A DNA stretch of 64,000 bases from positions 12,837,504 through 12,901,503 of the forward strand of contig OZ038460.1 of assembly GCA_964036195.1 (NCBI GenBank), read 5' to 3'. Positions 1 to 64,000 of this stretch are shown one piece after another (the stretch's first letter is position 1; every line of letters starts with the position of its first letter). The translations under genes were made by a program, and so were the position numbers. Below the pieces are notes generated by a model. That model was not told the DNA's origin. It was given only the letters and a program-made list of their open reading frames with translations, and searched no databases. This stretch comes from Sphaerolaimus hirsutus (lineage: Eukaryota; Nematoda; Chromadorea; Monhysterida; Sphaerolaimidae).

Positions 1-365
1 TTTTTGTCGAACCGTAAGGGCGCTATTTACATTTGTAGATTTTCACTGGCAACCTGTGTCAAAGATATGTTCTGCCTGCAATTGAGCTGTTAAAATTTTT
101 GCTACAATTTTTAATGGTAGGTAAAAATATTGCCGTTGTGCTTCAAGCATCATTTGAGTGGAAAGAACTTAAAATAGAGGTAACATCAATAGTTTCTTCC
201 CTCAAAGAAATTGTCTCACAGAGGAACTCACGCGAAATCGCTCTGTTTTTCTCTGTGGCCATTGTTTGAAGTTGGTACTTTGGCATTGCAATGTCTATTT
301 TTAGACCTAAACAAACAACCTTCCTTTTAATTCTTCTATTTGTAAGTTTTTGTAAATGTCGCGAC

Positions 366-736
366 CAGGGTTGGCAAATTTAAGAAGAACCTTTTTTCCA
401 ATGAAAAAATAATATTGAAAAAAATATAGCCACACTGAGGCTCGAAACGAAATTTTCGTAAACGACCATCTTAATGAAAATACTAATTTGGCAGGAAATC
501 TGTTGCCGCTTCATGATTTTTCTATGAAGTGATGACCACAAAAAAGTTCTCCGCAAGCAGTGTTTAAGTCGACCATTTAAGGATTGACCATTTAACTCGA
601 ATGTTTTAGTAAACTGACTTCGACAATCAAAATGATATGCAATGACATCAGAGTAAAAATATGGTGCAGAAATTTTGAAAAAAATTTTTAGTCAAATAAA
701 AAGTTTAATTTAATTAATTTTATAAAACCAACCCTG
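366..736. mobile_element. hAT-like non-autonomous element
   Basis: Ends are CAGGGTTGG and CCAACCCTG, typical of hAT tips. Flanking octamers GTCGCGAC and GTTGCGAT match at 6 of 8 positions, so this is an old 8-bp target duplication. The interior is AT-rich with no transposase frame. Confidence 0.6.
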
Positions 737-1373
737 GTTGCGATTGCTTGCATCATGTTCGTAAAATTGTCAAAGAAAAACTGCAATTTTTCGAGGAACG
801 TTCGTTCACATACATTTCGCACAAGTGTGTGCGAATGTTCTTCACGTATCGCTTGCAGCAGTTCAGCGTGCGGCGCATGTTAATGGCAACAAAAGACTTG
901 GTCACTGACACCGGTAGTGGCAACCGACAGTACGTGTCCCGCTAGTTCGCAGTCGTCTACAGTGTTTGTAAAACACATTGCACTCTTGGGAACTACTCTG
1001 ACCATGGGAAGTACCCACAGCGCGAATTGCCCTGTGTAGTTGTGCGAAAGTTTAAGAGCAACTCATTATGTGCAGTTTCGTGAGAGTTTCGCTTATTATT
1101 TTGAAGCTGGAGCGCGGAAGCATGAGAAAATGTACCGTAAAAGTGCGGCAGAGTGTAGCCACTCAGTTGCTTTGAATCACGATAACCCGGCTAATGTTTA
1201 GTTACGCATTGTGAGAATTTCATTACTATAGGTAGATCTGAGTGTATTTGTGAGCATGGACATTTCCAGGTCCATTCATGCACTTTTCATTTCAATCCAT
1301 CCATCTTATCGCATTGTGAAATATGTTGAGGGTTTATTCCTTTCGCTGTCAGCGTTGAGATAGCATACCTACA
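737..1373. other. Unassigned intergenic DNA
   Basis: No exon-like block, RNA gene or bounded repeat was recognised. The 65-codon frame at 748-945 has no splice context or family resemblance. Confidence 0.4.
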
Positions 1374-1992
1374 TACCGTATATCCTCGAATAAGTCCGGG
1401 GGGAGTTTTTTCGTCAGAATTTTTTGAGGGTGGACTTATTCGAGGGGGGACTTATTCGAGGGGTGGAGTTTTTTAAATTAAGTAAACTGCATGATCAATA
1501 TATTATATACCTAGATGGGGTTCAATTCATGCATGTATCTGTATTTAATGCAATGAAATCAATGCTAGTAAACATCATTTGCAAAAGAATACCCTAAATC
1601 CTCAAATAAGACCCCAGGGGAGTTTTTTTTTCGTCAGACGTTTTGGAGGGGGGAGTTATTCAAGGGGGGGAGTTATTCGAGGGGGGAGTTATTATTTCCT
1701 CAGGAAATGTGGACTTAATTCATTGTATGGATGCAGTATGTAAACTCGTTTAATTCAGGTATTTCACCGTCCAATAACAACATAACAATGTGTATACACT
1801 GCATACACATTATGTATCTGCTGTCGCTGTCATAGGCTACTATTCTTTTATAGTTTTGCATTGTATCCTTTTCATCATAGGGAGGAGTTTTTGAGAGGGG
1901 GGAGTTATTCAAGGGGGGGAGTTATTTTTTCCTCACCCCGCCAGCAGGGGGGACTTATTCGAGGGGGGGGTCTTATTCGAGGATTTGCGGTA
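1374..1992. mobile_element. G-run terminal-inverted-repeat element (GR family)
   Basis: It starts ACCGTATATCCTCGAATAAG and ends with the inverse (CTTATTCGAGGATTTGCGGT). Inside, short blocks of the type TTATTCGAGGGGGGAGT recur, and a second diverged copy seems embedded near 1590-1700. This is the most frequent repeat of the window. Intact copies look flanked by TA. No coding capacity is visible. Confidence 0.75.
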
Positions 1993-2059
1993 CATTCTTT
2001 TTAATGTACACATACATATTCACATCAGTTTTATACATATGCGACTTTCCCACACATAG

Positions 2060-2158
2060 AGTAGGGGGTGTTAATCGAGGGGGGAGTTATTTTTTCCTCA
2101 GTCAGCTAACAGGGGGGAGTTATACGAGGGGGAGGACTTATTCGAGGAATTACGGTAA
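2060..2158. mobile_element. GR-family fragment
   Basis: A right-end fragment of the G-run family: G-rich blocks with GAGTTATT spacing close with TTCGAGGAATTACGGTA. It lacks a left end. Confidence 0.6.
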
Positions 2159-2713
2159 ATATAAGGTCTTTGCTTTCAGTAGCTATGCCGCATGCTTCAT
2201 CTAATGCTTGCATCAGATGATTATGTATTACTTTGCATTGGGGAATCGGATAGCGCCTCGATTACCCAGCTGTTATTAACCAATCTTGTGTGTGCAGCGC
2301 ACTGGATAAAGAGTCTGTCGCTCCACTCCAGTGCTGGGCCAGCTTATTCAAGCATGCGTTGCTGAAATCATCAGCTCGAGTTGATGCAGGCAAGTCATGG
2401 GCTCAATATTGTTCTGCTTGATTTCATCAAACCCTTTTTTCATGCACACAACGTTGATCCTCGTGCCAGAAAAAGTAATTTCAGTTTATTAGATCGGTTT
2501 GTGAATACTGCTGTTTATCCAGTGCACAGCTATTTATCAGTGAAAAATGGGTGATATGAGAAATATGATTAAACATAATGTTAGAAAATTTCTTAAAAAC
2601 CAAAACTGTTTCAATCTCCCTGAAATGTCAGAAAAATATGGGTACGTATAAATCTTATCTTTTTACTGTTTCTGACATTGTTAAAAATCTTAGAAAATCT
2701 CTCAAAGAGAACA
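2159..2713. other. Unassigned intergenic DNA
   Basis: No gene, RNA or bounded repeat recognised in this AT-rich stretch. Confidence 0.4.
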
Positions 2714-3137
2714 TACCGTATTACCTCGAATTATCCCCCCCTTGAACTAACCCCCCCTCAAATTACCCCCCTCAAAATGGGCTGGGGAAATAATAAACCC
2801 CCCTCGAAATACCCCCCCTCCGGAATGATGTACATCATGTATGCAATGTACATGATGTATTTATTACTACTTATTTGCATCGCAGCTACACTTATACGCT
2901 CATTTGTGTACAGATGTACATCTATTTATAGCCCCAAAATGACCTATTTTCTCACATTTATTACCGTTTTTGTGTAAGAAAAAGCGTATTCTTTAGTATG
3001 AATTTAACGAAAATTTCTGGCGAAATAATGAAACCCCCCCCCTCGAATAACCCCCCCCCCCCGTCGAATTAACTCCCCCTCAAATTTTGCTGGATAAATA
3101 ATAAACCCCCATGGGGGTATTTCGAGGTAATACGGTA
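2714..3137. mobile_element. GR-family element, C-run orientation
   Basis: Bounded by ACCGTATTACCTCGAAT and the inverse ending GAGGTAATACGGTA. Internally it carries C-run blocks at both ends and a core with an imperfect palindrome around GTACATCATGTA. The same core recurs near 34.9 kb and 54.2 kb, so these are one subfamily. Confidence 0.75.
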
Positions 3138-3562
3138 CCGTATTTCCTCGAAATACCCCCCGGGGGTGATTGTTTCATAGTGGTCCCGAGAGGGGGGGGT
3201 TAAACGAGGGGGGGTATTTCGAGGGGGGGTTATTATTTCACAAAAAATTTTTTGAAAACCAAGTACGAAATTCTCGTCTGAAACGTACGCAGACGTCGAA
3301 AAATGCAACAAAAACTGCCATTTATAAGGTTATGTAGACTAATATTAGTATGTAGATGGTATGTACACTGTTCTAACGTGACACCGACATTGTTTTAACG
3401 TGTGTTCTGCAGTACACAGAACACAAACTACAGTTATTGTCATGTACGTTCCCTTTACACTCAATTTGGGGGAGTATTTCGAGGGGGGGTGATTGTTTCA
3501 TAGTGGTCCCGAGAGGGGGGGGGTCAAACGAGGGGGGGGGGTATTTCGAGGAAATACGGTAT
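3136..3562. mobile_element. GR-family element adjoining the previous copy
   Basis: Begins TACCGTATTTCCTCG directly at the end of the preceding copy and ends GAGGAAATACGGTA. The two ends carry nearly the same G-run block (around 3165-3230 and 3475-3550). The side-by-side arrangement suggests insertion into the TA edge of an older copy. Confidence 0.7.
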
Positions 3563-3773
3563 ATTAAAATCTCTGTGGAGAAAATATAGGTAAATATAAA
3601 AAAGTTACATGATTTTTTATATTTTCTGATATTTGCTGCTTGGACCTGCATAATGCTAATGCTGCACAGTGTGTGTTTCACGTTTATAGGGGGCCTCGTT
3701 TATAGGACATTTATCATTTATCATCAATTTTTTTGATGATTGATTCACAAAAATACAAATGAGTGGGCTGGTG

Positions 3774-4467
3774 GGGCCAGTTCTGCAAGTGGCAAAGTAA
3801 AAAGGAAAACTTTACTCTTCACTCTTCACCTAACTCTTTATTTTACTTTTGACTTTTGACTTTTGACTCTTTACTTTGCCACTGGCAGGATCAACACCAG
3901 GAGGCAATCCCAAGGCCTGCAAAATGTAAAGTTAAGTGTCAAATGTCATGCAGAATGTCAAATGTCAAGCAAAGTGTCAATTGTCCTGACAAATGTCATG
4001 CAAAGTGTTAATTGTGTATCCAAATCTTATGTTTTTATTGTACCCAGATCATATGCTTTTGTATCCAAATCTTATTTTTAAACATAAAATTTGGATACAA
4101 AAAAAATAAAGATCTGAATACAGAATTGACTCGTTGGGAGTGCCCCCCTGCTGCTGGTTCCGATAGTGGCAAAGTAAAGGGTAAAGTTAAAAGTGAAGAG
4201 TAAAGTGAAGAGCGAAGAGTAAGGTTTTTCTTTTAACTTTGCCACTTGCAGAATTGGTCCCGGTTCCGCAAGTGGAAAAGTGAAGAGTTGAGTAAAATGG
4301 TAAATGATAAGTTAAGAGTAAAGTTAAAAGTTAAGGGTTGAGTAAAGTCATTTGTCGTTTTACTTAACTCTTTACTCTTAACTTTACTCATAGCTTGTGA
4401 TTTGTCATTTTACTCAACCCTTAAGTTTTTACCCTTAACTTTTCCGCTTGCGGAACTGGCCCCACCC
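3774..4467. repeat. Cluster of hairpin elements, introner-type family B plus relatives
   Basis: Several foldback units lie side by side. 3774-3889 runs from CCAGTTCTGCAAGTGG to CCACTGGCAGG. 4158-4257 and 4258-4467 have the TTCCGCAAGTGG and CTTGCGGAACTGGCCCC tips seen on the intron at 25473-25681. Part of a family A unit (about 3890-4010) and a small hairpin based on TATCCAAATCTTA (4015-4112) are interleaved. Stems are made of AAGTAAAGAGT-like near-repeats. Confidence 0.7.
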
Positions 4468-4937
4468 AGGCCCCCAGACCACTTGATTTTCTTAACTGTG
4501 AGATCCTATGCGCATGCAATCTATCGCTATGTACGCTAAGCCGTCTCTCTCTCTCTGCGAAATCTTACTATTTATAATACCTACCTAATTATTATATTAA
4601 TACTCTTGATGTTGATTAAGTTCCTCTAGATTGCAGCGTGAATAACCCCCCATTCAGACGGGCAAAACATACGCAAAAGCATTAAGTCAGAAACGATGTA
4701 CTTCGAATCGGCAAAAAATAGAATGGGGCACGCGGAATTTTTCAGTGATAGGTGCTCATTATATAGTGTATGAACAAAAAATATGAAAAAATGAGTTGCT
4801 GATATCTATATCATTATCGGGATTTATATTATCGGGTTGGATTTCTTCAACTCCCTGGAAGCTCGCTCTGTTCGGAAAGTAGTGGTACAGCCCCTTTGTT
4901 CACTGTACTAAAATACTAGAGTAATAGAATACCTTTA

Positions 4938-5226
4938 TGCCGCATTTGCTTGAATAATTCCCCTCTCGAATAGTTCTCCCTGTAAGACGAGTGAAGAAAA
5001 AACGATTCCCCCTTTGAATAGTTCCCCCTCAATGTAAATGGTCATTTTGTTGCGTTCAATTTGAACAAAAACGTCATTTTATTGTGTTATTCAGGCATAT
5101 TTTGTGGAATGAGCTTTGTGGATACCATGGATAATTCCCCCTTGGATAATTCCCCCTCGAATAGTTCCCCCTCAAAAAGTCTGACGAAAAATTATTTCCC
5201 GGGGAGATGATTCAAGCAAATACCGT
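4938..5226. mobile_element. GR-family variant (TTCCCCC type)
   Basis: Left end GCCGCATTTGCTTGAATAAT, right end ATTCAAGCAAATACCG inverted. Inner blocks TTCCCCCTCGAATAGTTCC repeat on both arms. Confidence 0.6.
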
Positions 5227-5597
5227 GTATGTATACCATATATTTAAATATACGTTTAAACTACCCAGGCATTTTTTTATAAAATCCAGCTCGCGCACAA
5301 TCGTCGCTGTAGCGATAACCGCCTGCAAATTTTGCTGATGTTAACGCAAAACGCATGATTATTACCCAGGTGATTTTTTAGAGTTCTTATTACAGCAGTT
5401 ATTGCTCAGCCGATTGTTATCGGTCAAACTTTCAAATGATCGGAAAAACATGAAGAACACTGTGAAATAAGTCAATTGAGCATATTTGCGAACAGATCTA
5501 GGGCTAGATTTTTATTCAGCTTTGCCAATGCCCTATTCACTTTCTATTGGAACCCGCACAGGCTAAATTTTGGAGAGCTTGCTCCGGCTTCGTACTT

Positions 5598-6928
5598 AGT
5601 CCGGCTGAAAAGTCCCCGGGCAGTTCTCGCCATTCACGCTAGGGGTAAGCTACGGTCATAAAATTTTGATGTTTTGGTTAAAGGTTAAGATATCAGGTGT
5701 TTTGAGTTTTCACCTAAAATTTCACCCCTCTAGCTCCACCCACTGCGGAACTGTGGGTGTTACAATTTCGGTCATTTTGTACTAATGTTCACATGGTGCT
5801 CTAGCTCAATGCTGTTTTGAGTAGTGATCATGAAACTTTGGCTAGTGTAAGCCAGTGTGTTGGCAATGTGCTGATAGTATTCAACACTTTCATCAACATC
5901 ATCGCTATTTAATTCAAATTAAATTAAAATTGATCAGGGTGATGTGCAAGAAACGTGGGAACTTGATCATGGGCTTTTTCCTGCATCAAAGACGTCATTG
6001 AGAGGCATGTCACACACCAGGCGGCAACTGGAGGAGAAGATAGTGAGCTGGTATGATCCTGCTGGACCAGCATTGTTGTGCTCACGGGAAACGGGGCTCA
6101 CTGCGCACATATGAGAAACGTGCAGTGAGTTTCAGCTGGATTGGCATGTGGACCTTGGACAAGAGGCAAAGCCAAGTCCACTAAGCCAACAACCAGAGGA
6201 GATTTGTGTTTGTGATGTGGTGTGGTTGTGTTTGGGTGGAACGTCGCTCGGCGACACGGGTCTCAAATGTTAACATCTCATATTCATAGATGGTCAACCC
6301 CCGAAGTGGACATGAATGATGAGGGAAAATGAGTTAATGAACATCAACTGACCTAAACACCCAAGTGCTCAGTACTCAAGATTGGTTGAAACATAAAAGT
6401 TAACGGTTCAGACCAATCACTCAAAACCCTATACAACTATGGGAATGCATGTTAATTGAATGTAGTGCCAGTACAACTACAACAGAATTTTCAGGGGAAA
6501 AAAGCATGGAGGAAGTGGTAGTCAGGTGGCAGAGGTGCATAGACTCCAAGGGGGGCTATTTTGAGAAGGTCAGGCAGAATGATGAATTTGGTAGTGAGAG
6601 TAGTGACAGTAATGACAATATGGGCTAGGCTTATGATATCATAGCTAATGTTGGTCGGTGCTGGCACATTGCCAACACTGGTGGCTTACACTAGCCAAAG
6701 TTTCATGATCACAACTTAAAGCAGCATTGAGCTAGAGCACCATTTGTACATCAGTACAAAATGACCAAAGTTGTAAGCCCCACAGTTCCGCAGTGCGTGT
6801 AGCTAGAGGGGAAAAATCTTAGGTGAAAACTCAAAACACCTGATATAATAACTTGTCAAAATTTTATGACCGTAACTTACCCCTAGCGCGAATGGCGAGC
6901 ACTGCCCGTGGACTTTTCAGCCGGACCA
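5598..6928. mobile_element. DNA transposon derivative with ~290-bp inverted repeats
   Basis: The left arm, starting GTCCGGCTGAAAAGTCC at about 5600, reappears inverted at about 6650-6927 with scattered differences. The ~770-bp interior has only broken frames. One short frame (6506-6628, +) reads RWQRCIDSKGGYFE, which resembles the C-terminus of mariner-type transposases; this is a weak match. No intact transposase is present. Confidence 0.55.
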
Positions 6929-6999
6929 AATAAATTCAGCACGTGTTTAGGTGGTGCAAACTTGAACTGGAGGCACTGATCGCTGATGCCATTTCCATG

Positions 7000-7473
7000 C
7001 GCGAGCTGATTGGTTCCGGCGGCACCCGCGGGCAGGTGAAATCGCAGCCAATGTTGCCTTGTGTTGCACTGCCGCATCAACGCCCTTTGCGGTCGTAAAT
7101 CGAGGCTTCATAAATACTGACATTTTTATTGTCTTGTGCCCGCGGGCCGCTTTTTTGGCGGATGCATTGCGCCATTTTACGCGGCAAATTGTCGCGTTTC
7201 GCTGTCGCAACGTCTCCGGACAGATCGGAATGAACATAAAAGTGCGCGCGAATGAGGCGCAATCTTGGGCGTGCAATCTAGTCGGCGCCACCGGCCGCCG
7301 CGGCGCGTCGCCCCAGCGTCACGTGGGCGCGCGATTGGAATAAGACATTGGCCGCTTCCTGTGGCCGCTCTTGCCCTCCTGATTGGTTATCTCTGCTGCG
7401 CGGCGACGCGGCAGCGAGCGCATGCGCCGTGGCCGGCCGGCCGCAAAACCTTGAGACTGGCGCGCATCAATTT
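7000..7473 (+). promoter_or_regulatory. GC-rich block, candidate promoter and 5' UTR exon
   Basis: A locally CpG-dense stretch in AT-rich surroundings, followed by a consensus 5' splice site (GTAAGTG at 7474). Frames through it on both strands are arginine/alanine-rich and mutually shadowing, so I do not call a protein. It could be the first non-coding exon of the rau-like gene 4.8 kb downstream; this is inferred only from orientation and position. Confidence 0.35.
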
Positions 7474-9339
7474 GTAAGTGTTGGCGCGCAGCGACTGGTG
7501 TTCATTCAGTGTTCGCGTATTCGTTTCATTCCATTCTTCAACTTTTGGTTCGCATTTTTAATAAGTTTTTCTGATTTTAGGAAGTTGAGTGCTATCCATA
7601 TACCACTCCTGCTTTCCAAGGTGTGAGAGCACTGTCTGGCGCGTCGATGTGAACGTCGCACAGAGAATTGCCCTCCGGCGAGCTTTTACGATGGAGTGAA
7701 TGTATTGCTAGGAAATTTATAATATCAGAATTTTACAAGTTCAATATTTGGGTGTTGTCCTATAAGCCGACATATGGTCTTACACAGATGTGTGCCTGAT
7801 TTGTTTAGGATTACTTCGAGATCTCGTATTAAAAATGTGATTTCATTGCGCCATTTCAAGTGATTGATGGCATTTATCACTCGGTATTTTGGTTGAAAAT
7901 GGATAAGCGCGTAAATATTTAGGTGCAGTGTGCACAACAATTTTATCTATTTATCTCGAGGCAATTGTGTCAGCCGATGTTTTACGTTTCACTTTTATTA
8001 ATACGATTATTCGGATTAATGTGGAACAAAATCCGTGCGAGCGAATGGGATCATGCCCTAGTTTGTCATTGCAATGACACATCGCATTATGAACACTGCA
8101 CATTGTCCCGCTGTTCAAGCACGTGCATGCGACCATTTGTGCATGAGGTAACAGATTTCATTCCATGACCATGGCACACCTGTGCCGCTGGAGACTGGCG
8201 GCCATATTCGTTGCAGTCATGCAAATTTCGAGTCTCGTTTTAGTTGACCTGCAGTTCCTCCACTCGACCTTTCTTTCTTCGCATGAATATTTTTAAAAAC
8301 GCAATTTTGATTTTTGAAATGCTCATCTGTCGCTTTCGCAAGTTTGATTTGAATGTTTCACACATAAGACGTCTGACGATTTTTTTTCATCATCATCGAA
8401 AATCTGTCTGAGTATCCATTCAGTTCCATTTGAAGATTTTATGCATTGATCTCCTTCATTTTCCGCAGTCGGTTCTAATGGCGCAGTAAATACCAGTGCA
8501 CAAGTAAACCCGGTGCACAAGTAACAATGTCCGGTGCCAATGTAGACCTGGTGCTTAGGTACGGCCCTCAAAATTGAGCACAGGGTCTTCATGTGCACTA
8601 CAGGGGTTCAGTATGGGGGGTTGGAGGGGGGTTGGGTTACCCCCCAAACGCTCCAGCTATCCACATACGTATACAGCGATTTTTATCCCTTTTTCCTTCT
8701 AAAGCTTGAAAAACCCCATATATTGAACCCCTTGCTACACCCCCCTCCAAAAACAACAAATATACACATGATTAGTGATGGAATGTCGCCATTTGAGGGC
8801 GCCAAAGTACGCCGCACCATGGCGCCCTTCTACTACTTTTGCTACTTGTGCACCGGGTTTACTTGTGCACCGACACCCCCCCCCCCCCGTTCTAATATGA
8901 GCTTCTGAACTGTTTATTTTTCGAACAGTTGAGACATAAGCCATCCATTAAGACAGTAAAGATTTATCTGCTTTACCGCCTTTCATAACCCATTTGCTTG
9001 CATAAGCTGCGCTTAGTCAGCAGTGACTGCACAGTTTTCCAGCCCAAGTAAATAAATATGTGCAGCGCGGCACTACTTTGCAACAGGTGTGGGCGCACTG
9101 AACAAACTTTCACACCGGACCGCAGAATAAAATGAAATGCTGGTTTGATGTCACAGCTTACATCGCTCTCAATCATCATGTCGCCGATTATGCAATGACA
9201 AAATGCGTAGATAAATATTTACATTTTACATATGTATTTTAATATTTATAAAAATATATAAATTAAAAAATAATAAATTAAATAATTTAATAATTTAATT
9301 AATTAAATAATTTATTTATATTTATTTATGTACATAAGT
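7474..9339. other. Unassigned DNA with one diverged inverted repeat
   Basis: Probably intronic or intergenic. Within it, about 8494-8873 is bounded by GCACAAGTAAACCCGG and its inverse CCGGGTTTACTTGTGC. It contains a CAGGGGTTCAGTATGGGG segment that recurs at about 38425-38560 in the first NDUFS6 intron. No exon recognised. Confidence 0.45.
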
Positions 9340-9532
9340 ATATACTCGGCGGACCGCAAAGTATGTGCAGAATCTTACCATAATTCAATGAATAAAATCT
9401 TGTGATAAATTTCATAATTAATCGATCCACAGTAAAAACGAACTATTATGATGAAAAACTGTAGAATTTTTGGTTCATTATTCAGATGGGGTATGGTAGG
9501 TTTCCATACTAAGTGTGATGTCCGCCGAGCAT
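9340..9532. mobile_element. TATACTCGGCGG-family element
   Basis: A ~190-bp element with inverted ends TATACTCGGCGGACCGCA and TGTCCGCCGAGCATATA and an AT-rich core. Relatives lie at 27282-27534, 49588-49856, 50028-50217 and 58124-58322. Confidence 0.75.
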
Positions 9533-9783
9533 ATACTCGGCGTACGTGTTACTCTGCCCGCGCACTGATTTATGTCTCGTGTTGGAAGCGTGCCAATGAT
9601 TTTTCAATCATGCGATTTCCGTAAAAATATGAAAAAAATTCATCGATGTGGATATGTTAATGAATAACATTATAACAACAATCTATTTTGTCATCTTTTC
9701 ATGAAACTCGGACGCGTTAACCATCGTTGGCACACTTCCAGCGGGAACCACGCGTGCAGGGTGTAAAGTAACCGGAGTATACT
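9533..9783. mobile_element. Related element, GTTGGAAGCGTGCC subfamily
   Basis: It abuts the preceding element and ends CCGGAGTATAC. Its inner inverted repeat pairs GTTGGAAGCGTGCCAATG with CGTTGGCACACTTCCAGC. Relatives lie at 19193-19444, 23196-23438 and 52157-52412. Confidence 0.7.
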
Positions 9784-10934
9784 TGATTATTTTTTATCCA
9801 CTTTTGATATTTTTATTATATTTTTATCCACTTTAGATATATTCATTATATTTTTATTCACTTTTAATATTTTTATTTTATTTTAATCAGATTTTCAAAA
9901 ATTCTGGTGTTGATACTCATTTATTAGTTATGAAATACGATAACATCCTCACTTGAATAGCCCCCGCCTGTATGACGGTACGCCACACATAGATAACTGG
10001 AAGTTTCGGATTTTTTCCGATAACTCTAAATCAGAGGTGATTATCCCGAATCCAAATCGCGATCCCCAACAGTTGACAACAATGACGCCCAGTCATTTCT
10101 CACCACCGGTGAGAAAAACACTGACACTTCTGAGAGAATTCTCAACATTGAAGCCCTTTGCATTGTCACTGCAAACTATGGCTTTGTTTGCTGCGAGCTT
10201 GTTCGAATCAAAGTTGGCTTTATTCAATTCGGTAGCTAGTTTGTTATTGTTGGGATAATCCCAGCCGATTTAGAATCACTGATCCGTGCGAGGATGTTTT
10301 CACGATGACGAGTCTGTTTCCCTTATTTTACAACAATTGGTAATCCTTCCTGTGTTTGTTATTCACAGTTCTAAACTGAATATTCTCTGTGCATCCTTTA
10401 AGTGTGGGCGTGAAGTTTGTCTGTGTAAATACCTACCGCGCATTTTTGACTGCAGAAATTAGCCGCGTAAATTGTAAACTGTATCGAGGTATCACACGCC
10501 GCGAGTAGCGAACTTCCAGCGCGTGGCAGTGTCTTCTTTTCTTACTTAAGAATTCATTCAGTAAACTTGTGTAGGGTACAAAGCCGTGAGTAATGTTTCG
10601 TCGGCGCATTTCAATGCCATCAATCAACAAAACGCCTCTGCCAGTCGTAACATTCTTCTTGTGGTAAGCATCTGATCTGACTCTTCAGCTTTTCAGACTT
10701 CCTCTTATATATTAGCGTCTTATTTGCTGTGTTGCTTTTTACGTTTTGCCCTTCCCGTTTTACCGCTATATTTATGTCACGGTAATTGGTACATAAATGG
10801 AATATTTATAGCATTTGTTTTTCACCGTTTCAATCTAAATTCATCTTAAACTAAATACCTTACGGCTTACACTTCTAGCCAGTTGTTCGATTTCTCCATT
10901 TATCTGCAGCGCAGTGAATCGCTGCGCTGCAGTG
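9784..10934. other. Unassigned DNA
   Basis: AT-rich, no bounded repeat. A weak exon-like stretch ends at a GTAAGC site at about 10662, but its phase does not join the rau-like exons, so it is at best a 5' UTR exon. Confidence 0.3.
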
Positions 10935-11223
10935 CAGAGTTGTTAAAAGTACCAAACTTTTTTCAAACTATACGTAAACGTAAACTATTTATTTTTTACT
11001 ACAGAAAACGTAAAGTAAATTTTTTTACTTTTACTAATGAGTAAACGTGAGTAAACGTACTTTTCCCCCCGGAAAACGTAAAAGTAAACGTAAACGTAGT
11101 TTCAAAAAGTATACGTAAAAGCGAGTATACCATAACTTTTTTCGGAGGAAACGTAAACGTATTTACCCTGTACTCGAGTATAAGTATTTATAGAGTAAAA
11201 GTAAATACGTTTTAACAACTATG
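10935..11223. mobile_element. hAT-like element with amplified GTAAACGTAAACGT motif
   Basis: Tips CAGAGTTGTTAAAA and TTTTAACAACTATG. Flanks CTGCAGTG and CTGCACTG match at 7 of 8, giving an 8-bp target duplication. Both halves consist of AGTAAACGTAAACGT-like repeats in opposite orientations. The same family is at 56799-57095. Confidence 0.8.
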
Positions 11224-12238
11224 CTGCACTGCACCGCGCCGCGCGAGTGACGTTTTCCTATTTAGGTGAAACTCGTAATTGCGACGATTTTAGTCGAAAT
11301 TCGATCTTGTAAGCCTAGTAAAAAGTAACACATTATTACTTTCTTTGCGCTCAATTTTTTTCCATGCTATGCCGCGCCACGTGAAAAACGATAAGTTAAA
11401 TAGTGCAGCGCCGCCGCGGCGCTATCATTCAAATAAGAAATAACCCCATGCTGTTCCACGAGAACTTGTGATTGTACTGACAAGTGGCAGTTCCACGCTT
11501 AGTACTTGCTCTGCCCCCCCCCCACTTTGCGCACACTTGAAGTCGACTCTAGAAGTAACCGTAGAATTGTTGGGTGAATATCAAATTCAAGCAGTACCTT
11601 TACTTTTACCGCAGCTACTTCTGTTGATGCACGTGTCGCATTAAAATTCGTAGTCGACATTTATTCGACCGGAAGATGCGCCGCCACTTTCACCTTTCTT
11701 CGGTCTTCTCCCATATATTTCCGGCGCGCATTTTTACACGTGTTCCGCAATGTTGCCGGCAATTTCAATCTGGCAGATGGATTACAGCTGTGCAGTGCAC
11801 CGCATTGGCGGCTCGAATTAGGTGAAGGCTGCGAAAATACACTAGATGTTTACCTGCATCTGCTTCTGTGGCTATGAAATCGGATGATGGGCTTCCTGTG
11901 GCGCTTATTATTATTCCTGCCGAACTCCAAAACACATTTATGGCCCTAATAACTTTTGTCCATTCCAATTTTCACATGCCGCATCTTTACAGCTTTGCAA
12001 ATGCGATTAGCGCGCCAGTTAACTCATATTATACACTCAAAATGGACGTTCGTTTTGCGCTTTTCTACGTTACGTATTTATGTATTTTTATGACCCTCCA
12101 AAAACTGCGATAAAACTATGTACCTGTTTTCCGCAGCGCATTTTTGACCAGGATCCATACAATCTTTATACATATCTTTTTGCAGCACGACTATCTACCG
12201 ACGCTTTCAATCGAGGCGACCGCCCGTCGCCTTCGAAC

Positions 12239-15200
12239 ATGCTGAAGTACCAAGTGCGGTCGGGCACGCTGACGCGGCAGCAGTCGGCCGCCAGCAACAA
12301 CTTGGGCCCGGCCACCGCCTACGACGAGGTGTCCAGCCTGTCCAGCAGAGGTGGGTTATGAAGTGAGGTATTATAATTGGAATGAAGCCCTGGTGACTTG
12401 GGTAACTGGGAATGAATTCCGCAAATGGAGAAGTGAAATGAGGAGTGAAAAGCGAAGTGAGGTGAGAAGTGAAAAATACAAACATAAATGATATCATTGT
12501 TACTGAGTCGGTAATGATGTTTGAGTGGGACAGAAGTCACACAATAATTTAACTTCACTTTTCACTTCTCATTTCACTTATCACTATCCATTTCACTTCT
12601 CGTTTCAATTCACTTTTCACTTCACTTCTCATATCCATTTCACTTCTCCTTGTGCGGAATTGGCTCCAGTACATTTTCTCACCCACACAGGATCCAGTGC
12701 TGCCGGGGCGGCTTGCCTGCGCTGCCGGCCGCGCAGCGCGTCCGTGTCCAGTTTGAGCAGCGCCGACAGCGCCGTGCACTCGGCCGCCGGCCATCACGAC
12801 AGCCCCGTTGAATGGGTGAGTGGGTTTGCGGTGCACTGTAACATGTGCCAGTCCCGCACCCTGTAAACTGTGAAGTCAAGTGTCAACTTGCCAATAGTCA
12901 TGCAAACTTTCCAGATTTCAGTAAAAAATCTTTCATCTGTTGTTTTGATTGGCATTATACATGACATTTAACACTTTACTTTACACTTTACAGAGCTCGG
13001 GACTACCCCTCAGATGTCTGCCCTATGTGAATGCACCAATGATCTTTTGGCACTTTTTGCGCAATTTGTCCAAGGTTTATCTGCCTAAAGCATGCGTCAA
13101 AGTTATTATACAGTAGTAATTGAGAAAGGATTTTTCTCATGGAAAACCCTGCATTTCCCATATTCTTACCGGCAGCACAGCGCCAGCAGCGTAAATTTCA
13201 CACTGACGGGCTTCAAACATCCGACTAGGTACCCGCTATCTGTCAGAATGGCCATTATTCATTGGCCGATTGGCTTCAGTTTTCTTAGTCACAACTATTG
13301 ACGTCGGCGCGTCAGCATCCACAAAGCCATTATTGTGGAACTCAATACGGCCGCGCGGCGCGGCGGAACACGTCTGTCTGCTCGTTGATTTGTCTCCGTC
13401 GTAGTGTACGATAATTAATGGGCCACATTGTAGCTGGCTGGGCACAAGTTCATCCCACCCGTGATTTATGACCCATCCGACGATAGATTTTGTAACCGAG
13501 CCAAGTCGACAGCTGCTGGGCGGTATTAATGGTACATAAATGATGTATATTTATTTAGAAATGCCGCGACCAGTCACCTAAACTACCACTATTCAGCTGA
13601 TCTATCGGCAATAGTCGATCATTGTTCTAAACTAGCAGGATTCTCTCCGACCTTCGGTCGGGTTTTGTGGTTCTCTACAATTAATACCATTGGAGAAAAT
13701 ATGATACTTTAGTTAAGTTTGCCCACATGCTAGGCATGTGTTTTGAAATGCAGTATGTAATGTACCAACAATAACAAGACCAATACCAAAGATGCAATGT
13801 TTTGGAATGGATTTTTGTAAACTTGGTTGGTAAAATGTAAAACTGTTAACTGTAAAATGGTTGGGCATGAAACTCGGTAGTAAAATGTGGACAGTTTGCG
13901 ATTTGGTATGATGGTGTGCAGTGTGCATTCTGTGTGGTATAGGTTTTGTGATATGATAGTGTGGTTTTTGCAAGGTGTCAAACTTTGTTGTAATCTTCAA
14001 TTGGTTACATTTGTGCTTTGCTGTTCTTTTTGTGTTTGTAAATCCTTGTGGTATTAATTGTAGAGAACCACAAAACCCAACTGAAGGTTGGAGAGAATCC
14101 TGCTATAGGTACCCACTACTCAGAGGCTTGCAAAAACTGACACCCCAATGGGGACCCCCCTCCAAATGGCACCCCCCGGGGAACCCCCGAAAAGTGGCAC
14201 CCCCTGGGAACCGCCCAAAAATGAGACCCCCTAGGGCCCCACAAATATGGCACCCCCTGAGGACCACCGAAAAATGGCACCCCTTAGGGACCCCCCAAAA
14301 ATGGCACCCCCTTGGGACCCCCCAAAATAGCACCCCCTGGGGACCCCCCAAACATGGCACCCCCTAGGAACCCCCACAAAAATGGCACCCCCTGGGAACC
14401 CACCCAAAGTTGGCTCCCCCTGGGGACTCTCCAAAAATGGCACCCCCTGGGGACCACCCCAAAATGGCACCCCCTTAGGACCCCCCTGCAAAAAAATATA
14501 TAGCACCCCCCTGAGGACCACCAAAAAATGGATACCCCTGAAGACCACCCAAAAAATGGCACCCTATGTGGACCCCCTTGAAATGGCACCCCCATATGTA
14601 CCTCCAGAAAATGGCACCCCCTGGAGACCCCCCAAAAATGGCACCCCATGGGGACCCCCTCTAAATCCTGTAAACACAGCCCCTAGTTTGGAAACTCCTG
14701 TAAACTCAGCCCCTAATTTGGAAACTCCTATAAACTCAGCCCCTAACTTGCAAACTCTCGTAAACTCAGCCCCTAACTTGCAAACTCCCATAAACTCAGC
14801 CAGATATTTGTAAGCTCCCATAAACTCAGCCTCTAATTTGAAAACTCCCATAAACTCAGCCCCCAATTTTGGAAACTCCTGTAAACTCAACCCATAATTT
14901 GGAAACTGCTGTAAACTCAGCCCTAATTTGGATACTCCAATAAACTCAGCCCCTAATTTAGAAACTCCCATAAACTCAGCCCCTAATTTGGAAACTCCCT
15001 TAAAATCAGCCCCTAATTTGGAAACTCCCATAAACTCAGCCCCTAATTTGGAAACTCCCGTAAACTCATTTTCAGGTTTATGGTAATGTAGTGTGAAAAT
15101 GGTATGAATATTTCAAAAAATCACTATCATCAATCCACAAATGCATCAATTCACAATTTTCAATTTTTTAGCCCCAAGGGTTAGACTTAAAGGTTATGGT

Positions 15201-18200
15201 AATGTAGAGTAGAAATGGAGTGCACATCTCAAATCACTGCAATAAAAAACCCACAAACGCATCATTTCACAAATTGAAAGTTTTTGTGCCCAGGGGTTCA
15301 TTATCAGGGTTTTAGTAATGTGGTGTCAAAATGGAGTGCATATTTGAAATCGCTACAATCAGAAACCCACAAACACATCATTTTATGATTTGAAAATTTT
15401 TGGCCCTGGGGGTTCATTTTCAGTGTTATGGTAATGTAGTGTCAAAATGAAGTGCATATTTCAAATCAAGGCAATCAAAAAGCCACAAATGCATCATTTC
15501 ACAATTTCTAATTTATTAGCCCCATGGGTTCAATTTAAGGCGTACAGTAATGTAGAGTTGAAATTGAGTCATTTCAAATCACTGCAATAAAAAACCCACA
15601 AACGCATCATTTCACAAATTGAAAGTTTTTGTGCCCAGGGGTTCATTATCAGGGTTTTAGTAATGTGGTGTCAAAATGGAGTGCATATTTGAAATCGCTA
15701 CAATCAGAAACCCACAAACACATCATTTTATGATTTGAAAATTTTTGGCCCTGGGGGTTCATTTTCAGGGTTATGGTAATGTAGTGTCAAAATGAAGTGC
15801 ATATTTCAAATCAAGGCAATCAAAAAGCCACAAATGCATCATTTCACAATTTCTAATTTATTAGCCCCATGGGTTCAATTTAAGGCGTACAGTAATGTAG
15901 AGTTGAATGATCATTTGAATGTAGAATGCATCATTTTATGATTTGAAAGTTTTTGGCTTAGGGGGTTCATTTTTATGGTTATGGTAATGTAGTGTCAAAA
16001 TGAAGTGCATATTTCAAATGAGTGCAATCAGAAACCTGAAAATGAATGATTTCACAAATTGAAAGTTTTTGGCTCCAGAGGTTCATTTTCAGGGTTATGG
16101 TTATGTAGTTTTCAGGGTTATGTAGTGTCAAAATGGATTGCCTATTTCAAATCAGTGCAATTAGAAACCCACATCGAATCATTTCACAATTTCTAATTTT
16201 TTAAGCCCTGGGCATATTTGAAATAGCTACACTCTGAAACCCACAAATCCATCATTTTATGGTTTGAAAGTTTTTGGCCCAGGGGGTTCATTTTTAAGGT
16301 TATGGTAATGTAGTGTCAAAATGACGTGCATATTTCAAATGAGTGCTATCAGAAACCCGAAAATGCATCATTTCTCAAATTGAAAGTATTTGGCCCCATG
16401 GGTTCATTTTTAGGGTTATGGTAATGTAGTGTCAAAATGGAGTGCATATATCAAATTGGTGCAATCATAGACCCAAATTTGAAATCAGTGCAATCAGAAA
16501 CCCAAAAATGAATGATTTCACAAATTGAAAGTTTTTGGCTCCAGAGGTTCATTTTCAGGGTTATGGTTATGTAGTTTTCAGGGTTATGTAGTGTCAAAAC
16601 GGAGTGCATATTTCAAATCAGTGCAATTAGAAACCCACATTGAATCATTTCACAATTTCTAATTTTTTAAGCCCTGGGCATATTTGAAATCACTACACTC
16701 AGAAACTCACAAATCCATCATTTTATGATTTGAAAGTTTTTGGCCCAGGGGGTTCATTTTAGGGTTATGGTAATGTAGTGTCAAAATGAAGTGCATATTT
16801 CAGATGAGTGCAATCAGAAACCCGAAAATGCATCATTTCTCAAATTGAAAGTATTTAACCCCATGGGTCCATTTTGAGGGTTATGGTAATGTAGTGTCAA
16901 AATGGAGTGCATATATCAAATCAGTGCAATCAGAAACCCAAATTTGAAATCAGTGCAATCAGAAACCCAAAAATGCATCATTTCACAAATTGAAATTTTT
17001 TGGCCCCAGTGGTTCATTTTCAGGGTTATGGTAATGTAGTGTCAAAATGAAGTGCATATTTCAAATGAGTGCAATCAGAAACCTGAAAATGCATCATTTC
17101 TCAAATTGAAAGTATTTGGCCCCATGGGTTCATTTTTCGGGTTATGGTAATGTAGTGTCAATGGAGTGCATATATCAAATCAGTGCAATCAGAAACCTAA
17201 ATTTGAAATCAGTGCAACCAGAAACCCAAAAATGCATCATTTCACAAATTGAAAGTTTTTGGCCCCAGTGGTTCATTTTCAGGGTTATGGTAATGTAGTG
17301 TCAAAATGGAGTGCATTATATATCAAATCAGTGCAATTAGAAACCCACAATGCATCATTTCACAATTTGAAAATTTTGGCCCATTTTGGGTTCAATTTCA
17401 GGGTTATCGTAATGTACTGTCAGAATGGAGTGCATATTTCAAATCATTGTAATCAGTAACCCACAAATGCATTATATCACAATTTATATTTTTTAGCCCC
17501 GGGGGCCTCACTTAAGGATTATGGTAATGTTATTGTTAACTCCCATAAACTCAGCCCCTAATTTGGCAAACACCCATCAACTCAACTCCCATAAACTCAG
17601 CCTCTAATTTTTAAACTTGTGTCAACAGCCCCTTATCTTTAAACTTCTGTCAACTCAACCCTAATTTATCAACACCCATCAACTCAACCCTGAATTGTAA
17701 ACTCAGCCCCTAAAAACTCAAGTCAACCCCCTATACATGTGCAATTGCATTCTTGGGAAGCAACTTTGCCATCTACTAACCCTGTTTGTCAAGATTGTGG
17801 ATCGTGTTTGTAAAGGGCATTTGTACTAATAAATAGTGACTGCATTGTGTGCAAAAACACACACGAATCGGGCACAATGAGGCCTGTGATTGTGCCTCCT
17901 ATCTTTTGCATTGAAGCATCCTTAGCGTGCAGTTCTCTCGAAATTGTATAGGTGGAGATAAACTGGGCTTTACGAGATGGTTTAATGGTGCATAGCCTGG
18001 CAAACGTTAATGCGTTGTGATATAATATTTACATAGTATTGTATTTAGTTGATTGAACTTGCTATAAAGTTCTGTGGTAAGTTCGATCAATTACTAAATA
18101 CAATTGGAAATGACAGGGTCATAAATCATACATTTTTGACAGGGCCATACATTTCGGGCAGTGTACATTCTGAGGCGTAATGCATTGTAAAACGTAAACC

Positions 18201-19812
18201 GTTTCGAAATCAAGTACGAAAGACAACACTGAATTGCATGCTCGCAGGGCACCGCAAAAATCTACACGGGCGCGCTGCGACCGGACACGGACTACAAGAC
18301 ATTGTTCATGCACACGGCGATGACGTCACGAGAGGTGGTGCGCTCGCTGTTGGCCAAGTTCCGATTGCAACATAAGGACCCGAAATTATTTTATCTGGTC
18401 CTGGAACTACGGACTAGAGTGCCTGGTATGTTAATCGGATGTTGTTAATAAAATGGACTACTATATGTGTATAGACCGTATATCCACGAAAGAGCCCAGG
18501 GGAGTTATTCTTTTGTCAGACGTTTTTGAGGGGGGGGGGGGTATTTTTCGTCAGAATATTCAGTAAAATCCATTATCGATATATTTATTGTATGAATCGG
18601 CTTATCTTAGTTTTATAATCCTCTAAGTCAGGAGGAAATTCCGTAATTTAAGCAATGAAATCTATGCTATGCTCACATTTTTATACATCCTATGTCTCCA
18701 TCCATCAGAATGGGGGGGGGGTTCAAGGGGGAGTTAGTTGTCCTCATGTGGCCAAACTGGAAAGTGATTCATGGGGATGACTTATTCGACGATATACGGT
18801 ATATGTTTCGCTGTCCTTCATTTTCTACCCATTATTTACTGTCAATTTTCACGTTCGTGTGTATCTCAGGCGGCGTGCGCGACACTTTACTCGAACTGGA
18901 CGACTGGGCTCACCCGTTGGCGCTGCAGCGGTGCCACCCCGCGTCCATGTCGCGTCTGGTGCTGCGCTCTCGGCCCGACGGCCGCTTGCTGCGCATCCAC
19001 GACGGCGCCATCGACGCGCACTCCAACTACAAGTCCGTGCTGGTGTCCAACGCGACCACGGTCAGCGAGACGGTGCAATTGCTGCTGCACACTGCCAGAC
19101 TGCCGTACGCGCCGTCCGCTTTCGTCCTCGTGGCCGTACACCCAGACTCGAGTTGGTTGCATTACTAGATTTCTTCCCCGTTTCATGCATTATGTATACT
19201 CGAAAGACATGATACTTTGCACTCGCACTGATTTATGTCTCAGGTTGAAAGCGTGCCAATGGTAATTAAAGCATGTAATTTTTCTAAAAAGATTGACAAC
19301 ATTGAATGTCCTGAATACGTTAACGTAACATCAATATAACAGCAATGAATTTTGTCATATTTTTATGAAAATCGCACGTGTTAAATATATATTGTCACGC
19401 TTCCAACGTGAAACACTTCCAACGTATAGTGTCACTAGAGTATAGTTAATACAGCGTCCCCCTATACACAGGCGAGTCGTTCCTCCCCCCTGACGCGTGC
19501 ATCGTGTCGCACGTGGACAGCTGCGGCACGGGCAGCCGACTTCACATTCGTCCGTTCGCCGCGGCGCGACGAGTTCTGTCCGGTTGCGGCGCTGGCGGCA
19601 CCCGCATGCCGGCGCAGTGCGCGCAGAGAACTAGCACGAGCAGCTCGGAGAGCGAGCCGGCGTCGCCCGAACGGCCGGTAGACGGCGACTACGACAACGT
19701 GCGCCTGCCGCAGCCGGCCACCAGCCACAAGCGGCCGGCGGCGCGCACCACTGTCAGAATGGCGGCCAGCATCGACACGTTGGTGGAGTCGGTGGCCGAG
19801 TGCCACACTTGA
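12239..19812 (+). CDS. rau: Rau-like protein with two Ras-association domains
   Basis: Coding exons are 12239-12350, 12691-12815, 18248-18425, 18870-19151 and 19472-19812, giving 345 residues. All junctions are GT-AG with matching phases (1, 0, 1, 1). The N-terminal 79 residues are Ser/Ala-rich. RA1 spans about 80-161 (begins GTAKIYTGALRPDTDYKTLF) and RA2 about 176-255 (GRLLRIHDGAIDAHSNYKSV). The tail is Ser/Pro-rich and ends AECHT. Two tandem RA domains in a small protein without catalytic parts match Drosophila Rau, a Ras/Rap-GTP binding feedback factor in EGFR and FGFR signalling. The reported C-terminal PDZ ligand of Rau is not obvious here. The ATG at 12239 is the first in the exon; the frame stays open to the splice acceptor at 12185, so an upstream coding exon is possible. 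Other tandem-RA proteins such as afadin are longer and carry further domains. Confidence 0.7.
12413..12669. repeat. Hairpin element, introner-type family B, inside an intron
   Basis: A foldback with tips near GAATGAATTCCGCAAATGG and TGCGGAATTGGCTCCAG and AAGTGAAATGAG-like stems. It lies wholly inside intron 1 of the rau-like gene, whose own splice sites are outside the element. This copy therefore enlarged, rather than made, the intron. Confidence 0.7.
12845..13012. repeat. Hairpin element, introner-type family A, inside an intron
   Basis: Begins GTGCCAGTCCCGCACC 29 bp after the donor of intron 2 and ends GGGACTACCCCTCAG. Stems of the AAATGTCATGCAAAGTGTC type pair across it. It retains GT and AG tips but is not the functional intron border here. 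Confidence 0.75.
13635..14103. mobile_element. TA-flanked inverted-repeat element
   Basis: About 50-bp inverted ends (left GCAGGATTCTCTCC, right GGAGAGAATCCTGC), each followed outwards by TA. That is the duplication pattern of Tc1/mariner-type elements. No transposase. Confidence 0.75.
14138..14667. repeat. Tandem array 1, ~30-bp unit
   Basis: About 18 units of the form AAAATGGCACCCCCTGGGGAC. Because the unit is close to a multiple of three, long frames stay open on both strands and mimic repetitive proteins. There is no start context, splice signal or codon bias, so these are not genes. The array lies in intron 2 of the rau-like gene. Confidence 0.85.
14668..15072. repeat. Tandem array 2, ~30-bp unit
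   Basis: About 13 units of CCCCTAATTTGGAAACTCC plus GTAAACTCAG. The same unit reappears on the far side of array 3 (17536-17735), so array 3 seems to sit inside array 2. Confidence 0.85.
15073..17535. repeat. Tandem array 3, ~115-bp unit with higher-order structure
   Basis: About 21 units, each containing GGTTATGGTAATGTAGTGTC and, further on, AAACCCACAAATGCATCATT. Blocks of three units repeat almost exactly (15238-15548 against 15580-15890). A longer block around 16041-16340 recurs near 16508-16800. The array is satellite-like but intronic. Confidence 0.85.
17536..17735. repeat. Tandem array 2, distal part
   Basis: A further six or so degenerate units of the ~30-bp repeat found at 14668-15072, in the same orientation. 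Confidence 0.75.
18248..18425 (+). CDS. rau: Exon 3 of the rau-like gene, first RA domain
   Basis: Acceptor CTCGCAG, donor GTATGTT. It encodes the first half of RA1: the ubiquitin-fold strands KIYTGAL and YKTLFMH, then the helix SREVVRSLLAKFRL and strand LFYLVLELRTRV. The spacing is that of RA domains, where the first two strands form the GTPase-facing edge. Confidence 0.8.
18474..18801. mobile_element. GR-family element in intron 3 of the rau-like gene
   Basis: Left end ACCGTATATCCACGAAAGAG, right end TTATTCGACGATATACGGTA, G-runs inside each arm. It fills most of the intron. Confidence 0.7.
18870..19151 (+). CDS. rau: Exon 4 of the rau-like gene, end of RA1 and start of RA2
   Basis: Opens with LLELDDWAHPLALQRCHP, the usual closing strand of an RA fold, and then encodes RA2 (LLRIHDGAI, YKSVLVSNATTVSETVQLLL, FVLVAVHP). 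The donor is taken at GTTGGT (19152), because codon phase 1 then joins exon 5 as Ser-Glu-Ser-Phe. Reading through instead would stop after SSWLHY. Confidence 0.75.
19193..19444. mobile_element. GTTGGAAGCGTGCC-subfamily element in the last rau-like intron
   Basis: Starts GTATACTCGAAAGACATGAT and ends CTAGAGTATAG. An inner inverted repeat pairs GTTGAAAGCGTGCCAATG with the GTCACGCTTCCAAC side. It makes up most of the 320-bp intron. Confidence 0.65.
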
Positions 19813-21160
19813 TTGTCGGTGTTGTGCAGCGACGCTGTCGGCGGCGTGACCATGTTACTTCACGACTGCTTTTGCTCTCTGTCGTCATTGCAATTCTCGT
19901 CGTTCAGCTAGTACCCCTGCCATTTTTAGTAGCGCAGTGTAATTTTTCGGCCTAGTACATACAATTGCCATACTTAACATTTATTGTACACATTTTTATG
20001 CACTGTATCGTTGAGCGGGATCTGCGCATTGTTTGATGTCAACTGAATTTGTCCTTAATGTAACCTCAATCAAAGGTCTAATCTCATCCATTCAATTTTT
20101 CGAAGATCTAAATTAATTCCATTCATTTCATCCGCATTCCAGGTGTCAACCCGATCAACGATACTGTATGTAAATCCCATGTATACGCGATGAATCCTTT
20201 CTATTGTGATATTCAGATGATATTTATCATCATTGAAAGCTTGCAATGTGTATTGCAGGTAGTGATCCGCTAGTTCCTGTGACCAGTGTTTATAACTAAT
20301 ATTGTAAATTATGATGTGTGATCGGTGGAGTTTCGATGGACTTAAATTTAATTGTATGGGTTACACCTGACCAAAATGCTTTCTCAGTAATCTGAATGAT
20401 GAATAACCAGTGGTGCCATGCCAAGACAGCACCACGTGCTTTGTGGTGCTTCGCAGCTCGGGGGTTACTTTGAGCTGGCAGAATTCCTGGCATCGTTGCA
20501 CATACTAAGCCGCCGACTCCATGATTTCACATCTTTTTTAATCTGTAGGTATTTAAATATTTCATTATGAATCGCATCGTTGTATTTATTAGCGAATATT
20601 TTCGCGTAAGGCCAGTCTGTCAATCCGGGGATTTTGTAATATTGATATTATTTATATTTATCATTAAGATTTGTCGTGTTGAATAACCGTTTGATGACCA
20701 TAGTAAATATCTTTACGTGGTTTTTAGTGGAGGCATACGTCAACTGGGGCCGCTCCCTCCCAATTCAAACTCAGACCATGTTAAGTGCCGAATGCCATGC
20801 AAAGTGTCAAAGGTAATGTAAAATGCCATCATGGATTTTAAAAAACCAGCAATAACGTAAACGAAAATTTTACATGACTTTTGACACTTTCTGTGGTATT
20901 TGATGTTTTACGGGGTCTGGAAGTGGAACCATTTTGTACCGTGGTCCCTCACTCAGGTTTCAAGCAATATTTTTAATGAAAAAATACCGAAATAGCTGAC
21001 AAATTTGCCTGACCTTCTTATACGCTCTGAGTACTCATGCAAAATTTTTGCACAGATTTTAAGCATGTCCCCTAGTGAGTGGGGATTTTCAAATGACCCT
21101 CTACTAGTTTTATCTTCATTGCATTAGTCAACATTTCTGCCAAGAGATCATCAACTGAAA
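19813..21160. other. Intergenic stretch between two converging genes
   Basis: Presumed 3' UTRs of the rau-like gene (+) and the disordered-protein gene (-). About 20757-20934 is a family A-type hairpin (AAGTGCCGAATGCC to GGTCTGGAAGTGG) with decayed tips. Otherwise nothing was recognised. Confidence 0.4.
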
Positions 21161-24100
21161 TCACGGTCGTGCCAAAAACTTGCCAAATCCTTTTTTCTTT
21201 TTCGACTTTACCAGATGAATGTTCGCGTTAGCTCCTGCAAAGAAAGATCGCTTGTGGACACACTTGTGAAAGTCCATCTCGTTCACAGTTTCGTTAAATT
21301 TGGAAGCTGTTTGGTCACTAAATATTTACGGTGTCCAAATGGCGTCCACTTCCCCAGACTTTTTGGTTGGAAAAATTATTGTGAAATTATTGTATTTTTT
21401 CGTTAGAATCTTAGCGAAAATCGGTTTATTTTAGTAAAATATGACACATTATGTAAATGGATGTTCGTCAATGCAATCGTACAGTAGCTGCTTACATTGC
21501 TCACACTTAACGATGGCCAAAAAAGATTCGAAAATTCGAAAACATTTTCGAATTTTCGAATTTTTTCGGAATTTTCGAATTTTTATTTCACCCCTAGAAA
21601 AAACACTTAAAAATCGATTTATTTTTCAAAAAATTCGAAAATTCGAAAATTCGAAAATTCGAAAATAGTTTTCGAATTTTTCAGGCAGTTCAAGGCAACA
21701 AAACGCATTCTTAAGTTCAACGTGCTAAATAAAGCGACAATTGATATGCGGCGCGTATGAAAAAGCGAAACGTAACAAAAAAACATTGAAATGACATCCG
21801 CGGCGGAAGAGGCGGACTTCGACACATCCGTTTTATACCGTATTTCCTTGAAATATCCTCCCCCCTCAAAATACCCCCCTCAATATTTGCCCTATGAATT
21901 TATAACCCCCCCCCCCCCTCCCCTCGAAATACCGCCCCCAAATTTGGTGTATAGAGAACGTTTGTGCGGTTTGTTATCTGGGAAACACGTTAAAAACAAT
22001 GACTGTGTTGCGTTAGAACAGGGTTTGTACCGTCTACGTACTTATAAAAGTCTATAGAGTCTTATAAATGGCGGTTTTTGTTGCATTTTTTACATCTGTG
22101 TTACTTACAAAAAACTATTTAGCATTGGGATTTCTAAAAATTTCTGGCAAAGTAATAGACCCCCAGGGGGGGGGGGTTAATTCAAGGAAATACGGTATTT
22201 GATGTCAATATTTTATTTCATGCCAATTTTCTATTTGATGCCAATATTTTATTTGACACCGATTTTCAATTGTTGTTTTTATTGCCTTTGCTGCGTTGGT
22301 GAATTATGTGCCAATGTGTGAATTAAATGAAGAAGTTGGACACTGGTCCGTATAACTCCTTCCACCATTTTTAATGCTAAATTATGGTAAAAATAAGGTT
22401 ATAAAAACTGAGGAGAATGTGAAAACAGTCCAAATAATGTGTTTTAAGCTTCAGATTCAATATTTTTCCAAAAAAATTCTAAAATTATTTGAAAAAATTC
22501 GAAAACTGGCCAAAAAAATTCGAAAATTGCTAAAAAAGATTCGAAAATTCGAAAATTCGAAAATTAAATTCGAAATTCGAAAATTTATTTGGGGAAAAAT
22601 TCGAAAATTCGAAAATTAATTTTAGAAAAAACACTTAAAAATTTAAATACTTTTTTCTCGGGGGTTTGCCATCGTTACTCACACTGCACAGAATTTGGAC
22701 TCTGCTCTGCTTCTTGGCGGGTACTTCTTATGTTATTCAAGATAAAAGGTAGGCACCATGCGTTTTTGCCTATAGGTACACGTTTGCATGCTGATGGCGC
22801 AGAATTATTTCTCACAAAGCATTCAGATACGATGATGTTCAACTTAGGCCACTACACCGGACAGACGTACCGGGTCTGTTGATATGAACATATCTCCCGG
22901 TCTCGGGCGTTTCCTTGGCCGGTGGATAAGCTCCTTGATGGGCTGGAGTGCGACCGCGCGGTTCCGTTTGTGGGGCTTTCCGCTGTGAGTAAGCGATGTC
23001 AACTGTCAGTTGTCGATTTCACCGTTTAGAATATTTATGTTAAAACTGAAGTAGGTAAGTTGCCTCAATAATACTGCTCTGATGCAAATTCGGTACTAAT
23101 AATTTTATGGCATCCGATTATCCGAAGTATAAATATCAATGAAGGCATTGAAATAATTTTGCTTGCTTGCGCTTGCTAATTTGAAACATAAATAGGTATA
23201 CTCAGCGGACATGATACTCTGCCCTCGCACTCATTTATGTCTCACGTTGGAAACGTGCCAAATGATGATAAAGCATGTGATTTTTGTGTAAAATATGAAG
23301 AAAATCATTGTTGTGAATGAGTTAACGTATAACAGCGATCACCTTTTTCCACTTATGAAAATCGCATTTGTAAAAAGTCGTTGGCACGCTTACAGCGGGA
23401 ACCACGCGTGCAGGGTGTAAAGTAACTGGACTATAGGTATTTATTGTTGCCCCCTCCAAAACTGAATCAGCGACACACCGTAGGTGGTGGTGCCGGCCCC
23501 GGTTTTATGTTCTCGTAGGGCGTGTCGCCTATGTCGCTGGGGCCCTGCTTAGGTCTGGGGGCAGTCCCAGATCCTGTAAAATGCCCTGTACAATGTCAAC
23601 GTTTGTTATTTTACCGGGCATTTTACATGACTTTTGACACTTCGCATGACATTTTACAGGGCATTTTACATGGTCTGGGACTGGCACCTGTCGCTGATAT
23701 TTTCGTATGGCTCATCAGCTACCACTGGTTGCGTTTGATCCGGTTTTGAGCCTAGTTTGCGCTCCGCTTTTCGCTTGCGCGCCGCCGCTTTCATCGCGCC
23801 CGAGATGTCCTCGTATGATTCGCTGGACGATTCTGCATCGATGCATGTTCAGTTCATGTAAACGAGTTATACTATATTTACACAGTTCGTGATCGATAAA
23901 GGGGGTTCTCCGTGCTGGTAGTATTTCTGGCATGCGTATATCCTCGAATAAGACCCCTCCTGAATAACTCCTCCTGTTGGCCGAGTGGGGAAAAATAACT
24001 CCCACTTGAATAACTCCCTCTACTTGAGTAGCTCCCCCCCCCCTTTGTGATAGGTGGAAAAGATGCTGTTCAATTAAAAAACAATCAATGTAGTCAGACA

Positions 24101-27100
24101 GACCAAATAAAGCTATGCCTGGGCTGTGAAACGAAAAATACAAAATAAATTAGTTACGGCTCACCTGACGCCACACTGGGTGAGGCGTCATTAGCCTATG
24201 GCAGCGACAGCAGATACATAATGCAATTGTGATAAAAATAACACCCCCTCGAATAACTCCTCCTCCTTTAATAACCCCCCTTCAAAAGCTCTGACGAAAA
24301 TTTACTCCCCTGGGCTCTTACTCGAGGATATGCGGTATTGCCAAGTGCGTTTTAGTAATCGTCTGTTCACCGTGCGGTGCATCATCAACTCACTTTCGGT
24401 GTTGCAAGCGGTGTGCGGCGTGACGGCCATGGGCGACACCATTGGCAACCCGACGACGGGCTGCGCGTCGCGCTGCGAGTGCGTGTCCTTGTCGTCCTCG
24501 TCGTTACCTTCGTCGCTGCGTCCTTTCGAGGTGCCTGGCACACTGCCAGACTTTTTGGTTGGTTTCGGTAGCGCCGCGTCGACGGCCGCCTCTTTGGTTG
24601 GTTTCGGTAGCGCCGTGTCGACGGCCGCCTCTTTGGTTGCTGCTTTAGGTGGTGCCGCCGGTGCGGGCTTGTCCTTCGTTGGCGCCGCCGGTGCGGGCTT
24701 CCCTTTGGTTGTAGCTTTGACTGGTGCGGCCGGCTCTGGCTTCTCTTTGAATGGTGGCTTAGCTGGCGCTGCCACTATAGGCGCGTCTTTTGCTGGTGGA
24801 TTAGCTGGCGCTGCCACCATAGGCGCGTCTTTTGCCGGTGCCTTGACTGGTGTACCCAGCTCGGGCTTCTCTTTTAAAGGTGGCTTGGGTGCCGCCGCCG
24901 CACCACCCGCAAATGGCGCCTGTTGGTATGCCCATTGCCAGAACTTTGCGACTGCCCCTTCGGTTTGTGGTTGTACCGGCTGCGCTGGTTGCTGTGCTAC
25001 TGGTTGAGCGTGTGCCGCAGTGGGGTCGTTGGCCCGTCGCCAGAATATTACTGGAGATGCGTCGCCAGCTGCATGCAAAATTACGTGCGATGGAGTAAAC
25101 TGATTAAGTCATGTTTACTGATGGAATTTTAGGAGCCTGGCGCTAAGTTACGCCTCGCCAGCTATTATTGTCGCCATCTTGACGCCGTGAGTGTCAATTT
25201 CTTGTCGCATTTCCATCCCTACATAACAACAAAGACTCGAAATTAGCCAACGGGTTTGAGCTCGCGGCTCAGCATTCTTCTGCTTTCCAGCGGCGGGCGG
25301 TTTTTGCGGCGTCGCGGTCACAGTATCTTTGTTGCCAGCTGCCTTAATTCTGTAAGCGAGCGGCATATCGGCCTGGATCAAATCTGTTTCCTCGATGGCC
25401 GTCTGGTTCTCGGCTGACGTCGATCGCTGCTTGAGTTTAGCCTCAGTCGCTTTCCCCTTTCGCTGCCTCGTCCTGGGGCCAGTTCCGCAAGTGGAGTAGC
25501 GAAAGCGCAAACGGCAAAAGCGAAGTGAAATGGCAAGTAAATTGGCAAAAGCGAAGTAAAATGCAAATTCAAGTGAAAGAAAATGCGCCATTTTACTTTA
25601 CTTCGCTTCTGCCAATTTACTTGCCATTTCACTTCACTTTTGCCGCGTGCGCTTTCACTTCTTCACTTGCGGAACTGGCACCTGGTCACGGTGGCTTCCA
25701 CTGTGTGCGCTTCCACGCTGCCCGACGAGTCGCTGTCGTGTTTCTCACCCTTGTCGTCTGCCGCACCGCCTGCATTTGCGTCGTGCTGCATGTTGATTGG
25801 AAAGGAGATGGTCGGACAAAAGTACCAACTATACCTGCGTTGTCTGCATCCTTTTTCGGGGATCTAGCTGTTTTCTTTTCTGCTGTTTCATCAGGTGGCT
25901 GAAATGTCACAATTATCATCAAAATTTATGTTTGTGGATTGGTGATTACCTAAGAGCCAAGAACGTAAGAACCTACCACAGCTGGAACTGAAGCGCCTTC
26001 AACAGCCACAGCTCGATGCTCCCCTGCTGTCTGAAAACGTGCCAAACAATCAGTACCTAAAATACAACAAAGATGGTTATGCAAAGACTCCGGCATTTAT
26101 GGAAATTTTTTTTACGAATAGCAGTCATCTAATTGCTAGCCTCCTATGAAGTGTCTTGCAAAATGTCATAAATACAAACTTGTCAAATGTCATTTGCAAA
26201 ATCACAAAAGTTCAGTAATAAAATGTTTTCTTGTATTTTGATTGAGATTTTTCATGACTTTACACTTTACAGGGTTGACACTTTCATGACTACAATCTGT
26301 GGACTCATTTCCAGAGCATCATTAAAAGCATTTTGACAGTGCCTGGTTGCGTCCCGCGCCCCGTAAAATGCCATGTCAATTGTCAAACGCCATGCGAAGT
26401 GTCAACCAAAAAGAGGATTTTATAACTGAACTTTTGACATTGTAAATGCATGGAACTTGACACGTAAATTTACACTTAGGTATAGCATAGTGCGCACTGC
26501 GCCCTGCTATGCCCGACCTGTTTGAAACTGGTCTGCGTTGACCTGTCCACTTTGGCGGCGGGTTCACGCTGGGCAGAGGCGACGGCGGGAGGGATCGGCG
26601 CGATGGCAGTCTTGACATTCGCCACGCTCGTGTGCAACGTGACCAATGTGTCGTCAGTTGATTGCTGCGGTTTGTGGCGATAGTTCAATCGTGCTCATGT
26701 GGACAGAAAGTTGCCACTCAACCAGAGTTGGTTCGAGTCAAAGTAGTTTTAGTAGTTAACGAGGGGACACGGTCATGACACGCACATGGGCGTTGATTTT
26801 TGAACCCAACATTTTTTACCGAAAGCCATACCTACTTGATAAATATATGAGCTCTAAGAAATTCAATAACTCGAAATCCAATATGTAGGTACTTTGAATC
26901 CCCTCGACCATTGACATTTCCCTTATTATTTTGTGACTTGCCAAGAAAATGCCCACCAGGTGCCAATCCCAGACCCTGTAAAATTCCCTGTAAAATATCA
27001 AATGCAATGCAAAGTGTCAAAAGTACTGGAAAATGCCCTGCAAAATGGCAACTCGGTTTGACATTTGACAGCATTTGACATTCTACACGGCTTTTTACAG

Positions 27101-28016
27101 GGTCTGGGAGTGCCCCCAGGAACGCACCGTTCTCTGCAGGCTGTCGTCGGGACGTTTTATCTTGGCGCTTTTTGGTTTCGCCGCGGGCACAGGTGCCGGC
27201 GGCGGGTCGGCTGGCATTGGCAACTCTTTCGGCTGCTGCGACTTTCGCTTCGCACTGCATCTGGAATTCGAGCTACTTGGTGTATACTCAACGGACTGTA
27301 AAGTATGTGCAGAATCCTACCATAATTTAATGAATAAAATCTTGCGATAAATTTCGTAATCAATTGTTCCATGGTGTAGGTATTGAGTATTTAGTTGTTT
27401 GAAATTTCGATAATAATAAAAACACAAAAATACAGTACAATAATAAAAACAAAATATCATGATTAAAAACTGTATAATTTTTGCTTCATTATTCATGGTT
27501 CCATACTATTTAAGTGTGATATCCGCCGAGTATACATATACGCCTAATACTATTTGAAGCAATGATAGTGTGGTAGTAACCAGGGCGAAATTAAAGAGGC
27601 CAAAGCAATTTCCTTATCATTCATCGAATATCCTCGAATAAGTCCCCAGGAGAGATATTTTTGTCCAGGGTCAGCTAACATTGAGAGTTATTCCACGGGG
27701 GGAATTTTTCGAGGGGGGGGGCTTAATCGAAGAAATACGATATGTGCCAAGCTACGCACATGAAGCAAACGCATGAGGTCAGTATAGCTGTTGCGATCAT
27801 CATCAATGAAGCACCGAGATGAAGATCCACTGTCACTTGAGTTATCATTTTCTGGTACTCGTTGCCGCTGCAGCCGAGCAGCGGCGATGTAGTGGGAATT
27901 TTTTTTTTCTTAAATCTGTAAGATGTGTCAGTGCGGCCTCCGCGGCCATCGCGGCAGTTTATGAGCAGTTGGTACGTTGTTTTTGATTGTGCTGGTTTCT
28001 TAATAATTGAAGTCAC
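21161..28016 (-). CDS. Unrecognised disordered Lys/Pro/Ala-rich protein, 12 exons
   Basis: Exons from 5' to 3' on the minus strand: 28016-27760, 27295-27128, 26664-26518, 26030-25977, 25898-25835, 25769-25682, 25472-25252, 25068-24394, 23832-23688, 23554-23479, 22982-22871, 21234-21161. Every junction is GT-AG and phase-consistent. Exon 1 needs one extra base in its poly-A run (see separate entry); with it the protein is 693 residues. I do not recognise a family. Visible parts: a basic N-terminus, an acidic Ser-rich segment (PENDNSSDSGSSS), a repetitive PPxKEKPE / APxKPPAKDAP region at about 365-500, and two Tyr motifs (SYEDISGA near 565, TPYENIKPG near 620) that could be phosphotyrosine docking sites. 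The tail is basic (VKSKKKKGFGKFLARP). A scaffold or cytoskeletal adaptor role is only a guess. The last exon (23 residues) is the least certain. Two of its introns are introner-like elements. Confidence 0.65.
21508..22677. mobile_element. hAT-like element with amplified TTCGAAAA motif
   Basis: Tips TAACGATGGCC and GCCATCGTTA are flanked by a perfect 8-bp duplication CTCACACT (21500-21507 and 22678-22685). The outer ~200 bp on each side are tandem AAAATTCGAAAATTCG. No transposase. A GR-family element is nested inside. The whole lies in the last intron of the disordered-protein gene. Confidence 0.9.
21836..22197. mobile_element. GR-family element nested in the hAT element
   Basis: Bounded by ACCGTATTTCCTTGAAAT and CAAGGAAATACGGTA, with C-runs at left and a G-run at right. 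Its position inside 21508-22677 shows that it inserted later. Confidence 0.75.
23196..23438. mobile_element. GTTGGAAGCGTGCC-subfamily element
   Basis: GTATACTCAGCGGACATG to GGACTATAGG, with the GTTGGAAACGTGCC / GGCACGCTTACAGC inverted core. It lies in the intron between exons 10 and 11 of the disordered-protein gene. Confidence 0.65.
23555..23687 (-). mobile_element. Introner-like hairpin that is an entire intron (family A)
   Basis: On the minus strand the exon ends GACAG, the intron starts GTGCCAGTCCCAGACC and ends TCTGGGACTGCCCCCAG, and the next exon begins ACCTAAG. The 133-bp element is a hairpin built from GTAAAATGCCCTGTAAAATG and its inverse. Donor and acceptor are its two tips. Phase 2. 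Splicing joins YENISD to RPKQGPSD in an open frame. Confidence 0.85.
23934..24337. mobile_element. GR-family element in an intron
   Basis: Left end GCGTATATCCTCGAATAAG, right end CTCGAGGATATGCGGTA, C-run blocks inside. It lies between exons 8 and 9 of the disordered-protein gene. Confidence 0.7.
24394..25068 (-). CDS. Large repeat-bearing exon of the disordered-protein gene
   Basis: The longest exon (residues about 334-559). After the segment FWRRANDPTAAHAQPV come Gln/Pro repeats, FWQWAYQQAPF, then degenerate copies of AKPPFKEKPEPAAPVK and KEAAVDTALPKPT, and an acidic run DEGNDEDDKDTHS. The donor is chosen at GTGAGTTG (just after 24394), because the next exon joins in phase and the frame beyond it runs into a GR-family repeat before stopping. 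Confidence 0.7.
25473..25681 (-). mobile_element. Introner-like hairpin that is an entire intron (family B)
   Basis: On the minus strand the exon ends GTGACCAG, the intron starts GTGCCAGTTCCGCAAGTG and ends CTTGCGGAACTGGCCCCAG, and the next exon begins GACGAGGC. The 209-bp element folds on itself nearly throughout, with stems of GCAAAAGCGAAGTGAAATGG type. Its stem is unrelated to family A but the tips are alike. Phase 2, frame preserved (EATVT-R-TRQRKGKA). Confidence 0.85.
26960..27119 (+). repeat. Family A hairpin, complete GT...AG copy antisense to its host gene
   Basis: On the plus strand it reads CCAG, then GTGCCAATCCCAGACCCTGT through to GGTCTGGGAGTGCCCCCAG. It has all the features of the intronic copies, but it lies antisense within the intron between exons 2 and 3 of the minus-strand gene, so its tips cannot serve as that gene's splice sites. 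About 26150-26470, in the next intron, holds two more decayed copies. Confidence 0.75.
27282..27534. mobile_element. TATACTCGGCGG-family element whose tip forms an exon edge
   Basis: Ends GTATACTCAACGGACTGTAA and ATCCGCCGAGTATAC. On the minus strand the tip reads TTTACAG then TCCGTTGAGTATAC; the AG is the acceptor of exon 2 of the disordered-protein gene and the last 14 bases are coding (Ser-Val-Glu-Tyr-Thr). Confidence 0.7.
27626..27743. mobile_element. GR-family fragment
   Basis: ATATCCTCGAATAAGTCCCC at left and TCGAAGAAATACGATAT at right with G-runs between. A short or deleted copy in intron 1 of the disordered-protein gene. Confidence 0.6.
27760..28016 (-). CDS. First exon of the disordered-protein gene, with apparent 1-base homopolymer frameshift
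   Basis: The frame from the ATG at 28014-28016 (MTSIIKKPAQSKTT) and the coding-looking frame ending TDLMRLLH at the 27759 donor differ by one base. They meet in a run of ten A (plus-strand T, 27899-27908). One more A in the run would make a single 86-codon exon that joins exon 2 in phase 0. This is probably a sequencing or assembly indel. Alternatives are an allele-specific break or a short intron that I cannot place. Confidence 0.6.
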
Positions 28017-28361
28017 TCATTTACACGTGCGTATCCAAACGAAATTTATCGATAAAAATGAAAAATGAAAATTGTAGTCACTCGTATGTTGTGAACGTCT
28101 CAGTGGTATGAAACTCAAAATTGTGTTCAACGGCGCAAACTATATGGATAGCGTTGTGCTGCACGGAATAAAATCACAATGCGAACAACTTTAAATGTTT
28201 CCTGTATAATGCTTAACTCGTCTTGTCCGCATACACGTGTAAATTATCAACAGAAATATGTAGAGAATTATAACTTCGGGGACTACCGTATCCGACCGTT
28301 TCACCGTTCACGGTATTTGTTGCAGTGAATGTCTTCGGTGATTACTCCGGCGTAGAGTACG
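28017..28361. promoter_or_regulatory. Putative bidirectional promoter
   Basis: The 345 bp separate the first codons of the minus-strand disordered-protein gene and the plus-strand SUGP1-like gene. No transposon is visible here, unlike most neighbouring non-coding DNA, which suggests selective constraint. I see no clear TATA box. Confidence 0.4.
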
Positions 28362-31300
28362 ATGAATCAGTTCTCGAATGACGGGAGCTTCATGGACCAG
28401 TTCCAACGTGATCGTGAGTCTAATGCAATGCAACGTTACCGTCTGCTAGGTATTTGTGTTACTGTACTGTGGTCGTATTGCAGCCGGGTCCGGCCGTTCG
28501 GGCGCGGCAGCGCAGAGCCAGTCGCGCGGCGGCGCCGACAGTCGCAGGTGTGCTTCGTGCCGCGAACACTTAGCCACCAACACTAGAGCTTGCCCTCACG
28601 CCGTGTGTCCAAAGCCGTCGCAGTTCTCTCTCGGCCGCGCTCAACCAGCTGAGTCAGGTGGCCGCCGACGCTGAGCTGCACCGACAGCAACAGCGGCAGC
28701 AGGGGCGCGCCGCCGCCAAGCCCAAGATGTCCGTGGCGGCGGCGTTCGGCGACGACAGCGACGAGGAGCCGCCCGATCCCGCGCAGGCCAAGGGCGTCCG
28801 CATGCGGCACGGCAACGCCATGCCCGCGCTCAACGCGTCCGTTTTGCGAGCAATTTAATGCGATGATTTTTCCTATCAAGAGTCTTTATTGCACGCACAG
28901 TGTTGCATCGCCGCCGACGCCCGACAAAGGCACCAAAGTAGTGAAGACGTCTATCAAGCCGGTCGTGGGCGGATTCAAACCGATCGGAACGGCGCCGGTG
29001 GCCGCTGCCAGCCGTTGGGACACGGCCCCATTGGACAAGTACTTCAATGTGCATCCACACTCCGTCACACTTCACCCTATTTGAACATCATTTTGCAGCG
29101 TACCAACGCCAAACGACGAGCCATCACACGACTACCGAAACACCGCGCCGCCGTCAAGCGTGCTGCAGGGAGCCACAATGGCCGCGCGGCCGCTGTCGCC
29201 GCCGCGGCAGCCCAGCACCGGCCTGGATTACAAGTCCATATCCATGTACATGTTTCTGTCGGTAGTTATACCTTACATCTCCCTCTGCAGGTACCTAAGT
29301 GGCTCTGTTTCGAGCAGCCGAGGGGATGAGCGTCGTCCTAGACGCTCGTTCCGCGAGTCGCCAACTGCTGAGAGCGTTGAGACTTCGTCGTCAAGGTCCA
29401 AGAGGCGTCGCTTCACTGAAACACGTGCGTTTAAACGGGCTACGTTGATGTAGAGTATTAAATGTTTTGGTGATCTTCTCGGGAATTAGCTAAAAACTAT
29501 GAATTCCTTAATTATTTCATGATGTTAAATGGGTTCCGGGATACCAGTTACTAGGGATGGCCAGCGCTTTTTCAAGTGCTTTTTTAAAAAAACGCTGCTT
29601 TTAAAAAAAAGCGCATGGGTCCCAGCGCTTTAAAAAAAAAAGGAGTGCTGGCAAAATTTTTTGTACCTATGCACTATGTATTATGTAATTTTTTTTGCGC
29701 GCAAGCGCGCAATTTCACCGTTGCATTACCACTGGTGGTTGTTTTCATTGGTTTTGTGTATTTTTAGTGTCATTATTGCATGCTATCATATAATAATACG
29801 CCGTGATATGTAAGTGTAGTATATAATATCCAGCCAATGTGGTTCCACATACCTACAGTAGGAAACATCAGTCTCAATGTATTAGCGTTCTTTTCTAACA
29901 TTATTAAAGCACTATTTCATGCCTAATTTCATTTGAACTCACGACCATTTGACAAATAGCAATTTACATAACGAGTCAACATAAAAAGTGGATTTTTTTT
30001 TGCCAGAAAACCCCACTTATAATGTTATCCAATGGCTCCACAGCCATTCTATGACTATATATCGTCACAAGTACTGCCACTTGTCAATTATTTATGATAT
30101 ACCTGTATATGTTGACTTAGAACCAGTGGCGTAGCCAGGATTTTTGAGCGGGGCGGCGGATTGTTTACGGAGCCCGGCGAACGGGGGGGGCGGCGCCCCC
30201 CCCCCCTAAAATTTGACCCCTGTAGTAGGGAACTTGCGCCATTCGTAGGCGCCACGCCATGGTGTTGGCGCCATTCGTAGGCGCCGCGCCATGGCGTCAG
30301 ACCGCTGTATATGTATGTATTTTACATACATATACAGCGACATAGACACAATTGAGTGCATTTTCACACAGTTTGAGGCAACCGCGACCGGTGAAGTTGA
30401 AATGGCTGTAATTTGAAGCAAAAATGCGCGCTTGCGCGCAAAATTTTTGAAAATTGATCCAAAAATCGTTGCACGAGAACACATTTCCTTACATTTCTAT
30501 GGGCCACCCCGGAAGGGGGGGGGGCGGCCGCCCCCCCCCCCGCCCCCCCCTGGCTACGCCACTGCTTAGAACCATATTTGGGAGTTTTCTAGGTAATGTC
30601 TTGACATTTTTTTGAAAAAGACGAAAAAAGCGCGTTTTTTTAAAAAGGGCGCTTTAAAAAAAGCGGGCCCGTAAAAAAAAGCGCTTTTTATCCATCCCTA
30701 CCTACCTTTCCAAATTGTTCAAAAATATCCATCGATTCTCCTCATTTCTGTTCTCGCCGACGCTAGCTGAACCTGGCATTTTCGATTGCGCAGCACAAGA
30801 AACCGCCGATCGGAAGGTGGATGCCCATGTGGAAGAGAAAAAGCCCGCAGCAGTGGCCGCAGCTCAGCCAAAAAGTTCAGCGCATACAACGTCGCTACCA
30901 GCCGCGCCAATGAAGGCGGCATCGCCGGCGCTTCCAGTCGACGCGACACCGTTCCGCCCAACGAGCCCACCTGCGCCAGTCTCTGCGAGCGCGACTGCAA
31001 GCGGGCTGGACGAAGCAGAAGCGGAACTAGCCAAGCACCGGGCGACTATGCAGGCGTGTAGGGGTGGGCGGGGTTTTAACGTTTAAAAAACATTCAAAAA
31101 GCAATTTCGCATACATCTTACCATTGGTGTGGTTAGGGTTGGCCGATGTTTTTTTTTAAACGTTTTTAAAATAAAAAAAACGTTTTTTTTTAAAAAAAAA
31201 CATGACGTCCGAAATGTTTTTTTTTTTAAAAAAACATCGGCCGAAATTTTTAGTACTAAGCACTGGGTATTTTGCAAAATTTTTGCGCGCAAGCGCGCAA

Positions 31301-34300
31301 TTTCACACACAAATTGACATTGGTGGTTGTTTTCATTGGTTTTGTTGCATTTTTAGTATCAAAACATCCATTTCTATGTGCTACCATGGGTGAATAAGCC
31401 GACATATGTTGCTGTAATATATAATATTGAGGTAATGTGCTTCCATGTACCTCCACAGTGTGTAACTTCACTCCCAAAGTAACAACCTCCTTTTATAACC
31501 TTGTTTGATCACCATTTCGTGCCAAACTTTACCTGAAGTCTCGAACATTCGACTATAAGGCGATATACGAACGATATGTCGACGAAAAATGGATATTTTT
31601 GACACAAATCACCACTTATAATGCTATCCCATGGCTCCACAGCCATTATATGGTCATATTTAACATCACAGAGTATTGCCAGTGTCTGATATACCTATAT
31701 ATGTTGACACTAGGTCATATCTGGGAGCTTTTAAAAAAAAACGTTTTAAAAAAAAACAACGTTTTTTTTTTAAAAAAAACATCGAGTTAAAAAAAAACGT
31801 TTTTTTTCCAACCCTAGGTGTGGTTGCTTTCATTGGTTTTTCGGGCATTTTTAGTGTAAGAGCTTCCATTTGTTCATGCTATTGTGTAAAATAATAAGCC
31901 GTGGTAATATGTTATTGTAGTATAAAATATGCAGCCAATGTGCTCCCACATTTTTATACAGTGAAATATCACCGTCAATGTATTAGCCTCCTCTTTGGAC
32001 CTTATGTAAGCACTTTTCCAACCCACTTGATGGAAACTTCTCTTCACATTCCATAATGGAAAAACGATATTTTTGACAGAAATCACTACCTATAATTCTA
32101 TCCCATGGCTCCACGGCTATATTTCACATCACACAGTATATATTTATTTTATTTATTTCAGTACTGACACTGATATACCGGTATATGTTGACTCATTACA
32201 AATATTTGGGATAATAAAAAAACGTAATTTTTAACAATCATGGTCGTCAATTTTTCCACCCCAACAGGCGCGCGCGATTGCCCTGCGCGCCATCGAGAAG
32301 CTGAACAGGCAAATGGGCGTGTCGGCCGCGCCGCCGCCCGACGACCCCGACGAGCCCACCGACGAGCCCACCTGGGAGCACGTGAAGCGCGCCGAGGAGA
32401 TGAAGAAAACTGAGGATGATGCCAAGGCTGCTACTGGTGTGTCTGGGCTACGGTTATTCTCTCGTTAAATTTGGTTGCGGTTGAGACTAGCGTTTAGTAC
32501 GATCCCGAATTCCGAGATTTTGCGGTTCTGATTCCGAAACTCCAATCCCGATCCCGTATGTTTGAAAAGCTGACCCTGATCCCGAAAATTTGCTAATTCC
32601 AACCCGATCCTGATAAAATTTCCATAATCCCCATCCTGGAAAAATTTGTCAAATCACGTTTTTGCACTGGGAAATGTGAATACCTCCCAGTGTGCATACT
32701 GCATTCTCTTCTCCAGTCTTCTACTTATCTCGCATCCAAGTATATTTTTAAACCCTTTTTGTGAATAAAATTTGTGTTTTGTGTGAAAAAAACCCTGAAT
32801 ACTCGAACTGTCCAAACTCCTGGTCCCGATCTCTTACTCCCGAACCTGATCCCTTAAAGTTGATTGAGCAAGTTTAATCTACAGATCACCTATTAACGCA
32901 ACCCCCAGATCACCCCCAGAATTTGAACCCTCAAATCGTCTATCCTCACGTGCAGAACGTGTGCGCGGTCGGCACCACCTTGGCGACTTTATCCCAGCCG
33001 AAAAGCAGAAAAAGTTTGTGAAAAAGCTGCTGTCTGAGCGCGGCGTGGCCGTCGACGAGCAGGACGATGCGGTCGACGAGTCCATGTACGCCCAGAACAA
33101 ACTCAGCGAGGACAACAAAGGTGCGTTTTGGTCTTGGTTTCAGTGGCATGGGTTTACCACCTTTCAGGGGTCTCCAAGATTTTGGCCCTTGCGGGGGCTG
33201 GATAGATAGCAAATCGCTCCTCCGGAGGGATAGATAGCTGAAATTTTTTCTGGGGGGCACAATATATAGGCTTTTTCAAGGTTAAGAAGGCAGAATGGGG
33301 GAAAAAATCGCTAATAATCAGTTAAAAGTAGCCAAAAGTAGGTTCAAAATGGCTCAAAATAGGTATATAACCATGCATATAGCTGGAAAGCATGATTTTG
33401 AAGGTGAACAACTATAAAACGGTGCGAAAATTAGTGATTTTGAGCGAAAATTGGGGCAAAATTTCTCAAAAACCACTCCAGATAGATAGATAGCTGAGCG
33501 ATTTGGGAGGGGGGGGGTCTTTGGGGGTAGTAGCCAAAAATTTTGCCTCGGGATAGATAGATAGATAGCTGAGCGGCCTCCGGGATAGATAGATAGCTGG
33601 CCGATTTGGGGGGGGGGCAGCCCCCCCCCCTAGGAGACCCCTGCCACCTTTCAAGTTAGAGGAAACATTCATATCAAAGTTCTGGCACAATGCTGTAAAA
33701 TGCATTAGATTTCAGTGATGTTATGAGGCACGAATAGCAGGTTTTGATTTGAAAGAAGTTTCCACCGTGTGATTTAAAAAAATCCTAATTTTAAATATCG
33801 ATTGAAAAATTAAGTGTCATCCCAATAAACACTTCTGAATCAGGCGATTAAGCTTTTTCCAACGCAAAGCCGTAGCTGTTAACACTTAAATTAGCCTCCT
33901 CTGTGAGCAAATGTACACAACTACATAACTCTTCCACTTGCAGGTTTCCAAATGCTGCAAAAGTTGGGCTGGAACGCGGGCGCCGGTCTGGGCGCCCAGG
34001 GCCAGGGCATCACCGCGCCCGTGCCCGCAGGCCGATCTGACGGCGCGCCGCAAACCAGCGGTTTGGGATCCTCTAGGCATGACGAGATCACTGAGGAGGA
34101 TGACCTGTATGCTGCGTACAGGAAGAGAATGATGGTCGCGTACAGGCACAGGCCCAATCCTTTGGTTGGTTTGTGTGTTTGATTCAACATGTTGTGATTG
34201 CCGTAATCCCTCGACATACCCCAGGGGCCAGATTTACTACTCCCTACAGATTTGTAGGGCAGGGCGTACGCCCGACAGATTTTTTAAAGTTTAGCCGCAT

Positions 34301-36427
34301 CGACGCACATGCACCGAGAGCAAGGCGGTTCGTAAAATATACGAAACCATCCCTTAAGGTTGCCGATATTGCAATATGACGTATATCACTTCGATTTTTG
34401 CCCGGAAATAACGATTTCGTCATTTCTTGGCCGTCTGCCAATTCGTTTTTTATTTTATTTTGTCGGGCGGGTTACTCGCATAGGTCACGCTTTTGTGTAG
34501 TCAGGTGGTCACTTTTTTAGTGTTCACTGTCTGCAACCGAAACCATGAGGGCAGCGACAAGAAAGAAATGCATGCACGAGCGTACAAAAGCGCGACTTAT
34601 GCGAGTAACCCGCCCGACAAAATAAAATAAAAAACGAATTGGCAGACGGCCAAGATAAGACGAAATCGTGATCTCCGGGCCAAAATCAGAGCGATATACG
34701 TCATTTTGCAATATCGGCAACCTTAAGGAATAGTTTCGTGTATTTTATGACCCGCCTTGATCTCGGTGCATGTGCGTCGATACGGCTGAACTTTAAAAAA
34801 TCTATCGGGCGTACGCCCTACCCTACAAACATGTAGGGAGTATTAAATCTGGCCCCAGGTCTTTTCGAGCTGAGGAAAATTACCCCCCCCCTCGAAATAC
34901 CCCTGTCTGGAATAAGGTACATCATGTACGCAATGTAAATTCATCATGTATTGATTGCTGCCAATATGCATCGCAGCTACACGTAGACTAGTTTGTGTAG
35001 CCATCTAGGTTGATATATCTAAATCAAGGACGTAGCCAGGGGGGGGGCGGGGGGGGGGGCGGCCGCCCCCCCCCCCCCTTCCCCGGCCGGACCAAAAAAT
35101 GTGCCAGAAATGGCACTTCCAGAAGACGATTTTGTCACTGTTTGAAAAAATTTTGCGCGCAAGCGCGCATTTTCCCTTCGCACGCAACAGATATTTTCAG
35201 CTGACCCGTCTGAGCCTCAAAGCCAGTTAAAAACACTAAATTTTTGTCCATGTCGCCGTATATGCTTGTAAGATACAGACATATATAGCTGTTTTGGCGC
35301 CAATGCCAATGCCAGTGGCGCCATGGCGTGGCGCCTACGAATGGCGCCAGCGCCATGGCGTCATTCCCTTACCACATGGGCAAAATTTTAGGGGGCCCCC
35401 CCCGCTCGCCGGCCTCCGTATACAATCCGCCCCCCCGCTCAAAAATCCTGGCTACGTCCCTGATCTAAATGAAGGGTGTGCTTCTAAAAGTATCGATCTA
35501 CAAATTTTTCCAATTTGAGTTAGGACCATTTTTGGGGTCCCCATAAAAATGCGCTTCAAAAAAGAGTATAATATGTGGGGGAGTGCGAAATTCAATTTTG
35601 AGACATGGTGGGTCGAAAAATGCAAAAAAAATCGCAAAATACAGTTTCGGAAATTTTAAAAGTACCGATCTACAAGCTTTTTCAGCTTTTGTATCTTTAA
35701 AAGTGCCGATCTACACACATTTTTCAGAATTGTACTTCTAAAGGTACCGATCTGCACTTTATTTTTTGTGCTTCTAAAAGTACCGATGTCAGATCGGCAG
35801 CATCAGCGGCAAAAACTCAATTTGTACTTTTTTACTATGGGTAAAAGTACCGGTCTACATCTAGCTGATTTTGTGCTGTTAAAGGTACTGATCCTCATGT
35901 GCTTCCCAAATTGTACCATTAAAAGTACTGATATACAATGGAGCCAATTCATAAAATTTTATATAGCTAGTTACCCATATGTCACCCAAAGACTATACCA
36001 TGCATATCGATAACCAACAATATACCCCAAATACCCATACTCAAAATACCCATACCCAATACTCATGTGTGGGTATTGCATACTTCAAACATTCAATCGC
36101 GATTATCTCAAAATCGATTTTTTGTAGATCGGTACTTTTAGAAGCACACCCTTCAAATATATCCTATTTTATCACATTTATTAGCAGTTTTCCGTATGGA
36201 AAAGCCCATCTTCACTACGATCCGTTCCGAAAATTTCTGGGAAAAAATAGCTCTTCTCGAATAAGCCCTCCCCCTAGAAATACCCCCTCAAACTTCCCAC
36301 TCCGATAAAATCCCCCCTCCCCGCTAGGTGTATTTCGAGGAAATACGGTAAATGGTTTTGATTTGCTTAAGGCTTCTATGATAAACGCAATTTTACTCAG
36401 AACAACCCGCGGCGGCAATACTATTGA
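28362..36427 (+). CDS. SUGP1: SUGP1-like G-patch splicing factor
   Basis: Exons: 28362-28413, 28484-28547, 28624-28840, about 28881-29038, 29099-29245, 29291-29424, 30767-31053, 32268-32436, 32956-33120, 33944-34164, 36401-36427; about 546 residues. Family marks: NDGSFMDQF near the N-terminus (human has NDGSFLQQF), TWEHVKRAEEMKKT, HHLGDFIPAEKQKKFVKKL, a G-patch (FQMLQKLGWNAGAGLGAQGQ), DDLYAAYRKRMMVAYRHRPNPL and the C-terminus NNPRRQYY. SUGP1 works in the early spliceosome with SF3B1; its G-patch recruits the helicase DHX15. Oddly, I find neither of the two SURP modules of the human protein. The ATG at 28362 has an in-frame stop 9 bases upstream, so either it is the start or an acceptor lies between. 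The junction of exons 3 and 4 is weak, and exon 7 seems to use a GC donor (CAG then GCGTGT). An alternative donor for exon 1 is at 28450. Confidence 0.8.
29551..30700. mobile_element. hAT-like element with amplified GCGCTTTTTTAAAAA motif
   Basis: Tips TAGGGATGGCC and ATCCATCCCTA. The outer parts are made of AAAAAAGCGC-type repeats, and the interior resembles that of 31134-31816. A clean target duplication is not visible. It contains a nested element at 30124-30564 and lies in intron 6 of the SUGP1-like gene. Confidence 0.75.
30124..30564. mobile_element. hAT-like element, CAGTGGCGTAGCCAGG family, nested
   Basis: Tips CAGTGGCGTAGCCAGG and CCTGGCTACGCCACTG with a perfect 8-bp duplication CTTAGAAC (30116-30123 and 30565-30572). 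It contains G and C runs, a GGCGCCATTCGTAGGCGCC palindrome and a GCGCGCAAGCGCGC-type core. Confidence 0.9.
31134..31816. mobile_element. hAT-like element with amplified AAAAAAACGTTTTTTT motif
   Basis: Tips TAGGGTTGGCC and CCAACCCTA, perfect 8-bp duplication GGTGTGGT (31126-31133 and 31817-31824). Sub-ends are alternating A-runs and T-runs around ACGT. It lies in intron 7 of the SUGP1-like gene. Confidence 0.9.
31825..32226. repeat. Diverged copy of the same hAT interior
   Basis: Follows the same order of short matches as 31320-31740 (GTTTTCATTGG, TTTTTAGTGT, CCCATGGCTCCAC, ATATGTTGAC) but lacks clear tips, so it is an older, partly eroded copy. Confidence 0.55.
32495..32862. repeat. Element with repeated TCCCGATCCCGAA motif
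   Basis: Both flanks are built from CCCGATCCCGAA-like units in opposite orientation around an AT-rich core. It lies in intron 8 of the SUGP1-like gene. A related block is at 40545-40655. Confidence 0.6.
33165..33643. mobile_element. hAT-like element, CAGGGGTCTCC family
   Basis: Tips CAGGGGTCTCC and GGAGACCCCTG, perfect 8-bp duplication CCACCTTT (33157-33164 and 33644-33651). Contains GATAGATAGATAGCTG repeats. Relatives lie within 42163-42531 and about 56050-56294. It sits in intron 9 of the SUGP1-like gene. Confidence 0.9.
33944..34164 (+). CDS. SUGP1: G-patch exon of the SUGP1-like gene
   Basis: Acceptor CACTTGCAG, donor GTTGGT. The glycines of the G-patch (LGWNAGAGLGAQGQGI) are all present with normal spacing, followed by the conserved YRKRMMVAYR segment that places this protein with SUGP1 rather than other G-patch proteins. 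Confidence 0.9.
34217..34858. mobile_element. Long palindromic foldback element
   Basis: Nearly the whole 640 bp is two inverted arms of about 290 bp (left GGGCCAGATTTACTACTCC, right GGAGTATTAAATCTGGCCC) around a short centre near 34525. Arms differ by scattered substitutions. No coding frame. It lies in the last intron of the SUGP1-like gene. Confidence 0.8.
35025..35462. mobile_element. hAT-like element, CAAGGACGTAGCCAGG family, copy 1
   Basis: Perfect 8-bp duplication ATCTAAAT (35017-35024 and 35463-35470). Apart from the homopolymer G/C runs it reads identical to the copy at 36725-37174 over about 300 bp, so this family moved recently. Confidence 0.9.
35471..36154. mobile_element. Inverted-repeat element with repeated TAAAAGTACCGATCTAC motif
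   Basis: Ends GAAGGGTGTGCTTCTAAAAG and its exact inverse, flanked by AAAT on both sides. Inside are about eight degenerate copies of CTTCTAAAAGTACCGATCTAC. It inserted at the edge of the hAT copy to its left. Confidence 0.75.
36401..36427 (+). CDS. SUGP1: 27-bp terminal coding exon of the SUGP1-like gene
   Basis: Acceptor TTTTACTCAG, then nine codons reading NNPRRQYY and TGA, the exact family C-terminus. It is separated from the G-patch exon by 2.2 kb made almost only of transposons, and it would be missed by gene finders. Confidence 0.9.
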   Translation, partial: NNPRRQYY

Positions 36428-36724
36428 TGTCTGTGGATTTGTCTCTGGCTGTGGATATTTGCGATTTGCCTGGCTTGTCTTTGTCTGTTCTGCACCGTAA
36501 CAATAATGGTGATGTGTCAACCTATCATTTTGTATTTAAGTGGGTTTTGAAACCATTACTGGTTTTTCATTATTATTCTCTGTTTGATCATAAGCCAACC
36601 CTTAGTGTTTTTATCATTTGCGTAGTTGTATTACACAGTTGTTGCCAGTTCAAAGAATTCACCAAAAATCGCTATTCACCAGTGCATACACTATGATACT
36701 AATTATTTTATATACTATTCTATT

Positions 36725-37174
36725 CAAGGACGTAGCCAGGGGGGGGCGGGGGGGGGGGCGGCCGCCCCCCCCCCCTTCCCCGGCCGGACCAAAAAATGTG
36801 CCAGAAATGGCACTTCCAGAAGACGATTTTGTCACTGTTTGAAAAAATTTTGCGCGCAAGCGCGCATTTTCCCTTCGCACGCAACAGATATTTTCAGCTG
36901 ACCCGTCTGAGCCTCAAAGCCAGTTAAAAACACTAAATTTTTGTCCATGTCGCCGTATATGCTTGTAAGATACAGACATATATAGCTGTTTTGGCGCCAA
37001 TGCCAATGCCAGTGGCGCCATGGCGTGGCGCCTACGAATGGCGCCAGCGCCATGGCGTCATTCCCTTACCACATGGGCAAAATTTTAGGGGGGGGGGGCG
37101 CCGCCCCCCCCCCCGCTCGCCGGCCTCCGTATACAATCCGCCCCCCCCGCTCAAAAATCCTGGCTACGTCCCTG
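36725..37174. mobile_element. hAT-like element, CAAGGACGTAGCCAGG family, copy 2
   Basis: Perfect 8-bp duplication ATTCTATT (36717-36724 and 37175-37182). Near-identical to 35025-35462. It lies between the SUGP1-like gene and NDUFS6. Confidence 0.9.
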
Positions 37175-37597
37175 ATTCTATTGTATCATGGTGGCTAGGT
37201 ACAGTACACTAGTTGGCCGTCAAAATACGATCATCAGCTGATAATCTATTTTAAACCCATTTCAATAATGTATTATCGTCGATTTCCATGCTTGTAACTA
37301 TACATGGTTTTCAAGAAATACGTTAATTGATACCATACGCTATACTATATATAATATTTTTAGAGAATATTTTTACGTATGTTTGTAACCGGCGGTGAAC
37401 TAGTGTAGTGTGTGTTTGGCGCTATACACGTTTTTGTGTTTGTATTCAACAATTACGTCGAGATTTTTTGAAAATGAAGTGTGTGTGACCGTAATTATTT
37501 TTCGATGCCCATTGACTTGCCTGACGCATCATTTTTCGCTGGGTGTCGCTTGTGCGTCCATCTCTTGTTGGACTCTGACTTAGCGGTCACTCACAAC

Positions 37598-37856
37598 TAG
37601 GGTGTCAACAAATTTTTTTACGGAAAACTGAAACGGAAATTTTTTTGCACTTGCCGGAAAACGGAAACGGAAAAATATTTGCACTTGCCGGTAAACGGAA
37701 CGGAAAACGGAAAAATATTTGCCTGCGGAAAACGGGAAGAATTTTGCCTGCGGAAACGGAAATGGCAAAAATTTTGCACTTGCCGGAAAACGGAACGGAA
37801 AACGGGAAAAAATGCCTGCGGAAAGCGGAAACGGAAAACGGAAATTTGAGACCCTA
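37598..37856. mobile_element. hAT-like element with amplified CGGAAAACGGAAA motif, at the NDUFS6 start
   Basis: Tips TAGGGTGTCAA and TTGAGACCCTA, perfect 8-bp duplication CTCACAAC (37590-37597 and 37857-37864). Made of GCCGGAAAACGGAAACGG-like repeats. Its right end is 51 bp before the NDUFS6 start codon. Confidence 0.9.
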
Positions 37857-37907
37857 CTCACAACCACGTTCAGATATCCGCTTTCAGCTTAATTAGAATC
37901 CATCAAG

Positions 37908-39109
37908 ATGCACCGCGCCGTGGCCGCTGGCCGAGCGGCTGCCGCAGTGCGCAGCTACTGCAGCGGGTCCCTGTCCAGCGTGGGCGTGGCCAGCGTCAAG
38001 TCCGACGGCAAGGTGGCCTTCAAGCCGGTCGCCGGCGCACCCGTTGTCAAGCCAGACCACAATGAGCTGGCGCAGGATGATTTGCGCTTTGATGAGGTCA
38101 CGCATACTGGACAGGTTCGTTTTATAGTTTTTGTGGGTTTGTCTGCTGGCTGAGAATTTCTATTTTCAGGCGTGCGCTTCTCAATGTTTATTACTGCAAA
38201 ATATCGGAAATTCGGTTGAATAGGGAAACTGCATCTACGATAGGCCCCACACATTTCAAAAAAATTTCAGCGTCACTTGTCATTTTTTGTCACACTGAAA
38301 CTTCGGAACAATTTTCAAAAGAACCTTGGCATGAAGTTGATAACTCCATGCTGTGTTCATCAAAAAGTCAATAACTCCACTCTTTTTGTGGAAAGTAAAT
38401 TACAAGTCCATGTGGTACGCCGACTTGAACGGCGCAGGACCAGTGCACAAGTAACAATGTCCGTGCCAATATAGACCTGATGCTTAGGTACAGCCCCCAT
38501 TATTGAGCACTGGGTCTTCATTGGCACTGCAGGGGTTCAGTATGGGGGGTTGGGTTACCTTCTCTCGCAATCGATTTTTTGGAGTTATCGACTTACAAGT
38601 AGATCTTCACTTATCTAACCTTTTCGATCACCAAAATCCCCGCGCAGGCGTGGGACCAGGCCGACCGGCGCCTGGCTCGCTTCACGTACACGCCGAAGCA
38701 GGTGAACCCAAACGTGGCCATGCGGCTGGTGCACGAGATCGCGCCGGTCGAGTCGGCGGCGCGCGTGGTCAGGTGCCAGTCCCAGACACTGTAAACTGCC
38801 CTGTAAAATGTCAAATGTCACGCAAAGTGTCAAAAGTCATGTAAAATGCCCTGCAAAATGGCAACTCGTTTGCCATTTTGCAGGGCATTTTACATGACTT
38901 TTGACACTTTGCGTGACATTTGACATTTTACAGGTCAGTTTACAGTGTCTGGGACTGCCCTCAGCTGCGACGGGGGCGGCGGCGCGCTCGGCCACCCCAA
39001 GGTCTACATCAACCTGGACAAGCCGGGCAATCACGCGTGCGGCTACTGCGGACTCAGGTTCTCCAGGAAGGGAATGCCGCATGATGGTACAGATCATATT
39101 TCTGTGTAG
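37908..39109 (+). CDS. NDUFS6: NDUFS6, mitochondrial complex I 13-kDa zinc subunit
   Basis: Exons 37908-38114, 38648-38772 and 38965-39109 give 158 residues; junctions GT-AG, phases 0 and 2. The first ~25 residues are basic and Ser/Ala-rich without acids, as in a mitochondrial presequence. The motif [17 protein letters not shown] and the closing [18 protein letters not shown] are diagnostic. The zinc ligands are all present: Cys of CDGGGG, His of LGHP, and the two Cys of CGYC. The protein is an accessory subunit of the peripheral arm of NADH:ubiquinone oxidoreductase, needed for late assembly and close to the N-module. The C-terminus after CGLRF reads [15 protein letters not shown], slightly longer than usual. 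Intron 1 carries repeat fragments. Intron 2 is exactly one introner-like hairpin. Confidence 0.97.
38773..38964 (+). mobile_element. Introner-like hairpin that is an entire intron of NDUFS6 (family A)
   Basis: The exon ends GTGGTCAG, the intron starts GTGCCAGTCCCAGACACTGT and ends GTGTCTGGGACTGCCCTCAG, and the next exon starts CTGCGACGG. The 192-bp intron is an almost perfect hairpin with ~85-bp arms and a short loop near 38870. Splicing gives the conserved join VVS-CDGGGG. Phase 2. Confidence 0.92.
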
Positions 39110-39247
39110 TCTTTTTTATTGTATAGGATAATTTTGTTTATTTAATGGATGATGAGTGCATATACCATGGCCATGACCATGGGCATGGCATAGTGCACGG
39201 TTTACTGACTTTTATTCATTAATGATTACAAACGTTACAAATGGCTC

Positions 39248-39253
39248 AATAAA
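39248..39253 (+). terminator. Probable NDUFS6 polyadenylation signal
   Basis: AATAAA 139 bases after the NDUFS6 stop codon, on the same strand and in AT-rich context. Confidence 0.5.
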
Positions 39254-39385
39254 TATTTAGTGCGATAAAGTATTTGAGGAGGTGATTTATTTGATCGTAG
39301 GAAAGTAATCACTGAATTTCACTGTAAACTTTTGGTGGTTCAAGGCCTGCAATGAATTCATAGAAAATATTTAACTACTTGTCAC

Positions 39386-39590
39386 CTGGGGGCAGTCCCG
39401 CACCGTAAAGTGTGAAGTATAGCGTGCAATATCGTGCAAATTGTTTATGAAGATGAACTTTCGTCATTTTACATGAATTAAAATGAACTTTGATTTTACT
39501 ACTTAACTTTCGTCATTTTGCATGACATTTGACAAATTTGTATGACATTTTACAGGACATTGACACTTTACAGGCTGGGGGTGGACCTCA
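39386..39590 (-). repeat. Family A hairpin, intergenic
   Basis: On the minus strand it begins near GAGGTCCACCCCCAGCC and ends GTGCGGGACTGCCCCCAG. The stem AAATGTCATGCAAAATGACG type is preserved, but the 5' tip is no longer GTGCCAG. Confidence 0.65.
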
Positions 39591-40053
39591 GCGCAAGTAA
39601 ATTAGTTGTCAACGTCAGCTTTAAAATTGTACGTCTCTGTTGTCGACGCGTAAATAACACCTCGGTGTCCCGGTCGGTGTGGCCATTGAACGTGTGCTTT
39701 AGTTCTATGATCGTGTGCTATGTTCAGTACAATTCGGGATATTCGAATCCACACACATTCATTCGTCAATCATGTAAGTAGCGAACGGTATTGCATGACC
39801 GTGTCACTCAAACTATGCATATCGCAACATTTAACTCTGACATGGTTGACCAGTGTTGGCACTATGCTAAATATTTGCGGCTTTGTCGGAGTTCGGTTAA
39901 GACAATTCAAAAGCCTTATCCCGACCTCTTTATCCAGAAGGGGAAGTGGAACGAAGTTTGGAGAGCGACATTGTTTATATACAAAAGTGGGGAAAATATC
40001 TTAGGCGGATGAGTTGTTTCAGTCTACACCCAATCTACCGCAGCCCTTTGGGG

Positions 40054-40850
40054 CCAGGCCTCCTACGCACAAACGCCCGGCGCGCACAAACGCCCGGCAC
40101 GCACAAAATTGAGCCCGCCACGCACAAATGCCCGGTACGCACAAATCTGATGCTCTGTGCGTACCGGGCATTTGTGCGTACCGGGCAGGGGATTTTCACA
40201 CGCCCCCCCACTTTGTGTTTGCCCCCCATACATGAGCACCTGGATGCTTCCAAAAAAACTCTGGCGTCATGGCATTTGGGGGAATTTGGCGCTGGCCGCA
40301 ATTTTTTTAATTACCAGATGCGAACTACTGGCATAATGATCGCTTAATTTTGAAAGAAAGTTCATCAGTTCATCATCATCATTTTGAAAGAAAGTTTGTC
40401 ACATGACTTTTCATTTTATTACTCGAAAAAGCGCCAAAAGCGGTAAAAAGATTGAAAAGTCAAATGAAAAACTTTTTTAAAAGTGTTTTTAGCCCATTTT
40501 TGCAGTTAAGTAGACAAAATCCTTCAGTATGAGAATTTTTTACAATCCCAATCCCGAAAAATGCCAATCCCAAGCCCGATCCTGATCCTGAAAGGTCAAT
40601 CCCGATCCCGAAATCTCAAAAGCCAATCCCGATCCCGAAAAGTCAATCCCGTTTGAACCTAGGAGACAGCCGGGATACACGCCCTGCCCGCACATATGAC
40701 CGGCCCGCACAAACGACTGGCACGCACATTGTTCGGCACGCACACAGCTACAGTTTTGTGCATACCGGGCGTTTGTGCGTACCGGACTTTCATTTTGTGC
40801 GTGCCAGGCGTTTGTACGCGCCGGGCGTTTGTGCGTACAGGTGCGGAGCC
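40054..40850. repeat. Two hairpins of ACGCACAAACGCCCGG units and a CCCGATCC block
   Basis: 40054-40200 and 40660-40850 each consist of about four GCACAAACGCCCGGCAC units followed by the inverted units GTGCGTACCGGGCGTTTG. Between them, 40545-40655 carries the TCCCGATCCCGAAA motif seen at 32495-32862. The arrangement suggests one composite element broken by other sequence. Confidence 0.6.
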
Positions 40851-42162
40851 GTTCTTTGAATGGTCCCGGAGTTGTTTTTGCCACACCTTTTACTGAGGCG
40901 CAATTCGAGGAGGGGTGTCAGTTAAGGGTAGGGTCCATCCGAGGTAATACAGTTTCAATTGATGTCATGCTCGAACATGGATCAAATCACGACAAAGTAT
41001 ATAAATATTGTCTTGGTGCAAAAGTTTTTGCCGTTTCGGGGTTGTCTCCCATTGGATCGTCCGGGATTTGAGTCGCGGTATGAGCTGGAATTACAGCTCC
41101 ATGTAAAATTTAAGAATATAACATTACCACGAAATTGATTACTTAAGTAGATGATTAAAAATGCCACCAAACTGAAGCTTTCCAACTGATTTTACATTGG
41201 AATTTCACTGAAAAATCGAAAACTCTGGAAACGGTGGACCGTGCATGTTGAGTTTTGGACATTAAAGATGGATTAGGACTGGATTCACTTTTACGTAATC
41301 AATTTCACAGTAAAATCTTACACTTGAATTAATTCCAGCTTATATAACCCGGCTGAAACCCCACTGATCATCCTGGACGCTCCAATGCGAAACGATCCGG
41401 AAACAGCAAAAACTTATGCAACAGACCAATACCTAGACATTCAAATGCACTGTAAAAATAGACTCTAAAAGCCATCCAGACTGTTTTTATAGATCTCCTT
41501 TTTCCGGGACCGTGGGTTTATTCAGGAAAACTATTGTTTTGTGATATCCCCCCTAGCATTATTGCCCATCACAAAACACTAGGAAAACGCCAAACACTGG
41601 TCATTGGTCAAGACTCACCCTCCAATGATATCCCTCACGGTCTGCCTTTCTCTTTACTCAGTACAGTGGACAAATGTCATGAAAGGTAAATTAAGATTGA
41701 ATGGGCACGCTTCTACATTATTTTTCACTTAAAAAATACAAGTATAATTTTATTTTCCGAAACATCACTGGACAAAAAAGTATCACACATAGGCAATATT
41801 ACCATGTTCTTAGGGATTTTGTGTAGGCGCTTGGCATGATGTTTCACCTTCAAAAATTTGTTTCAGAAGCTGCTGGTGAAACATAACATGCCAGAAACAT
41901 TCACAATTTATCAACAGGAGTCATATTTACAATAAAATAGCATATGATTGCCGAAAACGATATAAATATAAAAATTACTATTAAATAACCGCTGGATGTG
42001 TTCATGCATGCACATGAGAATATTTTTCCTTGTGACAAGTGCAGAATCAAGCACAACATCTCTGCGTCCACAGATAACATCAAGGATGCCATTGCCATGT
42101 GCTATATAGCATAATGGCACTGCACACACTATATAGTTTACTAACGACGTAAGCTCTCTAGG
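40851..42162. other. Unassigned intergenic DNA
   Basis: No exon, RNA gene or bounded repeat recognised; reading frames are short and lack splice context. Confidence 0.4.
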
Positions 42163-42531
42163 CATGTAAACCCGCTCGGCATGTAGACCCGTTGCAGGGG
42201 TCTCCAATGGGGAGGGGGGGGGGGTCCCCCCAAATAGGCCAGCTACCTATCCTTCCCGGAGGCCTGCTAAGCTATGTATCTATCCAGCGGCAAATTTTTG
42301 GGCCCGTTTTCCTTGACCCCCCCATTCGTTCAGCTATCTTTCTATTTATTTACATGGAGCAAAAGTTCGAGCAATTTTTTCCACATTTTCACTCAAAAGT
42401 GTTAATTCTTGCTCCATTTTGTCAATTTTCACCTTAAAATCTCTATTTTGGGATATACACATGGTTTTACCTATATGTACTTCTTTTTAGCCATATTTAA
42501 CCTACATGCCGAGCGGGTTTACATGCCTGCC
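42163..42531. mobile_element. Inverted-repeat element enclosing a CAGGGGTCTCC-family fragment
   Basis: Ends AGGCATGTAAACCCGCTCGG and CCGAGCGGGTTTACATGCC. The interior from 42195 starts CAGGGGTCTCCAATGGGG, like the hAT copy at 33165, but without its right end. Confidence 0.65.
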
Positions 42532-42540
42532 TTTACTAAC

Positions 42541-42722
42541 AGTAAACTCAAAACTCTGAAGTAAAAGGACTCATTTTTAAGCTTCTGGCGCATCTGAGTT
42601 TACCGGAATGAGCTTTTTGTCAACTACAGTTGGCGGTAAAAAAATAACACCTTCCGGTAAACTCAGATGCGCTCAGAAGCTGAAAAATGAGTTAGCCAAA
42701 TTCTTAGTTTACCGTAAACTAG
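42541..42722. mobile_element. Hairpin element with GAGTTTACCGGAATGA core
   Basis: Inverted halves pair CTTCTGGCGCATCTGAGTTT with AAACTCAGATGCGCTCAGAAG, with outer ACTAACAGTAAACT / AGTTTACCGTAAACT repeats. A similar hairpin is at 51993-52092. Confidence 0.6.
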
Positions 42723-42957
42723 TGTGTGCAGCGCCATTCAATTGTCTGTGCACACAAGAGGGCACACCCGCAGAAGTGAAGAGTTGTAGAGATGTTTTTG
42801 GGAGGTTCTAATAAGTAATTTGTCTGTGCTCTTTCCCTGCGTTCTTCGTGTTACTAAACCATGTTTCACAACCTCCTGATAAACATTCTCGTAATCAAAT
42901 TAAATAAACAGCAGTTCTACGTAATATATGATGTGTTCAGTGGTGAAAATTATTGTA

Positions 42958-43037
42958 TTAGGTTGTCAACTAAGTAACATTAATTTTTTGCGATCACACA
43001 TACGCAAAAAATTAAGGTTACTTAGTTGACAACCTAA
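42958..43037. mobile_element. 80-bp mariner-type mini-hairpin
   Basis: TTAGGTTGTCAACTAAGTAA and its exact inverse, nearly back to back and flanked by TA. The ends resemble mariner terminal repeats, so this is a minimal two-end derivative. Confidence 0.75.
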
Positions 43038-43476
43038 TATATTGGCATATTTTCCCATAGCGAAGTGCAACGAATCGACTTCGAAGAAACAAAAAATATG
43101 ACAATATGGTGAAAATGGTATTTTTCCCCAGCAAATCCAGTGTTTTTATTGTAAGCTATGATTTAGGAATCGTGAACAGTTTTGTTTGCCTGATATGGGA
43201 TGGCTTTGCATTGCACTTTACATTTGAATCAAAGGTAGCAAAATAAAAAAACAACAACAATTTTTAATTCTTCAATGGATTTGCGTGGCATCCTTAAAAA
43301 TCATCGGGTGCATTCAAATACTTGTAAAAAATGAGGGAACAGGAAAAAAGAAAACACTGTTAACCCGCACTTTCGATCGACTACACATGCTTGCTTAAAA
43401 ACGAGCAATTTCGATTTCTCACACCAAAACGAACAAAAATACATAAATATGAAATTTTACTACGAAAAGTAAATAC

Positions 43477-43765
43477 TGTATTTCCTCGAAATACCCCCCT
43501 TGAATTAACTCCCGTCGAAATACCCCCCTTGAATTAACTCCCCTCGAAATACCCCCAGGTGTTTTTGAGCTTGGGAAAAAATAAACCCCCTCGAAATACC
43601 CCCCTGCATCGCAGACACACATATACACTAGTTTGTATAGAGATGTTTACGATGGATTTCAAGAAAATTCCTGACGAAATAAAAAAACCCTCGAATAAGC
43701 CCCCCCCTCGAAATTTCCACTCTGAAAAAATAAACCCCCTTGGGGTATTTCGAGGAAATACGGTA
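43477..43765. mobile_element. GR-family element
   Basis: Left end ACTGTATTTCCTCGAAAT, right end GAGGAAATACGGTATA, C-run blocks in both arms, ~290 bp. Confidence 0.75.
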
Positions 43766-44059
43766 TAACTTACAATGGGGGGATAAATGATTGACTATCA
43801 CGGCAGGTGGTTACTCGCATTTATAACTTATCATAAAGGAACTTGTGTAGTTGAGAAACTCATCCGTAACAAAACAATGCGGGGTTGACATTTTTTTATA
43901 GCTTACTTGCACATGGAGGAACTGGAGGCATGAATTGTGAGGACAGCAAAAAAACGGGAGGTGATCTATGGGTTTCGCCTGTTTCCAAACGCATTTAACA
44001 GAGGTTCTTTGTACGACTATACCACATTCCGGTGACAGTGCACATGTTTTACCCCTGTT

Positions 44060-44233
44060 GAGTCCCCTGGGGCGGTTCCGCGCTCTGTAAAGTGTAAAGT
44101 CGAGTGTAAAATGTCAATTTAAATAAAAAGAAAAGATTTGATTACTGAACATTTTGCATAAAAATTTACAAATTTGTATTACATTTTTACATGACACTTT
44201 ACTTTTCACTTTATGGGGTGAGGGACTGGCATC
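44060..44233 (-). repeat. Hairpin with mixed family A and B tips
   Basis: On the minus strand it starts GATGCCAGTCCCTCACC (one base from GTGCCAG) and ends GAGCGCGGAACCGCCCCAG. One tip is of family A type and the other of family B type, on a TGTAAAGTGTAAAG stem. Intergenic. Confidence 0.6.
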
Positions 44234-45943
44234 CGATCTGACAATGCACACAGCATAGGACCATCCTGTGTGAAGCATGAAAATATGTGATATTTATGGC
44301 TTGAAACACGTTCAGAGAATGTTTCAAGCTTTTCCCCTATAAAAGTGATTTACAAATTGCAGGTTCTTGCAAAATCACGTAGTCATATGCTGCAACAAAA
44401 TCCTAACAAAAGCGATTGAGGCATCTAATTCTAGAAGTCGACAAGTTCACCAAATGCGATTTTGAGTAAATCGCATTTTAAGTTTCAGATCCAATTCCAG
44501 GCCCGTGGTACGTGTCCAATTTGGCTCTCTCATGTTTTCCATTAAGTTTCATATGTTGACAATAAAGTGTCAAATTTTCAGCCCCTAATCTCAACCTATA
44601 TGTGAAAAATGGGGTGTCCATAAAATTCCATTTGGTTAGAGCAAAACTGTTTCGGGGAGGGAAATCGACTGTTTGCCTTCTTGCACGCGAGAACATTTTT
44701 GTTCCCGGGGAAGCCGAGGCTGCCTTATGGGTAAATTATGGACTTGTCGCCTTTTAGAAATCGATGTCCACAGTGGACTTATCACATTTCTTGCGTTTTT
44801 CCCATAAAAAAGGATGCGGAGGATGGACTTGTCGACTTCTTGCCCAAATTTTTTGCATTTTTCCCAAAAAATGTCAAATTTGGCACATGCCATATGGGCA
44901 TGTGAGGTCAAAAAATTTATGGAAAATGATGAAAAATGTGCAGACGTGGCCCCAGATGACGTTTCCGGGCCTAACTCTAAATTTTCATATTTTGGACTTT
45001 TAGAATTGGACGCCTCAATTTTTATTTTGAAATTGAGTATCACAGCATTCATAACTCACACATTGCCCAAGTCAATGGATGGGACGTGCTATCAACTTGG
45101 CTGCCATCCTGCGATATTCAAAAGGTCGCAACTGCAAAGGGGGAATTTACCTAGTGTATGTAATGCAGCCGCTCAACACTGTGCACTGTCACGTCAATCA
45201 CATCAGAGATATTATACACAATATAAATATTTCTATGTAAAAATGGAGAACATTCAAAATTTGTCCAAAAGTCAAAATTGAAATAAATACACAGGTAAAT
45301 AAATAATTAATAAAAAATACATACACAGTAGAATACGAAAAAATACATCGAGCGTTAAATGAACCCGCTATGGCTAAAACCTTCCTACCGGCGAGACTGG
45401 CTAAACTTTAGTCAAAAGGTTCGCGGCGGTCGCTCCGCAAGTGCACACGCAAAGCCGGGGATTGAACGTATTTAGACTTGGCAGCCGGCCAAAACAGCTA
45501 TTTGAATACACCCATTTGGACGCATACATCACAGTGGGCCGCCATTAGTGACCATTTCCGCTCGTATAATCGCATTCTGCGGTCAATATCGGTGACGCGG
45601 ACTGAAATCCTGTATATTTTACTCTCATTCTTACAATATCCTATTGTATCCTACCGTACCCAATACAAAATTGGACATGGGCCAACTCTAAATACGTTCA
45701 ATGATCCCGCAAAGCGATGGCATGTCGTAACCGTAGTTTTAGAAATTGTAGAAAGTAGGGCGGAGCGACAGCCGAGAGCCAAAGCTAACATTGTTGCCCG
45801 CTTCCGCAAAGAAAATTCACCGAGAAAGGTCACAGTGTATACATGTATAGCGTATTATGAAAAAACGTGTATAAAAACATGATGGCAGTTGTCTACCGAA
45901 CCGCGCATAATGGACTCCGGGGCACTCAAGAGTACTAGTGTAT
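44234..45943. other. Unassigned intergenic DNA
   Basis: No recognised exon. The 134-codon frame at 45478-45882 and the 155-codon frame at 44814-45281 have no family resemblance and no splice or codon-use support. Confidence 0.4.
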
Positions 45944-46250
45944 ACCGTATATACTCGAATAATTCCCCCGCCTTGAATAACCCCCCGCTCTTAGACGAGT
46001 GAGGCAAAAATAATTCCCCCCTCGAATAACCCCCCTCCTTAAGGCATATGATAAAGTTTTGCATCCTATTTGAACAAAAATTGCACGTTATTTAGTAAAT
46101 AAAGCATATTTCATGAAATCAGTTAATATAAACCTGCTTAAATTTTTGATGAAAAAATAATTCCCCCTTGAATAATTCCCCCTCGAATAGCCCCCCCTCA
46201 AAAAAAGTCTGACGAAAAAATAATTCCCCGGGGGGATTATTCGAGTATAT
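45944..46250. mobile_element. GR-family element (TTCCCCC type)
   Basis: Left end ACCGTATATACTCGAATAAT, right end ATTATTCGAGTATATG, with AATTCCCCCCTCGAATAAC blocks. Confidence 0.7.
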
Positions 46251-46952
46251 GTATAATAACATCTAAATTCATGCGGATTTTCTCTCCAGATAGAATTTAT
46301 CGTGAGGAACAGCATAAACAAGATAAAATAGTTCGAAGAAGAACGATTTTAATTCTTATTCAAAACAACAATGGAGAATTAATTAGCTTTAGCCTGGATG
46401 AAGGACGAAACCCACCTCGTTCTGTTCAAAATTGCAAAATGGGTTAGAGGGCAGCTTGCATGCATTTAGTGTCAAAATTTGAACGTGTGGTGGAGTAGAC
46501 TACACATTTGTACTTGGTCTGCTATAGAATAGGCGGACATTAAATTTTTCAGCTAATGAATAGACCATTTTTGAAAAGATGCCAGAAAATGTTTGAATTT
46601 TGCACTCCGAATGTTTTCAGTTGAAATCTGATGGGGTCAAAAACGGATCATCATCGGACAAGATTCCTCTAGGCTGAAAAATCATTGTGCCAATCCAATT
46701 CCCCAACAGAACAAGCACTATGGAACACATTAACAAAAAAATGTCGACCAGCATTCAGCGCTAACGATAATGCGGTTTTGCAAGCCTAAACAGATTCTCA
46801 TAGACACTGGTTTGACAAAATGGACATTCCATTTTTGTCGTCGCTAAACCAATTTTTTATGCACACATCGTGTCCAGTTGAAAACTGTTAGGTTTTATTG
46901 CAATTTAAGTGACGTTTTATTAGTTGGAACGCCTGTGCATAAAATCTCATTG

Positions 46953-47142
46953 GGCCCACACACGCTAGTTGTCAATGTCAACTCAATAATACAACAAAAT
47001 ATCATCACACTAAACAAAAACAAATGAAAATTAAGTGTTATGATGTAAAATTAACTATGCTCAATCAGATAGGAAAGTTTGAATAACATAATTCACTAAA
47101 ATATAGTTGACACGAATTCAGTTGACATTCAGCGTGTGTGGC
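46953..47142. mobile_element. Inverted-repeat element with CCACACACGCT ends
   Basis: Left CCCACACACGCTAGTTGTCA, right inverse GTTGACATTCAGCGTGTGTGG. A relative is at 49077-49302. Confidence 0.65.
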
Positions 47143-47216
47143 GCCATTATGCCGCGACAGAAAGCTGCTGAATTGTATGATATATTTAGACACAAAACAA
47201 AGACAAAAGTTAGGAC

Positions 47217-48025
47217 CAGAGTTGCGAAAGCGTATTTACGCTTACCCGAAATACCCGGGTAAATGGGTATTTATACTTACGCTTACGCTTACGCTTTCAT
47301 AAAATACCCGTACGCTTTTTTACGCTTTCCCGGCCAAAATACCCGGGTACTAAAAGCGTAAAAAAGCTTTTCACACGGTTCAGTTTTACACTTTTGAAAA
47401 AGCATAAAACCACAAAAAAGAGTGAACGAAACTGCGTAACAAAAAAATTACTGCGTGCGTGCAGTGATGCTGGAAATAGTGGCATATTTACAAATTGTGT
47501 CGCAGTATGAATGTCTTGCTAATACTGTGTCGTCCAGCAAAATCGTGGCTTCAGATAATAAATTTTGGGCTGAAAATGAATTCCGACGACGATGTTGTCG
47601 CCGTCGACAGCAGTAACTCCAAGTTGAAAGATACAAATATGACTTACCGTGTTTCTTCTAATAGAACGGCAGCCTCCAATAGAACGGCACCTCCCATAGA
47701 ACGGCAGGCAAATAAAGTTGACAAAAAAATTGAACGGTGCTCTTCTATTAGAAGAAATACGGTAAGTGTCGCTGCCGATGAATTGCCAAACAACATATGA
47801 GGGCAGACTACTACGTGGACATCCGAAAAATGCCGCTGAGAGCTTGATTTGGAAAGAATTCACTGAGAAAACCTCTTAAAATTTTTTTACGCTTACGCTT
47901 TTATTTACGCTTTCCCAGGTATTTTAAAAATACCTTACGCTTTCAGTATCCATACTGAAAATTTGGAAAGTGTATTTACGCTTACGCTTACGCTTTCCAA
48001 AAATACCGGTATTTTAACAACTCTG
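47217..48025. mobile_element. hAT-like element with amplified TTACGCTTACGC motif
   Basis: Tips CAGAGTTGCGAAAGCG and TTTTAACAACTCTG, perfect 8-bp duplication GTTAGGAC (47209-47216 and 48026-48033). Ends are TTACGCTTACGCTT repeats. A small inverted repeat built on AATAGAACGGCA is nested at about 47645-47766. Confidence 0.9.
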
Positions 48026-48379
48026 GTTAGGACGCATACCTGAATACCTAAAGACAAAACAGCGCTGAATGCCGACAATGACAAGTTTTCTGGCGGTGCT
48101 GCATGGTAAATGGATGAAGCGACAACAAAGTGCTACTACGCATGGTGGACAGCGCACGACAGGGGCGCAGAAGACACAAAAAGTCACAACGAAAGAGAGT
48201 AGGAGGCAGTGATTGAATGAACGGATGGGTGCCCGACGACGGGGCCGACTCGGTGCCAAACTCACACTCTGTCAATTACTCTGAAGAGCGACAAATTCCA
48301 GTTGAAATTTCAAATTCCATACAAACAACTGTGCAAAAGCCTCGAATCTAGACCAGAAAAAGACTTGAAAGGTGTCATG

Positions 48380-48485
48380 TGTATCCAAATCTTATTCTAT
48401 ACCACCCAACTCTTATGCTCTTGTAACCAAAATGTAAGATTTGGATATTATAGAATAAGATTTGGATACACATGGCACTTTACAG
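48380..48485. repeat. Hairpin based on TATCCAAATCTTATTCTAT
   Basis: GTGTATCCAAATCTTATTCT pairs with AGAATAAGATTTGGATACAC. The same motif occurs at 4015-4112. It lies in the presumed 3' flank of ataxin-1. Confidence 0.6.
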
Positions 48486-48633
48486 GGTTTTTAAATGAGG
48501 CATGACATTTTACAGAGTTTTTTACGGACTGACCTAGTTGAATTGTAAATTTGAAATTTCCTCTGATAAGTTTAATTCGTCGGGGCACTTGACCGGATGT
48601 GGGGTTAGCCCCAGACGGCCCTGGGCGCGTGCG

Positions 48634-51600
48634 TCATCTGGAGGCGCGCCGTTGCCGCTTGCTACCGTCGCCGGTGCCGTTGCCGTCGTCGTCGCTGTTG
48701 GCCGTGCCGTGCGACGAACTGCGCTCGCCGCTGCCGGCCGACGACGACGAGTCGACGCCGGGGCCGCCGACGCCGGTGGGCCGGCGCTTGGCCGCGCTCG
48801 CGACGGCCGCCGGCTGACTGCTCGACGTGTCGCTCGGCGGCTCCGCCTTGGCCGCGGTGCCGGTGCGTTGTTGCGCTTGGCGCGGCTGCGGACCCCCAGC
48901 TAGTTGCTGCTGCTGGTGCACGTGCGCTGCGGTGGCCACTACGGCGCGAGGCTCGGTGCTCACATCCAGCATCGACGGCCGGCTGGTGCCCGCTGCGATA
49001 CGACTCGATGATGCGCTCGCAGGTGAAGCCGCCAATCGCTTTGGCTCAGTCTGCAAACGCTTTTGCGTGCATGATGGGCCTACACACACTAATTGACATC
49101 AAAATTTGTGTCAACTAAATTAAACAAAATTTTGGTTAATCATGTGATTTCAACTTTCCTATGTAAAAGAGGGTAGTTAATTTTATATCGTTACACTCAA
49201 TTTTCATTGTTTCTGTTAAGTGTGATGGTCTTAAAAATTTATTTGTGTTTTTAGTTGACATTCACTTGACTCGAATTTGCGATGTCAACTAGTGTGTGTG
49301 GCCTCAATGCAACCACCATTTTGTCGCCACCATTTCCCTATTATCGTTCACAACTTCAAAAATTACTGAACCTGAAAACCATGTGTGACTGACATGTTCC
49401 TGCTGTGAAGGCAACTGCCGTTGTTGGTGCGGTTGCTGAGAGGATTCACGTGACGCATTCGCTGCTGGGCGTAATCCGGTACTACTGCTGGCCGCCACTG
49501 GACAAAGCAAAATACGTATTAAAGTCAGTAACACGCATGACAAAGAACCATAGTTGTTAAAACGTATTTACTTTTACTCGATAAATACGTATACTCGGCG
49601 GACCGCACGCTATGCATTTTTCTGAAGGAAACACTCCATCATGACGTCATCATTTATAAAATAAAAATAACGTAAGGAAAAAAAAAAAAAAACATGACCG
49701 GAAAAACACTCCTGGTTTGTACGCGACTCCGCCTTTTTCTTTTTTTAAAATATTTTTCTTTTTGTGAAAGTGCATACATAAGTATCCAGCTCGCGTGTTA
49801 TCGACCAAGACATGAATAATTTTGGGCGCATACTTTGCGGTCCGTTTTGTATACAGAGTAAATACATTTATGTTTCCTTTAAAAAAGTTGCTGTACTCGC
49901 TTTTACATCGAAAGTACTCGAGTACAGAAAACGTATTTCTGATAGGCACTTATATAGGTAGGTTTTTTCAAGGCATGGAATGGAGAAAAAGTGAAAAAAG
50001 CTAAAAATACCTAGATAAAAATACGTATACTCGGCAGACAGCACACTTAGTATGAAAACCTACCATAACCCATCTGAATAATGAAACAAAATTTTGACAG
50101 TTTTTCATCATGATATTTAGTTTTTACCAAAGTATAATTAATTACGAAATTTATAACAATATTTTATTCATTAAATTATGGTATGTTTGAATACTAAGTG
50201 TGCTGTCAGCCGAGTATAGCCAAAAGATGGGTATAAACGATCATATAAGCCAAAAATACCGAAAATACGCAAAAATATGAAAATTGGTGATTTTGAGTGG
50301 AAATTGGGGCTAAATTTCTCAAAAATACTCACTTTTACGTTTTCTGAGATAAAAGTATTTCACTCACGTTAACTCATGGTTAAATATTGCAAAAATTCTT
50401 CACGTTTTCTGCACTCGGTGTGTGAGTAAAACAATAAATTCTTTACAATTATGAATACTTTGGAAAAAGTTCAGTACTTTTCACAACTGTGCAAAGAACC
50501 AGGACGTACGAGCAACGATGGGTAAGTTCTCCAAAAAAAAACACTTTCTGTGTTTTGAGTTTTTCAAAAATGAATACCTGTGTTTTGAGTTTTTTTTTGA
50601 AAAAAAACTTGAGTAACTCTGTTTTTATTTCTGTGTTTTTTGTTAAAACTCGAGTTTTTTGAGTTTTTTTCTAAAAAACTCGAGTTTTTGTCAAAAAAAC
50701 TTGAGTTTTTCCCCCAAAAATTCTGATTTACAGCATTTTGATGTGGAAACAGTGGTTTTCTTATAAAATATTGGTTTTGCACATGTTTTAACCCCACATA
50801 ACATATGTGTATTCCTTCAAGTGTCGAAAAAGTCCATAAAAATGTCCTCAATGAGGACATCCACCCACATCGCAACACCAGCATCAACAAAATGCTCACA
50901 AACGACAATTTACGCACTACTCCAAAATTCTTGAATGGATGTGCACTGTATGGAAGACTACGGAATTGATTTGAACTACAACTATATTTAAACATGTCCA
51001 CCAGGAGATGTGCATGCCATCTTTAATTTATTTTTGGTTCCATCATAAAATATGAATACATTATGTACATATTTACATGCTATACATGCATATCTTATCT
51101 TGTTTAGTTTAACTGAATTCATGTGCATTCTGGAAATGTGTTCAACCACTTCACTGAAAAAAACTCAAAAACTCAAAAAACTTTTCTGTGTTTCCGTGTT
51201 TCTGTGTTTCTGTGTTCTCCAAAAAAAACTCATTTGAGTTTTGAGTTTTTCAAAATTTGTGAGTTTCCGTGTTTCTGTGTAAAACAAAAACACAGAAACT
51301 CAATGAGTTTCTGTGTTCAATTTCTGTGTTTTTTCCATCGTTGCGTACGAGTGAGCGCCGCCTGGTGGTGTTGCTCGGCGTGGGGCGTGGGCGCGCGGTG
51401 CGTCAGCGAGATGCACACGTCGCCGACGGACAGCAGCGAGCAGCGCAGGCCGTACTGCCGGTGCGACCGGTCGGGGCTGACCGACGACCAGCCCTGGCCG
51501 ATCACGAAGAAGGGGTGCTCCACGGTGGCCTCCACCGACACCTGTGCGCCCGCCTGTGTGCGTTCGCGGTGCCCTCCCGTGACTCCCCGGGCGTTCTCGC

Positions 51601-54600
51601 CAGTGCGTTCGCGTTGCGATAACCCAGCACTCGGCTCGTGCCGATTCCCAAAGTGGATAAGTGTCAGGCACATGGATAAGTGATGAGTTATCTCAAAAGT
51701 GGCAGTTTAATTCAAGTGATGAGTTAAGTCAAAAGTGGCATTTTAAGTCAAGTGACATGTGAAGTCATTATTACCTGTTAACAAGCAAATATGTAAATCA
51801 AAATACCTGTCACTACTTATGTATAGTCCAGTGACTTGATACTGTTCATGCACAGTGATTCAAGTCTTCATTATGCATGCGACTCCTGCAAATTATAAAA
51901 AATTTAATTGCTGTTCAAATATTTTATGTCAATGTTTTAACAGCAACAATTCTGGTTGAATAGTAGATCACTGAAACCTAGGAACTCGTACATCTGACTC
52001 AACACATTTGAGTTTACCAGAATGACGAGTCTGTCAACTACTGTTGACAGCGACCAGAAACGTTCATTCTGGTAAACTCAAATGTGTTCAAGACAGATTT
52101 ATGAGTTTCCCAAACTTTGATGGAGTACTCAGTAGTGTGTGTGGCATATAATAGTTTATATACTCCAGTGACTTTACACCTGGAAGCGCGCCAACGATAG
52201 TTCACGCATGCGATTTTCACAAAACGATGAAAATTCCATTGCTGTTATAACGTTTTACGTTAACGTATTCACAACAATATTTTTTCTTATTTTAACGGAA
52301 ACCGGATGCTTTAATTATCATTGATGTGAGACATAAATAACTTCGCGTACATAATGTCGTGTCACGAAGTGTGAGAATCACACGCGTGAATTTTGGCACG
52401 CTTCTAACATCAATACATTAAGAATGGGGCATGCACAGCATCAAGTCACCGGTACAAATACATACCTAGTTTCATTACTTTACCTATTACTTTCTCACCA
52501 CATAGAACTTGACATAATACTTATGTTACCTGGTTACTTGTCACTTGTGGAATTGACAACAAGTCGACTATGTGGTTTATTTTATCAGAATGGCAAACTA
52601 TTCTTTACCTACTTCGCATTTTCAAGCCTTATTCTCACACAAAGCATGTGGTGCCAAGTGTAACTAGGTAGGCAATGTAATAATGACATTCTTGATTACA
52701 TTCAACTTTTATGTTTTTTCAAGTCTAGTTCCATCTTATTTTCAAGTTTACTTTGATATTTTATAATACTCACTTATTTTTCGCAAGTCTCCCATGTTTA
52801 CATCATAGCGAATGACCGATTGTTGGAGTGTGGCCCACCAGGGACGTAGCCAGGATTTTTGAGCGGGGGGCGGATTGTATACGGAGCCCGGCGAACGGGG
52901 GGGGGGCGGCGCCCCCACCTTAAAATTTTGCCCCTGTGGTAAAGGAATGGCGCCATGGCGCTGGCGCCATTCGCAGGCGCGACGCCATGGCGCCACTGGC
53001 GTTGGCATTGGCGCCAAAGCAGATGTATATGTCTATCTCACAGGCATATACAGTGACATGGACAGGAATTTAGGTTTTTCACTGGCTTTGAGGCCGTGGA
53101 GACTGGTCAGCCGAAAATCTATTGCGTGACGGAAAAATGTCCGACCCGGGAAGGGGGGGGGGCGGCCGCCCCCCCCCCCCCTGGCTAAGTCGTTGTGGCC
53201 CACTACAAGTTTTGGGAGTCTAAAAAGTGCTCACTTATACCAATTACCGTATTACCTCGAAATATCGAAATTACCCCCATGGGGGTTTATTATTTTGCCA
53301 GCAAAATTTGAGGGGGGGGGGGGTTAATTCGAGGGGGAGGGGTTATTCAAGGTTTTTTTTTATATATTATTTCGTCAGAAATTTTCGTGAAATTCATAGT
53401 AGAGAATACGCTTTTTCACACACAAAAATGGTAAAAAACGCGAGAAAATAGGTTGTATTGGGGCTATAGATGTACATCTGTATAGTCGGCAGACATGATA
53501 CTATACAATGAGTCGCATGATGTCATATCATGCACGCTGTATCCAACCCGTAGAACTCTGTTTTGGTGACTCATGCTTACGCATATACGGAATGAAACTA
53601 TTCAATTGTGCCCACACAATTGAAACCCCCGTCAAAGTGTAGTTGAGTTTTTTGGCATGATGCCATCCAAGCGTCGTCTGGATCTGAATAAATACAAAGC
53701 GGGAACGTTTTCTGAATTCAAAATTTTGAACGTAACAAGTTTTCGTCAAAATGAATCGATAGCGTGTAACTTTTCTAAATATGAATTAGATTAAACGTAG
53801 GTAAACGTATAATCAAAAATTTGCAGCACCTATCGGCACAAAAATCGGAGTAAACGAGTGCGTAAAGAACAGCACATTTTTATTTTCCTTCTTACTATCT
53901 TTATATTTTCTTTTTTACTAAATTCCTTTCTCGTTCGCTCTACAAGAACAAAATATAACTTTCCAATTTTGTAGAATGATATGTCTGTCGACTATACATA
54001 TTGACATATTCACGACCCACTGTGCACCGTTTTTATACCGTATTTAAGATGTAGCGCACTTCACTGTTCAGTAAGATGTTGAATTTCATTGACGCTTAGC
54101 GAAGGGAAACATAAGTGGACCAAACCTGTATAATATCATGTCTGCCGACTATACACAAATGAGCGTATAAGTGTATCTCCAATGCAAATTAGTAGTGATA
54201 AGTACATTATGTACATTGCATACATGATGTACATCATTCTGGAGGGGGGTATTTCGAGGGGGGGGTTATTGTTTCCCCAGCCCATTTTGAGGGGGGGGGG
54301 GTTAATTCGAGGGGGGGGGGGTTAATTCAAGGGGGGATAATTCGAGGTAATACGGTATTAGCGATTTCGTATCTTTCGCCTAGGTTTATCATTCATCGGG
54401 CATGCTGCGGACCTGCGGGCAGGTCCGCAGTGCCGCAACAATGTGAAGAAATTTTTCCCAATCCGAACGCGTGTACGATTCAAAATAAAATTATTGGATG
54501 CACGTCGGGTTCGCTGTTCGCACGGGCGCGCACTGGGCGAGAACGATCGCAAACGCAGAAACGGCACCCACCTGCACCTTGTTCTCTCCGACAGAGAAGC

Positions 54601-57600
54601 ACAGAATGCACACGTCGTCGGTTTTGCGCTCGATGCGCACCACGGTGCTCGAGTCCATCTTGAGGCTGGTGCTCAAGTGCGCGCTGCGGATGAAGTCCTC
54701 CGTGCTGAGGTCTTCGACGCGCTTCGTGTCGCCGCCCGCCAGTTGGATCCACGTGCCGCAGGTGAAGTGCGACGGGTAGTACGGGCCGGCGGCCGACGAC
54801 GACGCCTGGCTGGCCGCCGCGGCCGCAGCCGCCGCCCGCGCCACTGCACAAGGGAGCGTATTTATGCATCGGTGCCAAGACAAACACCACATGGTAAACA
54901 AAAGTTCGCTAAATTCTACTACAAAAACCCCGCTTGATATATCGAAATTACATTTCTAACTTTCAGTGAACCAAACTGTGCATCCGGAAATAATAAAATA
55001 AAAATGTCGTCCCCGGCAGCAGACGCAGATAATGATACCCCCTCCAAAATTTTCAACAAATTCGAACCCTTTTAAATTTTTCCGAGGACAAAAATAAAAA
55101 AGTCGAAACACAAAAACACTTTCAACACCAATCCTAACACAATGGCGTCAACTCATATTTCGGCTTCACGTGTCGCTGAGCGATCTCCAAATGCACATGC
55201 GGCATTGTCAAAAATACACTGCGACACCTGAAGCCGAAATCTGAGCTAACACAAATGTGTCAACGACTGTGCGGGCCGCCAATGTTCAGTGGCAGTTCTC
55301 ACGAGCGACCGAGCAACTCACATGCTGAAGCAGGCACGAGCGGCCGGATGCCCATGGCGGGGGCGGTCAACGAGCTGACCGACGTGTGCCGGCTGTGCGC
55401 CAGCTGGTGGCGGGCCAGCGCTGATGGCGACGAGTGCGTGGACGCGTGGTGCGACGTGCTCGGCCCCTCTGTGGACGGCGACCGGCGCAGGCCTAGGTTT
55501 GCCGCTGCAGCTGCTGCTGCAGCCGCGGCCAAGGGCCCGCTGCCGCCGACTCCCGTACGGCCTGCGTGACGCGGTTTGAAGAAATGGTAACCTTTCAGCG
55601 GAAGATAACATCACGTCAATCAAGGATGTCTTGCTGATTTTTTTCATGTTTTTTTTTATATGTGTATAATGGGTGGTGAAGAAACACGTAAATTGCCCAA
55701 TATACATAAGTGACGAGTAATTTCTAAAATTCTACAAGACCAAATACTGCATTTGCTGGAAATTGTATTAAGTTCAATGTACCTATTTATGTAAAGTCAT
55801 ATTTTAAAACACTTGAGAAACGGTGGGACAAAACATAACCTTAAAAATAATATATGCTTTTGCAGCTCAACAGGCAAACTTGAGGTTCAAGGGGAAAATG
55901 CCAATTATGCTTTGAAAATGCTTTGAAGTGACTGACCTCTCCTCAGAGTCTTTGTCCATTATTGCAACTTCATATAATAAAAGTGGTAATTTTGGCCATG
56001 CAAATGATGAACTTGACATTGAAAAACAAGCTTACCATATTTTTGATGAGCGAAAACTGAAACTTATATTACTGGTGTGAAAATGAGTGATTTTGAGCAA
56101 AAATTTGGTCAAAATTTTACAAAAGTTGCTCCAGATAGCTAAATAGCTTGGCGGTTGCGGGGAGGGGTAGTGACCACAATTTTTGCCTCAAGGATAGATA
56201 CCTAGATAGCTGGGTGGCCTCTGGGATAGACAGATAGCTAAGCGATTTTTTTTTGGGGGGGGGGGTACCCCTCCAACCCCCATTGGAGATCCCTGTGGAG
56301 ATAACCATCGTTCCTAAATGTTCCAAAGGTGTTATGTAACACCAAAAAGGTGTAAGTTATAACAATTCGGAAAATATGGAAAAAGTGCGGGACCAATTTT
56401 ATTGTAGATACAGTTTCCGTGCGTAACTCAATTTTCTGAATTTTGGAGTTGTCCACTTTCAGAAGGGACTGTACTCAAAGCGACATCAACTCTGAAAAAA
56501 TTTACATCCCTTATTTGGGCTTCTAAAAAGTGATGTAAATATTAGAGCTTGGTATCAACATCGCTAGGTTCACTGAAATCTCCTCGATGAATATTTATTA
56601 CATTTGATGACGTAGGGGCCAATTACGCAATTGGACGAGTGACAAGCAAAATGGTAAGTGAAATTATAGCGGTAAGTCAAGTGAAAGTAAACACATAAGT
56701 GACAAGTGGTTTTGTTGCATTCGCAGGGGATGGTCCGGCCGTAAAGTAAACCCGGCCGTAAAGTAGATGGTGCTACTTTAGGCCGGGCATCATTACGGCA
56801 GAGTTGTTTAAAGTACTGAACTTTTTTCAAAGTAAACGTAAACGTCAAGTATTTTATTTTTAGTCACACCTGAATACAGAAAACGTAAAGTAAAATTTTT
56901 TTCTACTTTTACGCTGTGTAAAAAGTGAGTAAATGTAAATATCTGTAAATACTCGTTTTCTGTACTCGCGTACTTTCAAAAAGTACGCGAGTAACTGAGT
57001 ACCGGTATTTTTTCGGGAGGAAACGTAAACGTATTTACGCAGCACTCGAGTATAAGTATTTATCGAGTAAACGTAAATACGTCTGTACAACTATGCGCTA
57101 CGGCCGGATTTACTTTACGGCCGGGTTTACTTTACGGCCGAGTTCTCGCCGCATTCGCAGCCGTCGCGGTGCAATTTTTCACCTGTTTTCATGCAGCGGC
57201 GTGGCGGTAATGCAGTAATGAATTACTGAGTAAGTAATGAAGCGGTACGTGTCTGAATTAGGCGACGCGACACTGCAATACCGCTGCGGCGCATGTTCCC
57301 GGGTTCGTATAAAAGTGGTGACGGTTTTTTGAGGCGTTCAGTCGCACTGAGCCCTCTTTTTGTTGTTCGGATTTTATTTGCTCCATTTCATCCATGAACA
57401 CCCATTTGCATCGTCGTCACGAATGTGGATTGATTCATTTTCCGACAAAGTGTCGCATGGCGACGGTGCACAGAAAGGAAATAACATTTAAGACAAACGC
57501 ACCGCTTTTCATTAACTCGGTACCTCACGTACGGCCAGTGTCCACATAAGAGTACACTGTTAGTGCTCTGTCTAAAGTGGTCTAGTGGCACTGGGGGTAG

Positions 57601-60241
57601 AATGTCACCGCTCTGTCCCAGGCCTGCTACAACTTTAATTAAGGCACTTATATGTCACTTAGGGGTTTACTTGTCGCTTGACTTTCCTGAACTTTACACA
57701 GCACTCAAAAAGTTCTCGTCTCACTTGCCCCACTTGCGGTATTGTGCAACGACCACTTTTTCTAAACGGAAGTAAATCGAACGATCAATCTGCAAGACAT
57801 CCCTCAATCTGTAATTTCCAACCCTCTCACTCACTATGTTGCGCCTTGACCGCCGCAGCGACAGCTTGCTGGTGTTGTTGCCATCGCAGCAACGTTTCCG
57901 ATTCACTGTGCGATCGTTCCAGCGTGCTACCCGCCGCGGCGGCGGCCGCCGCGGCAGCGGCAGCCACCGCGGCGCTGGGCGACGCCATGGACCCGGCGCC
58001 GGTGGTCGGCGCCATGCCGCGGGCCGCCGCCGCCGCCGCGTTGATGTAACGCAAGCGGGCAAAGTCGAAGTAGGGGTGCCTGAGAAGGAATTGGCTGAGG
58101 TGTGGATTGTTGTTGAGGGAGTATACCAAGTGGAGCGCATACTTTGCGCAAAAATCTACCATAATTAAATGATTAGGTAAAATCTTATGATAGATGTCGT
58201 AATTAATTATTGCATTGTAAAAACGAAATATTTACGATGAAAAAGCTGTATAATTTTTGGTTCATTATTCAGATGGGTTATGGTAGGTTTCCATGCAAAG
58301 TTATGATGTCCGCCGAGTATACCCATAAAGCTGAACATAGAGCATGTGCTAACCTGCTGATCGCAGGCGGATAGATACTAGGGTAAGGAGTGGCCGCGAT
58401 GGATGCCATCAGCGACTGCTGCGCCGACGGCGACTGCAGTGCTGCCGCGGCGGCCTGTTGATGCTGCGCCTGTTGCTGTTGTTGTTGCTGCCGTTGTAAC
58501 GCCGCGATCAGAGCGCACGCGTCAGCCGTGGCATTCGTCACTGCACAGTGCACAGATCAGTTTGCCACTCGTCAAAGTAAATAGTTCAGAAAGGCACACG
58601 AACCGCTTGGCGACGTGAGCGGCTGCGGGGGGTGCATACGTCCCCCGCCGGCGTTGCAGGAGGACGCGGTGCACACGGCGGTGGACACGGCGCTGGTGCT
58701 CGTGGTGGCCACGCCCACCATCGCGGGGTAGTAGTGGTAAGACGGGCGGAACAGCTCAGCGGCGGCCGTCGCGCCCGGCCAGCACGTGGCTGCGACGGCC
58801 CGTAATCACCTCATTAGCTCGCCGCATATGCATGGAATACATTTGCACACATTTATATACGGGTATATATAAATGGATAAAAGATGCTATTTGCATCGCA
58901 TAATCACGGGCTTTGGAGTACTGATATTTATTAACAGGAGAGTACAAAGTTGAATGGCAATAATCAGGGGACTTCCCTATTCAGAAACGCGCAGAATTTT
59001 CACAACTATTTATTTATGTGATGTGAATAGTACATGAACATATGTATAAAAAGCGCCGGTTTGTAAATACAATGGAACTACGGTTTAGCATCCGTTTTTC
59101 ATACATTTTTGACAACAGGCCAATGCCAAAGCCATTTTAATAAATGCCTGTCAAAAAGTACTGATTGACGGGTATTCTACTAAAATGATCCGGTAGATGC
59201 AGATATCCACATAAATTTACTGTAGGTAAACTTCATGTTTGCATTTTGGTGAATCTTTAGTGGTATTTACCGTTTTTCTAGAATGTAAATTCTTATAAGC
59301 CATGCAAGTACAAATAGTATTATATAAACATTCAACACATGTGCTTGCTTGCACATGCTTTTGAAGTTTGAAACATATTTAACTAAAGGATATTAGTATC
59401 CTTTTTTTACTTAAGTATTCACTTTGAGGATGGAAAAAATGTTTTTTTTCTCAACACTAATGTTTTTTAAACAACATTGCAAAAAACGTTGTTTTTTTTA
59501 AAAGAAAACCGTTTGATCAAAAGTTCCCAAATATGGTTATGAATCAACGTATAAGAGTACGTTTATAGAGAAGCCATTATACTGATGTTTACCACTGTAG
59601 AAATAGGTATGTGGGAGCACATTGGCTATATATTATATGATACCCAGCATATCACAGCATATTATTACACCATAGCATGAACAAATGGAGGCCTTTACAG
59701 CAATAATGCCTCAAAACCAATGAAACCAACCACCTATGGCGTTGTATGCGATGTGTATGTATGTGAAATTGCGCGCTTGCATAAAATGGCAAAATATTTT
59801 CGATTCAATATTTTGCCCACAACATAATATTCTGATATGTTGCTTTTGGTATAGCAACCCATATTTCAAGTAGCATATTTTATTTTGGTTGAAAACATGG
59901 CTGGTCATCCTCACTGAAAAGCAGATTCAAACAAACGCTCACAACAATGAAACCGAGAAAATAAAATCACCTGGTACGGCGGGAACTCTGGGCAAGCCGA
60001 GTCCGGCGGCGGCCGCGAGCGACGGGGGCAGCAGGGCGGCTGCGCTGGCTGCGGCGGTGGCGCCAGTCGACGCCAACGTGGCCAACGGGGCGGCCGTGTC
60101 GCTGGACACGCTCGAGCGCCTGTCTGCCGCCGGCTGTTGCGCTTGCTGCTGCTGCTGCTGCTGCTGTTGATCGGACACCGACGAGGGCGCGTCACCGCTG
60201 GCTGCGACGCGACTGCCCGTCCGATTGGACCCGTCGTTCAT
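48634..60241 (-). CDS. ATXN1: Ataxin-1 (AXH-domain transcriptional co-regulator)
   Basis: Nine exons on the minus strand: 60241-59971, 58789-58604, 58540-58354, 58094-57835, 55561-55322, 54843-54572, 51541-51349, 49497-49394, 49050-48634. All borders are GT-AG and phases agree (1,1,2,1,1,0,1,0); the joined frame is 709 codons plus stop. The AXH domain spans about 405-522 (from HFTCGTWIQLAGGDTKRVEDL to LLSVGDVCISLTH). The N-terminal half is Ala/Gln/Ser-rich with a 9-Gln tract at 25-33 and a second Gln-rich stretch in exon 3. The C-terminus holds basic clusters (AAKRRPTG, SKRQRRASR) that could be the nuclear signal. Ataxin-1 acts in the nucleus with Capicua through the AXH domain. The ATG at 60241 has an upstream in-frame stop. 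Exons 3 and 4 could instead be bounded at 58321 and 58147 (see findings). Confidence 0.93.
49077..49302. mobile_element. Inverted-repeat element in the last ataxin-1 intron
   Basis: Ends GGCCTACACACACTAATTGA and CAACTAGTGTGTGTGGCC. Family of 46953-47142. It accounts for two thirds of the intron. Confidence 0.65.
49588..49856. mobile_element. TATACTCGGCGG-family element
   Basis: GTATACTCGGCGGACCGCAC to GCGGTCCGTTTTGTATAC. It is embedded in a block of GTATTTACTTTTACTCG repeats (about 49556-49935) that resembles the CAGAGTTGTTAAAA hAT family. Confidence 0.65.
50028..50217. mobile_element. TATACTCGGCGG-family element
   Basis: GTATACTCGGCAGACAGCAC to GTGCTGTCAGCCGAGTATA, ~190 bp, near-symmetric. 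In the ataxin-1 intron between exons 7 and 8. Confidence 0.75.
50513..51343. mobile_element. hAT-like element with amplified AAAACTCGAGTTTTT motif, at a splice donor
   Basis: Tips CAACGATGG and CCATCGTTG, perfect 8-bp duplication CGTACGAG (50505-50512 and 51344-51351). Sub-ends are TCTGTGTTTTGAGTTTTT-like repeats. The right duplication overlaps the last three coding bases of ataxin-1 exon 7. Confidence 0.92.
51349..51541 (-). CDS. ATXN1: Ataxin-1 exon 7, second part of the AXH domain
   Basis: Begins VSVEATVEHPFFVIGQGWSS and continues to LLSVGDVCISLTH, completing the OB-like AXH fold; HPFFVIGQGWSS is the family signature. The donor is GTACGC, in which the first five bases come from the target duplication of an inserted hAT element and the sixth from the element. 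Confidence 0.95.
51993..52092. repeat. Hairpin with GAGTTTACCAGAATGACG arms
   Basis: ACACATTTGAGTTTACCAGA pairs with TCTGGTAAACTCAAATGTGT around a TCAACTACTGTTGA centre. Related to 42541-42722. Confidence 0.65.
52157..52412. mobile_element. GTTGGAAGCGTGCC-subfamily element
   Basis: Left TATACTCCAGTGACTTTACA with GGAAGCGCGCCAACGATAG, right TTTTGGCACGCTTCTAACATC. In the ataxin-1 intron between exons 6 and 7. Confidence 0.55.
52839..53195. mobile_element. hAT-like element, GGACGTAGCCAGG family
   Basis: Perfect 8-bp duplication TGGCCCAC (52831-52838 and 53196-53203). Same family as 30124-30564, with the GGCGCCATTCGCAGGCGCG palindrome and terminal C-runs. Confidence 0.9.
53246..54357. mobile_element. 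GR-family element interrupted by another insertion
   Basis: Ends ACCGTATTACCTCGAAATA and TTCGAGGTAATACGGTA. Outer parts match the 2714-3137 copy in inverse. The interior is interrupted at 53480-54152. Confidence 0.8.
53480..54152. mobile_element. TATAGTCGGCAGACATG element nested in the GR element
   Basis: Ends GTATAGTCGGCAGACATGAT and ATCATGTCTGCCGACTATAC, 673 bp. It is larger than the related TATACTCGGCGG elements, but no transposase frame remains. Confidence 0.8.
54572..54843 (-). CDS. ATXN1: Ataxin-1 exon 6, first part of the AXH domain
   Basis: Encodes a short Ala tract, then the AXH start: SHFTCGTWIQLAGGDTKRVE, LSTEDFIRSAHLSTSLKMDS, STVVRIERK, VCILCFSVGENKVQ. It is nearly colinear with the vertebrate domain (KRVEDLQTEDF, VGEHRAQV). 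Donor GTGGGT, phase 0. Confidence 0.95.
54844..55321. other. Ataxin-1 intron between exons 5 and 6
   Basis: Contains a small inverted pair around TCATATTTCGGCTTCA and CACCTGAAGCCGAAAT (about 55148-55245). No other feature. Confidence 0.5.
55562..56737. other. Part of the ataxin-1 intron between exons 4 and 5
   Basis: About 56050-56294 is a fragment of the CAGGGGTCTCC family in inverse (GATAGATACCTAGATAGC, CATTGGAGATCCCTG). Otherwise unassigned. Confidence 0.5.
56738..57145. mobile_element. Element of CCGGCCGTAAAGTA units holding a nested hAT
   Basis: Both flanks consist of GGCCGTAAAGTAAACCC units in opposite orientations. The element is split by the hAT insertion at 56799-57095. Confidence 0.7.
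56799..57095. mobile_element. hAT-like element, CAGAGTTGTTAAAA family, nested
   Basis: Tips CAGAGTTGTTTAAAG and GTACAACTATG. Flanking octamers CATTACGG and CGCTACGG agree at 6 of 8. Same AAACGTAAACGT body as 10935-11223. Confidence 0.75.
58124..58322. mobile_element. TATACTCGGCGG-family element between ataxin-1 exons 3 and 4
   Basis: Ends GTATACCAAGTGGAGCGCAT and TGTCCGCCGAGTATACC. It lies inside a 259-bp intron; the frame remains open into both its ends, which permits an alternative model in which the element alone is spliced out. Confidence 0.75.
59426..59910. mobile_element. hAT-like element with A/T-run body in ataxin-1 intron 1
   Basis: Tips resemble TTGAGGATGG and CATCCTCA. It carries AAAACAACATTGCAAAAAACG repeats in the left part only. 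The interior matches the 31134-31816 family, including a GCGCGCTTGC remnant. Confidence 0.5.
59971..60241 (-). CDS. ATXN1: Ataxin-1 exon 1 with short polyglutamine tract
   Basis: Starts MNDGSNRTGSRVAASGDAP. Nine Gln at residues 25-33 are followed by AQQ, then Ser- and Ala-rich sequence to LPRVPAVP. In-frame TAG lies 48 bases upstream. Donor GTGATT in phase 1 joins exon 2 (TCWPGATAAAELFRPSYHYY). Confidence 0.85.
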
Positions 60242-62720
60242 CGAGTGCGCCGAGCAGGCCGGTCGGGCGCCGGCGCCGGCTCGCTCCTAGCCGCCCGGAG
60301 GACGCGCCCGGTGCCGCCGACTCGACTGACGGGCCGCCGCTGCCGCCCCGCCCGCTCGCAGTGCCGTGCAGCCCGCTGCCGCAAGTTGTGCCGCCACCAG
60401 CGATGCGTCCGCAGCCAGGGACACTCTGAGTTGTGGGAATTTGTCGTTTTCGTGATTATTTACTCTGGTTGCAGAAATGGGTTTCGTCGACATCCGTAAC
60501 ATATTCATACTAGTGAATAAGAACTTTATTTGACTACGCCTGGTTGTAGAAACCTAAACATGCTCAAGGCTTTCATTTATTAAATAGTTGTTGTAGTTAC
60601 TGAAAGAGCGGGAAGATAAATCCACAGCAGATTGCAATTTCGACACAAGTGTACCTGAAATTTCGAGAGCATGGGTTTATTGTGCGAGCAACTGCTGCAT
60701 ATTGGAAACAGCAAGATTATTGCGCTAGTTAATTGTGGCGGCACAACCAATATATGCCAATATATTGCAAACAGTAATTTACACCCACTTAAGAACCCTA
60801 CAAGCATCCACTAGACTCTCACGTACCTGCACTAGGGCCTCCCTGCGCTAAATGAATGTGCTGTTGCAGATCTCGGTGATAGTGGTATTTAGTGTCGATG
60901 TGATTCTCAAGTGGTACTGCGCACTCCAGTAGATGGGGCGGCTGCACAAGCCACATACTAGGGGGCCGGCGTGCGTCGCACAGTCGAGTCGACGCGCATC
61001 ACCCGGGGCTCGTCGCGCCCGGTCGACCTGGCGGCGTAGCGCTCGCCGCTCTCGCAGCCGCCGCTCCCGCTGCCCGCCGACTGTCGCAGCGCGGCCTTTA
61101 ACCGCGCGCCGAATGCCGCCCGTCGACTCGCCGGACTGCGATCTGGCGCTCGTTGCCGACAATTTTAGCTGCACGTTCCACGGCCTTTGGGGCCGCCGTT
61201 ACGCCGGCTGCGAGGCGACAAAACAAATTTTAATGTGTGAATATTAATAGAACGTACGCCGAAAATAGCAACGTGTTCAGGAGATGATGTAAAAAGTGCA
61301 AATTGGCAAAGGAACGGCGCGCCGAGTGGGGACAGAAGGCAATCATTCAAGCGGCCTCGCTCGTTCAGGTACTGCAGCGGCGCGGCGCGCGGCGAGATGC
61401 GCACTGGCGGGCCGGCCACCGCCGGCGTGGCATAGCGTGCCGCTGGAGACACAAACGCGGCTGGTCGGCGAGTCAAAAAGCGAAAAAGTTGCCTATCTGC
61501 TCGCCGCCGGGGACCCAATGTGGAAGCGGGGGGGGACGTAGGCCAGTTGCAAAGTTCGCTATGCATTGCACGGCCGTGGGACAGATGGCGTGTCGAGCCC
61601 GGTGCGTGCGTAGACTGGCGCGCCGCGGCGCCCGCCGTCTCGGCCCGCCCCGAACCCCGCGCGCGCCACACCGACACACGACGGAGCCGTTTGAATTATG
61701 TGGAAATAAATGACACCGAAAAAATGGCCCATATAGTGCCACTGGTGCGGCAAAGTACGGCCGGGCAGCCGGGGCGGGGGCTGTCTCGCCGCGCCGCTGA
61801 ACTCGGATCGGACGAGCACCCGCGGCGGGGAACACCGGAGCTCGCGGCTGCGCGGGGCTACTACGGAGCGGCGCGCATCATCCAGCGGCAGTGGGCACGA
61901 CCGCCGGCACCCACTCATGCAACGCCGGGACGGACGTGCGACGCGCGGAAAACTCCCGGCCGCTTGTCATGCGCACACGGTCGCGGCCCCGTGGGGACGG
62001 CGCGTCGGCTGGCGGCGCTTTATCGCACCTCAAGCTGTGCTTTTTGAAGCGCTCGCTCGCATGCCCGCCATTCCGTCTGCGCCGTGTCAAGGGGCAATTC
62101 AGCGGGGCTATTCGAAAATTGACATCGCTCGGCCGTGCTGCAGTGCAGCGCGCGGCGCGCCGCTCGGGCAAGTCTCTCTTCGCCAGGTGTACCGGCGGCA
62201 GTAAAAGGAGACCGAGGTGTAGCGCCGGCGGCAGCGCCGTCAGTGGAAAGCGGCCGCTTTAACCATTGTGCTTGCAAACCGCGGCAAAGACTAGGCATTT
62301 ACGCAAGGCGACACGAGCCAGCTGGTCGATTTGAGCACCGGGCCGGACAGAAGACGTTACAGTTCTTTGTGAGTCGAACGGTCGGGTCGATGTGCCGATG
62401 CGGGCGAGCTGATAGACGGCGGCGCGCGGCTGGCGGCCGGCCGCATGCGTGCGACAGTGTCATGAAGGAATGCACGAATGTGCTTCGCATGCCGGCCGCC
62501 GAGCGGACTTGGACCATTGAAAGTGCCAGGTCCGCCCAGTGCGAACAAAGACACGGCTGGGGCGGGGAAAAATGCTCCGTCTACACATACGGCCGCCACA
62601 AAGACCCGCTTACAGCTGTTAGCTAGCCGCGTATGTATCCTCCAAAGTCGCGGCCCCCGCGCGCCACCTTCAAAAACGAGAACTCAGTCATCCGTATATC
62701 GCGCACGTTCGGAAAACTAG
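60242..62720 (-). promoter_or_regulatory. CpG-rich block upstream of ataxin-1
   Basis: Two dense CpG stretches, 60242-60440 and 60930-62640, are separated by AT-rich DNA. They lie just upstream of the ataxin-1 start codon on its strand, so 5' UTR exons and a CpG promoter are the simplest reading. Many long frames exist on both strands, but all are Arg/Ala/Gly-rich shadows of GC content; none resembles a protein family. Confidence 0.5.
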
Positions 62721-62828
62721 AAAAAATACGCAAAATCTCCGCGGCATAATTACTGCATAGAAATCGACGATTTTTATGCAACAAAGCGCGGCGTAACTGG
62801 AATCGGGATGAAGGGTGATTTATATTTC

Positions 62829-63268
62829 AAAACAGTAAGGCGGCGTTTACACGGATTCGTTGTGACGACAAAAAATGCAATTTTTATAACTGTTCTTGTG
62901 GAATCAACGTGAAATATATTACATGTGAGATACCTCAATTGATGGTGATTGTGCCAGCTTCACTGCCTGGGGCATACATCAAATTCCATAATTTCCCTAA
63001 TCACCCACACTAGATCACACTTTCACTCACTAGCGAGGCCGCGTAGAACAAACCCTCCGACAAACCGACGACAACAAGAAAAATACATTATCTGCTGTGC
63101 ATTATTGTGTAATGTATAAAAATTAATTATTGTTCCATGTAATGGGGTCGATCAAATAATGATAAATTGGGGCGTCCAATCTATCTACTTATTGGGTTTC
63201 ACCCAAAAACATGGTTGACAAAATCACAATTTTTGTCGTCACAAAGAATCCGTGTAAACACCGCCTAA
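62829..63268. mobile_element. Inverted-repeat element with GGCGGYGTTTACACGGATTC ends
   Basis: Inverted ends of about 45 bp (left GGCGGCGTTTACACGGATTC, right GAATCCGTGTAAACACCGCC), each bordered by TAA-like bases, suggesting a 2-3 bp duplication of PIF/Harbinger or Tc1 type. No transposase. Confidence 0.75.
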
Positions 63269-64000
63269 AGTTAAACATCAATTGGGGGATACTGGTGAAT
63301 TACAGCTGGTAAAAGGACGCGAGCAAGCTGAGCACTATGCAGTGTTATGCCTACAAAGTATTTATGCTACCGTTCAGGCATTTGCATTTTAATTGAGCAC
63401 CAGGGATGTTTATATCACTTAGTTCAGTTGGCCACTGAAAGAGTTTTTTGAGATAAACAACCCCATACCTAATAATTGCATGCTTCTTGTATCCAGAAAT
63501 TGAAGCGACGAAGACAATTAAATCTTAATTAAATGATATTACTTGTGAAAATGTGGACCTTGTGCGGATTTTTATGCAACATACTGCAAAATCAGTACCT
63601 GAAATTTTTTAGCCGTCGCATTTAAAAGTTTACAAAATTGAGTTTAAAAAACGGTTGAAAAACACCTACATACCAATCTGTTGGGGCACAGGATATGTGT
63701 ATTTATAGTGACAGGGCGGAATTTCCAGCGCATTCTTCACGCAGTGAAATAGTTACTTCCATTTACCAGGAACTTTAGTGTAGGTATTCCTTTGGGAGCC
63801 TCCAGATATGTCTATGATCATGCACACTTTCAGTTATGTCATCTCTGTAGAATTAATTGTCGACATGGAAATATCTTTATAAGGTTGTTTAAACGTGTAA
63901 AATACAAAATAGTACGTAAAATCGTAAACGCAGGCAAAATTAATAAATATAAAATAGGTAGAGGCAGCGAGTGAGCATAAAAAGGTAGAGAAATAGCTAA
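63269..64000. other. Unassigned DNA at the window end
   Basis: AT-rich, no exon-like segment or repeat with recognisable ends. Confidence 0.4.

Follow-up and report, generated by a model that had tools for sequence, protein, structure and literature searches.

The window, a 64,000-nucleotide stretch of the Sphaerolaimus hirsutus genome, contains an NDUFS6 gene with three exons on the plus strand. Its second intron coincides with a hairpin element, A1, plus one copy of a 3-bp target duplication. The parts are as follows, in window coordinates.

37908-39109, plus strand: NDUFS6, whole gene
37908-38114, plus strand: NDUFS6 exon 1, with ATG and an open frame to THTGQ, then the GTTCG donor
38115-38647, plus strand: NDUFS6 intron 1, an ordinary intron, not a hairpin element
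38648-38772, plus strand: NDUFS6 exon 2, phase 2, with the 5' CAG copy as its 3' end
38770-38772, plus strand: 5' CAG of the target duplication, retained in the exon
38773-38964, plus strand: NDUFS6 intron 2 (putative introner), made of element A1 and the 3' target copy
38777-38864, plus strand: left hairpin arm of element A1
38870-38957, plus strand: right hairpin arm of element A1
38962-38964, plus strand: 3' CAG of the target duplication, serving as the 3' splice site
38965-39109, plus strand: NDUFS6 exon 3, including the stop codon

As read from the sequence, intron 2 is 192 nt long with GT at its start and AG at its end. A1 makes a single hairpin with 88-nt arms, 87 of the 88 positions paired and a 5-nt loop. 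The DNA fold of the A1 stretch with 20-nt flanks has a z of -24.3, and the RNA fold of the intron reaches -158.8 kcal/mol, where shuffled sequences average -45.5 (z -27.8), with none of 200 shuffles as good in either case. The sequence-only reading had described a near-perfect 192-bp hairpin beginning with GT and ending with AG. It was right about the hairpin and its ends but had put both dinucleotides within the stem, while they lie outside it, at the stem base, where tails of 4 and 7 nt are left unpaired. Exon 2 and intron 2 both terminate in CAG, which is the target duplication.

Exact removal of the 192 nt gives the NDUFS6 zf-CHCC protein (PF10276, E 7.8e-20), and the other two joined frames are unrelated, which bears out the claim that taking out exactly the element rebuilds the conserved frame. 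No gap falls at the junction in the four alignments shown to solved NDUFS6 chains. Across the genome, NDUFS6 matches solely at this interrupted locus. The insertion is probably recent, judged from the arm identity of 87/88 and assuming a perfect hairpin at insertion.

The top matches in the NDUFS6 search are metagenome proteins. The best among the named ones is from Romanomermis culicivorax (71% identity, 65% of the query), together with other nematodes. The tail after the zinc finger, HDGTDHISV, is like those of Romanomermis, Trichinella and Trichuris and unlike those of the arthropods listed, which are short and rich in His. The arthropod host supposed earlier is replaced by a nematode one, from both the named matches and the C-terminal tail, which by themselves suggest a probable dorylaim. 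A tree of 35 rows gave no supported placement of the species.

The window carries further elements, mostly in and around a second gene, called gene M here.

23467-27260, minus strand: gene M, modelled with nine exons in a single open frame (537 aa) that has no located start codon
25473-25681, minus strand: element B1 (second family), exactly intron 5 of gene M as modelled
23555-23687, minus strand: element A3, exactly intron 8 of gene M as modelled
26960-27119, plus strand: element A2, CAG/CAG, antisense within modelled intron 1 of gene M
12845-13013, plus strand: degenerate copy of family A, in DNA that looks non-coding
39385-39590, minus strand: degenerate family A copy downstream of NDUFS6

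With B1 and A3 taken out, gene M has its nine exons in one open frame with GT..AG at all eight borders. A protein search found no homologue of it among 7,994 scored candidates, so its reading is drawn entirely from the open frame and the splice borders. Three of the ten introns modelled across NDUFS6 and gene M are elements, and A1, B1 and A3 all interrupt codons at phase 2. The intact window copies (n=4) are 133-209 nt long and their arms pair, three of them having been folded; all four are flanked by CAG on both sides. Because B1 has the tips common to family A and a different interior, we distinguish two families, A and B. Other copies had been claimed for the window, and they are there: 26960-27119, 23555-23687 and the degenerate ones, with 25473-25681 sharing the tips around another interior.

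The window was scanned for tip pairs, and 116 inverted-repeat pairs were checked for GT..AG ends and open joined flanks; the two further loci that came out of this as sensible introns are 25473-25681 and 23555-23687. Two joined frames that came out open in the hairpin scan were set aside, 26960-27119 on the plus strand as gene M runs antisense there, and 35744-36144 as its flanks look non-coding by eye. Weak tip pairs near 3774-4465, 44067-44232 and elsewhere are not readable as introns. Degenerate family B-like hairpins at 3770-4470 and 12420-12670 have tips without the GTGCC of the intron-forming copies.

The window also holds features apart from the elements. A G-patch exon (PF01585, E 1.9e-10), in a gene that we take to be SUGP1 by its looks, is followed closely by a 276-bp inverted repeat downstream (34221-34496 and 34584-34859, 91% complementary). 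An ataxin-1 type AXH domain is encoded at 54494-54955 on the minus strand (PF08517, E 1e-13); on this strand, at higher coordinates, lie open frames that contain polyglutamine. A Ras-association domain exon lies at 18781-19165 (PF00788, E 2.4e-10).

The genome searched is an assembly of 348,482,957 bases in 762 contigs. Of the 1,933 first-look candidates from the element search, 40 were scored. The family A 5' tip, as a 25-base pattern with two free positions, occurs exactly at 1,926 places and its reversed pattern at none, and the strict family B pattern occurs at 21. The 5' tip is GTGCCA and the 3' tip is TGCCCC; written longer and with ambiguity letters, the tips are GTGCCAGTYCC and GGRACTGSCCC. 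Outside its own genome, the element had no match in the viral contigs, searched with the family A and family B tips, or in the genome contigs.

For the flanks, we read the 39 best-scoring copies, 30 of the 41 with both tips exact, all 21 strict family B copies and the first 42 short stretches listed of the 1,926. Among these stretches, 29 with at most two mismatches in the 3' tip were kept and 13 with no 3' tip found were excluded. Removal of the near-duplicate rows L019, L051, L084 and L121 left a table of 115 copies. The pairs L017/L019, L050/L051, L083/L084 and L119/L121 share a near-identical element or flanks at two assembly places, and are either segmental duplications or leftover haplotypes.

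The flanking 3-mers are identical in 78 of the 115 copies and unequal in 37, some through decay or the chosen register. The triplets on the 5' and 3' sides are CAG/CAG in 47 copies, CTG/CTG in 29, CTG/CAG in nine, CAG/CTG in none, CCG/CCG and CAT/CAT in one each, and others in 28. The CAG or CTG identity is associated between the two sides of the element (Fisher p 3.6e-15, 115 copies). In the 78 matched copies, the preceding base is C in 50 and the following base is G in 52. Since the triplets match and are flanked by C and G, the sequences indicate a CCWGG-like insertion site at which three bases, in most cases CWG, become duplicated. The single CCG/CCG copy (L054, G000:C1:20580204-20580358) is in coding-like sequence with no Pfam domain, and its intron would be GT..CG.

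The existence of CTG copies identifies the CAG after the window element as duplicated target rather than as part of the element. This corrects the idea that both splice sites lie in the inverted tips: the GT is in the 5' tip, and the AG is that of the duplicated target CAG. From the window alone, where CAG stands on both sides of all four intact copies, one could suppose that the element owns GT and CAG and inserts only after CAG with no duplication. However, after a 5' CTG, the 3' triplet is CTG in 29 copies and CAG in nine, and after a 5' CAG it is never CTG, which leaves that supposition next to no credit. With the target duplicated, the element has the features of a MITE, being short, bounded by inverted terminal repeats, devoid of coding capacity, fixed in its 3-bp duplication and high in copy number.

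Whether exonic copies coincide with introns was assessed by a Pfam scan of joined sense frames, chosen by eye, one per locus for 40 of the 88 unique long-flank loci. A domain above the cut-off spans the junction in eight of these 40 hand-picked frames, listed below.

L010: HCO3_cotransp
L013: HlyIII
L016: Na_Ca_ex, of which just five residues lie 5' of the junction
L023: Sec23_helical (G000:C3, near 21316261-21316446)
L025: adh_short
L027: CTLH
L030: GATase_5
L043: Peptidase_M13_N

A domain below the cut-off spans it in three more frames (L039, L041 and L044), and at L075 a solved SLC6 transporter aligns across the junction (E 3.7e-5). The structure match of L043 is weak (E 0.042). No domain lies over the junction at any score in 28 of the 40 sense frames. 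We take L036 to be GPCR-like and L037 to be GBF1-like by their motifs, both being without a Pfam hit, and a search with the GBF1-like sequence, wrong in its first residue, had no match. L039 (G000:C3:23760846-23761035) has GC instead of GT in its 5' tip and lies in a possible ANF-receptor exon (below the Pfam cut-off), and may be a GC..AG introner. If left in, the element puts two to five stops in frame in all 11 cases counted, two of which have a sub-cut-off domain only.

Coding scores were also taken around the elements. A score of at least 5 on both flanks was obtained in sense at 24 of 88 loci and in antisense at 16 of 88, versus four of 350 strand tests 450 nt away, and joins 1 nt too long or short reached it in 35 of 176 tests; since antisense and off-by-one joins also score, and the score is too G+C-dependent to separate strands or test exactness, these counts speak for enrichment in coding sequence and for neither strand nor exactness. 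The exactness of removal rests on the conserved proteins.

These copies might be taken as ordinary MITEs within older introns, matching the splice sites by coincidence. A2 does lie within an intron, the degenerate window copies are outside recognised exons, and the coding score is at least 8 in sense at only six of the 29 unique loci found by the tip pattern alone. Against such coincidence, the three window cases fit both splice sites to the base and their exons join in frame, one duplication copy stands on the exon side and the other at the intron end, and eight domains cross junctions. We hold a coincidental match to be extremely improbable. Whole introns of similar sequence, with the similarity stopping at the splice borders as in introners, are found at NDUFS6, at introns 5 and 8 of gene M and in the eight frames.

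The direction of insertion should matter because a donor arises only when the GT tip is the one nearer the 5' end of the gene. All eight domain-supported frames are in that orientation, with 40 sense and 10 antisense frames scanned, an indication, short of a count over all copies, that the exonic copies are direction-dependent. Nine of the 10 antisense joined frames are free of domains. In the tenth, L069, a trypsin-like match at residues 8-50 passes the junction at 45 by five residues; we read it as an exon ending near the element, and it may possibly be an antisense exonic copy.

The direction bears also on where the copies would be removed. If they were eliminated from the DNA, as a programmed event in some tissues, and not from the RNA, exact removal leaving one target copy would produce the same sequence picture. 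Elimination would suit the CTG copies, which lack an AG acceptor, and L069, if antisense. Excision from DNA should be direction-blind, however, and the one direction of the eight supported frames, along with the domainless antisense frames, speaks against it. DNA elimination is thus very unlikely in our judgement and removal from the RNA as an intron is preferred.

The CTG class makes the 3' splice site a question of its own. Four CTG/CTG copies, L023, L025, L043 and L075, lie within conserved coding exons of SEC24, SDR, M13 peptidase and SLC6 genes, respectively, and exact removal restores the protein in each. The joined SEC24 frame, where ATIL meets ACYR, aligns ungapped to Sec24C (3eh2) over 111 residues. 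The joined SDR frame, where RQL meets AVNHVGHFLL, has protochlorophyllide reductase as its best solved match. In the genome, the SEC24C-like fragment matches only as the two exons of the interrupted locus.

Exact removal of a CTG/CTG copy predicts a GT..TG intron rather than a GT..AG one. GT..AG ends are present in the three element introns of the window and in those CAG/CAG and CTG/CAG copies that have support, whereas the CTG/CTG ones would have GT..TG if exactly removed. At seven CTG/CTG loci, the in-frame stop-free GT..AG pairs near the ends were listed, with donors taken from 30 nt outside to 70 nt inside and acceptors between 90 nt inside and 30 nt outside; none of them yields the exact protein, and all add or remove residues. 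TG acceptors are rare alternatives in other animals.

The mixed copies are one-sided, with nine CTG/CAG versus no CAG/CTG (p 0.004). The supported CTG/CAG cases L010 and L016, and L013 when read one base further on, end in AG. In the simplest reading, the 5' copy would stay CTG as a leucine codon, and the intron copy would have changed to CAG, selected for a better acceptor.

The arm identities are 0.876, 0.943, 0.913 and 0.896 in the four supported CTG/CTG copies and 0.920 (L027), 0.966 (L030), 0.898 (L041) and 0.920 (L044) in CAG/CAG copies with a spanning domain, L041 and L044 being below the cut-off; as a measure of age they presuppose a hairpin that was perfect when inserted. Being comparable, they do not make the CTG/CTG copies look younger. 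In the CTG/CTG genes, either the spliceosome accepts TG, or splicing is inexact, or the genes are broken.

Gene breakage can be put more widely, in that exonic copies in general would just break genes, being heterozygous or recent, and stay in the RNA. The near-identical and probably young arms in NDUFS6 would accord with this. However, NDUFS6 and the SEC24C-like gene each match only as an interrupted copy, several conserved genes are affected with frames open on both sides, and the supported CTG/CTG arms of 0.876 to 0.943 come with frames still open, which counts as age only under the same assumption of an initially perfect hairpin. We consider general gene breakage quite unlikely.

The CTG insertions may instead be working GT..TG introns, a tentative reading whose chance we put slightly below even. 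The direction in which the element meets the target centre, which is not palindromic, would set a regular or irregular 3' end, TG would be tolerated, perhaps through the hairpin, and a later T-to-A change would give GT..AG. Behind this reading are the four restored CTG/CTG cases, the solely interrupted SEC24, the lack of an exact GT..AG alternative and the nine to zero ratio. It had been claimed that the hairpin is the intron and was splicable at once upon insertion. Two more exact window cases, the 78 duplications in 115 copies and the eight frames of 40 uphold this, with a correction for CTG targets. Since many targets are CTG, some of them in conserved exons, splicing at once would need a TG acceptor there.

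Taken together, the element is very likely an introner made by a MITE-like DNA transposon and is predicted to be removed from RNA as an intron. This is based on how the element is built, on its target duplications, on the named cases in which exact removal restores the protein, and on how many tip matches there are. The short element with long inverted arms leaves no room for a gene and would be moved by a transposase presumably encoded elsewhere. Insertion at a CCWGG-like site would duplicate its middle three bases, mostly CAG or CTG. The 5' tip GTGCCA would supply the donor GT and the 3' tip TGCCCC a short pyrimidine run.

At a CAG target on the coding strand, the 5' copy would complete an exon end of CAG followed by GT, and the 3' copy would act as the acceptor CAG. 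As the CAG copies form both borders, removal of the element with one target copy would bring the original codons back. The hairpin may bring the intron ends together in the RNA. At a CTG target, insertion would give a TG-ended intron, tolerated or poorly spliced until mutated to AG.

Spread through RNA, by reverse splicing of excised introns and not by DNA transposition, would be the other route to such copies. Some known introners, such as the ascomycete ones, have neither TIRs nor TSDs and are so interpreted in passages of PMC9860276. The present copies have inverted tips and 3-bp duplications that are also CTG and, once each, CCG and CAT. Moreover, A2 is antisense to gene M, so that DNA insertion fits better than reverse splicing. 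We regard the RNA route as highly improbable and keep to DNA transposition.

How new introns arise has long been asked, and animals rarely have introners. A nematode with roughly 2,000 copies, many of them exonic, adds a lineage in which the gain of introns, the choice of target and splicing can be traced from one copy to the next. Because the CAG and CTG classes differ at one acceptor base, RNA reads from one species could tell if new introns need AG and if selection repairs TG. The GT..TG introns, if true, would be a natural genome-wide test of the 3'-end needs of new introns.

The introners of Micromonas and Aureococcus, as described by Huff et al. in 2016, are reportedly MITE-like DNA transposons that have short TIRs and target duplications and form whole introns. 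One of their splice sites is said to come from the element and the other from the duplicated target. The present elements are alike in the short TIR element, the duplication and the splice sites split between element and target. They differ in their animal (nematode) host, the long near-perfect hairpin, the CWG duplication at CCWGG-like sites and the CTG class without AG.

Introners with TIRs, TSDs and one TSD-derived splice site are thus already described, as passages of PMC9860276 also tell. That 2022 survey places introners in only two groups among its animals and land plants, which account for 835 of the 3,325 genomes. A study of 104 nematodes names introners, in the portion available, only as intron sources known elsewhere (PMC9169325). 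By title, no report of nematode introners was found in the literature, the 2025 introner survey (Gozashti et al., PNAS) being outside the scope.

The Chrysochromulina sp. introners (Gozashti et al. 2022, PMC9860276) have 4-bp duplications with no TIR evidence in the excerpted text, whereas the present ones have 3-bp duplications and long TIRs. The hairpin introners of Amoebophrya share with them the hairpin inverted repeats and some non-canonical ends, according to parts of PMC7789003. Their direct repeats of 3-5 nt across the exon borders can be likened to the duplications here (PMC7789003, same parts). In those parts, however, the Amoebophrya splice sites vary widely and family-specific inverted repeats could not be detected (PMC7789003), whereas the present elements have fixed tips and TG as their one frequent irregular end.

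Non-canonical introns are also known from Fritillaria borealis, in which less than 10% of introns are GT/AG, as stated in the available part of PMC13326754. Here, unlike there, the ordinary introns modelled for both genes of the window follow GT/AG, the one departure being the 3' dinucleotide in the CTG class.
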